Of a stretch of 64,000 nucleotides of DNA, positions 1 to 64,000 are shown piece after piece; within the stretch, counting starts at the first letter, position 1; each line of letters opens with the position of its first letter. The notes beneath the pieces were generated by a model, which saw only the letters and a program-made list of their open reading frames with translations, did no database searches and was not told the origin of the DNA. Both the position numbers and the translations under genes were made by a program. The stretch lies in NCBI RefSeq assembly GCF_028898945.1, contig NZ_CP118607.1, positions 3,582,001 through 3,646,000 of the forward strand. The letters are read 5' to 3'. This DNA comes from Pseudomonas sp. PSKL.D1 (GTDB taxonomy: Bacteria; Pseudomonadota; Gammaproteobacteria; Pseudomonadales; Pseudomonadaceae).

Positions 1-536
1 ACCAGCACGGCATCGAGCTGTTCGCCCGCACCGGCACCGGCGTGGCCCACTGCCCATGCTCGAACATGCGCCTGGCCTCGGGCATCGCGCCCATCCGCAA
101 GATGCGCGACCACGGCGTGCCGGTAGGCCTGGGCGTGGACGGTTCGGCCTCCAACGACGGCGCCAGCATGATCGGCGAAGTGCGCCAGGCCCTGCTGCTG
201 CAGCGCGTCGGCTTTGGCCCCGATGCCATGACGGCCCGTGAAGCGCTGGAAATCGCCACTCTGGGCGGTGCCAAGGTGCTCAACCGCAACGACATTGGCG
301 CCCTCGCCCCAGGCATGGCCGCCGACTTCGTGGCCTTCAACCTCAACCATGTAGCCTATGCCGGTGCCCTGCACGACCCGCTGGCGGCGCTGGTGTTCTG
401 TACCCCCACCCACGTTGACACCAGCGTGATCAACGGCCGCGTGGTGGTGAAGGATGGCCGTATCACCACGGTCGACCTGCCCCGCGTGCTGGAGCGCCAC
501 AACCAGCTGGCTTACCAGCTGGTCAGCGGCGAGTAA
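1..536 (+). CDS. 8-oxoguanine deaminase / Atz-Trz family amidohydrolase, C-terminal part
   Basis: This is the last ~178 codons of a metal-dependent amidohydrolase; the reading frame is open to the window edge, so the start lies upstream. The visible part has the HCPCSNMRL segment and the GVDGSASNDGASM segment. In guanine-deaminase/Atz-Trz enzymes these form the substrate pocket and supply the metal-binding Asp. The C-terminal beta domain (GALAPGMAADFVAF) is typical of the family. Pseudomonas 8-oxoguanine deaminases have this tail, and enzymes of the group hydrolytically deaminate oxidised guanine or related purines in the cytoplasm. The next gene is a nucleobase permease, which supports a purine-scavenging role. 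A hydroxyatrazine-type amidohydrolase is the main alternative. Confidence 0.8.
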   Translation, partial: QHGIELFARTGTGVAHCPCSNMRLASGIAPIRKMRDHGVPVGLGVDGSASNDGASMIGEVRQALLLQRVGFGPDAMTAREALEIATLGGAKVLNRNDIGALAPGMAADFVAFNLNHVAYAGALHDPLAALVFCTPTHVDTSVINGRVVVKDGRITTVDLPRVLERHNQLAYQLVSGE

Positions 537-540
537 CCTT

Positions 541-575
541 GCCCGGGCCGCTGCGCGCGGCGGCCCGGGCCTTTC
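541..575 (+). terminator. GC-rich hairpin after the deaminase gene
   Basis: A GCCCGGGCC / GGCCCGGGC inverted repeat with a short GC-rich loop begins 4 bases after the deaminase stop and is followed by CTTTCCC. The stem is strong but the T-tract is short, so it is a plausible but imperfect intrinsic terminator. Confidence 0.5.
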
Positions 576-636
576 CCGATTGCGACTGAGACCGTGCTGT
601 TAGACGCATCACAATAAAAAGAGCGAGCTACTCACC

Positions 637-2145
637 ATGATTTCTCCCGCTTCACCTCGTCCCGAAGACGAAAACCTCGGCGTCGGCGCCAACGTGGCCT
701 ATGGGCTGCAACATGTGCTGACGATGTATGGCGGCATCGTCGCCGTGCCGCTGATCATCGGCCAGGCGGCAGGCCTGGCCCCGGCTGACGTCGGCCTGCT
801 GATCGCCGCGTCCCTGTTTGCCGGTGGCCTGGCCACGCTGCTGCAAACCCTCGGCATCCCCTTCTTTGGTTGCCAGTTGCCCTTGGTGCAAGGCGTGTCC
901 TTCGCCGGCGTGGCCACCATGATCGCCATCATCGGCGGCAATGGTGAAGGTGGCCTGCCCGTAGTGTTCGGCGCGGTGATCGCCGCCTCCCTGATCGGCC
1001 TGGTGATCACGCCACTGTTCTCACGCATCACGAAGTTTTTCCCGCCGCTGGTAACGGGCATTGTCATCACCACCATCGGCCTCACATTGATGCCCGTCAC
1101 CGCGCGCTGGGCGATGGGTGGCAACAGCCAGGCGCCGGACTTTGGCAGTACCGCCAACATTGCATTGGCAGCCTTCACCCTGGCCACCGTGCTGCTGTTG
1201 AGCAAGCTCGGCAACGCCAGCATTTCACGCCTGTCGATTCTGCTGGCAATGGTCATCGGTACCCTGGTGGCCGTGGCCTTCGGCATGGCCGATTTCTCCC
1301 AGGTGTTCGAAGGGCCACTGGTGGCGATGCCCGCCGTGCTGCACTTTGGCATGCCGCAGTTCCAGGTAGCCGCGATCCTGTCGATGCTGATCGTGATCGT
1401 GGTGACCATGGTCGAGACGTCTGCCGACATTCTGGCCGTGGGTGAGATCATCGGCACCAAGGTGTGCTCCAAACGCCTGGGCAACGGCCTGCGGGCCGAC
1501 ATGATCTCCAGCGCCCTGGCGCCGGTGTTCGGCTCCTTTACCCAAAGCGCCTTTGCCCAGAACGTTGGCCTGGTGGCCGTCACCGGGGTGAAAAGCCGTT
1601 ATGTGGTGGCCACCACCGGCCTGATTCTGGTGACACTTGGCCTGCTGCCGGTCATGGGCCGCCTGATTGCCGCCGTGCCCACCGCCGTGCTGGGCGGCGC
1701 TGGCGTGGTGCTGTTCGGCACCGTTGCCGCCAGTGGCATCCGCACCCTGGCTCAGGTGGACTACCGCAACAACATGAACCTGATCATCGTCGCCACTTCG
1801 ATCGGCTTCGGCATGATCCCGATTGCCGCGCCGGGCTTCTATCACCACTTCCCGGCTTGGTTCGAAACCATTTTCCACTCGGGCATCAGCTCGGCGGCGA
1901 TCATGGCGATCTTGCTCAACCTGTTGTTCAACCACCTGCGCGCTGGCAACTCCGACCAGCAGTCGGTGTTCGTCGCGGCCAGCGAGCGCACCCTGCGTTA
2001 CCGGGACATTGCCGGGCTAAACGACGGGGATGTGTTCCGTGATGGCAAGCTGTTCGATTGCGACGGCAACGAGGTGCCGATTCTGGAGGGCGATGCGGAG
2101 CATGGAGCGCCGCGTCGCAGCCAAGAGGTTGAACACGCCCACTAA
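637..2145 (+). CDS. NCS2 family nucleobase:cation symporter (xanthine/uracil permease)
   Basis: A 502-residue polytopic inner-membrane protein with about 12-14 hydrophobic segments. It shows the NCS2 hallmarks: the QH motif in the first helix (YGLQHVLTMYGG) and the family signature near the middle (AQNVGLVAVTGV, fitting QNxGxxxxTG). It should import a purine or pyrimidine base with protons or sodium. It follows the deaminase gene in the same direction but with a ~100-bp gap containing a hairpin, so it may have its own promoter. The C-terminal ~60 residues are hydrophilic and cytoplasmic. The exact base cannot be read from sequence; xanthine or urate is favoured by the neighbouring purine deaminase. 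The ATG is the only sensible start and sits just before the first conserved block. Confidence 0.88.
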   Translation: MISPASPRPEDENLGVGANVAYGLQHVLTMYGGIVAVPLIIGQAAGLAPADVGLLIAASLFAGGLATLLQTLGIPFFGCQLPLVQGVSFAGVATMIAIIGGNGEGGLPVVFGAVIAASLIGLVITPLFSRITKFFPPLVTGIVITTIGLTLMPVTARWAMGGNSQAPDFGSTANIALAAFTLATVLLLSKLGNASISRLSILLAMVIGTLVAVAFGMADFSQVFEGPLVAMPAVLHFGMPQFQVAAILSMLIVIVVTMVETSADILAVGEIIGTKVCSKRLGNGLRADMISSALAPVFGSFTQSAFAQNVGLVAVTGVKSRYVVATTGLILVTLGLLPVMGRLIAAVPTAVLGGAGVVLFGTVAASGIRTLAQVDYRNNMNLIIVATSIGFGMIPIAAPGFYHHFPAWFETIFHSGISSAAIMAILLNLLFNHLRAGNSDQQSVFVAASERTLRYRDIAGLNDGDVFRDGKLFDCDGNEVPILEGDAEHGAPRRSQEVEHAH

Positions 2146-2178
2146 AAAAAAGGGCCGCATCGCGGCCCTTTCTTTTTA
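2144..2178. terminator. bidirectional rho-independent terminator
   Basis: The stem AAGGGCCGC / GCGGCCCTT (2150-2158 with 2162-2170) has a 3-base loop. It is flanked by an A-run on the left and TCTTTTT on the right, so it gives a U-tract in both directions. It sits exactly between the convergent stops of the permease and nhaA. Confidence 0.93.
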
Positions 2179-2179
2179 C

Positions 2180-3526
2180 TCAAGCCTCAGCCCGCACCGC
2201 CGGGCTGTTGCGACGCATGCACCACACGCCCCAGGACACCCCGAGCACCGCCGCACACACCGAACCGGTCAGCACACCCAGCTTCGCCGCTCCCAGCACG
2301 CCCACATCCGTGAACGCCAGGTTGGCGATGAAGATCGACATGGTAAAGCCGATACCGGCCAGCAAACCGATCAGCATGATGCCCCGCCACGTGACGCCCG
2401 CCGGCAGCGCACACCAGCCCAACTTCACCATCAGCCAGCTGACCGTGACGATACCCAACGGTTTGCCGACCACCAAAGCCGCCACAACCGCCATCATCAC
2501 CCAGTGCGGGCCCGCAGCACTCAAGTCAACACCCGACAACCCCACACCGGCATTGGCCAGCGCGAACAGCGGCATGATCCCGTAGGCCACCCACGGGTGC
2601 AGCGTACCCTGCACCCGCACCACCGGTGGCAGCAGTTCACGCTGGGCCAGGCGCAATTGCTTCAGCTGGCCGGTCACCTTGTTACCGGAGGCATCCACAT
2701 CGCCAAGCAGCTCGTTGGTAAACCGCGAAATGGCGTCTACCGGGCGGTCGCGCATCGGCATCGACATGACCGGGGTCATCAGGCCAAGCACCACACCGGC
2801 CAGTGTCGGGTGAGCACCGGTCATCAGCATGCCGACCCAGGTAATGGCGCCCGGGATCACATACGCCCACGCCGAACCCACACCAATCTTCTGCAGGCCA
2901 ACCACCATCAGCAGGCCGATGGCAGCCACGCCCAGGCCGCTGTAGTCCAGGCCGCCGGAATAGAAGAAGGCAATGATCAGCACGGCGATGATGTCATCGA
3001 TGATCGCCAGGGCCAGCAGGAACACCCGCACATTGGAAGGGATGGACTTGCCCAGCAGCGCCAGCACGCCCACCGCAAAGGCGATGTCGGTGGCTGTTGG
3101 CACGGCCCAGCCCTGTTGCTCGGGCGGGGAGTGGTTGAATGCCAGGTAAATCAGGGCCGGCACGGCCACGCCGCCCAGTGCCGCGGCCATCGGCAAGGTA
3201 GCCTGGCGCAGGCTGGACAACGCGCCATCATGGATTTCCCGGCGGATTTCCATGCCCACCACCAGGAAGAAGATGGTCATCAGGCCATCGTTGATCCAGA
3301 AGTGCAGCGATTGGGAGAACACGAATGAGCCAACACCCAGCGTCACCGGTGTATGCCACAGGGCATCGTAACTGGCGGCAGCAGGCGAGTTGGCCCAGAT
3401 CAGGGCAGCGATGGCGGCGATCAGCAGCACGATGCCACTGACGGCTTCGATGTGCAGAAAACGTTCGATATTGGCGAATGCACGCTGGGCGATTCGCTGG
3501 GCACGAGGCAGTTCTTTGTGTTGCAT
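2180..3526 (-). CDS. nhaA: Na+/H+ antiporter NhaA
   Basis: An inner-membrane sodium/proton antiporter of about 448 residues. The first hydrophobic helix follows [16 protein letters not shown]. The characteristic paired aspartates are present in [16 protein letters not shown], which in E. coli NhaA are the Asp163/Asp164 ion-binding residues. [13 protein letters not shown], the helix with Asp133, is also intact. The start is taken at the ATG giving [11 protein letters not shown] (GGAG about 11 bases upstream); an in-frame GTG at 3583 would add 19 basic residues. The gene is monocistronic, closed by the shared terminator. Its role is pH and sodium homeostasis, and the family assignment is unambiguous. 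Confidence 0.95.
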
Positions 3527-3656
3527 AGGCGCAAGGACTCCCGCAAGGCGGCCCGACCTGCGTAGTTTTTTAACCTGCTTCACTGCGTCATGCAGCTAGC
3601 ACCCGGGGGCAATTCTACCGGATAAAACGCCTGCATTGCACCCACTGCCGGCAAAC

Positions 3657-3671
3657 GTTCGGTTATCGAAC
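3657..3671. promoter_or_regulatory. PcaR-box-like palindrome upstream of the MFS gene
   Basis: GTTCGGTTATCGAAC is a perfect 5-5-5 inverted repeat about 140 bases before the transporter start. As I recall it, the P. putida PcaR (IclR family) box is GTTCGATAATCGCAC, which would match at 12 of 15 positions. A further ATCGAAC half-site lies at 3682-3688, followed by TTGACG at 3690-3695, a possible -35. The regulator is inferred; the palindrome is seen directly. Confidence 0.5.
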
Positions 3672-3810
3672 AGTAGCCAAAATCGAACATTGACGCTCAC
3701 GGCTCTACTGCGCACCATGCTGCGGCTTTGCGAACTCCCCTGCCTTGGGACAGATACGATCCAGAAACACCCGCCGTCCATTACAATTTCAAGAAACAGG
3801 TACCACCGCC

Positions 3811-5109
3811 ATGCCCCGTTTTCCCCATGCCTCGATCGGCGACAAAGTCCGCGGCGCCTTCGCCGTCGGTAAAACCCGATGGGGCATGCTTGCCCTGGTG
3901 TTCTTCGCCACCACGATCAACTACATCGACCGCGCCGCCCTTGGCATCATGCAGCCCGTCCTCGCCGAGGAACTGGGCTGGACAGCGATGGACTACGCCA
4001 ACATCAACTTCTGGTTCCAGGTGGGTTATGCCATCGGTTTCCTGGTGCAGGGCCGGTTGATCGACAGCGTTGGCGTCAAGCGCGCCTTCTTCGTTGCCGT
4101 GTTGCTGTGGAGCCTGGCCACCGGCGCCCACGGCCTGGCCACCTCGGCGGCCGGGTTCATGGTTTGCCGGTTCATCCTCGGCCTGACCGAAGCGGCCAAC
4201 TACCCCGCCTGCGTGAAAACCACCCGGTTGTGGTTCCCGGCCGGCGAACGCGCCATTGCCACCGGCCTGTTCAATGCCGGCACCAACGTGGGAGCCATGG
4301 TCACCCCTGCGCTGTTGCCGCTGATTCTGACTGTATGGGGCTGGCAAGCGGCCTTCATCGCCATGGGTTGCCTGGGCCTGGTGTGGGTGGTGCTGTGGGG
4401 GTTGAAGTACTTCAACCCGGAAGACCACCCGAGCGTGCGCCAAAGCGAACTGGCCTACATCCAGCAGGATGCCGAACCGGAAAGCGGCCGCCTGCCGTTC
4501 AGCCACATCCTGCGCCGGCGTGGCACCTGGGCCTTTGCCGTGGCCTTCGCGATCACCGCGCCGGTGTTCTGGTTCTACCTGTACTGGCTGCCGCCGTTCC
4601 TGAACCAGCAGTACAACCTGGGCATCAGCGTTACCCAGATGGGCATCCCGCTGATGCTCATCTGGCTGACGGCGGATTTCGGCAGCATCGGCGGTGGCAT
4701 CCTGTCCTCCTGGCTGATCGGTCGGGGCATGCCGGCCATTCGTGCGCGTCTGGTGTCGATGCTGCTGTTTGCCTGCACCATCATCAGCGTGGTGTTTGCC
4801 GCCCACGCCAGCGGCCTGTGGATGGCGGTGCTGGCCATCGCCGTGGCGGTGGGGGCACACCAGGCCTGGACCGCGAACATCTGGAGCCTGGTGATGGACT
4901 ACACGCCCAAGCACCTGATCAGCACGGTGTTCGGCTTCGGCAGCATGTGCGCGGCCATTGGCGGGATGTTCATGACCCAGATCGTCGGGGCCGTTCTCAC
5001 CGCCACGCAAAACAACTATGCGGTGCTGTTCACCCTGATCCCGACGATGTATTTCATTGCGCTGGTGTGGCTGTACTTCATGGCGCCGCGCAAGCTGGAA
5101 GCTTCCTGA
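3811..5109 (+). CDS. MFS transporter, anion:cation symporter (hexuronate/hydroaromatic acid type)
   Basis: A 432-residue major facilitator with 12 predicted membrane helices. The first helix segment LVFFATTINYIDRAALGIM contains the NYIDR motif typical of the anion:cation symporter group (ExuT, GudP, phthalate and quinate-type porters). RFILGLTEAANYPACVKTTRLWFP is the matching TM4-5 motif. The group imports small organic acids with protons. The start is placed at MPRFPH because the longer frame back to 3745 has no family-like sequence. It is convergent with the TIM-barrel gene of the IclR-controlled island, so it probably feeds that pathway. The substrate is not determined; a sugar acid or hydroaromatic acid is the best guess. 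Confidence 0.82.
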   Translation: MPRFPHASIGDKVRGAFAVGKTRWGMLALVFFATTINYIDRAALGIMQPVLAEELGWTAMDYANINFWFQVGYAIGFLVQGRLIDSVGVKRAFFVAVLLWSLATGAHGLATSAAGFMVCRFILGLTEAANYPACVKTTRLWFPAGERAIATGLFNAGTNVGAMVTPALLPLILTVWGWQAAFIAMGCLGLVWVVLWGLKYFNPEDHPSVRQSELAYIQQDAEPESGRLPFSHILRRRGTWAFAVAFAITAPVFWFYLYWLPPFLNQQYNLGISVTQMGIPLMLIWLTADFGSIGGGILSSWLIGRGMPAIRARLVSMLLFACTIISVVFAAHASGLWMAVLAIAVAVGAHQAWTANIWSLVMDYTPKHLISTVFGFGSMCAAIGGMFMTQIVGAVLTATQNNYAVLFTLIPTMYFIALVWLYFMAPRKLEAS

Positions 5110-5110
5110 T

Positions 5111-5218
5111 GATGGCACCGGCTGCGCCGGTGATCGCGGCTGAAGCCGCTCCTGCAGGGATTGCGGAACGCCTGTAGGAGCGGATTCATCCGCGATCACC
5201 GGCGCAGCCGGTGCCATT
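5111..5218. repeat. REP element pair (inverted)
   Basis: Two Pseudomonas-type REP units face each other: 5111-5157 (GATGGCACCGGC...CCTGCAG) and 5172-5218 (CTGTAGGAGCGGATTCATCC...). They can fold into a long hairpin between the convergent MFS and TIM-barrel genes. The right unit supplies the last codons and the stop of the TIM-barrel gene. Confidence 0.88.
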
Positions 5219-6016
5219 GCGCACAACTGTTCTGGCCGCCTCCAGCGCCATCCGCGCCCGCTGCTCGGCACTCACCCCTTGCTCCAGCAACTGGCGCGTA
5301 GGGATTTCCAGGCTCAGCGGCAGGTTGGCGGGCAACCTTCTTAACAAACCAACCAGGTCGGCATCACCCTCCCCCGGGAAGCGCCGCTCGTTGCGGGCCT
5401 GGCGCAGGATCTCCTGCATGTCATCCGGCACCGGGCCTGCCACGTCGCACAATTGGGCATAGCGCATAGGCGGTGAAGCCAGATCCTCCAGCGAGGAGCG
5501 CGAGCGGTTGAAGTGGAAGGCGTCCACCAAAACGCAACCGTTGGCTTGCCCCGCGTTGGCCACGATACGCTTGGCCTGCTTCAGGTCACGAACGTCGGTC
5601 CAGGGCATGAACTCCAGGTGTGGGTAGATACCAAAACCGGCGGCCAGCTCGCACAGTTCGGCAAAGCGGGCGGTCAGGCGGGCTTCATCCGGATCGTTGC
5701 CTGCAACCAGCAGCTCCGTGCCACCCAGCTCGGCCCCTGCCTCCAGCAGGGGTGAAAAGTCATTTACCAGTGTTTCTGGCTTCAGGCGCAGGATTTCCAG
5801 GTCCAGCACCTTGATGCCGGTGTCGCGAAGGCGCGCGAGTGTCTGGCGGCGCAGGCCCGCATCCGCCACCAGTGGAAAATGCTGCTCCTCAAGGGTAGCG
5901 GGCGCCAGGCGCAGGCCTACATGGCTGTACCCCGCGCGAGCAGCAACCTCGACCATGTCGGGCGGAGAAAGCTCAAGCACGGTCAAGGCAGCCAAAGAGA
6001 AAATTCGGTCGGTCAT
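5186..6016 (-). CDS. sugar phosphate isomerase/epimerase-like TIM barrel enzyme
   Basis: A 276-residue protein of the AP-endonuclease-family-2 / xylose-isomerase-like TIM barrel fold. Glu and Asp/His residues on successive strands (HLEFMPW, VLVDAFHFNRS, QLCDVAG, LSLEIP) are where this superfamily binds its divalent metal. Members include sugar epimerases, inosose dehydratase and 3-dehydroshikimate dehydratase, so the reaction could be an isomerisation or a dehydration of a cyclic polyol acid. It lies 10 bases after the Gfo/Idh/MocA gene and is surely co-transcribed with it. The last residues (GTGCAGDRG) are encoded by a REP element, suggesting that the original C-terminus was replaced. The precise substrate is unknown. 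Confidence 0.78.
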   Translation of the reverse strand: MTDRIFSLAALTVLELSPPDMVEVAARAGYSHVGLRLAPATLEEQHFPLVADAGLRRQTLARLRDTGIKVLDLEILRLKPETLVNDFSPLLEAGAELGGTELLVAGNDPDEARLTARFAELCELAAGFGIYPHLEFMPWTDVRDLKQAKRIVANAGQANGCVLVDAFHFNRSRSSLEDLASPPMRYAQLCDVAGPVPDDMQEILRQARNERRFPGEGDADLVGLLRRLPANLPLSLEIPTRQLLEQGVSAEQRARMALEAARTVVRNGTGCAGDRG

Positions 6017-6026
6017 GGTTGTGCCC

Positions 6027-7079
6027 CTAGGCGATGGATTCGGGTTGGCAGGTACGGCCGCTTTCAGCCGCCTGGCGAATGGCGTCGATCAGTGCCAGGG
6101 TGCGCCCGGCGTCGGCCGCGTCGATCAACGGCGCCTCCTGCCCTCGGGCAACCCGCACAAAGTGTTCGAGTTGCAACGTCAACGCCTCACCCGCCGGCAC
6201 CGCTTCTTCCCGTTGCAGCAAAGGTGCATGCCAACCTGCACCCGCCTCGGCGTAGTGCCAGCGCTTGAGTTGCGGAATGCTCAACGCCCCGCGCGTACCG
6301 GCGAGCATGTAGCACGGCTGGCCGTCCTGGCGGGGGTATACCGGGTTTTCGCCCGAGTCCAGTTCCCAGCTCCAGGGCGCGGCCACCGCATCCGAGCCCG
6401 TCAGGCTGCCCAGCGCGCCATTGGCAAACTGCAGCAGCACCGCGGCATTGTCTTCATTGGTAAAACCGCGCACATCGTTGCGGGTGAAGGCCTGCACCTG
6501 CATCACTTCGCCGCACAGGTGGCGCAGCAAATCCAGGTCGTGAATCAGGTTGGTCAGCAAAAAGCCAGCCCCCGGCTCGCGGCGCCAGGCAGTTTCGAAG
6601 TAGCTGTCGGGCTTTTGCAGTTGCCACAGGGCCGTGACGTTGACCAGGCGCCCCAGCGCACCTTCATTGATCAATCGATGCGCCCTTACGATCAGCGGGT
6701 TGTGCCGCCGATGGTGGCCAACCAGCACCGGCACACCGTGGCGGCGTGAGGCTTCAACCAGCACGCGCACTTCATCAAGCTCCACACCGACCGGCTTTTC
6801 CACCAGCACCGGCACCCCGGCCTCGACGCAATCGAGCGCGGTGGCCACATGCAGGTTGTTCGGGTTGGCCACGATCACCGCATCGGGCCGGGCGCGTTCC
6901 AGCATCTGGCGGTGGTCGGTAAACCAGGCCACGCCCCACTGCGCGGCCAGCGCCCCGGCTTGTGGGCCGGGGTCGGCCACCGCGCACAACTGGGCCTGGT
7001 CCACATTGCGCAGGTGGTGAAGGTGCTGGAGCCCCATGTTGCCGGCACCGATCAGGGCGATACGAAGGGGTGAGTTCAA
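6027..7079 (-). CDS. Gfo/Idh/MocA family NAD(P)-dependent oxidoreductase
   Basis: A 350-residue dehydrogenase. The N-terminal Rossmann motif is IALIGAGNMGLQHL (GxGxxG). It is followed by the family's catalytic-lysine motif in LVEKPVGVELDE (EKP) and by the GHHRRHNP segment that opens the C-terminal domain. Such enzymes oxidise a hydroxyl of sugars, inositols or related cyclic polyols. The gene appears to start at TTG: AAGAGGA lies 7-8 bases upstream and no in-frame ATG precedes the nucleotide-binding motif. A perfect TTCTGGAA-N5-TTCCAGAA repeat sits about 35 bases before the start, so it is probably under the IclR regulator encoded upstream. The TIM-barrel gene follows after 10 bases. Confidence 0.82.
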   Translation of the reverse strand: MNSPLRIALIGAGNMGLQHLHHLRNVDQAQLCAVADPGPQAGALAAQWGVAWFTDHRQMLERARPDAVIVANPNNLHVATALDCVEAGVPVLVEKPVGVELDEVRVLVEASRRHGVPVLVGHHRRHNPLIVRAHRLINEGALGRLVNVTALWQLQKPDSYFETAWRREPGAGFLLTNLIHDLDLLRHLCGEVMQVQAFTRNDVRGFTNEDNAAVLLQFANGALGSLTGSDAVAAPWSWELDSGENPVYPRQDGQPCYMLAGTRGALSIPQLKRWHYAEAGAGWHAPLLQREEAVPAGEALTLQLEHFVRVARGQEAPLIDAADAGRTLALIDAIRQAAESGRTCQPESIA

Positions 7080-7112
7080 CGGGCGGTCCTCTTGTCGTTA
7101 TTGTTTTTCGAT

Positions 7113-7133
7113 TTCTGGAACGATCTTCCAGAA
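7113..7133. promoter_or_regulatory. operator candidate for the IclR regulator (site 1)
   Basis: TTCTGGAA-CGATC-TTCCAGAA is a perfect 8-5-8 inverted repeat between the IclR gene and the Gfo/Idh/MocA gene. Its core TGGAA-N5-TTCCA recurs in front of the flavoprotein gene at 8123-8137, which points to one shared regulator. Confidence 0.65.
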
Positions 7134-7216
7134 TCGCTTATCGACAATGTAGAACCTTGTTCAGCTTTTCAGAACCACCCTTGTGGCTGAGTGTGCGGTT
7201 ACCGCCCAAAATCAGC

Positions 7217-7993
7217 TCAGGCGAACAGGTCGCTGGCCTGGCTGGCCGCTGACAGTTCGTCCACCGCCGCCAGCAGCAGTGGCGCCAATTGCTGCAACCG
7301 CTCGGGCGCCAAACGCGCGGTGGGGCCAGCAATGCTGAGCACACCAATGACAGGCCCGGCGTGCGGGCGGCGCACCACGGCAGCCAACGCCGAGGTGCCC
7401 AACGCCGAGGTTTGCTCGACCCAGGCGTAGCCCCGCTCCCGCGCCCGCTGCAGGTAACCCAGCAGCTCAGTGGTGGAACGCGGGGCGTTGGGGCCGAAGT
7501 GCTCTGGGTCGGCAATGCCTTGGCGCAGCACCATCTGCAGCGCTTCATCATCGCTCAGGCTGGCCAGCCAGGCATGCCCCGATGCGGTATAGAACAGCGG
7601 CGCATCACGGCCCATGTCCGGATCGTAACGCAAGCCAGAGCGCGCACCCTGGGACTTGGCGATCCACGTCTGCCGGGTGCCGTCGATCACGCCAAGGCGC
7701 ACCAGTTCACCACTGTCCTGGGCAAGGCGGTCAAGAATCGGCTGAATGACGTCAGCGCCGCTGCTGGACAGGTAACGAAAGCCCAGCGCCACCAGCTTGG
7801 CAGATAATTGATACCGGCTGTTGTCCCGATTTTGTCGCACGTAACCCAGGCGCATGAGGTCGGCGAGCATGCGGTGCGCCGCGCTTTTGGGGATTTCCAG
7901 GCGTTCGGCCAAAGTTTGAAGGGCGAGGCCCTGAGGCTCCCCGGCCAGGGTTTCCACAACACTGAACGCGCGTTCGATCTGACTACCAGCCAT
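7217..7993 (-). CDS. IclR family transcriptional regulator
   Basis: A 258-residue regulator. The N-terminal winged helix-turn-helix covers about residues 5-70 (IERAFSVVETLA..., LAERLEIPKSAAHRMLADL). The C-terminal IclR effector-binding domain follows (YTASGHAWLASL, GYAWVEQ..., ALAAVVRR, GVLSIAGP). IclR proteins sense small aromatic or sugar acids and usually act as repressors. It is divergent from the flavoprotein gene and upstream of the dehydrogenase and TIM-barrel genes, and inverted repeats occur in all these promoter regions. It therefore very likely controls this catabolic island and itself. The effector is presumably the transported acid or a pathway intermediate. Confidence 0.9.
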   Translation of the reverse strand: MAGSQIERAFSVVETLAGEPQGLALQTLAERLEIPKSAAHRMLADLMRLGYVRQNRDNSRYQLSAKLVALGFRYLSSSGADVIQPILDRLAQDSGELVRLGVIDGTRQTWIAKSQGARSGLRYDPDMGRDAPLFYTASGHAWLASLSDDEALQMVLRQGIADPEHFGPNAPRSTTELLGYLQRARERGYAWVEQTSALGTSALAAVVRRPHAGPVIGVLSIAGPTARLAPERLQQLAPLLLAAVDELSAASQASDLFA

Positions 7994-8021
7994 GACGTGA
8001 ATCCTGAAAAGAGTGTGCGGA

Positions 8022-8051
8022 TTCTAGAAGATGATTCCGCGAAAACGGAAT
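8022..8051. promoter_or_regulatory. palindromes in front of the IclR gene
   Basis: TTCTAGAA (8022-8029) is a perfect palindrome and ATTCCG-N6-CGGAAT (8034-8051) a perfect 6-6-6 inverted repeat. Both lie 29-58 bases upstream of the IclR start. They resemble the TTCC/GGAA half-sites of the two better sites and could serve autoregulation. Confidence 0.45.
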
Positions 8052-8122
8052 GCAAAGTGTCCGTTTATCGACCACTACCCTTGCCACAGGCTTGAAGCAG
8101 GCCAGAACTTGACAGCAGAATA

Positions 8123-8137
8123 TGGAACATGATTCCA
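8123..8137. promoter_or_regulatory. operator candidate for the IclR regulator (site 2)
   Basis: TGGAA-CATGA-TTCCA is a perfect 5-5-5 inverted repeat ending 24 bases before the chosen flavoprotein start. It shares its core and spacing with the site at 7113-7133. An ATG inside it (8129) is the first in-frame ATG of the flavoprotein frame, but is unlikely to be the start. Confidence 0.6.
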
Positions 8138-8161
8138 ATAATAATCACTGGAGATGCCCCG

Positions 8162-9868
8162 ATGCCGTCCACCCCCCTCCAAGCCGACGTACTGATCATC
8201 GGCTCCGGCGCTGCCGGCCTGGCTGCCGCGGTGACCGCCGCGTGGCACGGTCAAAAGGTCATCCTGGTGGAGAAGGCCCCCGAGTTTGGCGGCGCCACGG
8301 CCTGGTCCGGCGGTTGGGCATGGGTACCGCGCAACCCGCTGGCCCAACGCGCCGGTATCGTCGAAGACATCGAACAACCGCGCACCTACCTGCGTAACGA
8401 ACTGGGCGCCCATTACGATGCAGAGCGGGTCGATGCCTTCCTCGAAGCCTGCCCGCACATGGTCGCGTTCTTCGAAATACACACCGCGCTGCAATTTGCC
8501 GACGGCAACGGCATCCCCGACATGCATGGCGATACGCCGGGCGCCGCCACCGGCGGGCATCAAGTGATCGCCGCGCCGTACGATGCCCGCGAAGTTGCCA
8601 GCCTGCTGCCACGCCTGCGCAAGACGCTGCGCGAAACTTCATTCATGGGCATGCCGATCATGGCCGGCGCCGATCTGGCCGCGTTCCTCAACATGACCCG
8701 CTCGCCGCGCGCGTTCTGGCATGTGTGCAAGCGCTTTGGCCGGCACCTCTACCACCTGGCCCGTTACGGTCGGGCCATGCACCTGGTCAACGGCGTGGCA
8801 CTGGTGGCGCGGCTGGCGAAGTCGGCGCAGGATTTGGGCGTAACCCTGATGGCAAGCGCCCCCGCCAAGCGATTGCTGCTGGAAAACGGCCAGGTGCGCG
8901 GGGCCGTCATCGGCAGCGAGCAAGGCGACATCACGGTCCACGCTCGCGCCGTGGTACTGGCCGCGGGCGGCTTCCCCAACGACCCGCAACGCCGCCGCGA
9001 GCTGTTCCCGCACGATGCCAGCGGCCACGACAACCTTGCCTTGCCGCCGCCATCATGCGACGGCGACGGCCTGCGCCTGGGCGAGTCGGCAGGCGGCCGT
9101 GTGGCCACCCACCTGAAGTCACCGGTGGCCTGGGCACCGGTTTCCAAAGTCACCCACCGCGACGGCAGCGTCGGCCACTTCCCGCACATCATCGAACGCG
9201 GCAAGCCTGGCATCATCGGCGTGCTGGCCAATGGCAAGCGCTTTGTCAACGAAGCGCATGGTTACTACGACTACGTGTCGGCCATGGTAGCGGCTACGCC
9301 CCCTGGCGAGCAGCCTTGCTCATGGCTGATCTGTGATCGCCGCTTCCTGCGCCGTTATGGCCTGGGCCATGCCCGGCCCGCCCCGCTGCCCAGCTGGCCG
9401 CACGTGCGCAGCGGTTACCTCAAGCAAGGCGCCAGCATCGAGCAGTTGGCCCAGGCCTGTGGCATCGACCCCGCTGCGCTCAACGCCACGGTCAATGCCT
9501 ACAACACCCACGCTCGCAAAGGTGAAGACCCTGCATTTGGCAGAGGCTCCACACCCTTCAACCGTAAGCAGGGCGACCCCGCCCATGGTGGCCCTAACCC
9601 CTGTGTGGCGCCCATCGAGCAGGGCCCGTTCTACGCGGTGAAAGTGCAGCCCGGCTGCTTCGGCACATTCGCCGGGCTGCGTACCGACGGCCATGCCCGC
9701 GTACTGGATGAACACGACCGCCCCATCGCCGGCCTTTATGCGGCAGGCACTGACATGGCCAGCGTGTTCGGCGGCTGGTACCCCTCTGGCGGCATCAACC
9801 TTGGCCCGGCGCTGACCTTTGGCTACGTGGCGGGCAGGCATATCGCCGGAGCTACGGCCTACGAATGA
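8162..9868 (+). CDS. FAD-dependent oxidoreductase, 3-ketosteroid dehydrogenase/fumarate reductase flavoprotein family
   Basis: A 568-residue flavoprotein. The N-terminal dinucleotide-binding motif is VLIIGSGAAGLAAAVTAAWHG, followed by EKAPEFGGATAWSGGWAW. The C-terminal FAD-contact region reads GLYAAGTDMASVFGGWYPSGG(I)NLGPALTFG, as in KstD and soluble fumarate reductases. These enzymes desaturate or reduce a C-C bond next to a carbonyl or carboxylate. No signal peptide is seen, so it is cytoplasmic. The start at MPSTPL is chosen because GGAG lies 8 bases upstream and the preceding frame overlaps the operator. Genuine steroid genes are absent nearby. With a sugar-acid-type porter, a polyol dehydrogenase and a TIM-barrel enzyme as neighbours, a cyclic acid or hydroaromatic substrate is more likely than a steroid. 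Confidence 0.82.
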   Translation: MPSTPLQADVLIIGSGAAGLAAAVTAAWHGQKVILVEKAPEFGGATAWSGGWAWVPRNPLAQRAGIVEDIEQPRTYLRNELGAHYDAERVDAFLEACPHMVAFFEIHTALQFADGNGIPDMHGDTPGAATGGHQVIAAPYDAREVASLLPRLRKTLRETSFMGMPIMAGADLAAFLNMTRSPRAFWHVCKRFGRHLYHLARYGRAMHLVNGVALVARLAKSAQDLGVTLMASAPAKRLLLENGQVRGAVIGSEQGDITVHARAVVLAAGGFPNDPQRRRELFPHDASGHDNLALPPPSCDGDGLRLGESAGGRVATHLKSPVAWAPVSKVTHRDGSVGHFPHIIERGKPGIIGVLANGKRFVNEAHGYYDYVSAMVAATPPGEQPCSWLICDRRFLRRYGLGHARPAPLPSWPHVRSGYLKQGASIEQLAQACGIDPAALNATVNAYNTHARKGEDPAFGRGSTPFNRKQGDPAHGGPNPCVAPIEQGPFYAVKVQPGCFGTFAGLRTDGHARVLDEHDRPIAGLYAAGTDMASVFGGWYPSGGINLGPALTFGYVAGRHIAGATAYE

Positions 9869-9889
9869 CCCTGCGCCCGGAAAAGGGCG

Positions 9890-10030
9890 CTGTACCGCGT
9901 CGACTTCGCGATAGCCGACGCCCCTGCCTCTATCCAGGTGCTGCGTGACAGTGTGGTGCTCGAAGGCTCGCGGCAAGGCGTGTTGATGGAGGGATGGCGC
10001 AAGCTGGTGGCGGTGCTGATTGGGGATTGA
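9890..10030 (+). pseudogene. 3' remnant of an unidentified coding sequence
   Basis: After the flavoprotein stop there are 46 in-frame codons ending in TGA (beginning LYRVDFAIADAP, ending KLVAVLIGD) with no ATG/GTG start and no ribosome binding site. Composition and codon use look protein-coding. The tail loosely resembles the C-terminus of an HlyD-type adaptor, but I am not confident of that. It looks like what remains after a deletion at the left border of the effector/immunity island. Confidence 0.35.
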
Positions 10031-10090
10031 GCTTTTTACAGGTTGTTTCAGAATCACTGCTGAAAAAACTGCGTTCAAGCGGCTTTACGA

Positions 10091-10705
10091 TTAGAAATCC
10101 GAGAAGCTGTAAGGCTTTAGAGCGGAAATTTGAGACAGCAAAACCAAATGTTCCATAGCCTTGACCTTCTCAGCGCTCTCAAGCCCCCCGCTCCCTCCCA
10201 AAGTCATTGCAGGAACAAAAGCGTACACTTCATCGTACCTCAACCCACCGAGCTTTTTCTTGACGGGTTCAAACAAGTCGTCAAAGTCATCAGCTTCTCG
10301 ATCCCGCATCACGAAAAAATTCTGTACATGCCTGTCCATGTTTACCACTTTTCTGTTGCTACCTACATAACACCCCAGATACCCGACTATCTTCAGCGAA
10401 AAACCTGTCTGCTCTCCAAAAAGATAGAGGTCACCAAATGCACTTCGAGCGATCAAATGGTATGTATCCCTCGACCCAAGAGGCGTACCGCCAATCCATG
10501 CTTCAACGACGCCCTCGTATTCCTGAGGATTAACCGTCCAAAACAATCCATCCGCATAGCCACACCAGCCGTGCTCTTGCCAATACGCTAGCAACTGAGC
10601 AGGCAATTTACCCTTGTAGCGTTCAATACTTGAAGGCGGCACTTCCTGTCGACACAGAGGACCATCCATTGTTTCGAGAAATAGCGCAAAAGCCTCATCC
10701 ATCAT
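10091..10705 (-). CDS. GAD-like/DUF1851 domain immunity protein, copy 4
   Basis: A protein of about 204 residues from MMDEAFALF. It has the features shared by all four copies: an N-terminal GAD-like block (RQEVPPSSIERY, GKLPAQLLAYWQEHGWCGY, FWTVNPQEYEGVV), then the DUF1851 half (DTYHLIARSAFGDLYLFGE, FDDLFEPVKKKLG, DEVYAFVPAMTLGG, MEHLVLLSQI). This two-domain arrangement is known from Tdi-type immunity proteins that neutralise Tde/Ntox15 DNases in Agrobacterium. It is the most effector-distal copy and overlaps copy 3 by about 11 bases. The start could be either of two adjacent ATGs (10705 or 10702). An immunity role is inferred from family and position. Confidence 0.78.
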   Translation of the reverse strand: MMDEAFALFLETMDGPLCRQEVPPSSIERYKGKLPAQLLAYWQEHGWCGYADGLFWTVNPQEYEGVVEAWIGGTPLGSRDTYHLIARSAFGDLYLFGEQTGFSLKIVGYLGCYVGSNRKVVNMDRHVQNFFVMRDREADDFDDLFEPVKKKLGGLRYDEVYAFVPAMTLGGSGGLESAEKVKAMEHLVLLSQISALKPYSFSDF

Positions 10706-11324
10706 AAGCGCCCGAACTAAAATCATAGGGCTCAAGCTTTTGAATTTGGGAAAGCAAGGTCAGATGCTCTATCACACTTACTTTTTCCAAGTTTTTAATG
10801 GAGTCATGACCGCCCAGCAGGAGTGCCGGCCTGAAACCATACACCTCATTACTCTTTAAAGGACCCAGCTTCTTCAAGGCTGGCGCGAAAAGCTCGCCAT
10901 AGTCGCTCTGCTCCGCATCATTGTTTATAAAAAAACATTGAAAATTCTTTTCCAGTTGGTCCGAACCATACAAAGAGTCTCGCAATATGTAACGGCTCAA
11001 AGGTGCGGTGATCTCAAGCGACGCACCCGTTTTTTCGCCCCAAAAATAGAGGTCTCCGAAGGCACCTCTAGCAATCAAGTGGTATGTATCGATGGGCTCC
11101 AACGTTGTGCCCTCAAGCCATGAGGTGACTACCCCTTCGTAATCTTGAGGATTGACCAGCCAAAAAATCCCGTTGCCGTAAGCACACCAGCCATGCTCGA
11201 CCCAATATTTCAGCAGCAGGTCGGGTAGCTTCCCCTCATAGCGTTCGATGCTTGACGGGGGGACTTCCTGGCGCCCAGTGGCTTTTCCAACTTTCTCCAG
11301 GAAGCGAGCGTAAAGCCTATCCAT
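10695..11324 (-). CDS. GAD-like/DUF1851 domain immunity protein, copy 3
   Basis: A protein of about 209 residues starting MDRLYARFLEK, with AGAAG-like purines upstream. It keeps the shared blocks RQEVPPSSIERYEGKLP, YWVEHGWCAYGNGIFW, DTYHLIARGAFGDLYFWGEKTG and EVYGFRPALLLGG. The middle segment (about residues 120-150) differs strongly from the other copies, which suggests diversified specificity. It overlaps copy 4 at its 3' end and lies 74 bases downstream of copy 2. A longer frame back to 11390 exists but adds sequence absent from the paralogues. Probably a cytoplasmic inhibitor of a cognate nuclease toxin. Confidence 0.78.
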   Translation of the reverse strand: MDRLYARFLEKVGKATGRQEVPPSSIERYEGKLPDLLLKYWVEHGWCAYGNGIFWLVNPQDYEGVVTSWLEGTTLEPIDTYHLIARGAFGDLYFWGEKTGASLEITAPLSRYILRDSLYGSDQLEKNFQCFFINNDAEQSDYGELFAPALKKLGPLKSNEVYGFRPALLLGGHDSIKNLEKVSVIEHLTLLSQIQKLEPYDFSSGAYDG

Positions 11325-11398
11325 ACATATGCTTCTCAGATGCGGTAACAAAATTGGGTTCAGGAGGCTTGATTCGGCATTTGGTGCCACATAACTGC

Positions 11399-12064
11399 CT
11401 AAATATCTTCCTGACTAAACGGCCTAAAATCGGCAAGTTGCGAGAGAAACACCAAATGCTCCACGCACTTGACTTTCTCAATAGACTCCACCTCTGTGCG
11501 CCCACCCAACCCCAGCGCAGGAACAAACCCATACATCTCATCAGCGCTCGGCGCACCCAGCTTTTTTTTAGCCGACTTGAAAAGCCCGTCAAAGTCGTTG
11601 TACTCCTCATCCATCAAGAGGAGGAAATTCTGAGTATTCAAATCCCTATCCTCAAAGACAACAGCGTCATCTATCAAGGAGTATCTTGAAACCGGAGCAT
11701 CAATAGACAGTGAAAAACCAGTCCTCTCCCCGTACAGATACAAATCTCCAAAAGCGCTTCTAGCGACTAAGTGATAGGTATCACGCCCCTCCAAGGCTGT
11801 GCCTGAAAGCCAGGCTGCAACTACCCCTTCGTACTCCTGAGGATTAACAACCCAGAATAACCCCTCACCACAACCAAACCAGCCATGCTCTAACCAATAG
11901 CCCAGCAACAGATCAGGCAGTTTTCCTTTGTACCTTTCGACACTTGATGGCGGCACCTCTTGCCTGCTCGTAATCTTGCCGTTTTTCTGTAGAAACCTAG
12001 CAAAAATCTCGTCCTTCACTTGAAGCCATAGCCTCCTACCGGATTTTTCAACATTCTCAAACAT
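11399..12064 (-). CDS. GAD-like/DUF1851 domain immunity protein, copy 2
   Basis: A product of up to 221 residues. The paralogue-like region starts at about residue 17 (VKDEIFARFLQK). A GTG there (12016) has GGAGG about 12 bases upstream, whereas the ATG at 12064 has a purine tract directly against it, so the true start is uncertain. The shared blocks RQEVPPSSVERYKGKLP, YWLEHGWFG, FWVVNPQEYEGVV, DTYHLVARSAFGDLYLYGE and DEMYGFVPALGLGG are intact. It is closest in its N-terminal half to copy 4. There is a 50-base gap to copy 1 upstream. Role as for the other copies. Confidence 0.78.
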   Translation of the reverse strand: MFENVEKSGRRLWLQVKDEIFARFLQKNGKITSRQEVPPSSVERYKGKLPDLLLGYWLEHGWFGCGEGLFWVVNPQEYEGVVAAWLSGTALEGRDTYHLVARSAFGDLYLYGERTGFSLSIDAPVSRYSLIDDAVVFEDRDLNTQNFLLLMDEEYNDFDGLFKSAKKKLGAPSADEMYGFVPALGLGGRTEVESIEKVKCVEHLVFLSQLADFRPFSQEDI

Positions 12065-12114
12065 CCCTCGGCAAGGGTGGTGACTTCTACGTTGGCGGGC
12101 CTGTGATAATTATT

Positions 12115-12735
12115 TTAATTCAGGTCGGAAATCGTATATTTGCGCAGCCCATCAAGTTGCGACAAGAATATCATGTGCTCAAAAGCTTTCACTTTTTCAA
12201 TGCATTTAAGCGTCGCCGAGCCACCAAGTTGTAAAGCGGGTGTAAAACCGTAAATCTCATCCTGACTGACAACCCCTAATTTACGCCTCGCCAAATCAAA
12301 AAGATCATCGAAATCCAGATACTCTCTATTGAGTGACAGTAAAAACGCCTGAAGTGCTCTATTCATGGCCTGCGGCAATCGGTTAATGGGATTGTGCATA
12401 TATCGGGAAACGTTGCAATAAATGCGCAACGAAGGCCCGGTTTTTTCGCCCCACAGATACAAATCACCAAAGGCGTTACGTGCAATAACATGGTATGTAT
12501 CGTCTGGATTGAAACTCGATGATATCAACCAACTCGCAAGCACACCCTCATACTCCTGGGGATTGACTAACCAAAAAATACCATCTCCATATCCACACCA
12601 CCCATGCTCCTTCCAATAATCGAGCAAGAGATCGGGCAGCAGCCCTTGATAGCGCTCCACGCTCGTGGGCGGAACTTCTTGCCGATGACAAACGCCCCCA
12701 ACAGTTTCCAGAAATATCGAATACACCTCATCCAT
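12115..12735 (-). CDS. GAD-like/DUF1851 immunity protein, cognate to the Ntox15 effector
   Basis: A 206-residue protein with a good ribosome binding site (GGAGAG, 6-7 bases). It begins 12 bases after the effector stop, the position expected for the cognate immunity gene, so effector and immunity are translationally close. It has the GAD-like half (RQEVPPTSVERYQG, YWKEHGWCGYGDGIFW, VNPQEYEGV) and the DUF1851 half (DTYHVIARNAFGDLYLWGEKTG, FDDLFDLARRKLG, DEIYGFTPALQLGG). In Agrobacterium, Tdi1 of this architecture blocks the Tde1 DNase. Lower GC and more A/T-ending codons than the flanking genes indicate horizontal origin. Confidence 0.85.
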   Translation of the reverse strand: MDEVYSIFLETVGGVCHRQEVPPTSVERYQGLLPDLLLDYWKEHGWCGYGDGIFWLVNPQEYEGVLASWLISSSFNPDDTYHVIARNAFGDLYLWGEKTGPSLRIYCNVSRYMHNPINRLPQAMNRALQAFLLSLNREYLDFDDLFDLARRKLGVVSQDEIYGFTPALQLGGSATLKCIEKVKAFEHMIFLSQLDGLRKYTISDLN

Positions 12736-12747
12736 TGCGACTCTCCT

Positions 12748-14085
12748 TCAACACTTATGCAACTTTACATTCATCAGCGTAGGCACGCCATTCGATTTTG
12801 GAGCACGTTCAGCTGCGCGCTTCAAACTTTCAATTTTCGACCTCCACTGTGGGCCAATCGAGGCGTTGACTCGTCTGTCACCAAAGTCAGCAATTACGTC
12901 CTTACCCCCTGCAAACAGGTCCGGATTGTGGAGTGCGGCCAGCGTGCTCATTGTTTGCCTGGCTCTTGCTTCAGCAATTAACCTGGCCTTACTCGGAGTC
13001 ATTGTTTCAAGTAATTCCTCATAAGCTCTGTTCACTAGATCATGCTGCAACTGCTTACGCGCACGTTTGGCTTCCTGTGGATCTCGTTTGATTGGATTCG
13101 CAACATTCTCCAAAAACTCCTCAACCGTCAGCCGATTCAACCCCTCCTGCTGCCCCTTCAACTGCCGCTCGAACTCGGCATGCTTGGACACCGGCAAATT
13201 GTCCGCCTTGAAACACGCCACCGTATGCAACGGCATGCTACCGGGCTTAGCCGTGGAAGGCTCTTTGTCTTTCCCCGCAGGCCGATTGGGCTGCGGCTCA
13301 TCCATCGCCCCCGTGCGCCGCTCCGGCCGTTGTAAATCCGGCCGCTGCTTCAACCCTTCTTCATGCTTGAGCATCCACTGCCCCAGCCGCGCCCCTTTGC
13401 TGCTGGCCGCCATTTCCTGCGCCAGCACCCGCGCATCGCCACGCCCGCGGGTGAGGTACGCCACAATCCCGCCAAGCAACAACACCACCATTTCCACATG
13501 GCCCTGGGCAATGTGGTGGGTCGCTTTGGAAATCGCGAACGGGTCGTCGCGGCACAGCGGGCCGGCGCTTTCATGGCCGCAGGTGCCTTCCCAGGCTGCA
13601 TGGATGCCGTTCAGGTAGTACTCGCCGATACGCGGCAGGTCGTCGATGAAGAACTCGGCAACCGACGCCAGCCCGAGCACGCCGAGGATCCAGCCGCTGA
13701 CGGTAAGGCCCATGGCCGCGCCCGCGCCCGCAAAGGGGATAACACCGGCACCGCCGGTAAACACCCCGGCCCCGGCACCGATCAGGCCGCCGGTGATGGT
13801 GCTGCCGGCGACGATCATCGCCATCTGCGCCACCACCTTCAGCAACTCGTCGACGATGCTGTTGATGTCCAGTTCGGCAAAGCGCTGGCGCAGCAGGTGC
13901 GCGGCCTGCCATTCGGCCCGGTTGAACGCGGTGCGCACCGCGCCGATGCGGCGCAGGTTCAGGCCGAGGGTGGCGACTTCTTCATTGTTGGGGCTGCGAA
14001 AGTGGCCACCGGTCTGGTAGCCCATCTTGTCGATGACACGTGATTCGATCTCGAGCCACGAGGGCACGAGGTAGTCCAGATACAT
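12748..14085 (-). CDS. probable type VI secretion DNase effector: glycine zipper plus Ntox15 domain
   Basis: A 445-residue toxin. Residues 1-80 form an N-terminal targeting region (DUF6861-like). Residues 84-146 are glycine/alanine-rich and hydrophobic (STITGGLIGAGAGVF, IPFAGAGAAMGLTVSGW), a glycine zipper like the one in Agrobacterium Tde1. About residues 285-430 form an Ntox15-type toxin domain with the diagnostic HxxD motif, His386-Asn-Pro-Asp389, followed by FGDRRVNASIGPQW. Ntox15 domains are DNases. There is no signal peptide. GGGAGA precedes the ATG by 7 bases. No hcp, vgrG, PAAR or adaptor gene is nearby, so it must use a secretion apparatus encoded elsewhere. The central part is GC-rich and the 3' toxin end is lower in GC, a pattern typical of toxin-domain swapping. 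Confidence 0.85.
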   Translation of the reverse strand: MYLDYLVPSWLEIESRVIDKMGYQTGGHFRSPNNEEVATLGLNLRRIGAVRTAFNRAEWQAAHLLRQRFAELDINSIVDELLKVVAQMAMIVAGSTITGGLIGAGAGVFTGGAGVIPFAGAGAAMGLTVSGWILGVLGLASVAEFFIDDLPRIGEYYLNGIHAAWEGTCGHESAGPLCRDDPFAISKATHHIAQGHVEMVVLLLGGIVAYLTRGRGDARVLAQEMAASSKGARLGQWMLKHEEGLKQRPDLQRPERRTGAMDEPQPNRPAGKDKEPSTAKPGSMPLHTVACFKADNLPVSKHAEFERQLKGQQEGLNRLTVEEFLENVANPIKRDPQEAKRARKQLQHDLVNRAYEELLETMTPSKARLIAEARARQTMSTLAALHNPDLFAGGKDVIADFGDRRVNASIGPQWRSKIESLKRAAERAPKSNGVPTLMNVKLHKC

Positions 14086-14316
14086 GAGGTGTCTCCCTGA
14101 CAGCGTGTGCAGGGGAAATCACATCATGGAATCGTCTGGGAAATTTCCCGGCCATTTGTAGGAAAGTTAGACTTCTTAAAGGGTATTTGTTACCTCCCTG
14201 TATGAGGCCCTGCTGGCAACCCATAAAAAGTTAAGCGATCTTAATACCGTGCCCATGGTCATAGCCCTTAGCGATGGTCATCATTGCGCTTACTTTCTCC
14301 AGCCTTGGAACCTCAC

Positions 14317-14892
14317 ATGGACGCTCTGCCAGAACCCAGCCGCTGCAAACGCCTCAAAGCCTCCAGCAGCCGTGACCACGACAGTGTCGATGAACTGGTG
14401 ATGGCCGCGCGCCCCTTCGAAGACCGCGAACGCTACGCGCGTTTTTTGCAGGTGCAGCATCGCTTCCATGGCAGCCTGCAAGCACTTTACCTTGATGAAC
14501 AGCTCAACCAGCGCCTGCCCGGCCTGGCCCAGCTGTCACGCTTCGACGCCGTCGAAACCGACCTGCGCGACCTGGGCATGCCCCTGCCCGCAGCGCCCCA
14601 GCCGGTCATCGCCACCCCGGCGCAAGCCCTGGGCTGGCTTTACTGCAGCGAAGGTTCCAACCTGGGCGCGGCATTTCTGTTCAAGCAAACACAACGCCTG
14701 GGCCTTGATGGTGACGCCGGCGCCCGTCACCTGGCGCCGCACCCGGATGGCCGCGCCCTGCACTGGCGCGAGTTCGTGGCCAAGCTCGATGGCCTGACGC
14801 TGACTGCCGAAGAAGAAGCCGAAGCCGTGGCCGGTGCCATTGCCGCGTTCGACAGCTACCGCCACCACCTGCGTGCGGTGTTTACCCACTGA
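14317..14892 (+). CDS. bphO: biliverdin-producing heme oxygenase
   Basis: A 191-residue all-helical heme oxygenase of the bacterial BphO/HemO type. The N-terminal segment RDHDSVDELVM carries the likely proximal heme-ligating His. MAARPFEDRERYARFLQVQHRFH is characteristic of the phytochrome-associated group. GWLYCSEGSNLGAAFLF is the distal-helix glycine motif. It opens heme to biliverdin, CO and iron, and biliverdin is the chromophore of bacteriophytochromes. A bacteriophytochrome is encoded 37 kb away in this window rather than next to it. The start is at the ATG of MDALPEPS; the longer frame would use TTG at 14284 without a ribosome binding site. The gene is divergent from the effector. Confidence 0.85.
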   Translation: MDALPEPSRCKRLKASSSRDHDSVDELVMAARPFEDRERYARFLQVQHRFHGSLQALYLDEQLNQRLPGLAQLSRFDAVETDLRDLGMPLPAAPQPVIATPAQALGWLYCSEGSNLGAAFLFKQTQRLGLDGDAGARHLAPHPDGRALHWREFVAKLDGLTLTAEEEAEAVAGAIAAFDSYRHHLRAVFTH

Positions 14893-15178
14893 GCCGGGTG
14901 CACATTTGACGACAGTTTCAACGTGCTGCTGGCGGTTTGCGGCCCCAGCATCATTGACTTCGCGTAAAGGTGCACTTGCACGTCAGATTGTGTCGTCTAA
15001 AGTTTTAACGCTTGCCTACAGGTATTAGCGTCTCGCTCAAAAGTTCCCGATGTCGTGAAAAGAGAGCTTCAGCATCGGGCCAGTCATCTGCATCCTGTCT
15101 ACCCTGCTTCTACTACGCATCAACCTTCGCTGGTAGTTGCCCTAAACGGTACAGCGCTTCAGTAAAAAGGAGCGTGTG
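14893..15178. other. intergenic region before the FadL-type gene
   Basis: 286 bases with no credible gene on either strand. The middle (about 14970-15040) is locally AT-richer and is the natural place for the promoter of the outer-membrane channel gene. I see no clear terminator, riboswitch or structured RNA. The last bases hold a strong AAGGAG ribosome binding site for the gene at 15179. Confidence 0.4.
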
Positions 15179-16471
15179 ATGGAACCGGTGTACTGTCTTC
15201 GACGCTCGGCTGCCGTGCTGTTGTGCATCGCCGGGCTGGCCGGCCAAAGCGCATGGGCCGGCGGCATCCTCATTTACGAGGCAGGCCAGGAAGGCAATGG
15301 CCTGGCCAACGCAGGCGCGGCCGCACTGGCCACCGACCCCAGCGTGCTGATGAGCAACCCGGCCGGCATTACCCGCCTCAAGGGCACCCAGGTCAGCGCC
15401 AATGCGCAAGTCATTCTGGGCGACCTGCGTTTTTCCCGTGACAGCAGCAACCAGTTCGATGGCAACGAAGGCGGCAACGCGCTGCAGTACCTGCCCGGCG
15501 CCAGCCTGTTCATCACCCACCAGCTCGACGACCGCTCGGCCATCGGCTTTGGCATGTATGGCAACTTCGGGCTGGCGCTGGACTATGACGATGATTGGGC
15601 GGGCCGCTACTTCACCCAGGAAGCGGCGGTGATCGGCATGTCGCTGCAACCCACCTGGGCCTATAAGTTCACCGACGACCTGTCGATAGGCGTGGGCCCG
15701 CGCATCATGCTCGGCTACTACCGCACCGAGATGGCCATCAACAACAACCTGCTGGGGCTGGCCGACCGGCCGGACGGCCAGCTGGAGTACAAGGACACCG
15801 ACGTGGGCGTGGGGGTCAACCTTGGCCTGCTCTACCAGGTCGATGCCCGCACCCGCGTGGGCTTGGCCTACACCAGCAAGGTCAAGCTGGAGTTCGAGGA
15901 CAAACCGCACCTGAGCGACATCAGCAACCCGCTGATCAACGTTGCCCTGCGCCGGCTCGAAGTGGACTCGCTGGAACTCGACCTCAATGTGCCGCAAACC
16001 GTCACTTTCAGCATCGCCCACGAACTGGACGAACAGTGGACCCTGCTCGGTACGCTCAACTGGCAGGACTGGAGCGAGTTCGGCGATGTCGGCGTGGAAG
16101 TCGACAGCAACGCTGGCGGCACCAGCCGCACGGTCGACCGCAAGTACAAGGACACCTGGCACGCCTCGGTCGGCGCCCAGTACCAGGCCACGCCGAAGTG
16201 GCGCTGGAGCATGGGCCTGGGCTACGACAGCTCGGCGGTGGACGACGAGGACCGCACCGTCGACAACCCCATGGGCGAGGCCTGGCGGCTGGCAGCCGGG
16301 GTCAACTACCAGGTCGACGAAGGCCTGGACGTGCACCTTGCGTACACCCTGGTGTGGCTCGGCGACATGGACGTCGAGCAAACCAAGGCACGCTCCGGCA
16401 CCACCCTGTCGGGCAGTTACGACAACAGCGCACTGCACATCATCGGTGGCGGCGCCACCTGGCGGTTCTGA
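15179..16471 (+). CDS. FadL/TodX (OmpP1) family outer-membrane channel
   Basis: A 430-residue beta-barrel precursor. The signal peptide (RRSAAVLLCIAGLAGQSAWA) is followed by the FadL N-terminal hatch region with the conserved NPA motif (LMSNPAGITRLKG). The C-terminus ends in aromatic Phe (GGGATWRF), the usual signal for barrel insertion. FadL-type channels take up long-chain fatty acids or hydrophobic aromatics by lateral diffusion. AAGGAG stands 6-7 bases before the ATG at 15179. It is followed by a lipoprotein and an AraC regulator in the same direction; the regulator may respond to its substrate. The substrate is not predictable. Confidence 0.87.
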   Translation: MEPVYCLRRSAAVLLCIAGLAGQSAWAGGILIYEAGQEGNGLANAGAAALATDPSVLMSNPAGITRLKGTQVSANAQVILGDLRFSRDSSNQFDGNEGGNALQYLPGASLFITHQLDDRSAIGFGMYGNFGLALDYDDDWAGRYFTQEAAVIGMSLQPTWAYKFTDDLSIGVGPRIMLGYYRTEMAINNNLLGLADRPDGQLEYKDTDVGVGVNLGLLYQVDARTRVGLAYTSKVKLEFEDKPHLSDISNPLINVALRRLEVDSLELDLNVPQTVTFSIAHELDEQWTLLGTLNWQDWSEFGDVGVEVDSNAGGTSRTVDRKYKDTWHASVGAQYQATPKWRWSMGLGYDSSAVDDEDRTVDNPMGEAWRLAAGVNYQVDEGLDVHLAYTLVWLGDMDVEQTKARSGTTLSGSYDNSALHIIGGGATWRF

Positions 16472-16522
16472 GCCGCTCCGCATGGCTGCGGGGCTTTGAT
16501 CATCGTGAGAAGGAGACGCTGC

Positions 16523-17191
16523 ATGAACACCAAGACGTTGGCTGCATCGCTATGCCTTGCAACCCTCATGCTGCAGGGTTGCGCCAGCAAGTACGTGGAG
16601 AAGGACCAGTATTCGGGTTTTCTGAAGGATTACAGCGTACTCAAGGAAGATACATCGCCATCGGGCGCACCGGTGATGCGCTGGATCAAGCCCGGTGTCG
16701 ATGCCAAGCGCTATCGCAGCGTGTACATCGAGCCGAGCCAGCTTTACCCCAAGCCGCAACCCACCGAAAACGTACCGCAATCGACTTTGCAAGGCATCAC
16801 CCAATACTACGACCAGACCCTGAAAAACCACTTCTCGCAAGTGCTGCCGCTGGCCACCAGCCCAGGCCCGAACGTGCTGGTGGTGCGCCCGGCCATCACC
16901 GCCGTGACGGCCAAGACCAAGAGCCTGCGCCCGTATGAAGTGATTCCGATTGCCCTGGTGGCCGCTGGCATCAGCACCGCTACCGGCATTCGCGACCAGG
17001 ACACCAGCATTGCCACCGAAGCCGCATTCCTGGACGGCGACACCAACCAGGTGGTGGCCGAAGTGGTGCGCAAAGGTGCCGGTACCGAGCTGGACAATTC
17101 GTCGCAGAAAATGCAGGCGAAAGACGCAAAAGCCGTACTCGATGGCTGGGCCAAGGACATGGTCAGCTCCTTCCAGGCCTTAAGGAAGTAA
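16523..17191 (+). CDS. DUF3313 family lipoprotein
   Basis: A 222-residue lipoprotein. MNTKTLAASLCLATLMLQGCASKY carries a clear lipobox (LQGC), so it is processed by signal peptidase II and anchored in the envelope. The rest matches the DUF3313 pattern: SGFLKDYSVLKE near the start, a YRSVYIEP strand, and a C-terminal LDGWAKDMVSSF helix. A segment around IPIALVAAGISTATGIRD is mildly hydrophobic. AAGGAG lies 7 bases upstream of the ATG. It follows the FadL-type gene by about 50 bases and is probably co-transcribed. No biochemical function is established for the family. Confidence 0.83.
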   Translation: MNTKTLAASLCLATLMLQGCASKYVEKDQYSGFLKDYSVLKEDTSPSGAPVMRWIKPGVDAKRYRSVYIEPSQLYPKPQPTENVPQSTLQGITQYYDQTLKNHFSQVLPLATSPGPNVLVVRPAITAVTAKTKSLRPYEVIPIALVAAGISTATGIRDQDTSIATEAAFLDGDTNQVVAEVVRKGAGTELDNSSQKMQAKDAKAVLDGWAKDMVSSFQALRK

Positions 17192-17202
17192 GGCGCCCCG
17201 CT

Positions 17203-17229
17203 CCGCTGCAGCGGCCGGGCCTGCAGCGG
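17203..17229. terminator. strong hairpin between the lipoprotein and AraC genes
   Basis: CCGCTGCAG (17203-17211) and CTGCAGCGG (17221-17229) form a perfect 9-bp stem with a 9-base loop just after the lipoprotein stop. There is no T-tract, so it may be a 3'-end stabilising or attenuating hairpin rather than an intrinsic terminator. Confidence 0.5.
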
Positions 17230-17270
17230 GGTGCGCTGGCCAACTCCCGGTACCCGAGAGGCGCGATTCC

Positions 17271-18284
17271 ATGGACAGCATTCGCGGCAGCGCCCTGCTG
17301 CATTTTGATCAGCTGCTGGCCCAGCACGGCGCCGTGCAGCAAGACTACCTGGCCCCTCTGCACATCGACCCGAACGTGGTCGGCCACTACGGCAGAACCT
17401 TGCCTTACCTGAGCCTGGTGCAATTGCTCGAAGGCAGCGCACATGCCCTGAGCCTGCCGCGCTTCGGCCTGGAACTGGCACTGCGCCAGGGCGCCACACT
17501 GGTCGGCCCGCTTCGCCATCTGGCCACCTCCGCCCCCACCGTGGGGCATGCCCTGATTGCGGTGATCCGCTACATGCGCCACTACAGCCCGGCGATCCAC
17601 TTCAGGCTGGAACACCGTGCCGGGTTGGCGATGCTGTACTTCGACAATGGCTTGCCCGGCTCCGAGCAAACCCCACAGGTTGTCGAAAAGTCAGTAATGG
17701 GTGCACGCCTGTTGATAGGCGAGTTGCGCGGCACGCCACTGCGCGCCCGTGCGGTGACGTTGCGCCATGATGCCGTGGGTGAAGCCGAAGGTTACACCCG
17801 CTACTTCGACTGCCCGGTGCTGTTTGGCCAGGCCCACAACTGCCTGATCCTGGCGGCAGAGGTGCTGCAGGAAACGTGCGTGCAGCATGACGCCGATCTG
17901 CACGCCATCGTCCGGCACTTTCTGGAGAACCAGTCGGTGCCCAGTGACGCCTTGCAGGCCCAACTGGAGCGCAAGATCCAGATGCTGCTGCCCGCCCAGC
18001 GCTGCACACTGGAACAGGTGGCGCTGGCCATGAACATGAACCCGCGCACCTTACAGCGCCACCTGGCCAGCGACGGCATCGAGTTCGAGGCGTACCTGGA
18101 CGACATCCGTCGCCGCCAGGCCGAGCACATGCTGCGCAAGACTACGCTGACGGTCGGGCAAATTGCCAACGAGCTGGGTTACCGGCGCACCACGTCGTTT
18201 TGCCGGGCGCACTTGCGCTGGTTCGACATGACGCCGCTGGAGCATCGGCGCTTGCAGGGTGACCCGGTGATTGCTGCCCTCTGA
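17271..18284 (+). CDS. AraC family transcriptional regulator
   Basis: A 337-residue regulator. The N-terminal ~190 residues are of the arabinose-binding-like type found in OruR/ArgR-like AraC proteins (LPYLSLVQLLEGSAHALSLPRFGLELAL, GPLRHLATSAPTVGHAL). The C-terminal ~100 residues hold two helix-turn-helix motifs (TLEQVALAMNMNPRTLQRHLASDG and LTVGQIANELGYRRTTSFCRAHLRWF). It ends DMTPLEHRR, the usual AraC tail. It probably activates transcription in response to a small molecule. The FadL-type channel and lipoprotein upstream, or the divergent genes, are possible targets. Confidence 0.88.
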   Translation: MDSIRGSALLHFDQLLAQHGAVQQDYLAPLHIDPNVVGHYGRTLPYLSLVQLLEGSAHALSLPRFGLELALRQGATLVGPLRHLATSAPTVGHALIAVIRYMRHYSPAIHFRLEHRAGLAMLYFDNGLPGSEQTPQVVEKSVMGARLLIGELRGTPLRARAVTLRHDAVGEAEGYTRYFDCPVLFGQAHNCLILAAEVLQETCVQHDADLHAIVRHFLENQSVPSDALQAQLERKIQMLLPAQRCTLEQVALAMNMNPRTLQRHLASDGIEFEAYLDDIRRRQAEHMLRKTTLTVGQIANELGYRRTTSFCRAHLRWFDMTPLEHRRLQGDPVIAAL

Positions 18285-18304
18285 ACATGGCATCGCACCC
18301 CAAA

Positions 18305-18418
18305 CTGTAGGAGCGGATTCATCCGCGATGCGGCGCAAAGCGGCGCCTGATATCTCCAAGTCTGCGGTAGGGTTGAGCGCCGCTGCACGCCGCATCGCGG
18401 ATAAATCCGCTCCTACAC
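18305..18418. repeat. REP element pair (inverted)
   Basis: Units at 18305-18347 (TGTAGGAGCGGATTCATCC...) and about 18381-18418 (the inverted copy) flank a short spacer between the convergent AraC and MscS-type genes. The stop codon of the channel gene lies inside the second unit. Confidence 0.85.
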
Positions 18419-20032
18419 AGAGTCACCTGGATCCTGGGCCGGCGCGGCGTACCACTTGTCCCGTGGCACCCACTTCTCCTGCGCCGGGTCGCCCAGGTAA
18501 TGGGGCGACATGATCTGCACCCCGTATTCGTTGAACACATCCTGAATGTTGGCATGCAGCATGCTCAACAACTCCGCCCGGGGCCGGGGCGCGCTGGGCA
18601 CCGCCTGGGCCACCAGGCGGTATTCGGGGTAGAAGTCCGACAGCCCGGTCTGGAACACCTGCGGCCGGGGCTTTTCCAGAATGCCGTCGGTGCGCTGCGC
18701 CGCCTCCACCAGCATCGCCTCCACTTGCCGCCAGGGCGTGTCGTAGCCGATGGTGACCACCGTATCGACGATGTACCCCTGGCCCTGCACCACCCGCGAA
18801 TAGTTGCGCGTCACGGAGCCGGTGATCATCGAATTGGGCAGCGTCAATACCTCGCCAAGGCCGGTGCGGATGGTGGTGTTGAACATGCCCACCTCGGTCA
18901 CCGTGCCTTCGTTGTCGCCCACCCGCACGTACTCGCCGGCCTTGAGCGTGCGCGAGTAGGTCAGGATCAGCCCCGCTGCCGCCTGCCCGACCACGCTGGA
19001 GGCACCCAGCGAAATCATCAGGCCCAGCAGCACCGACAGGCCTTTGAACGCGTCGGTGCCGGAACCTGGCAAATACGGGTATGCCATCACCAGGGCAAAC
19101 AGCCAGATCGCCAGCGAGGTCAGCCGCGTGGTGGGTTGCAGGGTTTCCTCGGTCAGCCACTTGAGCGTGCCGGGCCGGGCCATGCGCTCCAGCAGCCGAC
19201 GGCTGAAGCCACTGATGCTGCGGGCAATGAAAAAGATCATCACCGCCACGGCAATGCCGGGGATCGCATGCAGAATACCGTCAAGCAGGTAGCGCAGCAG
19301 GTCGAGCAGGTGCACGTTGAGGCTTTCGCCCCAGGGCCGGGTATAGGGGAACTGCGACAGCACGAAGCTCAGCCACTGGTAGCTGAGCAGCAGCACGATC
19401 ACCCAGTACAGCAGGCGCAGCAAGCGGTCGATCAGGAAGTACACGTACTGCATGTCGAACAACGGCATCTGGCCGACCTTGATCTGCCGGGCACGTTCGC
19501 GCATCAGTTGCGGCAGGCGCCCACGCAACTTGGCCCGGCCCAGATTGGCGCCCTTGATCAGCACCACGAACAACAGCGTGGCGATGGCCGAATAGCCCAG
19601 CGCCTTGAGCAGAAAGCGCAGGCTGCGCGCCTCGCCGGTTTCATCGACCACCTGGCGCAGGGTGGCGGCGGCCTGTTCGGCGGCTTCGCGGGTGTCGCCG
19701 CCCTCCACGCCCAGGTCCTGAGGGGCGACGATGAATGCCCGACGCCCGCCCAGCAATACCAGGTGGCTGTTGACGATCGGGTCGACGGTGACATGCAGCT
19801 CGTCCGTGCCGCGTAGGGTTTCCTCGATCACCGCCGTGGCCCGCTGCACCCGCGCAGCCGGGGTTTCGCCCAGCAGCGTGGCGTGGAAGGTGAAGATGCT
19901 GCGGTTGGCGATGCGCAGTTCCGCCGGCTCCCCAGGCACGCCATCCGTGGCACTGCCGATGGCCTCCTTGCCCTGCCCGGCCATTGGCAACAGGGCGCAC
20001 AGCACAAGCAGCACAATCACGAGGCGGTTCAT
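18413..20032 (-). CDS. MscS-family mechanosensitive ion channel
   Basis: A 539-residue inner-membrane protein. An N-terminal signal sequence (MNRLVIVLLVLCALLPMAGQ) and a ~150-residue periplasmic domain precede several membrane helices. The MscS pore-helix region is GLSVLLGLMISLGASSVVGQAAAGLIL. It is followed by the beta-domain signature AGEYVRVGDNEGTVTEVGMFNTTIRT and LPNSMI. These channels release solutes during hypo-osmotic shock. The periplasmic extension and length place it among the larger MscS-like paralogues. It is the last gene of the long minus-strand run, 55 bases after the MFS/spermidine-synthase gene. The TAG stop is formed by REP sequence. Confidence 0.88.
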   Translation of the reverse strand: MNRLVIVLLVLCALLPMAGQGKEAIGSATDGVPGEPAELRIANRSIFTFHATLLGETPAARVQRATAVIEETLRGTDELHVTVDPIVNSHLVLLGGRRAFIVAPQDLGVEGGDTREAAEQAAATLRQVVDETGEARSLRFLLKALGYSAIATLLFVVLIKGANLGRAKLRGRLPQLMRERARQIKVGQMPLFDMQYVYFLIDRLLRLLYWVIVLLLSYQWLSFVLSQFPYTRPWGESLNVHLLDLLRYLLDGILHAIPGIAVAVMIFFIARSISGFSRRLLERMARPGTLKWLTEETLQPTTRLTSLAIWLFALVMAYPYLPGSGTDAFKGLSVLLGLMISLGASSVVGQAAAGLILTYSRTLKAGEYVRVGDNEGTVTEVGMFNTTIRTGLGEVLTLPNSMITGSVTRNYSRVVQGQGYIVDTVVTIGYDTPWRQVEAMLVEAAQRTDGILEKPRPQVFQTGLSDFYPEYRLVAQAVPSAPRPRAELLSMLHANIQDVFNEYGVQIMSPHYLGDPAQEKWVPRDKWYAAPAQDPGDSV

Positions 20033-20087
20033 TGCTCACTCCCTGGCGTGGAGGACGGACGGTCCTGCTGTAGTGATAGCACAGCCC

Positions 20088-22628
20088 TCACTGGCCAGCG
20101 CCCCGCCCCAGAAACCAACGGTAGTAAGGGTTGTTGCCATCACTGCGGGCCAGCTCGCGGGCCTCTCGGGCCCACGCCTGGCGGTTGCCGTTATAGGCAT
20201 GCAGGCTGAGGCTGTAGAAGCGCGCCAGGCTGCGCCATTGGTCGCCCACCGCACTGACAAAGGCCGGCTCGGCCCCCTGCAACGGCGGTGGGGTGCGCAA
20301 TGCCAGCAACGCGGGCAACACGCGCGTGATTTCCCGCGGGCGCACCCACGGGGCGTACTCGATGCGCGGGTGGTCGTCGGTCACCGGCAACGCATCGGCG
20401 GCGTAACGCTCAAGCCCTGCGCGGTCGGTAACCCAGGTGGCCAGCAAGGCTTGCGGCGAATCGATGCCCACCTCGGCCAGCGCATCGGCCACCGGCGGCT
20501 GGGCCAGGCGCTCGCGTATGCGCGGCACGTCCAGCGCCAGCGGTTGCAGCGAACCGATCAGCAGCATTTCGTGAAACTCGGTGGTCCACAGCGTCGCGTG
20601 GGGGAAGACATCGATAAAGCTGCGCACCAGAGCGCGGCTGTCTTCGTCGTTCTGGGTCGGCAGTGGCAGCCACTGGGCCATCAATCCGCCGGGCTGCAAG
20701 CGGGTAGCGGCCAACTGGTAAAAATCGCGGGAGTACAGGTTGACCACCCCGGCGGCAGAGGGCGGAGGTGGCTCCAGGGTTATCAGGTCGTAACGCGCTT
20801 CGCTGCGCAACAGCTCGCGGCGGCCATCACGCAGGCGGATATCCAGCCGTGGGTCGACCACCGCCGCATAGTTACCGTTGAAACGTGGCGCCGCCTGCAG
20901 CACTTCGGGCAACAGTTCGGCCACCACCGGGCGCTCAAGGCCCGGGTAGCGCAACATGGCCCCGGCGGTGATGCCGGTGCCGAAGCCGATCACCAGGGCC
21001 GAGCGCGGCTCGCCGCCGTGAATCAGCAGGGGCAGCAGTGCCTGCAGGCGCATGTAGCGTAACGAGGGCATGGCATCGCCGGTGTTGGACACGCCCTGAA
21101 TGTACAACCGGCTGAAGGTCTGGCCTTGCCGCCCCTGGGTGACCACGGCCACGGTGCCCCCCTTGCCTTCGTGGTAGTAAACGAGCTGCCCGTTGCGCGC
21201 CCCTGGCAGCAACTCGGCCAACCGCTGGGAGGGCGTGAGCACGGCAACCAGCAGCGTTGCCAGCGCCACCAGGCCAACGGCAACCACCGCCCGGCGGCCT
21301 ACCCTCTGGCCACGCCAGACGGCTATCAGGCCAACCAGCGCCGCCAGCCCGGCCAGCACGCCCAAGGCGCGTACCAGGCCCAACTGCGGCACCAGCACGA
21401 ACCCGGTGAGCAGCACGCCGACGATGCCGCCCAAGGTGTTGAGTGCCACCACCGTGCCCACATCCCGGCCCACGTGGCCGCTGTCCACCACCAGCCGTAG
21501 CGCCAGCGGGAACGCGGCGCCGAGCAAGGTGGTGGGCAAAAACACCATGCACAGGGCCGCCACGGCAAACCGGGCGCACATGCCGGCCAGTTCGCTGCCA
21601 GTCAGGTGCAGTGCGAACGCTTCGGCCTGGGTCTGCGCCAGCACCAGCCAGCGCCCCAGCCCGGCGAGTTGCAGCAGTGCGAGCAGGCCGGCGATGGCGA
21701 TCAACAGGCCGAACAGCCCCCACGGGTCGCGGATGCGGTCGGCACGCCGGGCATACAGCGCACTGCCGACCAGCAGGCCGCCGAGGTAGGTGGCCAGCAC
21801 CACGGCAAAGGCAAACGCGCGGGTGCTCATGAAAGGCACGATCGACTGGCTCCACACCACCTCGTAGCCCAGCGCCACGCCGCCGGCCACGCAGTACAGG
21901 CCGATGGCCAGGCGGGCTTGTGCCGAGCGCGGCATCGAGGTTGCCTGGGCAGGTGGCGGCAACGCGGTGTCGCGCCGGCGGGCCAGCCAGGCACCCAGTG
22001 CCGCCAACAAGTTCAGGCTGGCTGCGGCGCAGGCGCTGCCGCACACGCCCAGGCGTGGCAACAGCACGAAGGCGGCCAGCAGGGTGCCGGCGATGGCGCC
22101 TGCAGTGTTGGCCGCGTACAAACGCCCCCCCGCCTCCGCCAGTTGCCCGCTGGCAGGCGCCAACGCCCGCACCAGCACGGGCAAGGTGCCGCCCATGAGC
22201 AACGCGGGTATCCCCACCAGCGCAAAGGGCAATACCCAGGCCAGCAGGCCGGTGCTGGCCTCCAACCGGGCGAACGGCCCGGCGGCATGGGCCAGGCCGA
22301 GCGTGGCGCCCAACCCCAGCAGCGCCACGGCCAGTTCAAGGAAGACGTACAAGCGCACCGGGCGCTGCACGCGGTCGGCCCAGTGCCCGAACAACAGCCC
22401 ACCGAAGGCGAGCCCGGCGAAGAATGCACTGATGCCAGTGGCCACGGCGTGCACTTCCACGCCCACCACCAGCGACAGTTGTTTGATCCACAGCACTTGG
22501 TAGACGAGGCCGGCAGCGCCGGAGAGGAACAACAGCGAGGCAGGCAGGGCCAGCAGCAGGCGGGATTGGGCATCAAGCACCTGCGCGGGCGCCTCGGCGG
22601 CTGTCTTGCTCAAACTTTTAGCAGGCAT
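20088..22628 (-). CDS. MFS-like membrane domain fused to spermidine synthase-like domain
   Basis: An 846-residue two-part protein. About residues 25-510 contain many membrane helices in two blocks, similar to the membrane half of known fused spermidine synthases. About residues 520-780 are a spermidine-synthase-type Rossmann methyltransferase fold: the nucleotide-site strand ALVIGFGTGITAGAML, then RLDIRLRDGRRELL and YDLITLEPPPPSAAGVVNLYSRDFY. The canonical catalytic Asp region of SpeE is altered to LEPPPP, so true aminopropyl transfer is doubtful. The start at MPAKSLSK is supported by AGGA 6-7 bases upstream; the longer frame reads into REP sequence. Its function is not established. Confidence 0.8.
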   Translation of the reverse strand: MPAKSLSKTAAEAPAQVLDAQSRLLLALPASLLFLSGAAGLVYQVLWIKQLSLVVGVEVHAVATGISAFFAGLAFGGLLFGHWADRVQRPVRLYVFLELAVALLGLGATLGLAHAAGPFARLEASTGLLAWVLPFALVGIPALLMGGTLPVLVRALAPASGQLAEAGGRLYAANTAGAIAGTLLAAFVLLPRLGVCGSACAAASLNLLAALGAWLARRRDTALPPPAQATSMPRSAQARLAIGLYCVAGGVALGYEVVWSQSIVPFMSTRAFAFAVVLATYLGGLLVGSALYARRADRIRDPWGLFGLLIAIAGLLALLQLAGLGRWLVLAQTQAEAFALHLTGSELAGMCARFAVAALCMVFLPTTLLGAAFPLALRLVVDSGHVGRDVGTVVALNTLGGIVGVLLTGFVLVPQLGLVRALGVLAGLAALVGLIAVWRGQRVGRRAVVAVGLVALATLLVAVLTPSQRLAELLPGARNGQLVYYHEGKGGTVAVVTQGRQGQTFSRLYIQGVSNTGDAMPSLRYMRLQALLPLLIHGGEPRSALVIGFGTGITAGAMLRYPGLERPVVAELLPEVLQAAPRFNGNYAAVVDPRLDIRLRDGRRELLRSEARYDLITLEPPPPSAAGVVNLYSRDFYQLAATRLQPGGLMAQWLPLPTQNDEDSRALVRSFIDVFPHATLWTTEFHEMLLIGSLQPLALDVPRIRERLAQPPVADALAEVGIDSPQALLATWVTDRAGLERYAADALPVTDDHPRIEYAPWVRPREITRVLPALLALRTPPPLQGAEPAFVSAVGDQWRSLARFYSLSLHAYNGNRQAWAREARELARSDGNNPYYRWFLGRGAGQ

Positions 22629-22635
22629 GTAATTC

Positions 22636-22768
22636 CTGTAGGAGCGGCCTTGTGTCGCGAAAGGGCCGCACAGCGGCCCCACGGTTTTTGCGGCGCTGCT
22701 GCTCTGGCCGGGGCTGCTTTGCAGCCCTATCCGACCGGTCCGGCGCCCCGGCGAGGCCGCTCCTACAA
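22636..22768. repeat. REP element pair (inverted)
   Basis: CTGTAGGAGCGGCCTTGTGTCGCGA (from 22636) and the inverted GAGGCCGCTCCTAC (about 22753-22766) flank GC-rich spacer between the arylsulfatase and the membrane-fusion gene. This is a second REP flavour, with GGCC in place of GATT in the arm. Confidence 0.8.
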
Positions 22769-22779
22769 GGGCCGCAGCA

Positions 22780-24348
22780 CTACTGTTTCTTCATCTTCTC
22801 TTCGATCTTCTTGTCCACGTCAGCACGGATCTGGTCGATGCTGAAGCTGGCCGGGCGCTGGCTCGGCGGGTAGTCGACAAAGGTCTGCAAGAACGCTGCA
22901 GCCTTGCGCGTACCTTCAAAGATCAGGTAGTCGTTCTTGGTCAACCAATCATAGTACTGGTCAGACACCACGTCGGCCCGCTCGTACGGGTCCATGCGCA
23001 GGTTGAACAGCTTCGGTACGCGCAGGCATACGAACGGTTCGCTCCACACCTTCAGGCCGCCCGGTGCGCGCTGTTCACAGAACACCAGCTTCCAGTCACC
23101 AAAGCGCATGGATACCAGGTCACCGTCATCGCTGAAGTAGTAAAACTCGCTGCGCGCGCTCTTGTCGGTCTTGCCTGTGAGGTAGTCCAGCTGGTTGTAA
23201 CCATCGAGGTGCACCTTGAAATTCTTGCCACCCACATCGGCGCCCTTGAGCAAGCGGTCCTTGATGTCGGTGTCACCCACGGCGGCCATCAATGTCGGGA
23301 ACCAGTCCAGGCCCGAGAACATCTGGGTGCTGATGGTGTCGGCCTTGATCTTGCCCGGCCAGCGCACGATGGCAGGCACGCGGAATGCACCTTCCCAGTT
23401 GGAGTTCTTCTCGTTGCGGAACGGCGTGGTGGCCGCATCCGGCCAGGACCACTGGTTGGGACCGTTGTCGGTGGTGTAGACGACAATGGTGTTGTCGGTC
23501 ACCTTCAGGTCATCCAGGGTCTTGAGCAGTTTGCCGACGTCACCGTCATGTTCGAGCATGCCGTCGGCGTACTCGTTGCCGACCATGCCGCTCTGCCCTT
23601 TCATGGACTCGCGCACGTGGGTGAATGCGTGCATGCGCGTGGTGTTCATCCACACGAAGAACGGCTTGTTGGCCTTCACCTGCTTGTCGATGAAGTTGAT
23701 GGCCGCCTGGGTGGTTTCGTCGTCGATGGTTTCCATGCGTTTGGAGTTCAACGCACCGGTGTCCTCGATCTTGCCATCGGCACTGGATTTGATCACCCCG
23801 CGTGGCGAAGCGGCCTTGACGAACTCCTGGTCATCCTTGGGCCAATACGGGCGTTCGGGTTCTTCCTCGGCATTGAGGTGGTAAAGGTTGCCGAAGAACT
23901 CGTCGAAGCCGTGGTTGGTCGGCAAATACTCGTCCTTGTCGCCCAGGTGGTTTTTACCGAACTGCCCGGTGGCGTAGCCCTGGGCCTTGAGTGCCTGGGC
24001 GATGGTCACGTCACGCGCCTGCAGGCCCACCGGCACGCCGGGCATGCCGACCTTGGACAACCCGGTGCGCAACGCCGACTGGCCGGTGATGAACGTGGAA
24101 CGGCCGGCGGTGCAGCTGTTTTCCGCGTAATAGTCAGTGAACATCATGCCTTCCTTGGCGATGCGGTCGATGTTCGGCGTCTGGTAGCCGACCACGCCCT
24201 TGCCATAGGCGCTGATGTTGGTCTGGCCAATGTCGTCACCGAAAATGACCAGGATGTTGGGCTTGTCTGCCGCGCTGGCCAACCCCGCCCCGAACGTTGC
24301 CGTGGCCGCAAGGGCGGCCGCCGACAACCAAGCTCTACTGGACTTCAT
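22780..24348 (-). CDS. secreted arylsulfatase
   Basis: A 522-residue sulfatase with a signal peptide (AWLSAAALAATATFGAGLASA). The metal-binding NILVIFGDDIG (Asp38, Asp39) is intact. The formylglycine site is Cys79-Thr-Ala-Gly-Arg83, a C-x-A-x-R variant of the C-x-P-x-R motif; the Cys must be oxidised by a sulfatase-maturing enzyme, and none is in this window. TTDNGPNQWSWPDAATTPF and the LGDK/GKNH segments are also family-typical. It should hydrolyse a sulfate ester in the periplasm. It follows the HAD phosphatase gene by 84 bases and may be part of the same transcript. Sulfate scavenging is the usual role in Pseudomonas. Confidence 0.9.
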   Translation of the reverse strand: MKSSRAWLSAAALAATATFGAGLASAADKPNILVIFGDDIGQTNISAYGKGVVGYQTPNIDRIAKEGMMFTDYYAENSCTAGRSTFITGQSALRTGLSKVGMPGVPVGLQARDVTIAQALKAQGYATGQFGKNHLGDKDEYLPTNHGFDEFFGNLYHLNAEEEPERPYWPKDDQEFVKAASPRGVIKSSADGKIEDTGALNSKRMETIDDETTQAAINFIDKQVKANKPFFVWMNTTRMHAFTHVRESMKGQSGMVGNEYADGMLEHDGDVGKLLKTLDDLKVTDNTIVVYTTDNGPNQWSWPDAATTPFRNEKNSNWEGAFRVPAIVRWPGKIKADTISTQMFSGLDWFPTLMAAVGDTDIKDRLLKGADVGGKNFKVHLDGYNQLDYLTGKTDKSARSEFYYFSDDGDLVSMRFGDWKLVFCEQRAPGGLKVWSEPFVCLRVPKLFNLRMDPYERADVVSDQYYDWLTKNDYLIFEGTRKAAAFLQTFVDYPPSQRPASFSIDQIRADVDKKIEEKMKKQ

Positions 24349-24432
24349 AGCTACGCTCTCCGTTTCACGTCACTGCTGTCGTCCACGACTACTGGCACGG
24401 TATCCACCGTGCTGCTGCGGCTGGTTGATGGA

Positions 24433-25443
24433 TCATTGCGGTGTTTCAAAGGGGTAGACCCGGCGCCATTCACGGGCCATGTCAACCACGGTCCAGCCCT
24501 TGGCCTGCGCCTGGTCCAGGGCCTTGTCGAGGTGCCCGACCGAGCTTTTGCGGTCATAGGCCCATTCGCGGTGGGCATCGGTATGGTGCACCAGCCCGGC
24601 AAAGCGCTTGCCCTTGCCGGCCATGGTCCACTGCAACATCTGCAGGTCGCCGTCGGAATTGCCAAAGGCCAGCAAGGGCCGGCGGCCGATGATCGAATCA
24701 ATGCTTACCGGCTTGCCGGGGCCGTCGTCGTTGTGTGCGACCTTGGGCAGGCGCTGGATGCTCAGCTTGCCCTGCTGGTCCTGGAACGAAGCGCCCAGCG
24801 TGGTGCCGATCACCTGCTCCGGCGGGATGCCGTACACCTCCTCGGCAAAGGCGCGCATGAACACCACTTCACCCCCGGACACGATGTAGGTTTTGAAGCC
24901 GTTGTCACGCAGGTAGGCCAGCAACTCCAGCATCGGCTGAAACACCATTTCGGTGTAAGGCTTGCCGGTGCGCGGGTGGCGGGCACTGGCCAGCCAGCTG
25001 CGGCTGCGGGCAATGAAGTCGTCGTTGCTCATGCCCGAGTGGGTGGCCGCGACGATCTGGAGCAGGCCGTCCATGCCCTGGGCAGCCAACGTCTGGTGAT
25101 CGTTTTCCAGCACCGCCTTGAACGGCTGCTGGGTGCGCCATTGCGGGTGCTGCGGCGCCAGCCGCTTGACCTCGTCCATGGCGAACAGCACTTCAAAATA
25201 CAGGGGCTGCTCGCTCCAGAGCGTGCCGTCATTGTCGAACACCGCGATGCGCTCGGCCGGTTCGACGTAATCAGGGCCACCGGCTTTAGTGACAGCGGTT
25301 ACAAAGGCCTCGATGGCTGCGCGCGATTGCCCTTCGCGCCACGATGCCAAAGGTTGCGCCGCCAGCGCCTGCGCGGTCGGCAGCAGCAAAAGCACACACA
25401 ACAGTGTGTGAACGAGCACCTTGCCAGCAACGGGTTGACGCAT
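24433..25443 (-). CDS. periplasmic HAD-superfamily phosphatase
   Basis: A 336-residue protein with a signal peptide (VLVHTLLCVLLLLPTAQALA) and HAD motif I as AVFDNDGTLW (nucleophile Asp70, acid/base Asp72). Later motifs are visible as TYIVSGGEV (motif II Ser) and LLAFGNSDGDLQML (acidic motif IV). It resembles phosphoserine-phosphatase-like HAD proteins, but export makes a scavenging phosphatase more likely than serine synthesis. It sits 27 bases after batD and upstream of the arylsulfatase, so the pair may release phosphate and sulfate from extracellular esters. The substrate is unknown. Confidence 0.82.
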   Translation of the reverse strand: MRQPVAGKVLVHTLLCVLLLLPTAQALAAQPLASWREGQSRAAIEAFVTAVTKAGGPDYVEPAERIAVFDNDGTLWSEQPLYFEVLFAMDEVKRLAPQHPQWRTQQPFKAVLENDHQTLAAQGMDGLLQIVAATHSGMSNDDFIARSRSWLASARHPRTGKPYTEMVFQPMLELLAYLRDNGFKTYIVSGGEVVFMRAFAEEVYGIPPEQVIGTTLGASFQDQQGKLSIQRLPKVAHNDDGPGKPVSIDSIIGRRPLLAFGNSDGDLQMLQWTMAGKGKRFAGLVHHTDAHREWAYDRKSSVGHLDKALDQAQAKGWTVVDMAREWRRVYPFETPQ

Positions 25444-25470
25444 GGTCGTTCATCCTTGCCATGAGCGGTG

Positions 25471-26778
25471 TCAGGGGTTCAGGGGCTTGAGCGCATGCTT
25501 GCCGACAGGCTCTCCCCGGCCCGCCTCAGCCTGCTGCCGCAGGTTCTGCAGCACAAGCCGACGGGCCTCGGCCGAAGGCGGTTGCGCCCGCCCGGCAGCG
25601 TAAAAAGCCTGCAAAAAGGCTAGCAAAGCGCCCTCGCTTTGCCCGCCTTGGGGATACTCACTTGACGACAACGTGTGCTGGCCAGTGGCCCGTCGCCGCC
25701 ACAGGTACAGGGCGTCCAGCCGTGCCGGTTCGCCGGCACACTGGCGCCGTGCCAGGCGCCAGGCGTAGCCGAGCGAGTCGAGCCAGGCCTGATGCCGGCT
25801 GGCTCGCCAGCGCAGAAGCCACTGCCAACCCGCCACTCCCCAGGCACGCCCGGCCCAGGCCAGGCTGCCCAACAACACCAGCAGCACCAGCAGCAGGCCA
25901 TGGCTGGCGATGCTGACCTGCGCGCCCTGGCCCAACGCGCGCAAGTCTTCGCTCAGGGAAAACGGCGCCTGATAGGTGCCCTTCCCAGCTTCAATATCGA
26001 TGGCCGGGACCGAAGTGCTACGGGACTGGCCTGTGGCCGCGTCCCACCACTGCACCTCGATGGCAGGCAGTTGATAGCGCCCTGCCGCGCTGGCCACATA
26101 GGTGACGCTGTCCTCGCGCTGCCCACCCAGCGTGCCGCCGCGCCCGTCGCTGAGCGGGGTCACGCTGGGGGTCAGGACGTAGCGCTTGAGGCCTTTCACC
26201 TCGGCGAAAGTTGGCGGCGGGATGAGCATGGCCTGGCCACCCCGTGCCACGATGTGCAGCCGCCGGGTGATGCTGTCGCCCGCGCGCAAGGGCGTGTGCG
26301 AGTGTTCCAGCGCCTGTGTGACCTCCACCGCCTGGGCCACCAGCCGTTGCTCGCCGCCTGCACCGGCCTGCCCGGTAACACTGAACGACAAGGGCGTGCT
26401 TTGTACCGTCTGTGCGGCGGTGGCCTGGCCGGGGAACACGCGGAACGTGAGCGCCGGGATGCTGAACGCCTGCGCCGCGCTCGGCGTGATCTGGTAGGTG
26501 AAACGCAAGCCAAAAAACGCCTTGCCATCGAGGCGCTGGTTCAGGTGCTGGGCCTCGCCACCGGGCGGGCTGACCACGGCACCGGGCAGTTGCAGCACCG
26601 GCAGCTCGGGCGGTGCGGTGAACCAGGTGTCGACCAGCAAGTCCACCTCAAGGTTTACGGTGGCGCCGGCCATGATGGCGGTGTCCGGCACCAGGCGCGC
26701 CTGCACCCGTACCTCGGGCTCGGCGGCATGGGCAAGGCTCGCCAGGCAACACAGCAAAAAACAGGCGAAACGGCTCAT
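25471..26778 (-). CDS. BatD-like membrane protein
   Basis: A 435-residue protein. The signal peptide (MSRFACFLLCCLASLAHA) is followed by Ig-like periplasmic domains (EVRVQARLVPDTAIMAGATVNLEVDLLVD; LRFTYQITPSAAQAFSIPALTF), a membrane helix near residue 325 (LLLVLLVLLGSLAWAG) and a cytoplasmic tail. This is the BatD/oxygen-tolerance architecture. The start is set at 26778, where ATG overlaps the stop of the preceding VWA-TPR gene (ATGA), as elsewhere in the operon. Bat proteins work with MoxR ATPases in envelope maturation or stress tolerance. The mechanism is not known. Confidence 0.85.
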   Translation of the reverse strand: MSRFACFLLCCLASLAHAAEPEVRVQARLVPDTAIMAGATVNLEVDLLVDTWFTAPPELPVLQLPGAVVSPPGGEAQHLNQRLDGKAFFGLRFTYQITPSAAQAFSIPALTFRVFPGQATAAQTVQSTPLSFSVTGQAGAGGEQRLVAQAVEVTQALEHSHTPLRAGDSITRRLHIVARGGQAMLIPPPTFAEVKGLKRYVLTPSVTPLSDGRGGTLGGQREDSVTYVASAAGRYQLPAIEVQWWDAATGQSRSTSVPAIDIEAGKGTYQAPFSLSEDLRALGQGAQVSIASHGLLLVLLVLLGSLAWAGRAWGVAGWQWLLRWRASRHQAWLDSLGYAWRLARRQCAGEPARLDALYLWRRRATGQHTLSSSEYPQGGQSEGALLAFLQAFYAAGRAQPPSAEARRLVLQNLRQQAEAGRGEPVGKHALKPLNP

Positions 26779-28364
26779 GGCGCCTCCTGGCGTGCGGCAT
26801 CCTGTAGCGCGAACTTGCGCTTGAGAAACTGTGCGGGCGAAGTCGTGAGGTTGTTCAACCACAGCTGGTCGGACGCAGCCTGGGGCGTCTTCTGCTGTTG
26901 TTGCTTGCCGCCCGCTGCCGGGGTTTGGTCTTCCACCACCTTGTCGGCTTTTTCATCAGGCGTGCCTTGGTCTTGCTGGTCCTGGTAGTCCTTGAGCAGC
27001 GCCTGGGCCAGGGCCAGGTTGGCCTTGGCTTCGGCAAAGTCAGGCTGCAACCGCAGCGCCTGTTGATAGGCCGCGATGGCCTGGGGGAATTTGAACAGAC
27101 GTACGTAGCTGTTGCCCTGATAAAACCAGGCGGGCGCGGTGTTCAGCTTGCCCAGGCTGGCCAGGGCGGCCTCAAAATCCGCCGCCTGGTACGCCGCGAC
27201 ACCCTTCCAGTAAGGGTCGTGAAACCGCGCAGCGGCCTGCGGGTAGCGGCCATGCTCGAACGCCCAGCGCCCTTGCTGGTCGGCGGTGAAAAAGGCGTCG
27301 GCCAGGGCGCCAGCGCGGGCAGGCTCGGCGCCAGTACCGAGCAGCAGCGCCAGCAACACGCCCGGCAGCCAGTTCACCCGCCAGCCGCGGCGCACACTCA
27401 GCAGCACCATCACCAGTACGGGCCAGCACAGCCAGTAACCGGCATCTTTCCATTGCACCGGGTTGGCGTCGGCACTGGCCGCCTTGAAGTGGCGCTGGGC
27501 GTGCAGTTCGACCCAGTCCAGGTCGTCGTCATCCAGGGTCAGGCTGCCCAAGGGCGCGTTGGCAGCTTTGGCCAGCCCCTTCAGGGCCTGTTGATCGAAA
27601 TCGCCCTGCACCGGGCGCCCCTGAGCATCGAGCCGGGGCATTCCCTTGGCATCTTTCAGCGGGCCGGTGGCCTGGCTACCGACTGCCAGCACCAGCACCT
27701 GCAGCGGCGTACCCGCCAGGCGCTTGCCGATGGCCTCGAACTGACTGGTGTCGGCACCATCGGTCAGCAGCACCAGCGTACCTGGGGCCTGTTCCGCGTC
27801 CAGCAACTTGAGCGCCAGTTCGATCACACCCAGCACATCCTTGCCGGGTTTGCTCATCAGGTCGGTGGCCAGGGCCTGGATGAAGGTGTCGAGCAGGTCG
27901 GGGTCTTCGGTGGCGGGCAGTACCAGGTGGACACTGCCGGCGTAGGCGATCAGGCCGCTGCGGGCGCCGCCACGGCGCATCACCAGGTCATGCAGGGTGT
28001 GCCGGGCCGCCGCCAGCCGGCTGGGCGGTACATCGTCGGCGTCCATGGACGCCGACAAGTCCAGGGCAACGATCAGCGGCGCGCGGTCATCGAGAAAATC
28101 CGGGATGTCCTGCTGCCAGGTCGGCCCGGCAGCGGCCAGGCCGCCGAGCACCAGCACCGCGCCCAGCCCGTGCACCGGGCGCAGGCCGCGGCGGGCTTGC
28201 GGGGCGATCATCAGGTGTTCGACCAGATGGAGGGCGATGATGCCCCGCATCTGGCGCCGCACGTCATGCCGGCGTGACCACAGCAGCGGCAGCAAAACGC
28301 CGGGCAGTATCAAGAGCAGCCACACAGGGCGCAGGAAGTGAAATGCCGCAAAGTCGATGCTCAT
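26775..28364 (-). CDS. VWA domain protein with C-terminal TPR (BatB/BatC-like)
   Basis: A 529-residue protein. Two N-terminal membrane helices are followed by a von Willebrand A domain with a complete MIDAS start (IVALDLSASMDADD, DxSxS) and the VLLTDGADTSQ strand. A further membrane helix comes near residue 315, and then TPR repeats (PAWFYQGNSYVRLFKFPQAIAAYQQALRLQPDFAEAKANLALAQALL). The Gln/Lys-rich C-terminal linker precedes LWLNNLTTSPAQFLKRKFALQ. It thus combines BatB and BatC functions in one chain. It overlaps both neighbours by 4 bases, indicating translational coupling. The VWA domain should bind partners in a metal-dependent manner in the periplasm or cytoplasmic face. Confidence 0.86.
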   Translation of the reverse strand: MSIDFAAFHFLRPVWLLLILPGVLLPLLWSRRHDVRRQMRGIIALHLVEHLMIAPQARRGLRPVHGLGAVLVLGGLAAAGPTWQQDIPDFLDDRAPLIVALDLSASMDADDVPPSRLAAARHTLHDLVMRRGGARSGLIAYAGSVHLVLPATEDPDLLDTFIQALATDLMSKPGKDVLGVIELALKLLDAEQAPGTLVLLTDGADTSQFEAIGKRLAGTPLQVLVLAVGSQATGPLKDAKGMPRLDAQGRPVQGDFDQQALKGLAKAANAPLGSLTLDDDDLDWVELHAQRHFKAASADANPVQWKDAGYWLCWPVLVMVLLSVRRGWRVNWLPGVLLALLLGTGAEPARAGALADAFFTADQQGRWAFEHGRYPQAAARFHDPYWKGVAAYQAADFEAALASLGKLNTAPAWFYQGNSYVRLFKFPQAIAAYQQALRLQPDFAEAKANLALAQALLKDYQDQQDQGTPDEKADKVVEDQTPAAGGKQQQQKTPQAASDQLWLNNLTTSPAQFLKRKFALQDAARQEAP

Positions 28365-29341
28365 GCGGGCGCCCCCGCGAACCGTGCCCGCAGCATGGCC
28401 AGCAGTTGCCCGGCCAGCAGCAACGCCACTGCCGCACCCAGTGGCCACACAAACAAGTCACGCTTGGGCTGGTGGCTGAAGGTCTTGACCTTGTGCGGGG
28501 TCAGGCGGTCGAGGGTGGCATACACCTGCTGCAACGCCTGGCGGTCGTCGGCGCGGAAAAACTGCCCGCCGGTGGTGCGGGCAATCGCCTGCAGGGTGGC
28601 CAGGTCGACCTTGGCATCGCCGGTGGCCTGCGGGTCGCCGATGCCAATGGTATGTACCACGATGCCGCTGGCCTGAGCCAGGTGTGCGGCAAGGTCGGGG
28701 GTGATGGCGCTGCTGGTGTCGTTGCCATCGGTCAGCAGAATCAGCACCTTTTCCTGTTCGTGGGTGTTTTCCAGGGCTTTGATGGTCAGCCCGATGGCAT
28801 CACCCAGGGCCGTGTTGGGCCCGGCCATGCCGATGCCGACTTCATCGAGCAGCAGCAACAGGCTGGCGTGGTCGAGGGTCAATGGCGCCTGCGGGTAGGC
28901 ACCGGTGCCGAACACGATCAGGCCGATGCGGTCGCCCTTGCGCTGGGCGATAAAGTTGCGCACCACCGATTTCACGGCGCTCAGGCGGTCGGTTTTTTCG
29001 CCGTTGGCGCTGGTGTAGTCGGTGGCTTCCATGGATTGGGAAATGTCGACGGCCAGCATCAGGTCGCGGATCGGTTGTTCACGCTGGATCGGTTTTTCCA
29101 CCAGCACAGGCCGGGCGCAGGCAGCCACCAGCAAGCACCAGGCCAGTATGTTCAACGCCAGTTGCGCGCGCCCGCCGCTGGCACTGGCGTGCCCCGGTTG
29201 CTTGCCGATGGCCCGGCTCATGGCCGAAAAGAATGGCACCCGCAACGCACTGCGGCCTTCGTGGTATTCGCTTGAAAAGCGATAGGCTAGCCACGCCAGG
29301 GGCAACAGCAAGAACACCCAGGGGTAGTCAAACTGCCACAT
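28361..29341 (-). CDS. VWA domain membrane protein (BatA-like)
   Basis: A 326-residue protein starting MWQFDYPWVFLLLPLAWLAYRF. It has two N-terminal membrane segments, a VWA domain with MIDAS residues DISQS (in LMLAVDISQSMEATDY) and the strand LILLTDGNDTSSA, and a C-terminal membrane helix (FVWPLGAAVALLLAGQLLAML). This is the typical BatA layout. It overlaps the DUF4381 gene by 14 bases and the next VWA gene by 4. The two VWA proteins probably form a membrane complex acted on by the MoxR ATPase. Confidence 0.88.
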   Translation of the reverse strand: MWQFDYPWVFLLLPLAWLAYRFSSEYHEGRSALRVPFFSAMSRAIGKQPGHASASGGRAQLALNILAWCLLVAACARPVLVEKPIQREQPIRDLMLAVDISQSMEATDYTSANGEKTDRLSAVKSVVRNFIAQRKGDRIGLIVFGTGAYPQAPLTLDHASLLLLLDEVGIGMAGPNTALGDAIGLTIKALENTHEQEKVLILLTDGNDTSSAITPDLAAHLAQASGIVVHTIGIGDPQATGDAKVDLATLQAIARTTGGQFFRADDRQALQQVYATLDRLTPHKVKTFSHQPKRDLFVWPLGAAVALLLAGQLLAMLRARFAGAPA

Positions 29342-29825
29342 GGTGCCCCTCGATCCAGCCACGGCTGGTCATGAACAGCGTGCTCACCTGCTGTGCATCC
29401 AACGTGCGCAAAGCGGTGTCGGGGGCGTAAGCCAGCAGGTGCAAGGTGTCGGTAAAGCCAGCGGGCAACGGCTGGGGTGCCCGCTGCTCAAGAAAGGTTT
29501 GCCACTGCGCGCCGCCCAGGCTGGCGACGGGCGGCGCGCCAGGCATCGACAGCGCCACACGCTTGAGCAGCTCGGGCAGCCCGCGCAGCGCAATAAGGCG
29601 TTGATCACCTTCGCTGCTGGCCATGGCATCCAACCGGGCCAATGCCTCACGGCGGTATCGATTACGCTGCCAATGGCGCCAACGTAGCGCGGCCCACAGG
29701 CCGAGCAGCATCAGCACCAGCACGGCAAGTACCAGCCAGGCCCAGGTGTGTGGCAGGTAGCTGAACGGCGGCATGCCCGGTGCCAGCTCGCGCAACTGGT
29801 CGATTGCCGGGGCTGCGGCGCTCAT
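29328..29825 (-). CDS. DUF4381 membrane protein
   Basis: A 165-residue single-pass membrane protein. A short N-terminal segment containing the family-typical PPFSYLPHTWAWLVLAV leads into one membrane helix. It is followed by a basic stop-transfer stretch (RWRHWQRNRYRREALARL) and a helical cytoplasmic domain. It is a regular member of moxR/DUF58/VWA operons in proteobacteria. ATGA overlap with the DUF58 gene (29822-29825) shows coupled translation. No biochemical role is established. Confidence 0.85.
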   Translation of the reverse strand: MSAAAPAIDQLRELAPGMPPFSYLPHTWAWLVLAVLVLMLLGLWAALRWRHWQRNRYRREALARLDAMASSEGDQRLIALRGLPELLKRVALSMPGAPPVASLGGAQWQTFLEQRAPQPLPAGFTDTLHLLAYAPDTALRTLDAQQVSTLFMTSRGWIEGHHVAV

Positions 29826-30772
29826 CGCGGCACCTGAGCCAGGCGCCCCAGCTCGCGGCGCAGTTGGTCGAGGCTGTCATCGCCTGTGCTTACCCGCATC
29901 AACGGCACCTGGCTGCGGCGCAGCAGGTCGGCAACGTCGCGCAGGCGCCCGGCAAGGAATTCGCCCAAGGGTTTGTTGATGCGCCGCTGGCCAACTTCCA
30001 GTTCCACCTGCGCCGAGCCCTGGGTCACGTTCAGCCGCCCCTTGTCCGGCAACTGCAGGGCAATCGGGTCGTACACCTGGATGGCGATCACATCGTTGTG
30101 CTGGCTCAACTGGCGCAGCAACGCCAAGGTGTTGGCCGTGGTGCCGGCAAAGTCGCTGATGATGCAGATCAGGTGGTCGTGGCCAGCACTGGCAACACAA
30201 CTGCGCAGCACCTTGTCCAGCTGGGCATCGTTGTCTTGGTCGGCGGCATAGGCCGACAGCCGGTGGTTGGCTTTGACCACCGCACTGCACAGCGCTTCGA
30301 CGCGCGCCCGGCTGCGCAGCGGCCCTACGTAACTCACCAGCTGGCCGTCGAACACCATCCCCCCCACCCGGTCGCCGGCATGGAAGGCCATCCAGGCACA
30401 GATCGCAGCCACCTGCGCCGCGCTGACCGACTTGAAGTAGCGTTGCGAGCCGAAGTACATGCTCATGCGCTGGTCCACCAGCACCAGGGTGGGCCGGTCG
30501 CGCTCTTCGGTGAATGTGCGCACGAACGGTTTGCCATACCGCAACGACGCACGCCAGTCGAGGTGGCGCAGGTCATCGCCGGGCAGGTAATGGCGCAATT
30601 CGTCAAAGCTCAGCCCGCGCCCGCGCAACCGCGAAGCGTGGTTGCCGGAGAGAATGCTCGAGAGCGGCTGGCGCGCCACGAAGCTCAGGCCCCGGGCACG
30701 CGCCTCCAGCGCCATCAGCTCGGCGAGTGAGGCATACACGAAGCCGTCGGGCACCACCGCGTTCACATCCAT
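29822..30772 (-). CDS. DUF58 domain protein
   Basis: A 316-residue soluble protein with the DUF58 core motif GRGLSFDELRHYLPGDDLRHLDWRASLR. A VWA-like strand follows (PTLVLVDQRMSMYFGSQ) in which the metal-site motif is degenerate (DQRMS). The later segment HLICIISDFAGTTANTLALL fits the VWA-like fold. It is encoded 11 bases after moxR, its near-universal neighbour. It is thought to be a client or partner of the MoxR ATPase; the molecular function is unknown. Confidence 0.88.
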   Translation of the reverse strand: MDVNAVVPDGFVYASLAELMALEARARGLSFVARQPLSSILSGNHASRLRGRGLSFDELRHYLPGDDLRHLDWRASLRYGKPFVRTFTEERDRPTLVLVDQRMSMYFGSQRYFKSVSAAQVAAICAWMAFHAGDRVGGMVFDGQLVSYVGPLRSRARVEALCSAVVKANHRLSAYAADQDNDAQLDKVLRSCVASAGHDHLICIISDFAGTTANTLALLRQLSQHNDVIAIQVYDPIALQLPDKGRLNVTQGSAQVELEVGQRRINKPLGEFLAGRLRDVADLLRRSQVPLMRVSTGDDSLDQLRRELGRLAQVPR

Positions 30773-30783
30773 GGGCCTGTCCG

Positions 30784-31758
30784 TCAGGTGGGAATGGCAA
30801 CCTTGTCCAGCAACCGGTCGATGACCTGGTCGGCCGCCACGCCATCGGTGATCGCATCGTAGGAGAGCTGCAGGCGATGGCGCAGCACGGGGTGCACCAC
30901 GGCGCGCACATTGTCGGGTGACACGAAATCCTGGCCTTGCAGCCAGGCGTGGGCGCGTGACACCCGGTCCAGGCTGATGCCGCCGCGCGGGCTGGCACCG
31001 ATGCGGATCCAGCGCGCCAAATCAGGGTCATGCTCGCCGGGGTGGCGGGTGGCGTTGATCAGGTCGATCAGGTAGCGGTCAATGGCTTGGGACACATGCA
31101 CCTGCGCCACTTCGCGGCGGGCGTCGAAAATCACCTGCTGGGCCAGGCGCGCCGGTTGTGCGGCCACCTCGTGGCTGGCCTGGTCCTCTTCACGTACCAG
31201 GCGTAGCACCTGGGTTTCGTCTTCAGGCCTTGGGTAATCGAGTTGCAGCTTCATCAGGAAACGGTCCATCTGCGCTTCGGGCAGTGGGTAGGTGCCTTCC
31301 TGTTCGATCGGGTTCTGGGTGGCCAGCACCATGAACAGCTTGTCCATGGGGTAGCTTTGCCCGGCCACGGTAATCTGGCGCTCTTCCATGGCTTCGAGCA
31401 AGGCCGCCTGGACCTTGGCCGGGGCGCGGTTGATTTCGTCGGCGAGGATAACATTGCCGAACAGCGGGCCGGGTTGAAAGCTGATTTTGTTGCCTTCGGC
31501 CGTCTGCTGCAGGATCTCGCCGCCGGTGATGTCCGAGGGCAGCAAGTCCGGGGTGAACTGGATGCGCCGCATTTGCGCCTCCAGGTGCGTGGCCAAGGCC
31601 TTGACCGTGCGGGTTTTGGCCAGGCCTGGCAGGCTTTCGAGCAGCACATGGCCATTGGCGAGCAGGCCCAGCAGGACATGGCGGATGGTTTCGGCCTGGC
31701 CCAGGACTTTTTCGGCGACCGAGGCTTCCAGGGCCTGGACGTGTTCGCGGGTGGTCAC
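30784..31758 (-). CDS. moxR: MoxR-type AAA+ ATPase
   Basis: A 324-residue AAA+ ATPase of the MoxR class. The Walker A variant is ESLPGLAKT (Lys48, Thr49, counting from the GTG), Walker B is VILADEINRA (Asp107, Glu108), and sensor 1 is MVLATQNPIEQEGTYPLPEAQ. A GTG start at 31758 is chosen because AAGGA stands 8 bases upstream; the TTG at 31821 would add 21 proline-rich residues not typical of the family. It is the first gene of the minus-strand moxR-DUF58-DUF4381-VWA-VWA-batD operon. MoxR ATPases act as chaperones that load metals or remodel VWA-domain partners. Confidence 0.9.
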   Translation of the reverse strand: MTTREHVQALEASVAEKVLGQAETIRHVLLGLLANGHVLLESLPGLAKTRTVKALATHLEAQMRRIQFTPDLLPSDITGGEILQQTAEGNKISFQPGPLFGNVILADEINRAPAKVQAALLEAMEERQITVAGQSYPMDKLFMVLATQNPIEQEGTYPLPEAQMDRFLMKLQLDYPRPEDETQVLRLVREEDQASHEVAAQPARLAQQVIFDARREVAQVHVSQAIDRYLIDLINATRHPGEHDPDLARWIRIGASPRGGISLDRVSRAHAWLQGQDFVSPDNVRAVVHPVLRHRLQLSYDAITDGVAADQVIDRLLDKVAIPT

Positions 31759-31878
31759 GGGTGCGGTCCTTGGAGTGGGTTGGCGGTCTGGTAAATCTAG
31801 CCGGGTGGGGGGTGGGTGCAATGGGGTGTCGTGAAGAGAGAATGGTGGGTGTTCGCGTTGAGGTGTTTGTCGCCTATT

Positions 31879-31990
31879 AGATCGAGCGCCGCCTTGCGGC
31901 GCATCGCGGATAAATCCGCTCCTACAGGGATTGCAGAACGCCTGTAGGAGCGAATTTATTCGCGATGCGCCGCAGGGCGGCGCTCGATCT
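31879..31990. repeat. REP element pair (inverted)
   Basis: AGATCGAGCGCCGCC...CTCCTACAGG (31879-31928) and CTGTAGGAGCGAATTTATTC...GCGCTCGATCT (31941-31990) form a nearly perfect long palindrome. It sits between the moxR promoter region and the 3' end of the cytochrome gene. Confidence 0.88.
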
Positions 31991-34269
31991 CACCGCCAAT
32001 ACGGCTCGATCGCCTGTAGCCGCGGATCATCCGGCGCCACCTCACGCATCCGCTGCACATAAGGCAACGCCTGGTCCCGCTCCCCCTCCAGGGCATGCAG
32101 GTAGATCAGCGTGTACAGCAAATCGGCATTCTCCGGCGCTTGCTCCAGCCCACTGCGCAAAGCCGCGAGCGCTTCATCCCGGCGGTTCATGCGTGACAGC
32201 AGCAACCCTTGGTTGTAGCGAATCCGCGAATTGCCGGGCAACGCCACGGCGGCCTGCTCCATCCAGCCCACCGCCTCGTCCGGCTTGCTGCGTTCCACCA
32301 GCAGCAACGCCAGCATGTAGGCCAGGTTGCCATGGTCGGCTTCGGGCATCTTCTCCAGTGCCACGCCGTCACGCAGCAAGCGTTCGGCATCGTCAAAGTG
32401 CTGGGCGCTGCTGGCCAGCGTCACCAGGTTGACCCGGGCGGGCACAAAATACGGGTCCATCTTCAAAGCCTGGCGATACTCCGCCATCGCCTGCTCGTCG
32501 CGCCCCTGGCGTTGCAGCAGCACGGCCAGGTTGAGCCGCCCGCCGGGCAGGTCGGCATTGCTGCGCAGGCGCTGTTCGTACTCGGCAAGCAGCGGCGCAA
32601 ACGTGGTCGGCAACTGCGCTGGCGGTACATCGGCCAACGCCCGCACAGCCTCGTCACGCACTGCCCGGGTGGGGTCTTCAAGCAACGGCAGCAGCGGTTG
32701 CAGGCGCTGCTCGGCCGGCAGGCTGGTAAAGCCGCCTACCGCATAGGCGCGCACCACGGCGTCCTTGTCCTGCAAGGCCCAGCGCAGGTTGCTGGTGGCA
32801 GCGGGGCCGATGTCCGCCAACTGGTCGGCGGCCGTGGCGCGGACAATCGCCGGGTTGCTCTTGTCGGCCAGCACATAGCCCAAACGGCTCAAGGTGGTGG
32901 ACGGGTCTTCGCGCACGGCATGGAAGGCCTGCCCGTAATGGGCCGGGCGCTTGGGGTTGGCAAACCAGCTGTCGATGGCACTGGCGGCCCAGGCCGGCTT
33001 CTGGCCCTGGTGGCAGGTGGTGCAGGCGTCGGGGCCGGTGTCGGCAAGGTCGGGCCGCGGGATGCGGATGCTGTGGTCGCGCCGGGGGTCGACCACCATG
33101 TAGTTCTTGGTTGGCATGTGGCAGTTCACGCACTGTGCACCGGGCGAGCCGGCCGTGTGGTGATGATGCGCCGGGCTGTCGTAGTCCTTGGCTTGCAGGC
33201 CGGCGAAGCGAGCGGTGTTGGGCTGGGTGTTGTGGCATTGCACACACAGGCCGTTGCCTTCGATGCGAACCTTGGTGGTGTGCGGGTTGTGGCAGTCGGT
33301 GCAGGCAACCCCGGCCGCGTACATCTTGCTTTGGCTGAACGAGCCGAACTCGTATACCTCACCGTCGATCTGGCCGGCGTCATGGTACAGGCCGGTACGC
33401 AGCGTGGCCGGCAAGCTCTGGTCCAGCTGAGGGTGGCCCGGCAGCTGGCCGGTGCCCAGGCCTTGGCGGCGGCTGTGGCAATAGGCGCACTGCTCGACCT
33501 GGCCCTTGCTGCCCAACGCTTTGAAGTCCACGGCCAAACCTTGCGCCGGCGAGGCGCCAGGGTGCTCCTTGGCCCAGTCGACGTGGGCCTGGCCTGGCCC
33601 GTGGCAGCCTTGGCAACCGACATTCTGCTCCTGCCAGGTGCTGGCGAAGCTGTCTTTTTTGTCGTCATAGTTTTTGGCCAGCGCGGTGGAATGGCAGTCG
33701 GCGCACATGGCGTTCCAGTTCTGATAGCGGCCGGTCCAGTGCAAGGCGTCGCCAGGGGCGAAGCGCTGCCCCGGGTACAGCGAGAACCAGCGCTGCCCGC
33801 CTTGTGCGGCCGGGCGGCTGTCCCAGGCCACGGTCAGCGCCTGCAGGCGCCCGCGCGACAACGCCACCAGGTACTGCTGCAACGGCTCGAAGCCGAAGGT
33901 GTAGAGCACGCGAAAGTCGGCAGGCTTGCCATCTTCACCCTCGATGTTGACGTAATAGCCGTCGCCCTTGCGAAAGAAACGGGCCTTGACCCCGGCCTCG
34001 TCGAATTGCGCATTGTCGAAATTGCCAAGCACGTTGGCTGCCGTGGGCTCACGCAGTGCCCAGGCATGATCGGAATGCTGCCATTGGCTGGCCTGCTGGG
34101 CATGGCAACCCAGGCAACTGCCGGCATCGGCATAACCCTCGCGTTCGCTGGCCTGACGTGGCAGTTGGCCCTCGGCAATTGCCAGCGCTGGGCTAACCAG
34201 CACCAAGCCCAGCAGGCAGGTGCGCATCAGTGCCAATACCCACACCCTTGCCCGCGCAACCTGCACCAT
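31990..34269 (-). CDS. octaheme cytochrome c with HEAT-like and TPR repeats
   Basis: A protein of about 759 residues with an N-terminal export signal (RTCLLGLVLVSPALAIA). It has eight CxxCH heme-binding motifs: CLGCH, CADCH, CQGCH, CAYCH, CTDCH, CVQCH, CVNCH and CTTCH. These are followed by HEAT-like repeats (about residues 470-560) and then at least four TPRs (ARVNLVTLASSAQHFDDAERLL, IRYNQGLLLSRMNRRDEALAAL). It should be a periplasmic multiheme electron carrier or reductase with a protein-docking C-terminus. Starts at 34269 (MVQVARAR) or 34227 (MRTCLLGL) are both possible; the first is listed. It is divergent from the adhesin-export operon. Its substrate and partner are unknown. Confidence 0.86.
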   Translation of the reverse strand: MVQVARARVWVLALMRTCLLGLVLVSPALAIAEGQLPRQASEREGYADAGSCLGCHAQQASQWQHSDHAWALREPTAANVLGNFDNAQFDEAGVKARFFRKGDGYYVNIEGEDGKPADFRVLYTFGFEPLQQYLVALSRGRLQALTVAWDSRPAAQGGQRWFSLYPGQRFAPGDALHWTGRYQNWNAMCADCHSTALAKNYDDKKDSFASTWQEQNVGCQGCHGPGQAHVDWAKEHPGASPAQGLAVDFKALGSKGQVEQCAYCHSRRQGLGTGQLPGHPQLDQSLPATLRTGLYHDAGQIDGEVYEFGSFSQSKMYAAGVACTDCHNPHTTKVRIEGNGLCVQCHNTQPNTARFAGLQAKDYDSPAHHHHTAGSPGAQCVNCHMPTKNYMVVDPRRDHSIRIPRPDLADTGPDACTTCHQGQKPAWAASAIDSWFANPKRPAHYGQAFHAVREDPSTTLSRLGYVLADKSNPAIVRATAADQLADIGPAATSNLRWALQDKDAVVRAYAVGGFTSLPAEQRLQPLLPLLEDPTRAVRDEAVRALADVPPAQLPTTFAPLLAEYEQRLRSNADLPGGRLNLAVLLQRQGRDEQAMAEYRQALKMDPYFVPARVNLVTLASSAQHFDDAERLLRDGVALEKMPEADHGNLAYMLALLLVERSKPDEAVGWMEQAAVALPGNSRIRYNQGLLLSRMNRRDEALAALRSGLEQAPENADLLYTLIYLHALEGERDQALPYVQRMREVAPDDPRLQAIEPYWR

Positions 34270-34406
34270 CGCATCGCTCCAGCGTCGGCCCCCGGTGCAG
34301 CGTAGTACACGCCGCGCGGGCTGCACGCAGTTGGGCAAAGCCGCGAAATCCTTCCTAACATGAATGCGTTGCAGCGTTTATGAAGCCTCTCAACAAGGAA
34401 CCGAGA

Positions 34407-35150
34407 ATGCCCATGCCCGTTGTTGGACACCGTTGCCTGACCGTGCTGCTGGCGCTGGCCAGCCTGACTGCACAGGCCGCCGAGCAGGACGCCCCGCAAC
34501 CGATCCGCGTGCTGCTTGCCGCCGAGCTGGAAACCACCCTGTCCAGCCAAATGAATGGCACGCTGGGCGAACTGAAGACCAACTTCGGCGAGCACGTGGC
34601 CAAAGGTGCCACGCTCGCGCGCTTCAACTGCAACGAGGCCCAGGCCCGCAACAAGGTGGCCGGGGCCGAGCTGGCCATGGCCCGGCAGAACCTGCAGGCC
34701 AAGCAGCAACTGCGCAAGCTGGACGCGGTGGGCGACATCGAAGTGGCCGCCGCCAATACCGAAGTGCAAAAAGCCGATGGCGCCCGCGCCATGGGCGAGG
34801 CGCAGATGAGCTACTGCCAGGTGCTGGCGCCGTTTTCGGGGCATGTGGCCAAGGTGTACGTCAAACCGTATCAAACGGTCAGCGCGGGCACGCCGCTGTT
34901 CGATCTGGTCAGTGACGGCGCCCTGAAGGTGCGCCTGAACGTGCCGTCCAGCCAGTTGAAAAACCTCAGCCCCGGCCAGCCGTTGGAGGTGGACGTGCAC
35001 GAGACGGGCAAAACCTACCCGGCCAAAGTCAGCGTGATCAACGCCCGGGTTGATGCCGTGGCGCAAACCGTGGAGTTGGAAGCGCGCTTCGACCAGCGTT
35101 TCCCTGAGTTGATGGCAGGCATGAGCGGCACCGCACGGTTTGCGCCATGA
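34407..35150 (+). CDS. periplasmic adaptor (HlyD/RND membrane-fusion type), first gene of the adhesin-export operon
   Basis: A 247-residue exported adaptor. The signal peptide (CLTVLLALASLTAQA) is followed by a lipoyl-like half-motif (MNGTLGELKTNFGEHVAKGATLARF), a coiled-coil hairpin (about residues 75-120) and the second lipoyl half (YCQVLAPFSGHVAKVYVKPYQTVSAGTPLFDLV). A beta-barrel domain comes last. It is short for the family. AAGGA lies 7-8 bases before the ATG at 34407; the earlier ATG at 34380 has no ribosome binding site. Its stop overlaps the start of the next gene (ATGA). It likely bridges inner membrane and the TolC-type protein encoded at the end of the operon. Confidence 0.85.
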   Translation: MPMPVVGHRCLTVLLALASLTAQAAEQDAPQPIRVLLAAELETTLSSQMNGTLGELKTNFGEHVAKGATLARFNCNEAQARNKVAGAELAMARQNLQAKQQLRKLDAVGDIEVAAANTEVQKADGARAMGEAQMSYCQVLAPFSGHVAKVYVKPYQTVSAGTPLFDLVSDGALKVRLNVPSSQLKNLSPGQPLEVDVHETGKTYPAKVSVINARVDAVAQTVELEARFDQRFPELMAGMSGTARFAP

Positions 35151-36493
35151 CCATGAACCAGCCGCTGCCGCACCCGCAACTGCTGCTGCAACTGGACGCC
35201 CTGCGCGACAAGGCGATGGCGGCCGAGTCGCTGAACGCACTGGCCTTCAGCATGGCCAACGACCTGTATCCGCTGCTGCCGTTTCATCAGGCGCTGGTGT
35301 TCAGGCAGGCCAAGGGGGCGTTCGAGCTGCTGTGCGTGTCCGGGCTGGCACGCCCCACCGAGGACTCGCCCTACCTGGTGTGGCTGAAACGCGCCAGCCG
35401 CTGGCTGGGCGAACAGGTAAAAAACCCGCAACCGGCCTGGCTCACCCTGGCCAACGCCACGCCTCCCGCCGACATTGCCGAAGGCTGGGCCGAGTGGTGG
35501 CCTGCCGGCCTGTGGTGCATCCCGCTGCATGGGCCAACCGGCGAACGCCTGGGCCTGCTGATGGTGCTGCTCGAAGAACCGCCGCCCGCGATCCTGCCCA
35601 AGCACCTGGATGGCCTGACCCGCACCTGGGCGTATTGCTGGAACACCCTCACCCGCCGCCAACGCCTGAGCCGCTGGCGCCCCAGCCGACGCCAGGTGCT
35701 GCTGGCCGTGCTGCTGCTCGGCGGCTTGCTGCTGGTGCCGGTGCGCCAGACCGCCCTGGCACCTGCGCAAATCGTGTCGCGCCAGGCGCAGATCGTCACC
35801 TCCCCCATCGACGGCGTGATCGCCCAGGTGCTGGTGCGCCCCAATCAGCCGGTCGAGGCCGGCACGCCGCTGTTCACGCTGGATGAAACGACCCTGCGCA
35901 GCCGTGCCGACGTGCTGGGCAAAGAGGTGGCCGTGGCCGATGCCGAACTGCTCGCCGCCAGCCAGCGAGCCTTCGACAACCCGCAAAGCAAGGGCGAGCT
36001 GACCTTGCTGCAAGGCCGCGTGCAGCAGCGCCGTGCCGAACTGGCCGCCGTGCAGGCGCAGCTCAAGCGTACCCAGGTATTGGCGCCGCGGGCCGGGGTG
36101 GCGGTGTTCAGCGACCCCAACGACTGGCTGGGCAAACCGGTGTCCACCGGCGAGCGCATCATGCACGTGGCCGACCCGGCGCAACCGGCCATGCAGATCC
36201 AGCTCGCCGTGGCCGATGCCATCGCCCTGGAGCCGGGTGCCGAGGTCACGCTGTTTCTCACCGCCTACCCGCTGAGCCCGCTCAAGGGCAGCATCCTGGA
36301 AACCAGCTACCAGGCCAAGCCGACCGACGACGGCGTGGTGGCCTACCGCCTGCTGGCCAGCATCGACGAGCAGCCCGAACATGCCCGCCTCGGCCTGCAC
36401 GGCACCGCCAAACTGTACGGCGGCCGGGTGATGCTCGGGTATTACCTGCTGCGCCGGCCGCTGGCCACGTTGCGCGCCTGGAGTGGCTGGTAA
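35147..36493 (+). CDS. GAF-like domain / membrane helix / HlyD adaptor hybrid
   Basis: A 448-residue protein. Residues 1-165 form a cytoplasmic domain resembling a GAF fold (LPFHQALVFRQAKGAFELLCVSG; LWCIPLHGPTGERLGLLMVLLEE). A membrane helix follows at about 182-199 (VLLAVLLLGGLLLVP), then a periplasmic HlyD-type adaptor with lipoyl halves (IVTSPIDGVIAQVLVRPNQPVEAGTPLF; VLAPRAGVAVFSDPNDWLGKPVSTGERI) around a coiled coil. A sensory-like domain joined to a secretion adaptor is unusual and suggests that export is gated by a cytoplasmic signal. It is translationally coupled on both sides (ATGA upstream, TAATG downstream). The GAF assignment is by pattern only. Confidence 0.8.
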   Translation: MTMNQPLPHPQLLLQLDALRDKAMAAESLNALAFSMANDLYPLLPFHQALVFRQAKGAFELLCVSGLARPTEDSPYLVWLKRASRWLGEQVKNPQPAWLTLANATPPADIAEGWAEWWPAGLWCIPLHGPTGERLGLLMVLLEEPPPAILPKHLDGLTRTWAYCWNTLTRRQRLSRWRPSRRQVLLAVLLLGGLLLVPVRQTALAPAQIVSRQAQIVTSPIDGVIAQVLVRPNQPVEAGTPLFTLDETTLRSRADVLGKEVAVADAELLAASQRAFDNPQSKGELTLLQGRVQQRRAELAAVQAQLKRTQVLAPRAGVAVFSDPNDWLGKPVSTGERIMHVADPAQPAMQIQLAVADAIALEPGAEVTLFLTAYPLSPLKGSILETSYQAKPTDDGVVAYRLLASIDEQPEHARLGLHGTAKLYGGRVMLGYYLLRRPLATLRAWSGW

Positions 36494-38613
36494 TGCTCGA
36501 CCCGGCCGACCTGCCGCTGCCGCCGCTGCGCGAGGACCTGCGCCTGTGCGATGCCGCCGACAACCGCGACGGTGAACCGGGGTGGATGATCCACGACACC
36601 GTGGTCAACCGTTTCTACCGCATCGGCTGGCTGGAGTTCGAGTGCCTGTTGCGCTGGGGCCAGTCGCCCCGGCAGATCAGCGAACAGGTGGCGCGCGACA
36701 GCGCCTTGAAACCGGATGTGGAACAGGTGCTGGAGCTGCGCGCCTTCCTCGAACACCACCACCTGCTACGCGCCGGGCCCGAACAACTGGGCAAGCTGCA
36801 GGCGCAGAGCGAAGCGCGCACCTGGTCGAGTTGGCGCTGGTGGTTGCACCATTACCTGTTCTTTCGCGTGCCGCTGCTACGCCCCCAAGCGGGCTTGCAA
36901 CGTTTGGCCGGGGCGCTTGGCTGGCTGTTCCACCCATTGACCGGTTGGCTGGTGATCGGCTTGAGCCTGCTGGGCATCCTGCTGGTAATCCAGCAGTGGG
37001 ACACCTTCACCCATGCCGTGGTCGAGTCGTTTTCCACTGAAGGCCTGTTCAGCTTCGCCCTGGCCCTGATCGTGGCCAAGACCTTGCACGAGCTGGGCCA
37101 TGCGCTGGTCGCCACGCGCCTGGGTTTGCGGGTGGGGCACATGGGGGTGGCTTTTCTGGTGTTGTGGCCGATGCTGTACACCGACACCGGCGAAAGCTGG
37201 AAGCTCAAGCATTCGCGCCAGCGCCTGGCGATCGCTTCGGCGGGCATCGCCACCGAGCTGTCGCTGGCGGGCCTGGCGACGCTGGGCTGGGCGCTGTGCG
37301 ACGACGGCGCGCTGCGCAATGCCTTGTTGTACCTGGCCACCACCAGTTGGGTGCTGTCGCTGGCGCTCAACGCCAGCCCGTTCATGCGCTTTGATGGCTA
37401 CTTCATCCTCAGCGACCTGCTGGACTTCCCCAATCTGCACGAACGGGCCTCGGCGCTGGCCCGGGTGGCCCTGCGACGCAACCTGCTGGGGCTGCACGAG
37501 CCGTGGCCGGAGCCGTTCCCCAGCCACCAGCGGCGTTTGCTGGTGGCCTTTGCCTTCGCTACCTGGCTGTACCGTTTGGTGCTGTTTCTGGGCATCGCCG
37601 TGGCGGTGTACCTGTTCTTCTTCAAGCTGTTGGGGATCGTACTGTTCATGGTCGAAATCGCCTGGTTCATCGCCCTGCCGGTCAAACGCGAACTGAGCCA
37701 CTGGTGGCAGCAACGGTCGCGCATTCCAGGGCAACGCAAGCGGCTGTTCTACCTGTGCCTGGCGCTGGGTGTGCTGGCCTTGGCGGTGCCATGGCACAGC
37801 CAGGTGGATGCCGTGGGTGTGGCCCGGGCCGAGCATCAGTTGCGCGTGTACACGCCCTACCCTGCACGCTTGCAGAGCCTGCGCGAGCAGGGTGAGGTAA
37901 AAGCTGGCGAAGTGCTGGCGACGCTGAACGAGCCGGACCTGGACTCACGCCTGCGCAGCAGCGAGGCCACCGCACGCAGCTACCAGGCACGGCTGTCGGG
38001 CCTGCTGGCCGACCCGGCCGGGCTGAGCGTGGACGCCGCCACCCAGCAACGCCTGAACGTGCAGAACGAAGAGGCCCGCTCGGCGCGGGTGGAAATGGCC
38101 CGCCTGAATTTGCAGGCGCCGTTTGCCGGCATCTGGCTGGACCGCGACCCCGACTGGCGTCCGGGGCAGTGGGTCAACCGCCAGGAGCCGCTGGGCATTC
38201 TCATCGACCCTGGCCGCTGGCAAGTGGATGCCTATGTAGCCCAGGACCAGGTGCACCACCTTGCCGTAGGCAACAGCGTGCGCTTTTACCCCGACGGCCA
38301 GCCCACCGCGCTGCAGGGCAAAGTGCTGGCCATCGGCAGTACACGCGCCAATCAACTGGCCCACCGCATGCTGTCGTCGCACTTTGGCGGGCCGGTGGCA
38401 ACGGGCAACCAACCGCTGGTGCCGACCCATGCGGTGTTTCAGGTGCTGATTGCGCTGGATGAACCGCTGGTTGGCCTGCACGAAACGCGGGGCAGGCTGA
38501 AGATCGACGGGGAGCGGCGCTCAATCTCACCGGCGACAAACACCTCACGGCCCCCTCATCAACCCACGCACCAAAATGGTAATTCCGGTCTACGCTTGCG
38601 AATCTGGCGTTGA
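36493..38613 (+). CDS. site-2-protease-like (M50) membrane protein fused to an adaptor domain
   Basis: A 706-residue protein. Residues 1-95 resemble a PqqD-like/winged-helix module. A multi-helix M50 peptidase core follows, with both zinc motifs intact: His199-Glu-Leu-Gly-His203 and Asn293-Ala-Ser-Pro...Asp301-Gly302. After a last membrane helix (LFYLCLALGVLALAVPW, about residue 417) there is a periplasmic HlyD-like adaptor domain (YTPYPARLQSLREQGEVKAGEVLATLNEP; LNLQAPFAGIWLDRD; WQVDAYVAQDQVHHLAVG). M50 proteins cleave within membranes. Here the enzyme could process or anchor the exported adhesin while the adaptor half joins the export conduit. It occupies the place where a type I ABC transporter would normally be encoded. 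Confidence 0.85.
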   Translation: MLDPADLPLPPLREDLRLCDAADNRDGEPGWMIHDTVVNRFYRIGWLEFECLLRWGQSPRQISEQVARDSALKPDVEQVLELRAFLEHHHLLRAGPEQLGKLQAQSEARTWSSWRWWLHHYLFFRVPLLRPQAGLQRLAGALGWLFHPLTGWLVIGLSLLGILLVIQQWDTFTHAVVESFSTEGLFSFALALIVAKTLHELGHALVATRLGLRVGHMGVAFLVLWPMLYTDTGESWKLKHSRQRLAIASAGIATELSLAGLATLGWALCDDGALRNALLYLATTSWVLSLALNASPFMRFDGYFILSDLLDFPNLHERASALARVALRRNLLGLHEPWPEPFPSHQRRLLVAFAFATWLYRLVLFLGIAVAVYLFFFKLLGIVLFMVEIAWFIALPVKRELSHWWQQRSRIPGQRKRLFYLCLALGVLALAVPWHSQVDAVGVARAEHQLRVYTPYPARLQSLREQGEVKAGEVLATLNEPDLDSRLRSSEATARSYQARLSGLLADPAGLSVDAATQQRLNVQNEEARSARVEMARLNLQAPFAGIWLDRDPDWRPGQWVNRQEPLGILIDPGRWQVDAYVAQDQVHHLAVGNSVRFYPDGQPTALQGKVLAIGSTRANQLAHRMLSSHFGGPVATGNQPLVPTHAVFQVLIALDEPLVGLHETRGRLKIDGERRSISPATNTSRPPHQPTHQNGNSGLRLRIWR

Positions 38614-38634
38614 ACTTCCGAACAGGTAGTCATC

Positions 38635-41600
38635 ATGGACATGAAGAGCAGAGCCGGTCTAGCCGCTGCATTGCGCCCACGGTCACAAACCCTGGCCCTT
38701 GAGCAGCGCATCCTGTTCGACGGTGCCGCCGCCGCGGCCGTCGACCAGCAGCACAGCGCCCCCAGCCACGCCGAGGCCAAGGACACGGCCCACCCAGCCC
38801 CCACCGCCAGCGAGGCGCAAACCACCGCTGCACCGGCCGCCCAACCACGCAACCTGGTGGTAATCGATGCCCGCGTGGAAAACCGCGACCAACTGGCCGC
38901 CAACCTGCCTGCAGGCACAACGGCGCTGGTGGTCGACGCCGGCCAGGACGCCATCGCGGCCATCAGTACTGCCCTGGCGCAACTGGGCAAAGTCGATTCC
39001 ATCCAGGTGTTCTCCCACGGCGCCGCCGGGCAGTTCACCCTGGGCAACCAGGTGTTCACCCAGCAAACCGTCGAGCAATTGGGCGACCGCCTGAGCAGTT
39101 GGCGCAGCGAGCTCAACGCTGGCGCCGACATCCAGCTGTACGGCTGCGACGTGGGCGCCGGCAGCAGTGGCCAGGCCCTGGTCAACGAACTGGCGCGCTG
39201 GACTGGCGCCGACGTGGGCGCCTCCAGCAATGCCACCGGCAGCCAGCTGGCAGGCGGTGACTGGCAGTTGGAAGTCAGCAACGGCGACGTGGACAAGTCC
39301 ATCGCCCTGGCCGCCTCGACCCTGGCCAGCTTCCAGGGGCTGCTGGCCGATGCCAGCCCCACCGCCAACCTGAGCAGCGGCGGCGCCGAGGTGCAACTGG
39401 GCGAGCAGTTCACCTTTACCGTCAGCTTCACCAACCCCTCCACCCAGGAAGGCTACGCGCCGTACATCGACCTGTTCATGCCCGCCACCGGGCGCGACGG
39501 CGACGATGGCGCCACGTTCGTTTCCGCCACGTACCTGGGCCAGGCGGTGAACAGCTTCGTCATCACCTTTGACGCCAACGGCAACGCCACTCACCCCTTG
39601 GCCAAGGACGCCAGCGGCAATGCCCTGGTGATCAACGCCGCCAGCGTCGGCATGAAGCCGGGCGACCAGATGGTGGTGCTGCAACTGCCCTATGCCAGCG
39701 TCACCAGTGGCCAGCCGAGCATCGACATCCAGATCACCGGCCTGCTCAGCAACCTGGCCGACACCACCTACTCGGACGGCGCACCCAACCTCACCATCAA
39801 TGCCCGCGCCGGCTTCGAGTACGGCAACGATTCGCTGAACAACCCCGTGCAGGACCCGAGCCTGGTGGAAGCCTCGCTGCACAGCTTCATCGTCACCCCG
39901 ACCCTGCTGAAGGTGACGCAAACGGTCAACATGCCCGAAGGCGAAACCGTCACCGGGCCCAACTACACCCGCACCCAGACCGTCACCGTCACCCCCGCCC
40001 CGGGGCAGACCCTGACCAACGTCACCGTCACCCAGACCGTGCCCGACCAGGTGCACGTCAGTGCCATCACGCCGGGCGCGGGTGGCACCCTGACATCCGT
40101 CACCCTGCACGACGGCCGGGTGCTGACCAACCCCGCCGCCATCGCCGCGGCGCTGGCCGACCCCAACGTGTTCGTCGAGAGTTACAGCATCCACTACGAC
40201 ACCCTCAGCGCCGCCAGCGAAACCCAGGTGAGCTTCTACGTGCCGGAGATCGACGCCAATGGCTCGCCCGTGCTCGACCCGGCCACCGGCAACCCGGTGA
40301 CCATCAACTTCGGCACCGCCAGCGTCACCGGCGACTGGAACCCGCTCGACCCCCGCGACCGCCCCACCGACCCCGACGGCTACCCGTTCAGTGAAACCGG
40401 CAACGGCCAGGGCGTGACCTTCGTGGCCAAGTCCATCACCCTGCTCAAGGCGGTAGACCTGCAAAACGACGTCGGCACCCCCGGCCTGACCCCTGGCGAC
40501 ACCCTGCGCTACACCATGGACGTTGCCATTTCCGACTTCTTTGCCTTTGGCGAGAACATCCTCGAACAAGGCCAGTTCACCGTCACCGACCTGCTCAGCG
40601 ATGGCCAGACGTTCAGCACAGCCAACCCGCCCACCCTGTTGCTGCAGGGCAATGGCGCCACGTTGAGCATTGCCCTGATCTACACCCAGACGGTGAATGC
40701 CGATGGCAGCACCACCCTGGTGTTCGACATTGCCGAATCGATACGCCAGGCGGTGGCCGGCCCGGGCGTGGCCGCGCTGTTTGGCGACCTGTACGACGAC
40801 ACCGAACAGAACGGCGCTACCGGCCTGCGCATCGTCTACGACGCCACGGTCGACACCACCTACACCAGCGACCACCCGCCCCACGACCAGCTCAACGAAG
40901 GCGACAGCGTGGGCAACAACGCCACCGTGGCGGCCACGGTGCTACGCGATGCGCTGAACATCGGCAGCACGCAGACCGACGGCTCCAGCACCACCAGCAC
41001 CATCCAGACCTCCACCGTGGACATCGAACTGACCCAGGTGAACAACGGCACCCCGCCCGCCAATGGCGAACTGCGCCCGGGCGATGTGGTGACCTTCACC
41101 ATCACCTACGACCTGCTGATCGCCGACTACGAAAACTTCAAGCTCACCGCCTACCTGCCGCTGCCGCTGCTCAACGCCACCGGCATTACCTGGAGCTTCG
41201 GTAACGGCGTGGGCCAGTGGAGCTTCGGCAGCGGCAACAACATCCCCGATGTGCCCGACAGCGTCACCACCGGCCCGGGCAACTCCATCGTTTTCGACTT
41301 CGGCAACTTCGTATCGGGCGGCCTGAATGGCGGCACCGTGCAAGTGCAGTTCACCATGGTGGTGGGCGACCAGCCATTTGCCGACCAGCGTGAACTGGAC
41401 GTACTGGCGCAGTCGAGCCAGACCACCACGGTGGACAAGGATGTGCTGGTGTCCTCCGACGTAGCGGTGATCGAATCGGTGGCCGAGCCAGTGCTGGACA
41501 TCAAGCACGGCGTGGTCAGCAGCAGCAATGGCACGGTTACCGGCACCACCGGCAGCTGGAATGCCCCGGGCACCGGCGGCGTGCCGTTCAGCGGCAGCGT

Positions 41601-44600
41601 CACCAGCCTGGCGGCGGTGGACGGCAACGTCAGCGGCATCGACGGCGCCGACACCCTGCGCCTGGCCACGGCCATCAAGAACACCGGCGGTGGCGGCGCC
41701 TTTGACGTGAGCACCAGCGTCACCCTGCCCAGCGGCCTGGCCTTTGTTGGCGGTAGCCTGAGTGCCGCCAACCTGCAGATTTTCCGGGGTGACGGCACGC
41801 AACTGGTGCTGGGCACCGACTACAGCGTCAGCGGCAACACCATCACCTTCCTCGACGCCAACGGCCAGGCCACCCTGCTGGCCGGGCGCGCAGGCACGGC
41901 CAGCGACCTGTCCGGCGCCAACGTGGTGGTGATTACCTACGACGTCACGGTAAACGCCGCGATCCTGGCCTCCAGCACCCTGCAAAGCAGCGCCGCGCTG
42001 ACCAACTACGCCAGCGTCAACGGCGGCCAGGACTTCACCCCTACCGACCTGGTAGAGGTTGCCGACCAGCAAGTGGCCGCGCCGAGCATCACCAAAACCT
42101 ACCAGAACGGCAGCCTCAGCGACGACGACTCCAGCGCTTCGCACACCACCGGCAGCAACCTGGTGATTGGCGAGAGCATGACCTACGACATCGTGGTCAA
42201 CCTGCCCGAAGGCTTTACCGGCAGCCTGCGCATCAACGACCTGATTCCGCCCGGGCTGCGCCTGGACCCGCGCTTCAACGGCAACCTGGGCTTCCAGATC
42301 ATCACCACCGTGGCCGGCAGCGCGGCGCTCGGCGCCGACTTCAACGGCACGCTCAACGTCAACCCGGTCACCCTGGACGGCAGTGACGGCGCCGACCTGA
42401 TGCTGGTGTTCAGCAGCGCAGGCGCAACCGCCGACAACGATACCGGCAACAACAGCTTCGTCATCCGCCTGGTGCTGGTGGCCAGCAACGTGCCCGGCAA
42501 CCAGCAAGGCACCACGCTGAACAACGGCGCGCAGTTGGTGTACAGCGATCCCGACGGCGATACCCCCAATGGCACCGCGCCAGCCGAGCGCAGCGTGATC
42601 AGTGCCCAACAGCCCAGCGTGACCATTGTCGAACCCACACTCACGGTCACCCAGCAGATCACCTCGACGCCGGTGTTCGGCGGGTATGAAGACGGCGATG
42701 TGGTGGACTTCGAAATCGTCATCAGCAACACCTCCGGGGTCAATGCGTTCGACATCAGCCTGCTTGACGGGCTGCCGACCGAACTGAGCGGCATCACCCT
42801 GACCGGTGTGGTGTACAGCGGCGGCGCCAGCAACAACGGCGGCGCCGACTTCATCATCCAGAACGGCCAGCTGATCAGTGTCAGCGGTGCGAACATCGAC
42901 ATCACCAACGGCGGCAGCATCACCCTGCGCCTGACCGGCACCGTGAATGCAACCGCTGCCGGCCAGGCGGCCTTCCCCAACGCGGTGGAGGTACGCTGGA
43001 CCAGCCTGGACGGCACCAACAACACGGTCGACATCACCAGCGGCGAGCGCAGCGGTGAAGACGGTGTACTCAATGGCGGCACCCTGAACGATTACCGGCT
43101 CAATTCGCTGCTGCTGTTCCCGGTCAGCAACGGCATCCGTATCAGCCGGGTGGGCGGCGTGGCCGACACGGCCCCGGCCACCAACAGCAGTGGCGCCACC
43201 GACACCAGCGGCCTCAGCGAAAACGTGGTGGTTGGCGAAATCGTGCGCTACCGCGTGGCGGTGCTTGTGCCCACGGGCGACAACCCGGATTACCAGATCC
43301 GGATCGAGCTGGCAGCAGGCCTTGAGTTTATCCCGGCCAGCCTCAACGACATCCTGATCGCGTTCGTCTCCAACACCCCCGCCGGGCTCACCAGCGATGC
43401 GCTCAACCTGATCAGCAGCGGCACCCTGAGCATGCAGGGCAACGAGCTGAGCGACGTGACCCAGGGCATTCAGCCCGACCTGTCCGGCGCCGTACCCACC
43501 GGGGTATTCGACATCAACAACGGCCGGCTGGTGATCGTGACCAACGCCGATGGCAGCCAGACGGTAACCTTCAACCTGGGCAACCTGACCAACACCGAAA
43601 TCAACGACCCCGACGTCGAAGGCGTGGTGCTGGAGTTCAACGTGCGGGTCAGCAACGTGGCCAGCAACCAGTCGGGGGCCAACCTTGGGGTTACGGCCCA
43701 CGAACACGTCGGCCTCAACGGCGGCGTGGACCGCGGCGTGAGCGACACGGTGTTCGAACGCGTGGTCGAACCCAGCTTCACCGGCCTGGACAAGACCGTG
43801 ATCGACGTGGCGCCGGGCAGTGGCACCACCACCGCCACGGTGTCGGTCAGCTTCACCCAGAACGGCGAAGTGCCCGCCTACAACACCCACCTGGCCGACC
43901 AGTTCCCCAACGGCAGCAACTACCAGGTGCAGAGCATCCTGCTCAACGGCGTGGCCATTGACCTGGACAACCCGCCGGCGGGTGTAAGCTTCAGCCAAGG
44001 TACCGGCATCACCCTGGACTTCGAGCGCCTGGCGCCGAACGACAGCGTGCAGGTGATCTACACGGTTGTCCTGCCCAACGTCACCATCGCCGACAACGCC
44101 GCCAGCGCCGCCGTGCTGACCTGGACCAGCCTGCCCACCGACTTCGAAACCGACGGTTGGAGCGGCTCGCTGCCCGACACCGCAGGGGGTGCCGCTGGCG
44201 AGCGCACCGGCCAGGACGGTGCCAGCGGGTTGAACAACTACATCCTCAGCGACGGCGCCGGCATGGGCGTGATTCAAGGCACCCTGTGGGACGACACGCG
44301 CAGCGCCACCGACAGCGTCACCCCCGATGGCACGGGCCTGGACGGCATTGCCGTGACCCTGACCTGGGCCGGCGACGACGGCCAGTTCGGCAATGCCGAC
44401 GACCGCACGTTCACCACCGTCACCGCCAATGGCGGCCTGTACCAGTTCGCCCTGCTGCCCTCGGGGAGTTACCTGGTGGTGGTGGCCCAGGACCATCAGG
44501 CCAGCGCCAACAACAATTACCGGGTGCGCATCGACACCGACACTGCTGCCGCCATCGCCGGGCTTGGCAGCATCAACCTCAACCTGGGCGAAGGCAGCAC

Positions 44601-47600
44601 CGGCACCGCCGATGCCGGTTACGTGCACCTGAACGAAGCGCCGGTCAACACCGTCGCCGACCAGCACGGGGCCGAAGACACCGTGCTGCACCTGACCGGG
44701 CTGGCCATCAGCGATGTGGATGTTAACGCCGGCAATGCCGACGGAGTGATGACCATAACCCTGAGCGTGCTGCACGGCGTGCTCTGGCAAAGCGCCACGC
44801 CCCCCGCCGCCAACGCCACCCCGCCGACAGGCGCGGGGCGCAGCCTGGTGCTCACCGGCACGCTGGCCGAGCTGAACGCAGCCTTGGGCCAGCTCTATTA
44901 CAAGGGCGATCAGGACTTCAACACCTTCCGCGAGGTGGAAACCCTGACCATGGTCACCAATGACCAGGGCAACTTCGGTGACCATCCCACCAGTGGCGAC
45001 GGCATCCCGGGGCAGAACCCGGCCGATGCGCTGACCGACACCGACGTGTTCAATATCGTGCTCGACCCGGTCAACGATGCGCCCATTGCCCACAACGACC
45101 AGTACATCGCCGTGGAAGCCGGCGGCCTGAACAACGCCGACCCCGGCACCAACCCCACGGGCAACGTGCTGGACAACGACACCGACGTGGACATCCAGAC
45201 CAACGACGATTTTCTCACCGTCACGCAGATCGCCGGCCCCAACAACCCGGGAGGCATCGCCGTGGGTGGCAGCGCGGTCACCACGATTCAGGGCCTTTAC
45301 GGCACCCTGTTCATCACCGAGACGGGCGCCTTCCAGTACATCGTCAACAATGACGACCCCGCCGTGCAGGCGCTGCGTACATCGGGCGACTTCCTCAGCG
45401 AAGTGTTCGTCTACGACATCATCGACAGCGGCGGCCTGGGCAGCCGGGCGCAGTTGCTGATCAACATCCACGGGGCCAACGACACCCCCATTGCCAGCGG
45501 CGATGTCGGCATCGCCATTGAGGCCGGCGGTACCAACAACGGCACCCCCGGGCAAGACGCCACGGGCAACGTGCTGGACAACGACACCGACGTGGACTCG
45601 GTGGCCCTGGGCGAAACCAAAGCTGTTAACGCCGTGCGCTACGACGGCCCCGGTGGCGGCCGGATCATCCCGATCAGCAGTGGCTCGGCGACCAACATAC
45701 TGGCGGCGTTCGGTACGCTCACCGTCAACGCCGACGGCAGCTACCGCTACGTCATCGACAACAGCAATGCCGCGATCCAGGCCCTGTCCCCCGGCGACAC
45801 GCTGGTGGAGCAGTTCACCTACCAGATGGTCGATGCCGGTGGCTTGAGTTCGGTGAGCGTGCTGGTGATCACCATTCAGGGGGCCAACGACGCACCCGTG
45901 GCCGTGGACGACCGTGGCAGCGCCACGGCAGGCGCCAGCGATGGCAGCCCGGCCCCGGTCAACGCCAACGGCAACGTGATCACCGGCAACAATGGCGTGG
46001 GTACCGATACCGACGTCGACAACGGCGACCAGCCCACCGCCACCCAGCTGAAGGTGGACGGTGTGCGCAGCGGCCTGGAAAGCACAGGCGGCACACTCAG
46101 CCCTGTTGCTAGCGGTGCCCCGGCGTCGATTGCCGGCACCGTGGCGCGGCTGGCCGACAACAGCCTGATCAGCGGCAACTTCGGCCAATTGGTGCTCAAC
46201 GAAGACGGCACCTACAGCTTCACCGTGAACAGCGCCGACCCGGCCATTCTTGCGCTGAGTGCCGGGCAAAGCCTGGAAGTGATCTTCACTTACCAGATAC
46301 ACGACAGCGGCGGGCTGACCGACCAGGCGCAACTGGTGATCACCGTTACCGGCGTCAACGACCCACCCGTGGTCAACCCGGTCACGGTAGATGCCGTCGA
46401 AGCCGGCGGCCTGAACAACGCCACTCCAGGCCTGGACCCCAGCGGCAGCATCCGCGGCGCCTACAGCGACCCCGATGGCGACACCCTGACCATCACCGGT
46501 GTGATCAACCCCAGCGGCACCAATGGCACGGTGGGCCAGAGCCTGGCCGGCAACTACGGCAGCCTGGTGCTCGATGCCCAGGGCAACTACCGCTACGTGG
46601 TGGACAACGCCAACAGCGCCGTGCAGGCCCTGCGCACCGATGCCGACCGGCTGACCGAGGTGTTCCAGTACAGCGTCAGCGATGGCAATGGCAAAACCGT
46701 CACTGCCACCTTCACCGTGGTCATCCACGGCCGCAACGACACCCCCGTCGCCGCCAATGACAGCGCCATCGCCATCGAGGCCGGCGGCACCAACAACGGC
46801 ACCCCGGGCCAGGCCGGCAGCGGCAATGCCCTGGCCAACGACCAGGACGTGGACGCCGGCGACAGCAAGGCCGTGGACGGCATCTACCTGGGCACCCTGG
46901 CGGCGGGCGGCACCTTCGTGCAAGTCAACGCCGGCGCCACGACCCTTGCTGGCAACTACGGCACCCTGAGCATCGATGCCAACGGCAACTACGTGTACAC
47001 CGTCAACGACAGCCTGGCCGCCGTGCAGGCACTGAAGGCGGGCGAAAGCCTGAGCGAAACCTTCAGCTACCGCATGCACGACACCGCGGGCGCCAGCTCG
47101 CAGGCGCAAATCAACATCACCATTGAGGGCCGCTACGATGCGCCGGTGGCGCACGACGACATCGGCTACGCCGTGGCCACCGACGACGACGGCAACGGCG
47201 GGCGCAGCCCCAGCGGCAATGTGCTGAACAACGATACCGACGTGGATGCCAACGACACCAAGACAGTCACCGCCGTGGGCGTGGGCGCCGAGAGCAGCAA
47301 CCCGACCCTGGACCCGCTCACCGGCACCGCCACGGTCACCACCAACTACGGCACGCTCACCCTCAACGCCAACGGCACCTACCAGTTCGTGGTCAATTCC
47401 AGCGACCCCGACATCATCGCGCTGGGGCCATTGGGCTTCGTCATCCAGCGTTACACCTACCAGGTCACCGACGGCGGCGGCCTGAGCGACACGGCCACCC
47501 TGTATATCCTGATCCGCGGCGAAAACCAGCCACCGGTGGCCAACCCGGATCAAGGCCTTGCCATCGAAGCCGGCGGCCTGGGCAACAACATCCCCGGCAG

Positions 47601-49164
47601 CAACCCGGCCGGTAACGTGATGGACAACGACACCGACCCCGACAGCATCAACATCCTGGTGCCGGAAACCCTTGAAGTGCTGGCCTTCTGGAGCGGCGAC
47701 GGCCCGTTGCCCAACAACGCAGCCCTGACCGGGCAAACCCTGCGCGGCCAGTACGGCGACCTCACGCTGAACGCCGACGGCACCTGGAGCTACACACTGG
47801 ACAACAGCCTGGCGGCAGTGCAGGCCCTGCGCGTCAGCGGCCAAACCCTGACCGACAACTTCAGCTACCTGCTGACCGACCTGTGGGGCGGCACCGCCAA
47901 CGGTTTGCTGACCATCACCATCGACGGGCGCAATGACTTCCCCGTGGCCAACGACGACACGGCAGCCGCGGTGGAAGCCGGTGGCGTGAACAACGGCACC
48001 GCTGGCGTGGACCCACGCGGCAACGTGCTGGATAACGACACCGACGTGGATGGCGTGCAGTACGGCGAAACCAAAACCGTGGTGCAGTACACCGGCGAAA
48101 ACGGCCAGGTCGCCACTGCCGGCCAGGTGCTGCAAGGCCTGTACGGTACGCTGCTGATCAACGCCGACGGCAGCTACCAGTACGTGGTCGACAACAGCAA
48201 CCCGACCGTGCAGGCCATGCGCACCGCGGGCGAAGCGCTGCGCGAGGTGTTCACTTACCGCATGCGCGACACCGCTGGCGTGACCTCGGACGCCCGCCTG
48301 ACGGTCACCCTCCAGGGCGCCAACGACAACCCCGTGGCCCGCGACGACAGCAACTTCGCCAGCGACCAGGTGCCCGCCCCACAGACCAGCGGCAACGTGC
48401 TGCCCAACGACAGCGACGTGGACGGCGGTGACAGCCTGACCGTGACCGGCATCCGCACTGGCCAGGAAGGTGCCGGCGGCACAGCGGGCGTGGTCGGCCA
48501 ACCGATCGCCGGCCGCTACGGCACGTTGGTGCTCAATGCCGATGGCAGTTACACCTACACCCTCGACCTCAGCAACCCAGATGTGCTGGCGGCGGCTGGC
48601 CTTGGCCAAGTACTGCAGGATTACTTCACCTATACGATCAGCGATTTGGCGGGCGCTACCGACCAGGCGCAATTGACCATCACGCTGGACATATCCAGCC
48701 CGTACATTCCGCCAGGCCCGTACCTGGACCGCGACAGCCGCAACGGTCAAGGCGGCCTGCCGCTGCCGAGCGTAACGCCGGCGATCTTCGTGGCGCCGGT
48801 GGTTGAACGGGTGAACCAGGCCTTGACCCTGTCGGCGTGGGACGCCGACGGCAGCAACGTGCAGTTGTTTGCCACCCCTGAAATCGAGAGCCAGTCGCTG
48901 GGCGCCCAACTGGGCCAGGTCAACGGCCAGTTCGTGGCCCAGGCCGTGGCCAACAGCCGCCAGGCCAGCAGTGAAGACAAGAACTGGGTGGATGGGCGCC
49001 AGGGGGTCATCAGCCTGACCGCCGATGGCCTGCTGCCCGACCCGTCCCTGTGGGCACCACTCCCCCGCGACATGGTGCCCGAACAACAGCGTGCACAGCC
49101 TGCCAATGGCTTCCGCGCGCAATTGCGCGAGGCCGCCGAGCGGCGCGGCAGCAATGCGCCCTGA
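38635..49164 (+). CDS. giant LEPR-XLL/DUF4347/VCBS-repeat adhesin (3509 residues)
   Basis: Residues 20-32 (LALEQRILFDGAA) match the LEPR-XLL-type N-terminal motif; there is no classical signal peptide. Residues about 70-225 are a DUF4347 domain (VQVFSHGAAG-like, IQLYGCDVGAGSSG, VNELARWTGADVGASSN). Residues about 235-1870 are repeated DUF11-like beta-sandwich modules (TVTQTVPDQV, FTITYDLLIADY). An SdrD/Cna-B-like domain lies at about 1878-1990, a cadherin-like module at about 2000-2140, and nine VCBS repeats at about 2147-3352. The acidic, Gly/Asn/Asp-rich, nearly Cys-free composition is typical of biofilm adhesins. No C-terminal RTX nonapeptides are present; the tail (3352-3509) ends RREAAERRGSNAP-like. 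It is encoded between the M50/adaptor and TolC-type genes, which are its presumed exporters. Confidence 0.88.
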   Translation: MDMKSRAGLAAALRPRSQTLALEQRILFDGAAAAAVDQQHSAPSHAEAKDTAHPAPTASEAQTTAAPAAQPRNLVVIDARVENRDQLAANLPAGTTALVVDAGQDAIAAISTALAQLGKVDSIQVFSHGAAGQFTLGNQVFTQQTVEQLGDRLSSWRSELNAGADIQLYGCDVGAGSSGQALVNELARWTGADVGASSNATGSQLAGGDWQLEVSNGDVDKSIALAASTLASFQGLLADASPTANLSSGGAEVQLGEQFTFTVSFTNPSTQEGYAPYIDLFMPATGRDGDDGATFVSATYLGQAVNSFVITFDANGNATHPLAKDASGNALVINAASVGMKPGDQMVVLQLPYASVTSGQPSIDIQITGLLSNLADTTYSDGAPNLTINARAGFEYGNDSLNNPVQDPSLVEASLHSFIVTPTLLKVTQTVNMPEGETVTGPNYTRTQTVTVTPAPGQTLTNVTVTQTVPDQVHVSAITPGAGGTLTSVTLHDGRVLTNPAAIAAALADPNVFVESYSIHYDTLSAASETQVSFYVPEIDANGSPVLDPATGNPVTINFGTASVTGDWNPLDPRDRPTDPDGYPFSETGNGQGVTFVAKSITLLKAVDLQNDVGTPGLTPGDTLRYTMDVAISDFFAFGENILEQGQFTVTDLLSDGQTFSTANPPTLLLQGNGATLSIALIYTQTVNADGSTTLVFDIAESIRQAVAGPGVAALFGDLYDDTEQNGATGLRIVYDATVDTTYTSDHPPHDQLNEGDSVGNNATVAATVLRDALNIGSTQTDGSSTTSTIQTSTVDIELTQVNNGTPPANGELRPGDVVTFTITYDLLIADYENFKLTAYLPLPLLNATGITWSFGNGVGQWSFGSGNNIPDVPDSVTTGPGNSIVFDFGNFVSGGLNGGTVQVQFTMVVGDQPFADQRELDVLAQSSQTTTVDKDVLVSSDVAVIESVAEPVLDIKHGVVSSSNGTVTGTTGSWNAPGTGGVPFSGSVTSLAAVDGNVSGIDGADTLRLATAIKNTGGGGAFDVSTSVTLPSGLAFVGGSLSAANLQIFRGDGTQLVLGTDYSVSGNTITFLDANGQATLLAGRAGTASDLSGANVVVITYDVTVNAAILASSTLQSSAALTNYASVNGGQDFTPTDLVEVADQQVAAPSITKTYQNGSLSDDDSSASHTTGSNLVIGESMTYDIVVNLPEGFTGSLRINDLIPPGLRLDPRFNGNLGFQIITTVAGSAALGADFNGTLNVNPVTLDGSDGADLMLVFSSAGATADNDTGNNSFVIRLVLVASNVPGNQQGTTLNNGAQLVYSDPDGDTPNGTAPAERSVISAQQPSVTIVEPTLTVTQQITSTPVFGGYEDGDVVDFEIVISNTSGVNAFDISLLDGLPTELSGITLTGVVYSGGASNNGGADFIIQNGQLISVSGANIDITNGGSITLRLTGTVNATAAGQAAFPNAVEVRWTSLDGTNNTVDITSGERSGEDGVLNGGTLNDYRLNSLLLFPVSNGIRISRVGGVADTAPATNSSGATDTSGLSENVVVGEIVRYRVAVLVPTGDNPDYQIRIELAAGLEFIPASLNDILIAFVSNTPAGLTSDALNLISSGTLSMQGNELSDVTQGIQPDLSGAVPTGVFDINNGRLVIVTNADGSQTVTFNLGNLTNTEINDPDVEGVVLEFNVRVSNVASNQSGANLGVTAHEHVGLNGGVDRGVSDTVFERVVEPSFTGLDKTVIDVAPGSGTTTATVSVSFTQNGEVPAYNTHLADQFPNGSNYQVQSILLNGVAIDLDNPPAGVSFSQGTGITLDFERLAPNDSVQVIYTVVLPNVTIADNAASAAVLTWTSLPTDFETDGWSGSLPDTAGGAAGERTGQDGASGLNNYILSDGAGMGVIQGTLWDDTRSATDSVTPDGTGLDGIAVTLTWAGDDGQFGNADDRTFTTVTANGGLYQFALLPSGSYLVVVAQDHQASANNNYRVRIDTDTAAAIAGLGSINLNLGEGSTGTADAGYVHLNEAPVNTVADQHGAEDTVLHLTGLAISDVDVNAGNADGVMTITLSVLHGVLWQSATPPAANATPPTGAGRSLVLTGTLAELNAALGQLYYKGDQDFNTFREVETLTMVTNDQGNFGDHPTSGDGIPGQNPADALTDTDVFNIVLDPVNDAPIAHNDQYIAVEAGGLNNADPGTNPTGNVLDNDTDVDIQTNDDFLTVTQIAGPNNPGGIAVGGSAVTTIQGLYGTLFITETGAFQYIVNNDDPAVQALRTSGDFLSEVFVYDIIDSGGLGSRAQLLINIHGANDTPIASGDVGIAIEAGGTNNGTPGQDATGNVLDNDTDVDSVALGETKAVNAVRYDGPGGGRIIPISSGSATNILAAFGTLTVNADGSYRYVIDNSNAAIQALSPGDTLVEQFTYQMVDAGGLSSVSVLVITIQGANDAPVAVDDRGSATAGASDGSPAPVNANGNVITGNNGVGTDTDVDNGDQPTATQLKVDGVRSGLESTGGTLSPVASGAPASIAGTVARLADNSLISGNFGQLVLNEDGTYSFTVNSADPAILALSAGQSLEVIFTYQIHDSGGLTDQAQLVITVTGVNDPPVVNPVTVDAVEAGGLNNATPGLDPSGSIRGAYSDPDGDTLTITGVINPSGTNGTVGQSLAGNYGSLVLDAQGNYRYVVDNANSAVQALRTDADRLTEVFQYSVSDGNGKTVTATFTVVIHGRNDTPVAANDSAIAIEAGGTNNGTPGQAGSGNALANDQDVDAGDSKAVDGIYLGTLAAGGTFVQVNAGATTLAGNYGTLSIDANGNYVYTVNDSLAAVQALKAGESLSETFSYRMHDTAGASSQAQINITIEGRYDAPVAHDDIGYAVATDDDGNGGRSPSGNVLNNDTDVDANDTKTVTAVGVGAESSNPTLDPLTGTATVTTNYGTLTLNANGTYQFVVNSSDPDIIALGPLGFVIQRYTYQVTDGGGLSDTATLYILIRGENQPPVANPDQGLAIEAGGLGNNIPGSNPAGNVMDNDTDPDSINILVPETLEVLAFWSGDGPLPNNAALTGQTLRGQYGDLTLNADGTWSYTLDNSLAAVQALRVSGQTLTDNFSYLLTDLWGGTANGLLTITIDGRNDFPVANDDTAAAVEAGGVNNGTAGVDPRGNVLDNDTDVDGVQYGETKTVVQYTGENGQVATAGQVLQGLYGTLLINADGSYQYVVDNSNPTVQAMRTAGEALREVFTYRMRDTAGVTSDARLTVTLQGANDNPVARDDSNFASDQVPAPQTSGNVLPNDSDVDGGDSLTVTGIRTGQEGAGGTAGVVGQPIAGRYGTLVLNADGSYTYTLDLSNPDVLAAAGLGQVLQDYFTYTISDLAGATDQAQLTITLDISSPYIPPGPYLDRDSRNGQGGLPLPSVTPAIFVAPVVERVNQALTLSAWDADGSNVQLFATPEIESQSLGAQLGQVNGQFVAQAVANSRQASSEDKNWVDGRQGVISLTADGLLPDPSLWAPLPRDMVPEQQRAQPANGFRAQLREAAERRGSNAP
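45073..48690 (+). repeat. nine tandem VCBS-repeat coding units
   Basis: Units of about 120-160 codons begin near 45073, 45475, 45886, 46360, 46735, 47134, 47524, 47932 and 48325. Each opens with an NDxPVAxxD-type strand; six carry EAGGxNN, and most have GNVLDNDTDVD and a YGTLxxNADGxYxYxVD segment. Protein-level similarity is high but DNA copies have diverged, so this is an old array and not a recent slippage product. Confidence 0.85.
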
Positions 49165-49201
49165 CGCCGACGCCTCATCACGGATTGAACAAGGACAGCC
49201 T

Positions 49202-50710
49202 ATGCCAGTATCGACATTGAGAAGCCTGAGCACCGTCACCGCCCTTGGCCTGCTGCTCGGTGCCTGCTCGGCCTTCGAGCCCAAACCCTACACCGAAGAC
49301 GAAATGCGCCAGCGTGTGATCGAAGACCAGGCGCGCATGTACAAGGAGCAAGAGCCGGTCAACGGCCCGATCACCTTCTACGAAGCCTCGGCGCGGGCCT
49401 TGAAGTACAACCTCGACTACCGCCTGAAACTGCTGGAAAGCGCGCTGGCCTCGGACCTGCGCGATGTGTCCAGCCACGAAATGCTGCCACGGCTGGTGGC
49501 CTCGGCGGGCTATGCCGGGCGCAACAACGACTCTGGCGGTACCTCCATCGGCATTGAAGACCGCCAGGTCAGCTTGCGCCCGTCCACCTCCGAAGAGCGC
49601 TACCGCACGTTGTACAGCCTTGGCCTGTCGTGGAGCCTGCTGGACTTTGGCGTGGCTTACTTTCGCACCCAGCAAAAAAACGACCAGATGCTGATGGCCG
49701 AAGAGCGCCGCGAAAAAGTGGCGCAGAACGTGCTGCAGGATGTGCGCAATGCCTACTGGCGCGCCCTCGGCGCCCAGCGCCTGCTGCCGGAAGTAGACGG
49801 CCTGCTGATGCGCACCCACCGCGCCCTGACCTCGGCGCGTGAGGCCGAAGGCAAAGGCCTGCTGCCGCGCCAGGACATCCTGGCCTATCAGCGCGCCCTG
49901 CTCGACTCGGTGTACATGCTCACCGTGCGCCGCCAGGACCTTGAGTTTGCCCGCGCCGAGCTGGCCGCACTGATGTCGCTGCCGCCGAACACCCGCATGG
50001 TGCTGGCCGACGGCAGCGAGCAGCCATTGCCGCTGCTAAATGGCAACCTGGAAAAGCTTGAACGCCTGTCACTGGAGCACCGCCCGGAAATCATGGAAGA
50101 GTGGTACCGCAAGCGCGTGAGCATGAACGACCTGAAAATCGCCAAAGCCCAGCTTTGGCCGAACGTGAGTTTCAACTACGGCTACGAGTACGACTCCAAC
50201 AAGTACCTGTACAACAGCGACTGGAACCAGACCGGCATCAACGTTTCGATGAACCTGCTGCGCCTGCTGCAGTACCCGGACATCAATCGGGCCGAAGAGA
50301 GCCAGGCCAAGGCCGACGACATGCGCCGCACGGCGTTGTCGATGGCGATTTTGACCCAGGTGCGCGTGGGCCTTTTGCGTTACCAGCTGGCCCGCCAGGA
50401 AGTGGACTTTGCCGATGAAAGCCTTCGTGTGGACCAGAGCCTGCTCGATTACGCGCGTTCCTCGCGCAGTGCGGCGCTGGGCAGCGAACTGGAGCTGATC
50501 CGCGCCGAAGGCCGGCTGCTGCTGTCACGGTATCAGCGCGAGGCGGCGTACTCCGATGCCCAGGCGGCGTGGGGGCGGTTGTACAACTCGGTGGGGTTTG
50601 AGGTGATGCCCAAGGAAATCGAGCAGCATGATGTGAAGACCTTGGCGCGGGAGATTCAGCGCACGGTGGAGCAGCAGACGCAACAGAACCTGCTGGCCAC
50701 CGGGCCTTAG
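49202..50710 (+). CDS. TolC-family outer-membrane lipoprotein
   Basis: A 502-residue outer-membrane factor. The lipoprotein signal is SLSTVTALGLLLGACSAF (lipobox LGAC). It is followed by two long helical repeats typical of TolC (LREALKYNLDYRLKLL-like start, VAQNVLQDVRNAYWRALGAQRLLPEV; DMRRTALSMAILTQVRVGLLRYQLARQEV) and beta strands (VSFNYGYEYDSNKYLY). The start at 49202 has AAGGA 6-7 bases upstream; an in-frame extension to 49025 overlaps the adhesin gene and is not credible. It is the last gene of the adhesin operon, 37 bases after the adhesin stop, and probably forms the outer-membrane exit duct with the adaptors. Confidence 0.88.
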   Translation: MPVSTLRSLSTVTALGLLLGACSAFEPKPYTEDEMRQRVIEDQARMYKEQEPVNGPITFYEASARALKYNLDYRLKLLESALASDLRDVSSHEMLPRLVASAGYAGRNNDSGGTSIGIEDRQVSLRPSTSEERYRTLYSLGLSWSLLDFGVAYFRTQQKNDQMLMAEERREKVAQNVLQDVRNAYWRALGAQRLLPEVDGLLMRTHRALTSAREAEGKGLLPRQDILAYQRALLDSVYMLTVRRQDLEFARAELAALMSLPPNTRMVLADGSEQPLPLLNGNLEKLERLSLEHRPEIMEEWYRKRVSMNDLKIAKAQLWPNVSFNYGYEYDSNKYLYNSDWNQTGINVSMNLLRLLQYPDINRAEESQAKADDMRRTALSMAILTQVRVGLLRYQLARQEVDFADESLRVDQSLLDYARSSRSAALGSELELIRAEGRLLLSRYQREAAYSDAQAAWGRLYNSVGFEVMPKEIEQHDVKTLAREIQRTVEQQTQQNLLATGP

Positions 50711-50711
50711 G

Positions 50712-50805
50712 GATGGCACGGGCTTTGCCCTTGATCGCGGCTGAAGCCGCTCCTACAGGGGAACGCAACCTCCTTTAGCAGCGGATTTATCCGCGATAGG
50801 CGGTG
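50712..50805. repeat. REP element pair, second unit degenerate
   Basis: GATGGCACGGGCTTTGCCC...CTCCTACAG (50712-50758) is a full REP unit. The facing copy (50776-50805, AGCAGCGGATTTATCCGCGAT) is partial and has AGCAGCGG in place of AGGAGCGG. It separates the adhesin operon from the cyclase gene. Confidence 0.75.
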
Positions 50806-50906
50806 TTCTGAACCGCACCAGCGGTAGTTGCATACCGCTGGCGGAAATCTGCAAGATTAGCCGCCAGCGCCTTTCGCGATCGGGCAACTACCGGACGCCC
50901 CACCTC

Positions 50907-51770
50907 ATGCCCGTCGACCTGCACGCGCTGTACCCCAACCTGATCCACCTGATGCTGGACACCGTGTTCGTGGTCGACCGCGACAACTGCATCGTGTTTG
51001 TCAGCGATGCCTGCGAAACCTTGCTTGGCTACCGCGCCGACGAGCTGATCGGCACCCTGATCACCGGCTACATGCACCCGGACGATGTGCCCGCCACCCG
51101 CGCCTCGATCGTGCGGGTAATGAACGGCCAGCCGCACCTGGACTTTCGCAACCGTTACATCCGCAAGGACGGCGGCATCGTGCACATCTTGTGGTCGGCG
51201 TGCTGGTCCGACGAGGTGGGCGCGCGCATCGGCGTGGCCCGCGACGTGACCGCCCAGGCCCAGGCCGAAGACGAACTGCGCTTCCTGGCCCACCACGACC
51301 CACTGACCCACCTGAGCAACCGCGCGCGCTTCAACGAGCGCCTGGACGCCGCCCTGCACGCGGCCCGTCGGCACAGCCACAACGTGGCGCTGCTGTTTCT
51401 GGACGTGGACGGCTTCAAGGGCATCAACGATGCCCATGGCCACGCGGCCGGTGACCAGGTGCTGCGCTCGATTGCCCGGCGCCTGGAGCGTTGCGTACAG
51501 GCCCACGACACCCTGGCGCGCATGGGCGGTGACGAGTTCACCGTGCTGCTGCCTGAGGTGGCGTGTAGCACCGCCGTGGCCGAAAAGGTGGTGGAGATCC
51601 TGTCGGTGATGGCCGAGCCGCTGGAGGCCGGGCTGCCGGGGCTGGCGATGCCGGCCTGCAGCATTGGTGTGGCGATGTACCCGGAGCACGGCACCGATGC
51701 CGATGCGCTGCTCAGCCACGCGGACAACGAGATGTACCGGATGAAACGGCAACGGGTTGCGGCGGGGTAA
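50907..51770 (+). CDS. PAS-GGDEF diguanylate cyclase
   Basis: A 287-residue protein. The N-terminal PAS domain covers about residues 12-120 (DTVFVVDRDNCIVFVSDACETLLGY..., RNRYIRKDGGIVHILW). A GGDEF domain follows from about 128 (HHDPLTHLSNRARFNERL), with the active-site motif Gly207-Gly-Asp-Glu-Phe211, so synthesis of c-di-GMP is expected. The inhibitory I-site normally reads RxxD five residues upstream; here it is QAHD, so product feedback is probably lost. There are no membrane segments. It sits 60 bases upstream of the bacteriophytochrome gene and just downstream of the adhesin operon, and is likely co-transcribed with the phytochrome. Confidence 0.9.
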   Translation: MPVDLHALYPNLIHLMLDTVFVVDRDNCIVFVSDACETLLGYRADELIGTLITGYMHPDDVPATRASIVRVMNGQPHLDFRNRYIRKDGGIVHILWSACWSDEVGARIGVARDVTAQAQAEDELRFLAHHDPLTHLSNRARFNERLDAALHAARRHSHNVALLFLDVDGFKGINDAHGHAAGDQVLRSIARRLERCVQAHDTLARMGGDEFTVLLPEVACSTAVAEKVVEILSVMAEPLEAGLPGLAMPACSIGVAMYPEHGTDADALLSHADNEMYRMKRQRVAAG

Positions 51771-51829
51771 ACGATCGCCACACAGAATGCGCTTGAAGGG
51801 CCGCCCCCTGCTAGACTCACGCCATTCCC

Positions 51830-54385
51830 ATGACTCCCTCGGCGGGGCCGATGACGCCTGTAAACCTCACCAACTGCGACCGCGAGCCCATCCAGATCCC
51901 CGGCAGCATCCAGCCCCACGGCTGCCTGATTGCCTGTGATGCATCGGCCAACCTGATACTGCGCCATTCGGCCAACATTGCCGACATGCTGGGCGTTGCG
52001 CCCGGTATCAATGGCCAGACACTGCAGGCCGTGCTGGGCCACGAAGTGGCGCATACCGTGCGCAATGCCCTGGCCCGCACCAAGGAAGCCTCGCGGCCAG
52101 CACTGGTGTTCAATGTGCCACTGCCCTCAGGCCAGTTGGTCGACATTTCGGCACATGTGTTCAAGGGCAACGCGATCATCGAGTTCGAATCGGCTGGCGC
52201 CAGCGTTGCCGAGCCGATTGAGCTCACCCGTGCGTTGATCGCACAGCTGCGCGAAATTGACCAGCCTGCCAGGCTGATCCGCGACTCGGCCCGCTTCGTG
52301 CGCGCCGTGCTCGGCTATGACCGGGTAATGATCTACCAGCTGGGTGCCGATGGCGCCGGCAAGGTGGTGGCCGAAGCCAAACGCAGTGGCCTGGAGAGTT
52401 TCATGGGCCAGTACTTCCCGGCATCCGACATCCCCCAGCAAGCCCGTGCGCTGTATTTGCGCAATCCGATAAGGATCATTTCGGATGCCAAGTTCAAGAG
52501 CGTCCCCATCGACCCGGTGCTGGACCTGTCCGGTGAGCCCCTGGATTTGTCCTACGCCCACCTGCGCAGCGTCTCGCCCATCCACTGCGAATACCTGTGC
52601 AACATGGGCGTGGGCGCCTCGATGTCGATTTCGATCATCGTCAACGGTGTGCTGTGGGGGCTGATTGCCTGCCACCATTACGCGCCACGCACCCTGACCA
52701 TGGGGCAGCGGGTGGCGGCGGAGATGTTTGGCGAGTTCTTTTCGCTGCATGTCGAAACCCTGCGCAGCCGGCAAAGCCTTGAAGCCGCCGTGCAGGTGCA
52801 CAAGGCGCTGGACGCCCTGCTGCGCAATGCCAACCATGCCCCGGACATCGGCGAGTTCTTCCATGCCCGGCTGAGTGATTTCAAAGCGCTGATCCCCTCC
52901 GATGGTATTGGCATCTACCTGCAGGGCCGTTGGTCGGCCGAAGGCCTGACACCGCCCAAAGCGGTAATACCGGAGTTGCTGAGCCTGGCCGAAGCGGTTG
53001 CCGAAGGCAGGGTATGGGCCTCCAACCGGCTGTCGGCCGCGCACCCGCCCGCCTTGGCGTATGCCTCGGAGGTTGCGGGGGTGTTGATCATTCCGATGTC
53101 GCAGAGCCCACGCGACTACCTGATGCTGTTTCGCAAAGAAGTGCTGGAAACCCTCGACTGGGCCGGCGACCCGAACAAGACCTACGAAACCGGAACCCAT
53201 GGCGAGCGCCTGACACCGCGCAAGAGCTTTGCCATCTGGAAAGAAACCGTGCACCAGCAGTCGCTGCCCTGGTCGGAACAGGACCGCCAGTTCGGCGAAG
53301 CCATCCGCACGGCCATTGTCGAAGTGGCGTTGCGCAACAGCGAACTGCTGGCCGATGAACGCTCCAAGGCGCAGGTGCGCCAGCGCATGCTCAATGAGGA
53401 ACTCAACCACCGGGTGAAGAACATCCTCTCGCTGATCGGTGCACTGGTGGCCCACCCGACCTCGCAAAGCCAGTCACTCACAGACTATGTAGCCACCCTC
53501 AAAGGGCGCATCCAGGCACTGTCGCTTGCCCACGACCAGGTGGTGCGCGGGGATGGTGGCGGGCGCCTGGCTGCGTTGCTGGAAGCCGAACTGCTGCCCT
53601 ATCGCTCCACCGCCGATGCCATCAAACTGTCAGGGCCGAATGTGGTGCTGGATGCGCGCGCGTTTTCGGTCATGGCACTGGTGCTGCATGAGCTGGCCAC
53701 CAACGCCGCCAAATACGGTGCGCTGTCCCGCGCCGGGGGCCAGCTTGTGGTGAACTGGGCGCTGGATGCTGCCAGTGCATGCAATATCACCTGGCAGGAG
53801 AGCGGTGGCCCGGCAGTGCGCACGCCAACCCGGTCCGGCTTCGGCTCGGTGTTGATCGACCGCAGCATCCCCTTCGACCTGGGCGGTACCAGCAACATCG
53901 AATACCACCCTGAGGGGCTGCAGGGCCATTTCCGCATTCCCGGCCGCCACATTGCCGTGGCAGAGGCCGCCGAAACCAGCGGTGAGGCAACGGGCAATAC
54001 GCAGGTAGCCACCCCGTACGCGGACCTCAGCCAGCTGCGCGTGATGATTCTTGAGGACCAACTGGTCATTGCCGTGGGGCTGGAACAGATCCTGGCAGAT
54101 GCCCACATCGAGCAGGTGCACACCGCCTGTTCCGAAGACGAGGCCATCCGCCTGCTCAATACCCAGCCACTGGATGTGGCGGTGCTGGACGTAAACCTGG
54201 GCACAGGCAATTCGCTGGGCGTGGCAGACGAGCTGGCCCGGCGCAACATCCCCTTCGTGTTTGCCACGGGTTACGGAGACAGCCTTTGCATACCCGCGCA
54301 TCTGCAGCATGTGCAAGTGGTGCGCAAGCCCTACGATGCCGGCTGTATCCTGGTGAGCCTGCAGCGTTTGACGCAACCGGGCTGA
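51830..54385 (+). CDS. bphP: bacteriophytochrome HWE histidine kinase with C-terminal receiver domain
   Basis: An 851-residue photosensor. Cys16 in NLTNCDREPIQIPGSIQPHG is the biliverdin attachment site of bacteriophytochromes. The PAS, GAF (YFPASDIPQQAR with the conserved Asp200) and PHY domains cover about residues 20-510. An HWE-type kinase follows, phospho-acceptor His527 in LNHRVKNILSLIGALVAHP and ATPase motifs LVLHELATNAAKYGAL. The C-terminal receiver has its phospho-acceptor Asp787 in VAVLDVNLG. It is thus a red/far-red hybrid kinase. A start at 51851 (purine-rich GGCGGGG upstream) is equally possible and would renumber Cys16 as Cys9. The upstream cyclase gene is the natural output partner; biliverdin must come from the heme oxygenase encoded at 14317. 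Confidence 0.93.
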   Translation: MTPSAGPMTPVNLTNCDREPIQIPGSIQPHGCLIACDASANLILRHSANIADMLGVAPGINGQTLQAVLGHEVAHTVRNALARTKEASRPALVFNVPLPSGQLVDISAHVFKGNAIIEFESAGASVAEPIELTRALIAQLREIDQPARLIRDSARFVRAVLGYDRVMIYQLGADGAGKVVAEAKRSGLESFMGQYFPASDIPQQARALYLRNPIRIISDAKFKSVPIDPVLDLSGEPLDLSYAHLRSVSPIHCEYLCNMGVGASMSISIIVNGVLWGLIACHHYAPRTLTMGQRVAAEMFGEFFSLHVETLRSRQSLEAAVQVHKALDALLRNANHAPDIGEFFHARLSDFKALIPSDGIGIYLQGRWSAEGLTPPKAVIPELLSLAEAVAEGRVWASNRLSAAHPPALAYASEVAGVLIIPMSQSPRDYLMLFRKEVLETLDWAGDPNKTYETGTHGERLTPRKSFAIWKETVHQQSLPWSEQDRQFGEAIRTAIVEVALRNSELLADERSKAQVRQRMLNEELNHRVKNILSLIGALVAHPTSQSQSLTDYVATLKGRIQALSLAHDQVVRGDGGGRLAALLEAELLPYRSTADAIKLSGPNVVLDARAFSVMALVLHELATNAAKYGALSRAGGQLVVNWALDAASACNITWQESGGPAVRTPTRSGFGSVLIDRSIPFDLGGTSNIEYHPEGLQGHFRIPGRHIAVAEAAETSGEATGNTQVATPYADLSQLRVMILEDQLVIAVGLEQILADAHIEQVHTACSEDEAIRLLNTQPLDVAVLDVNLGTGNSLGVADELARRNIPFVFATGYGDSLCIPAHLQHVQVVRKPYDAGCILVSLQRLTQPG

Positions 54386-54388
54386 GGC

Positions 54389-54730
54389 TCAGCTCAACTG
54401 CGCGATCAACACCGCATTGGTGTAGATCAGGCTGCCATCACTGGCACGGTGCCCGACCAGGTGAAACTGCCCGCGTTGCTCCTCCTGGCTGAGGTAGACC
54501 CGCAGTTGGCAATCGGACAACGGGCCGTAGCCTTCCGGCAGCACCAGGTTCATCAGCGCCATGTCGACATCGACCATGGTTTCACGGGCGTGGGTCTGTT
54601 GCAGTTGTTCCTCTGCCTGTTCCAGCTTGGTATGGGTCGGGCCCTGGATATCAAAATGCACTTCGCCAATCGGCGTCGACTTGCGGTCACCGTCGCCCTT
54701 GCACCAGCCTTCGATTGTCAGCGTACTCAT
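54389..54730 (-). CDS. small conserved hypothetical protein
   Basis: A 113-residue soluble acidic protein, convergent with bphP with a 3-base gap. GAGGG lies 7 bases before the ATG, so it is a credible gene. Visible features are a helical stretch KLEQAEEQLQQTHARETMVDVDMAL and strands around DCQLRVYLSQEEQRGQFHLVGHR and GSLIYTNAVLIAQLS. There is no signal peptide, membrane segment or recognisable motif. I do not recognise the family and assign no function. Confidence 0.6.
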   Translation of the reverse strand: MSTLTIEGWCKGDGDRKSTPIGEVHFDIQGPTHTKLEQAEEQLQQTHARETMVDVDMALMNLVLPEGYGPLSDCQLRVYLSQEEQRGQFHLVGHRASDGSLIYTNAVLIAQLS

Positions 54731-54811
54731 GGCAAACCCTCATGGTGGGGAGAATTCCGAGGACTACTGACAATCTGGACCGCAGCGCGCACGCAGATGT
54801 TCCAGTGGCGT

Positions 54812-55087
54812 TCAGCGCGGGAACAACAGCGTTACCGCCACCCGAAAGCCCCAGCCCTGCGGGCCGTCTCGCGGGGTGTCCAGCCAATAGCGTGGCCCGG
54901 CCTGCAGGGTGAGCGGCTGGCCACCGATCTTCAGCAGTTGGGTAACGGTCAGGTTGACGGGCACCGCCCACTCCCTGGACTGCCAGTTGTAGGTTGACTC
55001 GCTGTTGATACCAAAGGTGGTGAACGTGCTGGTGGTGTACGAAAGGAAGGGCTGCAGGAAGGTCTGATTTACCTTTTCCTTGTCGTC
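54812..55087 (-). pseudogene. C-terminal fragment of an outer-membrane channel (phenol-degradation/neuromodulin-like transporter family)
   Basis: Minus-strand translation gives about 90 codons, KVNQTFLQPFLSYTTS...FGINSESTYNWQ...WAVPVNLTVTQLLKIGG...LQAGPRYWLD, ending VTLLFPR and stop. This is the characteristic last quarter of the outer-membrane transporters found beside DUF1254 genes. There is no start, signal peptide or N-terminal part. The frame runs directly into the DUF1254 fragment upstream, in a different frame, so it is a deletion remnant and not expressed as a proper protein. Confidence 0.75.
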
Positions 55088-55590
55088 GGCAGCAGCAGGT
55101 AAAGGCCACCGCGCCCACGGTCCGGGCCGATGGCACCGACATCGGTGAGCGTACGCTGGAAGAAGTCGGTGAACATGCCGATGACATTGGCCGGTGCCTT
55201 GACCACCAGCGGCCCGGTCTGTTTCAGGTCCAGGTAGCTCATGGAGTAGATCACGTCGGCGTTGGGCGTCGGCACCATAGTGCGCGAGTCCATGCGCTGC
55301 TTCCAGATCGGTAGTACGTTGTAACCGGCACCAAAGGCCTTTTCCGAACCCTCCTTCATGCCGATCACGTTCAGCGCCGGCAGCATGGTCATGTAAGCGA
55401 AGATGGCACGCTGGTAGTACATCTCGTCACGCAGGCTTTGTGCTTCCTTCGGGTCCAGCCAGTTACCGTTATTGATCTGCTTGATCAGCGGCGAGGCCGG
55501 GGCCTGATCTGCGGCGTTTGCCCAAGGTGAGACAGCCAGCACAGACAGGACGAGCAGTCGTTGCATCGCGTGCATGGGGGCATGCTCCAT
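55069..55590 (-). pseudogene. truncated DUF1254 family exported protein
   Basis: The frame starts at MEHAPMHAMQRL with a signal peptide (LLVLSVLAVSPWANA). It runs through a good DUF1254 N-terminal domain (YYQRAIFAYMTMLPALNVIGMKEGSEKAFGAGYN, TPNADVIYSMSYLDLKQTGPLVV, MFTDFFQRTLTDVG). It then breaks after GGLYLLLP and terminates within eight codons. Family members are usually about 450 residues; only about 170 remain. The missing part and the N-terminal three quarters of the neighbouring outer-membrane gene appear to have been lost in one deletion near 55085. Confidence 0.75.
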
Positions 55591-55815
55591 AAGTTGCCAG
55601 ACAGCCGGGATGTGACTGGCGAACTGCGGCAAGCACATGGCAGGTGATTGCACTCGACAGGGCGTACTCCATGAGAAAACCAGTCTAGATGGCAACAACC
55701 AGACAGCAAGGTAAGCACATCACAAATCAACATGACGGTGCACTCGGCCCCCAAACCCCTTGCCAATCTGCGATCATGACAGTGCCCGCCCCACGTCATT
55801 TTTGAGAGCCCGTTC

Positions 55816-57252
55816 ATGCTCACGGTCCAGGACCTGGTTGCCATCGATCCACTCAAGCTCGAAGTCGTCGCAGGCCTTGCCGGCACCGGCCGGCTCATCA
55901 GCTGGGCGCACACCGTTGACCTGCCCGACCCGTGGCGCTGGGTGTCGCCGGGCGACCTGGTGATGACCACCGGCGTCGGCCTGCCGGCGGATGCTGCCGG
56001 GCAGGTGTGGTGGCTTGAGCAACTGGTGCAGAGCAACGCCTGTGCGCTGGTCGTCGCGCCGCGCACCGACGCGCCAGCTTTGTCTCAAGCGCTGCTGGAT
56101 ACCGCCGACCGGGCGTTGTTCCCGGTGCTGCGGGCCAGCTTCGAACTGGAGTTCGTCAAGCTCTCGCACCTGGTGATCGAAAGCATGTTGCAGGCACAGC
56201 GCGAACGGTTCAATGCCAGCGAAAGGTTGTTCCAGACCTATGCCGACGCCCTGCGCAAAGCCCCTGACATGGCGGGCCGGCTGTCGATCCTGGCGGCGTC
56301 GCTGGATCTGGGCCTTGGGATCGAGGACGCCATCAGTGGTGCCAGCATCCTTGATACAGCGCAATACCAGGCACAGGCAGCGCTTGAGCGGATACCGATT
56401 GGCGGGCGTACGCGTGCCAACCTGGTGCTGGCCCGCCGGGATGTGCGCTCGGCCCATGACCCGATCCTGATCCGTTCGCTGGTCGGCCTGCTGGGCGTTG
56501 AGCTGGAGCGGCTGATGATTCACCGCGACCAGCAGCGTGAGGAAGGTGCCGCGATGCTGCGCAGCCTGCTCGACAGCGAGACGGATTTTGCACTGGTGCG
56601 CCCCATGCTCGAACGCCGAGGGCTGACCGGCACGCTGGTGAGCCTGGCAATCGAGCCCGGCAACGGCGGGCCGTGGAGCGTCGACGAGGTGCACCAGGCC
56701 CCTACCCTGCACATGGCAAGCCCGTTGTTGCTGAACCATCAGGGCGGATTGCTTGGGATTGGCACCGAGGCAACGGCGCAGGCGCTGTGCAGCCTGCTGG
56801 GGGCCGGCACCGCCGTCGGGCTCAGCGGGCCGATCGCGGCGGCCACGGGCTTTCGCGAAAGCGCCCGGCAAGCGCGCCTGGCACTGGCCCAGGCGCGGGA
56901 AACCGGCGCGCCTGTCTTGCGTTACGGTGAAGCGGAAACCGGGCTGATCATGGCGCCGAAGTCGCTGGCAGAGGCGCGTGCGCTGGTGGCGCGTTACCTT
57001 GGGCCACTGATCGAGCACGACCGCATCCAGGGAGCGACCTTGCTGGCCACGTTGATTACGTTTCTCGGCAATGATGGTAACTGGAAGGCGACGGCGTTTG
57101 ACCTGGGGGTTCACCGTCAGACGTTGGTGTACCGGTTGAAGCTGGTGGAGCAGCTGACCGGGATAAAACCCACCAGTACCAGCGGTATTGCGCGGTTGTG
57201 GATTGCGATTGAAGCCGGAAGGAATACCGAGTTGTTTGAGGGTCTTGTTTGA
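55816..57252 (+). CDS. PucR family transcriptional regulator
   Basis: A 478-residue regulator. The N-terminal PucR-like domain covers about residues 5-125 (LTVQDLVAIDPLKLEVVAGLAGTGRLISWAHTVDLPDPWRWV, GDLVMTTGVGLP). A central GGDEF-like fold without catalytic motif covers about 290-400, and the C-terminal PucR helix-turn-helix is ATLITFLGNDGNWKATAFDLGVHRQTLVYRLKLVEQLTG. PucR proteins control purine, amino-acid and polyamine catabolism. It converges on the mmsA operon, its most likely target. It lies next to the DUF1254 remnant on the other side, divergently. The effector is unknown. Confidence 0.88.
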   Translation: MLTVQDLVAIDPLKLEVVAGLAGTGRLISWAHTVDLPDPWRWVSPGDLVMTTGVGLPADAAGQVWWLEQLVQSNACALVVAPRTDAPALSQALLDTADRALFPVLRASFELEFVKLSHLVIESMLQAQRERFNASERLFQTYADALRKAPDMAGRLSILAASLDLGLGIEDAISGASILDTAQYQAQAALERIPIGGRTRANLVLARRDVRSAHDPILIRSLVGLLGVELERLMIHRDQQREEGAAMLRSLLDSETDFALVRPMLERRGLTGTLVSLAIEPGNGGPWSVDEVHQAPTLHMASPLLLNHQGGLLGIGTEATAQALCSLLGAGTAVGLSGPIAAATGFRESARQARLALAQARETGAPVLRYGEAETGLIMAPKSLAEARALVARYLGPLIEHDRIQGATLLATLITFLGNDGNWKATAFDLGVHRQTLVYRLKLVEQLTGIKPTSTSGIARLWIAIEAGRNTELFEGLV

Positions 57253-57368
57253 CCTGTGCCGGCCCTTCGCGGCGGTCCGACGTCTCGGTAAATCCGCTCC
57301 TACAGGGGTTCACGTGTAGGAGCGGATTTACCGAGACGTCGGACCGCCGCGAAGGGCCGGCACAGGTC
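57251..57368. repeat. perfect 53-bp inverted repeat between pucR and mmsA (REP-like)
   Basis: Arms 57251-57303 and 57316-57368 are exact reverse complements with a 12-base loop. The inner part contains the REP core (AATCCGCTCCTAC / GTAGGAGCGGATT). The outer part (GACCTGTGCCGGCCC...) is a different flank from the other REP pairs here. The pucR stop overlaps the left arm by two bases. It may serve as a two-way terminator or a DNA-gyrase/IHF-type REP site. Confidence 0.9.
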
Positions 57369-57376
57369 ACACACTG

Positions 57377-58888
57377 TCAATGACTGGTCGGCATCGCAAA
57401 CTCCGCACCTTTGGCGATGGCCTGCGGCCAGCGCTGCATGATGCTCTTCTGCTTCGTGTAAAAGCGCACACCCTCTTCACCATAGGCATGCATGTCGCCG
57501 AACAGGCTCTTCTTCCAGCCACCAAAGCCGTGCCAGGCCATGGGCACCGGAATCGGCACGTTGATGCCGACCATGCCCACCTGAATGCGCCGGCCAAACT
57601 CACGGGCGATGTGGCCGTCACGCGTGTACAGGCTCACGCCGTTGCCAAATTCGTGGGCGTTGATCAGGTCCACGGCCTCGGCGAAGTCTTTCACCCGCAG
57701 GCAGGCCAGCACCGGGCCGAAAATCTCTTCCTTGTAAATGCGCATGTCCGGGGTGACGTTGTCGAACAGCGTGCCGCCCAGCCAGAAACCATCGCCGCAA
57801 CCTTCGCCAGCGGCTTCACCGTTAAAGGTGCGTCCATCGACCAGCATGGTCGCGCCCTCTTTTACACCTTGCTCGATGTATCCGGTAATGCGCTCCAGCG
57901 CAGCACGGGTAACGATCGGACCCATTTCGGCTTCGAGGTTGGTGCCATTGAGCACTTTCAGTTCACGGGTGCGGGCAATGAGCTTGGGCATGACTTTCTC
58001 GGCCGTGTCGTCACCGACGAACACCGCCACGCTGATGGCCATGCAGCGCTCGCCAGCCGAACCATAGGCCGCACCGATCAGGGCATCGACGACCTGGTCG
58101 ATATCGGCATCGGGCATCACCACAAGGTGGTTCTTCGCCCCGCCCAAGGCCTGTACGCGCTTGCCATGACGGGCGCCGGTTTCATAAATGTGGTTGGCAA
58201 TCGGGGTGGAACCTACGAACGAAACCGCCTGCACATCCGGGTGCTCGATCAGCGCGTTGACCGCATCCTTATCGCCCTGCACCACGTTGAACACGCCGTC
58301 CGGCAGGCCGGCCTGCTTCAGCAGCTCGGCGATGAACAGCGATGGCGAAGGGTCTAGCGGGCTGGGTTTGAGCACGAACGTGTTGCCGGTGGCCAAGGCG
58401 ACCGGGAACATCCACATGGGCACCATCACCGGGAAGTTGAACGGGGTGATGCCGGTGACCACACCCAGGGGCTGGCGCAAGGTCCAGTTGTCGATGTTGG
58501 TACTGACCTGGTCGGTAAAATCGGTCTTGAGCAGCTGCGGTGCGCCGCAGGCGAACTCGACAATTTCGATGCCGCGCATCACCTCGCCCTGGGCGTCGGT
58601 GAACACCTTGCCGTGCTCGGCGGTGATCATGCGGGCCAGGTCGTCGCGGTGCTCGTTGAGCAGCGCCAAAAACCTGTTGAGGATGCGTGACCGGCGCAGC
58701 GGCGACAGGTTGCTCCACGCCGGGAAGGCAGCCTTGGCCGAGGCCACGGCGGCGTCCACATCGCGTTGCGCCGACAGTTGCACCTGGCCGGTAACGGCGC
58801 CGGTAGCAGGGTTGTAAACCGGCAGTTGCTGGCCGCTGGTGGCTTCGGCCTGTGCGCCGCTAATCCAGTTCATGATCGTGTGGGTCAT
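57377..58888 (-). CDS. mmsA: CoA-acylating methylmalonate-semialdehyde dehydrogenase
   Basis: A 503-residue aldehyde dehydrogenase of the MmsA class. Landmarks are the [28 protein letters not shown] nucleotide-site region, the catalytic-Cys segment [17 protein letters not shown] and the C-terminal [21 protein letters not shown], all characteristic of methylmalonate/malonate-semialdehyde dehydrogenases. It converts the semialdehyde plus CoA and NAD to propionyl- or acetyl-CoA, releasing CO2. It is the last gene of the operon with the permease, flavin oxidase and cupin, so it probably finishes degradation of an amine or beta-amino acid by that route. AAGGCGAG stands upstream of the ATG. Confidence 0.9.
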
Positions 58889-58915
58889 GGTCGTTCTCGC
58901 CTTGAAAAATTGAAA

Positions 58916-59266
58916 TCAGTAAATCGCGTAAACCTTGCGCACGGTTTCCAGTACGTCCCAGCGCCCGGTCCAGCCCGGCGGCAGGATGATCAGGTCACCA
59001 CCGGTCACCTCCACCACATCACCGGTGCTGCTATCGGTAAGCAGGGCCTTGCCAGAGAGGATGTAGGTGAACTCGGTGTCGGGGCGCTCGATCACCGGCC
59101 AGCCGCCCGGCTGGCATTCCCACACGCCAAGGTTGCCGACCGCTTCGGGGGCAAGCGTGTAGACGGCAATCTGCGGGTCGCCCTTGTCGGCGCCGGCGCG
59201 CTGGCCGGCGGGCTTCAGGGGCAACGCCTGGAGGGCGGCCTGCTTGAGGATGGTGAACGTGGTCAT
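58916..59266 (-). CDS. cupin domain protein (DUF861/cupin_3 type)
   Basis: A 116-residue single cupin. The core strand pattern includes LGVWECQPGGWPVIERPDTEFTYILSGKALLTD (Glu and Tyr in the TEFTYILSG motif) and GDLIILPPGWTGRWDV, typical of cupin_3 proteins such as EutQ-like and ureidoglycine-aminohydrolase-like members. The start at 59266 has AGGAG 5 bases upstream; an ATG-like start at 59281 would overlap the FAD gene. It lies between the FAD amine oxidoreductase and mmsA. Such cupins regularly accompany amine-oxidising flavoproteins, perhaps handling an imine intermediate, but no activity is established. Confidence 0.82.
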   Translation of the reverse strand: MTTFTILKQAALQALPLKPAGQRAGADKGDPQIAVYTLAPEAVGNLGVWECQPGGWPVIERPDTEFTYILSGKALLTDSSTGDVVEVTGGDLIILPPGWTGRWDVLETVRKVYAIY

Positions 59267-59277
59267 GGGGGCTCCTG

Positions 59278-60660
59278 TCAATGCGCACCGGTGAGTTTTT
59301 CGAGCAGTTGGGCGGTGCGTGAGGGTTTGTGGGTGTAGCGCTCTTCGATATCGCTCAGCGAGGCGGCGGCCAAGCCGCTGTTGATACCGAGCCAGCGCAG
59401 CGGTTCGTGCTCCCAGGACGGCGAGCGGTGGTTGACCAAGGGCAGCGTGTTGATGGCCTCGTCACGCTGCAGGATGAAATTGCGCAGCAGGCGCCCGGCC
59501 AGGTTGCTGGTGGCCACGCCGTCGCCCACGTAGTTGCCGGCCCAGGCCATGCGCTGGTCGCGGTCGATGCTCACGGTAGGGCACCAGTCGCGGGCAACGC
59601 CCAGTGCACCGCCCCAGCGGTGGGTGATGCGGGCGTCGCGCAACGCGGGGAAAAACTCCACCAGGGTGTCGTGGATCTTGCCGTGGATGCTGTCCACCAG
59701 GTCGGCTTCGTCCGACATGCGCGAGCCCCAGTTGTAGGGCGCACCACGGCCGCCGAACACCAGCCGGCCTTCGGCCGTCACCTGGCCGTAGACACGCAGG
59801 TGGCGCATGTCGTTGAAGGCCATGCGGTGGTCGAGGTTGAGGCTGGCCAGCAGGTCGCGCGGCAGCGGTTCGGTGGCCAGCACCAGCGAGTAAAGTGGGA
59901 TCACGAAGCGCGACTGGCCCGGCTGCTGCGACGTGAATGCTTCGGTAGCGCGCACAGTCATCCCGGCGTGCACCGAGCCGTGAGCGGTGTGCACCACGCC
60001 GGGGGCCATCTGGTTGACGGCGGACTGCTCAAATATTTTCGCACCCATCCGCTCCACCAGTGCCGCCAGCCCACGGACCAGTTTGCCGGGGTGGATGAGT
60101 GCGCAATGCTCGGTGTACAGCCCGCCCAGCGTGCCGTGCGCGCCGACGTGACCGGCCGCTTCAGCGGCGTCCAGTACGCGCCATTGGTCCGGCAGGCCGA
60201 AGCGCGTGGAGGCTTGCACCGCTGCCCGCGCCCGCTCCATTTGCGGCTTGCTGCGCGCCAGTGAAAGGAAGCCCTGCTTGGCGTAGTCGGCCTCTACCCC
60301 TTCCTGCGCCAGCACGCGGCCGATTTCGTCCACGGTCTCGTTCATCGCGGCCTGCAGATGCAGGGCCGCAGCGTGTGAGTAGAGCTGCGCGACCCGCTGC
60401 AGCGAGATCGGGAAAATGGCCGAGGCCCAGCCGCCGTTGCGGCCGGAGGCACCGAAGCCGACTTCGCGTTTTTCCAGCAGCACCACCCGCAGCGAAGGGT
60501 CGCTCTTGAGCAGGTAGTAAGCGGTCCACAACCCGGTGTAGCCGGCGCCGACGATCACCACGTCGGCCTGCACCTGGCCTTGCAGCGGCTCGCGCGGCTG
60601 GCCGGGGGCGAACCACAGCGGCTGGTTGGGTAGCTGGGACAAATCGAATTTCGCTGACAT
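59278..60660 (-). CDS. FAD-dependent amine oxidoreductase (PuuB/DadA-like)
   Basis: A 460-residue flavoprotein of the DAO family. The FAD motif is VVIVGAGYTGLWTAYYL, followed by LLEKREVGFGASGRNGGWAS. The C-terminal half contains HRWGGALGVARDWCPTVSIDRDQRMAWAGNYVGDGVATSNLAGRLL, as in gamma-glutamylputrescine oxidase and related enzymes. It would oxidise a C-N bond of an amine or amino acid to an aldehyde, releasing ammonia and peroxide. The start at MSAKFDLS (GGAAG upstream) is preferred to 60675 or 60735. It is 25 bases after the permease gene and 11 bases before the cupin. No glutamylation enzyme (PuuA) is in the window, so a different primary amine is likely. Confidence 0.86.
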   Translation of the reverse strand: MSAKFDLSQLPNQPLWFAPGQPREPLQGQVQADVVIVGAGYTGLWTAYYLLKSDPSLRVVLLEKREVGFGASGRNGGWASAIFPISLQRVAQLYSHAAALHLQAAMNETVDEIGRVLAQEGVEADYAKQGFLSLARSKPQMERARAAVQASTRFGLPDQWRVLDAAEAAGHVGAHGTLGGLYTEHCALIHPGKLVRGLAALVERMGAKIFEQSAVNQMAPGVVHTAHGSVHAGMTVRATEAFTSQQPGQSRFVIPLYSLVLATEPLPRDLLASLNLDHRMAFNDMRHLRVYGQVTAEGRLVFGGRGAPYNWGSRMSDEADLVDSIHGKIHDTLVEFFPALRDARITHRWGGALGVARDWCPTVSIDRDQRMAWAGNYVGDGVATSNLAGRLLRNFILQRDEAINTLPLVNHRSPSWEHEPLRWLGINSGLAAASLSDIEERYTHKPSRTAQLLEKLTGAH

Positions 60661-60685
60661 GCGGTTGGCTTCCATTGAAGATTGA

Positions 60686-62083
60686 CTACGCCCCTTGCAC
60701 CGGTGCCTTGGCCGCAAGGCCACGCTGCCGGGCACGGGACAAACGCAGGAGCACGTAGGAGGCGCCGATCGCGGCCATGGCGATCAGGCATTGCGCCAGG
60801 CTGAGCTGCATGCTCGGGTCGAAGGCCATGCTCACCAGCACCGCTACGATTGAGGCGGTGACGAGCAGCGGCAGCCAAGGGTGGCCCCACATGGCGAATT
60901 TCAGGCTGCCCTCTTGCACCCAGCGGCGGCGCAGGCGCAGTTGCGACAGGCAGATCATCAGGTACACGAACAGGAACACCGTGCCCGACGAGTTGATCAG
61001 GAACTGGAATACCGTGTCGGGCCACAGCGCCGCGATGACCACACAGCCATAACCCACCAGGGTCGAGGCCAGTACACCGCGCACCGGCACGCCTTTGCGG
61101 CTGAGGTGTGCGACCCAGCGCGGTGCCTCGTCATTGGAGGCCAGCACGTGCAACAGGCGCGAAGAGGTGTAGAGCCCGGCATTGAGCACCGACAGCACGG
61201 CCACCAGAATCACCAGGGTCAGCATGTCGCCGGCCCCGGGGATGCCGATGTGCTCGAGCGTGGTCACGAAAGGCGACTTGCCGGGGGTGATGCTGGTCCA
61301 CGGCTGTGCCACGACGATGAAGAAGGTGGCCAGCACGAAGAACACCAGGATGCGCACCATCACCGTGTTGACGGCCTTGCGGATGTTGCGCGACGGGTCT
61401 TCGGATTCGGCTGCCGCCAGGGTGGCCACCTCAACGCCAGTCATGGAAAAGATCACCACGACCACGCCGGTGAACAACGACGCCACACCGTGGGGCAGAA
61501 AGCCGCCATGCTGCGTGAGGTTGGCGAAGCTGGCCGTGGAGCCTGGCCACAGGTTGAACACATAAGCGCCGGCCACCACCAGGAACACGATGATGGCCGC
61601 CACCTTGATGCCGGCGAACCAGTACTCGGCCTCGCCGAACGAATGCACCGACATCAGGTTGAGCAACGTCATGCCTACCATCAGCCCCAGCGCGATCACC
61701 CACACGGGCAGGTCGGGGAACCAGCCGTTGATGATCTGCCCGCCGACGACCGCCTCGAAGCCCACGACAATGACCCAGAAGTACCAGTACAGCCAGCCGG
61801 TCATGTACCCGGCCGGGGGGCCGAAGGCCATGCGCGCGTAGTCGACGAAGGAACCTTGTGTGGGGTGCGCGGCGGCCATTTCGCCGAGCATGCGCATCAC
61901 CAGGGCGACGATGAGGCCCGTCAGGGCGTAGGTAAGAAAAGCACCGGGGCCGGTGGAAGCGATGACGGCGCTGGAGCCGACGAACAACCCGGCGCCGATG
62001 ACACCGCCCAGGGCCAGCATACTGATGTGTCGGGTTTTGAGTGCACGCTTGAGCCGGGGGTCATGCTCGGTCTGAATAGGCAT
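60686..62083 (-). CDS. APC family amino acid/GABA-type permease
   Basis: A 465-residue inner-membrane transporter with 12 hydrophobic segments. The amino-acid-transporter signature is at the start (LKTRHISMLALGGVIGAGLFVGSSAVIASTGPGAFLTYAL), followed by the TM6 motif VVVVIFSMTGVEVATLAAAESEDP. This is the AAT/GabP branch that imports amino acids or GABA with protons. AAGGAG lies 7 bases upstream of the ATG. It is the first gene of the operon permease, FAD oxidoreductase, cupin, mmsA, so its substrate is presumably the amine or amino acid being oxidised. Confidence 0.88.
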   Translation of the reverse strand: MPIQTEHDPRLKRALKTRHISMLALGGVIGAGLFVGSSAVIASTGPGAFLTYALTGLIVALVMRMLGEMAAAHPTQGSFVDYARMAFGPPAGYMTGWLYWYFWVIVVGFEAVVGGQIINGWFPDLPVWVIALGLMVGMTLLNLMSVHSFGEAEYWFAGIKVAAIIVFLVVAGAYVFNLWPGSTASFANLTQHGGFLPHGVASLFTGVVVVIFSMTGVEVATLAAAESEDPSRNIRKAVNTVMVRILVFFVLATFFIVVAQPWTSITPGKSPFVTTLEHIGIPGAGDMLTLVILVAVLSVLNAGLYTSSRLLHVLASNDEAPRWVAHLSRKGVPVRGVLASTLVGYGCVVIAALWPDTVFQFLINSSGTVFLFVYLMICLSQLRLRRRWVQEGSLKFAMWGHPWLPLLVTASIVAVLVSMAFDPSMQLSLAQCLIAMAAIGASYVLLRLSRARQRGLAAKAPVQGA

Positions 62084-62408
62084 TGGTTGTCTCCTTGTTG
62101 TTATTGGTAATCAACGCCGCCTGATCAGGAGGTTATGCAGGCGCGGGTGGGCTGAACATCGTGAAAGTGTCGATGCTCGGGGGCGTGGTTGTACAAATGT
62201 ATGAGGATGGCGCCGGCTGCGTCGGTGTCCGCGGGGCGAGTCGGATTGATGAGAATGCGGTCGAGGCAGGAGAACTGACGTGCTCGAAGCTTGCACAGCG
62301 CCTGTAGGAGCGGCTTTAGCCGCGATCACCGGCAAAGCCGGTGCCATTTACCGCGGCGCCCGCCTCGCGGATGAATCCGCTCCTACAGGTATTGAGCTGA
62401 AAGCCCCG
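62084..62408. other. intergenic region between the permease operon and the TonB receptor gene
   Basis: 325 bases without a credible gene. It holds the promoter side of the permease operon, including a TTGTACAA palindrome at 62189-62196 that could be a regulator half-site or operator. A REP pair sits at its right end. I see no tRNA or terminator apart from the REP hairpin. Confidence 0.5.
62301..62388. repeat. REP element pair (inverted)
   Basis: CCTGTAGGAGCGGCTTTAGCCGCGATCACC (from 62301) and the inverted CGCGGATGAATCCGCTCCTACAGG (to 62388) face each other downstream of the TonB receptor gene. The left arm is the AGCGGCTTTAGCCGC variant, the right arm the AGCGGATTCATCCGC variant. Confidence 0.85.
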
Positions 62409-64000
62409 TCAGTACGTGGCGCGCACGGTGACCATGAAGTTGCGCGGGTCGCCGTAGGTGTTGCCGTAGGTGGAGGTGCCTACGGTCTGGTAGTACTTCT
62501 TGTCGAACAGGTTGTTGCCGTTGAGCGCGACGTTCCAGTGTTCGTCGATGCGGTAGTCGACCATCGCGTTCCAGATGGCATAACCGCTCTGCTGGTACTC
62601 GAACGGCACGCTCGCCTGCACCACGTTGCCCTGGCTGTCAAAGGTCGCTGCGGTACCGCTGACCTTGGTCGCATTCTGGATGTCCACGCCGCCACCCACC
62701 CGGAAGTCATTGAAAGCACCCGGCAGGCGGTAGGTGGTAAACAACTTGGCCATGTGTTTGGGCGTGACGGTGCTCAGTGCCGTGCCGGTGTCACGGTTCT
62801 TGTTGAGGTTGAGGGTGTAGCTGGCCATCAGCATCCAGTCCGGCAGCACTTCACCGGAGATTTCCATGTCGATGCCCTTGCTGATCGTCTCGCCGCCGTT
62901 GACGTAGCAGCAACTGCCACCGAACAGCACCGAGCTGGACGGGTAGCTCGGGTCGAGCACCGCCTGGTCTTCACGCTTGGTGTAGTAAAGCGCGATGCTG
63001 GTGTTGACCGCACCGCCGAACAGCTCGCCCTTGATGCCGGTTTCGTAAGTCTTGCCGGTCATAGGGTCCAGGGTGGAGCCCGATGACGCTGGCCCGGCCA
63101 GCAGGTTTTGCTGCGGCTTGAAGATTTCGGCGTAGCTGGCGTAGGCCGCCCACTCGTCGGTAAGGTCGTAGACGATGCCGCCGAAGGGGGTGACCTTGGT
63201 CGGCTCACGCATGTCGACCCGCGACTGCTGGGTCCAGACGGTGCCGGCAGCGTTGGCGGTCTGGTAGGTCTGGTCGAACTTGTAGCGCTGTACACGCGCC
63301 CCGAGGATCACGTGAAGCGGCTCGGCCACCTGCAGGCGCAGGCTTGAGTACAGGCCGTACTGGGTCTGGCTGTTGGGCTTGTAATCGCGGCTGACGATGG
63401 GCCGGGTACCCGGGTCGTCCCACGGCGTGGCGTTGGGGTCGAAGACATTGACCGTGCCGCCGGCCGTGGTGAAACGGCCAGTGCCCTGCCAGCGGCTGTC
63501 GATTTCCTGGTAGTCGCCACCCACCACCAGCCGGTGGTTCAGGCCGAACAGGCTGAAGTCACCCGACACGTTGGCGTCCCACAGGTTTTGCTCGCTCCAC
63601 TGGGTGATCCAGGTGCCGTAGCGGGTCACGCCGGTTCCGGTGACCGGGTTCACCGAGCCCAGGGTGGTGGCGTTGTTGGTTTCGATGGTGTCGTAGATGT
63701 TGGTGTAGCTGAAGTTCAGCTTCCAGTCGTCGTTCAGGCGGTGGTCGACCTTGGCGAAGTACTCGCGCGAAAACCCGTCGGCATACGCCCAGGTGGTGGA
63801 CAGCCCGGTGTGGCGTGGCAGCCCCAGGTCGGCACCGTTGCTGTAGCGTGGCAGGGCCGAGGCAGTGCCGGTTTCGTGCACTCTGTTGAAGCGCATGCCG
63901 GCGGTGAGCATGGTGTCGTCGGTGACATCGGCCTCCAGCACACCGTAGAACACCGGTTTGTCGGTGCCACGGTTGTCAACGAAGTATTGGCGGTCCTGGT
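62409..64000 (-). CDS. TonB-dependent siderophore receptor, C-terminal part
   Basis: The last ~530 residues of an outer-membrane receptor; the frame is open to the window edge, so plug domain and signal peptide lie beyond it. The visible part is a 22-strand-type barrel with repeats of alternating hydrophobic strands. It includes KLNFSYTNIYDTIETNNAT, FGLNHRLVVGGDYQEIDSRW, EWAAYASYAEIFKPQQN and the C-terminal TYGNTYGDPRNFMVTVRATY, ending in an aromatic residue as in FpvA/FhuE-type ferric-siderophore receptors. It would import a ferric siderophore using TonB energy. Expression is probably Fur-controlled, but the promoter is outside the window. Confidence 0.88.
   Translation of the reverse strand, partial: QDRQYFVDNRGTDKPVFYGVLEADVTDDTMLTAGMRFNRVHETGTASALPRYSNGADLGLPRHTGLSTTWAYADGFSREYFAKVDHRLNDDWKLNFSYTNIYDTIETNNATTLGSVNPVTGTGVTRYGTWITQWSEQNLWDANVSGDFSLFGLNHRLVVGGDYQEIDSRWQGTGRFTTAGGTVNVFDPNATPWDDPGTRPIVSRDYKPNSQTQYGLYSSLRLQVAEPLHVILGARVQRYKFDQTYQTANAAGTVWTQQSRVDMREPTKVTPFGGIVYDLTDEWAAYASYAEIFKPQQNLLAGPASSGSTLDPMTGKTYETGIKGELFGGAVNTSIALYYTKREDQAVLDPSYPSSSVLFGGSCCYVNGGETISKGIDMEISGEVLPDWMLMASYTLNLNKNRDTGTALSTVTPKHMAKLFTTYRLPGAFNDFRVGGGVDIQNATKVSGTAATFDSQGNVVQASVPFEYQQSGYAIWNAMVDYRIDEHWNVALNGNNLFDKKYYQTVGTSTYGNTYGDPRNFMVTVRATY

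Follow-up and report, generated by a model that had tools for sequence, protein, structure and literature searches.

The operon described here encodes, in our reading and at a rough probability of one half, a dedicated module for the leader-directed processing and export of giant, cysteine-poor adhesins. The proposal builds on its gene set, predicted folds and catalytic residues, on the co-occurrence of an N-terminal LEPR-type motif with an M50 protease fusion, and on the lack of a recurrent ABC transporter gene. Since the export genes come without a pump ATPase of their own and with a protease carrying a leader-binding-like domain instead, such adhesins may leave the cell by a different route.

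The operon lies in a 64-kb stretch of the Pseudomonas sp. PSKL.D1 genome (the window), and its five genes all run in the same direction on the forward strand, where the original prediction had placed them. The first gene encodes a short periplasmic adaptor of the HlyD/RND-MFP type (34380..35150; PF13437 1.3e-17; TIGR01730 9.9e-36, over the cut-off) with a Sec-like N-terminus (apolar stretch, hydropathy peak 2.26); the gene had been recognized, but its proposed start at 34407 is an in-frame Met of an ORF that begins at 34380. It overlaps by 4 nt with a gene (35147..36493) whose product probably combines a cytoplasmic GAF-like domain, one transmembrane segment and an HlyD-type adaptor (PF13437 2.7e-17). 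The adaptor part of that assignment stands, and GAF was scored in four of 15 family members (E as low as 1.6e-9), although not in the window protein. A 1-nt overlap leads into the M50 fusion gene (36493..38613, 706 aa), followed by the gene of the 3,509-aa adhesin (38635..49164) and by that of a TolC-type outer-membrane lipoprotein (49202..50710, ORF from 49025), which was predicted correctly (outer-membrane efflux protein family PF02321, 5e-39; lipobox-like LLLGAC). Because the lipoprotein probably starts at 49202, 37 nt past the adhesin end, and not at 49025, only two of the four junctions overlap and "mostly overlapping" does not hold. The HlyD-type adaptor and TolC-type channel of type I secretion are both present. 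A promoter scan returned 0 hits against 1.5 expected.

In an AlphaFold2 model (pLDDT 92.4), fold matches divide the M50 fusion into an RRE/PqqD-like domain, a site-2 protease and a MacA/HlyD-type adaptor. Residues 8–94 (36514..36774) are predicted to form the leader-binding winged helix of RiPP recognition elements, as seen in the whole-protein model and not in the domain folded alone; the PqqD profile PF05402 matches five of 17 relatives and not the window protein itself. Both zinc motifs are exactly as predicted, HELGH at residues 199–203 (37087..37101) and NASPFMRFDG at 293–302 (37369..37398), so that the membrane core carries the HExxH and Asp motifs of an M50 site-2 protease. Reading this part as a dead protease is ruled out by the invariance of H199, E200, H203, N293 and D301 in 114 sequences. 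The adaptor part, of the MacA/EmrA/MexA type, spans about residues 434–678 (37792..38526). The last ~28 residues (38527..38610) match no relative, most of which end in a ..REsGF-like tail (letters RE within the last 12 residues in 73 of 80), and the window copy may be impaired because this conserved tail is absent. A single frame shift was rejected as the cause, given that neither of the other two frames restores the relatives' tail.

The adhesin carries the LEPR-type motif LEQRILFDG at residues 22–30 (38698..38724). The original prediction called it LEPR-XLL, but LEQRILFDGA is an FDGA-type variant (LEPR-type motifs typically read ALE[P/Q]RxMFDGA) and scores 13.3 bits against the LEPR-8K (LEPR-XLL) family NF012209, below the cut-off of 17; NF012209 shares the N-terminal LEPR motif of giant proteins, and the protein of locus L139 reaches 32 bits. 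A DUF4347 domain (8.6e-49) and nine VCBS/cadherin-type stretches bear out the predicted content of the protein.

The adhesin was also said to lack a Sec signal, and its hydropathy profile shows no Sec-like apolar stretch. Sec export by an unusual signal nevertheless deserves weighing; the M50 part would then be a protease for signal peptides or for quality control, while TolC and the adaptors would be needed for outer-membrane passage only. Clearing away remnants of exported proteins is a common task of M50 proteases, basic residues precede the LEPR region, an Ala-rich stretch follows, and four of 37 LEPR rows attain the lowest Sec-type hydropathy peak, 1.91. However, the mean peak in those 37 rows (34 distinct) is 1.39, with 35 under 2.0, whereas three Sec-type DUF4347 proteins peak at 2.83, 1.91 and 2.72, and the motif shows conservation of its E, its R and, mostly, its D, so we consider this explanation unlikely.

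The association between motif and protease recurs. The same genome holds a second copy of the module (G000:C1, about 3.27–3.29 Mb), and in both copies the M50 fusion is paired with a giant LEPR and DUF4347 protein. The original prediction mentions neither this copy nor the RRE-like domain nor the fold of DUF4347. Across Pseudomonas, 69 genomes have both M50 and DUF4347, 3 M50 only, 1 DUF4347 only and 76 neither (Fisher 1.3e-37), and in a class-level sample both genes occur in 14 of 185 genomes against 2.4 expected (p 2.5e-11); these tests count species, which are not independent data points. DUF4347 lies within 20 kb of M50 in 71 of the 85 M50 copies in the genus. The gene set therefore recurs beyond chance at both levels; a search for such co-occurrence was the check proposed with the prediction. 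Where DUF4347 N-termini were readable in the class sample (G034, G068 and G090, short or partial, were set aside, and the motif LENRIVLDA of G056, missed by the pattern, was read by eye), 14 genomes have a LEPR-type start and all 14 an M50/RRE protein: 12 from the first scan, G052 and G123 only by a later profile, that of G123 being a 97-residue fragment where its contig stops. A Sec-type DUF4347 start was read in three genomes, one of which has an M50 fusion. DUF4347 alone was rejected as a marker of the system, given such Sec-type proteins in G128 and G165, where profile matches cover the adaptor part only.

Among 80 loci, many of them cut by contig ends, the GAF-adaptor is present in 75, the short adaptor in 53 and TolC in 53. 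The motif occurs in the first 120 residues of 16 of 19 large ORFs beside the module (at least 800 aa, beginning inside the locus and no more than 1.5 kb away), 14 of them in the strict form LE[PQ]R, and in one of 713 other ORFs of at least 300 aa, namely the end-cut giant of L081. The three large ORFs without it are those of L061 (probably spurious), L088 (Sec-like start) and L124 (starting within repeats). Beyond Pseudomonas, the module is found in Variovorax, Desulfopila, Nitrospira and others, and proteins bearing the motif were seen in Variovorax (L062, L123), Nitrospira (L104; LESR in L093), Chromobacterium (L116) and more. The idea that LEPR is a recognition or cleavage signal gains from this specific link and from a candidate recognition domain; recognition as such is suggested by the RRE-like fold.

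The same fold invites a further explanation, that the fusion is a RiPP-type maturation factor, that LEPR is the leader by which the adhesin becomes chemically modified, and that export comes second. The best NCBIfam match of the fusion is indeed a daptide protease (NF041824, 170.5 bits, below its cut-off of 300), and Asp/Asn hydroxylase and sulfotransferase-like genes accompany the second copy and the Pseudomonas loci L160/L161 and L162. However, no such gene was found in the 80 loci, or in a scan of genes flanking the window operon, and we hold this reading to be very improbable. The Asp/Asn hydroxylase gene of the second copy itself carries a Nif11-like stretch.

Type I secretion places an ABC transporter gene in or beside the operon. 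As predicted, there is none here: an LssB-profile search of the 64-kb window gave no match, and no ABC family is recurrent in the 80 loci, in line with the proposed check in relatives; some ABC ATPase occurs in the flanks of nine, and in the distant locus L149 an ABC gene directly follows the M50 gene. The original prediction left two options, an M50-driven route or an ABC protein acting in trans. In the latter case, a LapB-type ABC transporter encoded elsewhere would move the adhesin across the inner membrane, and the fusion would merely process it and add an adaptor. The genome itself encodes five T1SS-like ABC proteins, four of which exceed the LssB cut-off; of the 68 Pseudomonas genomes with the module that were tested (of 72; our own genome and three without DUF4347 were left out), 67 contain a T1SS-class ABC gene (E<=1e-100); and a LapB-type gene lies within 25 kb of 22 of 80 Pseudomonas module copies. 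However, each of the five genes in the PSKL.D1 genome is followed by its own 394–458-aa ORF with a weak adaptor match (36–41 bits) and has an ORF >1,700 aa within the same 19-kb stretch. Among 18 near-complete genomes with the fusion, five (G162, G053, G071, G106, G153) gave no T1SS-class match at E<=1e-95 in the 32 candidates scored for each, and three of these (G162, G071, G106; the best 32 of 43–65 candidates) also encode a LEPR-DUF4347 protein; G192 gave no match at 1e-100 among the 14 of 88 candidates scored. As these genomes weaken the option and the adhesin lacks an RTX array, we regard a distant ABC transporter as a doubtful explanation.

That lack of RTX nonapeptides, also predicted, follows from a lone degenerate GGxGx[DN] match. 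Instead of the C-terminal secretion region with RTX repeats, the adhesin ends with a different motif, GFRAQL (49108..49125). The pattern [GSAPT][FL][SNTDAHR]x[QK][LIVFM] fits the last 45 residues of 41 of 52 C-termini, after inspection of which it was written, against 2.4% of shuffles and 1.4% of internal windows. It fits one of 11 held-out C-termini from loci fetched otherwise (four in a looser form), of which one is truncated by its contig (L141) and some belong to the LEPR-XLL type; we treat this weak motif as a clade feature rather than a proven signal.

DUF4347 (38854..39345) is predicted to adopt a clan-CD, caspase/CHAT-like cysteine-protease fold, with His128 and Cys171 each ending a strand; Cys171 is the sole cysteine of the adhesin. 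The His is missing in three of 31 aligned sequences (L093, L104, L054), the alignment comprising the window's own and 30 of 39 stretches found, several trimmed, with nine left out because they repeated a gene, were short or looked doubtful. When the profile was run against solved-structure sequences, de novo TIM barrels ranked above the real relative 9qpe_G. The type VI cargo Tce1 (PA0256) also has DUF4347; it is described as a separate 310-aa effector, unlike the adhesin-borne domain (PMC13323088, PMC8262886), and as a putative protease (PMC13323088).

In the leader-directed module that we propose, the N-terminal LEPR-type motif would act as the leader, the cytoplasmic RRE-like domain may bind it, as its fold suggests, and the M50 core would cut near it at the inner membrane. 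The adaptor parts, three in all (that of the fusion, the GAF-TM protein and the short one exported by Sec), would, judging by their families, join the TolC-type channel. DUF4347, which lies behind the leader and retains both His and Cys, is probably a folded retention and self-release element. More tentatively, as a possibility that we put at well under even odds, export itself could be ABC-free, the RRE-guided site-2 protease serving as inner-membrane component of a tripartite TolC exporter whose substrates are thousands of residues long and the caspase-like DUF4347 holding the adhesin at the channel for later release. No site-2 protease is known to act as a translocase.

Should protein transport by the module need no ABC ATPase, this would be a new Gram-negative route to adhesin display, and RiPP-style leader recognition would extend to proteins of several hundred kilodaltons. 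LEPR-XLL, a named motif for which our search of one literature library found no described role, is tied here to one membrane protein with a predicted leader-binding fold, and its role is therefore directly testable. For DUF4347 there is now a specific hypothesis, namely retention and self-release. That library yielded no paper on this gene set, and none that brings together an M50 protease and HlyD with an adhesin, TolC or PqqD, a RiPP recognition element with HlyD, or daptides with a metalloprotease. The available part of one review names ABC, RND and MFS proteins as energized inner-membrane parts, its one match to M50 being a residue number and not a protease (PMC8277102).

Like type I secretion of LapA-type adhesins (LapBCE), the module has a giant adhesin built of repeats, an adaptor of the HlyD type and a channel of the TolC type. 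It differs in that its operon contains no ABC gene, its adaptor parts number three, an RRE-M50 fusion takes the inner-membrane place, and the adhesin has an N-terminal LEPR motif and no RTX array. The M50 region resembles the HExxH RiPP proteases NF041824 and NF058609 (YydH/LiaK, 28.7 bits), but stays below both cut-offs (225 for the latter), and the model spans omit the adaptor part. Residues 8–94 share their predicted fold with RiPP leader-recognition elements (PqqD, lasso-peptide B1), whereas here the domain is fused to a protease and an adaptor and would presumably bind the N-terminal end of a polypeptide thousands of residues long. Peptidase-containing ABC exporters of the C39 type couple leader recognition and proteolysis to export; the likeness is one of idea only, as here an M50 metalloprotease replaces C39 and the fusion protein has no ATPase.

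The five co-directional genes described in the original prediction are present in the window: a short adaptor, a GAF-like/TM adaptor, an M50 protease fused to an adaptor (the fusion, which has an N-terminal RRE-like domain of predicted PqqD-type fold), a 3509-residue adhesin and a TolC-type lipoprotein. The closest named relatives of the window proteins come from Pseudomonas, and the short adaptor has a Sec-like N-terminal start. The absence of an ABC ATPase was likewise confirmed, in that the 64-kb window contains no LssB-profile ABC matches. At 38527-38610 the last approximately 28 residues of the M50 protein are unlike those of its relatives, and this tail may have been replaced through rearrangement. 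The M50 gene of the window lies ahead of the adhesin and TolC genes; in near relatives, the locus L059 among them, it follows the giant ORF and TolC. Downstream and in the same direction (50907-54385) are a PAS-GGDEF protein and a phytochrome-HWE kinase, possible regulators of adhesion. Upstream, on the opposite strand (28361-34338), lie genes for a MoxR AAA protein, a DUF58 protein, a VWA protein and a cytochrome c/TPR protein.

The genome holding the window is a single contig of 5,877,130 bases and contains a second copy of the module at about 3,271,614-3,289,797. This copy comprises a short adaptor, a GAF-adaptor, an M50 fusion, a TolC-type gene and a giant adhesin with LEPRMMFDAS and a DUF4347 domain. 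Between M50 and adhesin (3282530-3285593) sit four extra genes, encoding an Asp/Asn beta-hydroxylase that includes a Nif11-like stretch, a sulfotransferase-like protein, an acetyltransferase-like protein (a label assigned by eye) and a phage-tail-collar protein. Genes similar to the hydroxylase/sulfotransferase-like set also occur at L160/L161 and L162, two further Pseudomonas loci. Genome-wide, the two M50-adaptor genes found and the two DUF4347 giants are paired one to one; a third M50 match is a 465-residue frame.

The M50/adaptor and DUF4347 also co-occur across genomes. The genus sample of 149 genomes has the fusion in 72, DUF4347 in 70, both in 69 and neither in 76. DUF4347 lies within 20 kb of 71 of the 85 M50 copies in this sample. 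Among the 185 genomes of the class sample, 22 have the fusion, 20 have DUF4347 and 14 have both. In both samples the p-values for co-occurrence overstate independence, because species share history. Only three genomes of the genus (G208, G234 and G255) have M50 alone, and each contains a large ORF (1276, 1822 and 1689 aa, respectively, truncated by the limits of the stretch) with its end adjacent to the TolC gene; a module substrate free of DUF4347 is therefore likely in all three.

The pairing with the M50 fusion is marked by the LEPR motif, not by DUF4347. Readable LEPR-type starts on DUF4347 proteins, of LEPRxMFDGA-like, LEPRLLLSAD-like and LENRIVLDA forms, were seen in 14 genomes of the class sample, and an M50/RRE protein is found in all 14: 12 through the initial search, and G052 and G123 only through a later profile search (the G123 match being a fragment at the edge of a contig). 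In three further class-sample genomes the DUF4347 protein has an apolar, Sec-type start. For two of them (G128 and G165) the profile match is confined to the adaptor part, and in the third (G077) the fusion is present elsewhere in the genome. Across 80 loci from named genomes, the motif occurs in 16 of the 19 large ORFs adjoining the module (at least 800 aa, start inside the locus, within 1.5 kb) versus 1 of 713 other ORFs (at least 300 aa), the single exception being the end-cut giant of L081. By hydropathy, LEPR starts are mostly unlike Sec signals, with some overlap with Sec-type starts. The DUF4347 His is replaced by Glu or Gln at three loci (L093, L104 and L054), with the Cys kept.

An alternative reading is that a type I secretion (T1SS-class) ABC transporter, as expected for LapA-type adhesins, is the actual partner. 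Such transporters are near universal in Pseudomonas, and 22 of 80 Pseudomonas module copies have a LapB-type ABC gene no more than 25 kb away. In two of these copies inspected, the ABC gene and an adaptor-like neighbour are upstream of the module on the same strand. At L149, a distant locus, an ABC gene immediately follows M50. The 22 copies, including L158/L159 and L160/L161, are apparent adhesin islands combining the LapB-type gene and the module. The module has no recurrent ABC partner: when 866 ORFs from the 80 named-genome loci were clustered and families in eight or more loci counted, only adaptor/M50, TolC, giant-protein and opposite-strand families (probably shadow ORFs) were obtained. 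ABC ATPases were found in seven loci by clustering and in nine by direct search, the latter giving 15 ABC ORFs over 1422 kb, with at most 98 bits to T1SS queries, a density similar to that of the window's own genome (80 stretches in 5.88 Mb). With the best 32 candidates scored per genome, no T1SS-class ABC reaches E ≤ 1e-95 in five of the 18 near-complete genomes that carry the fusion; for one of these five, G162, the operon was seen in full.

Anatomy, predicted folds, conservation and pairing are shown here; a route of binding, cutting, transport and release is inferred. In the reading we favour, the RRE domain would recognize the leader, M50 would cut, the adaptors would pass the adhesin on to TolC, and DUF4347 would serve as a retention/release element. 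The chief weakness of this mechanism is the missing energy source. We found no description of the module in the literature searched, within the terms used. The module is real, conserved and open to experimental test. Only a demonstration of ABC-free transport would set it in a category of its own; as it stands, it is a form of tripartite export.
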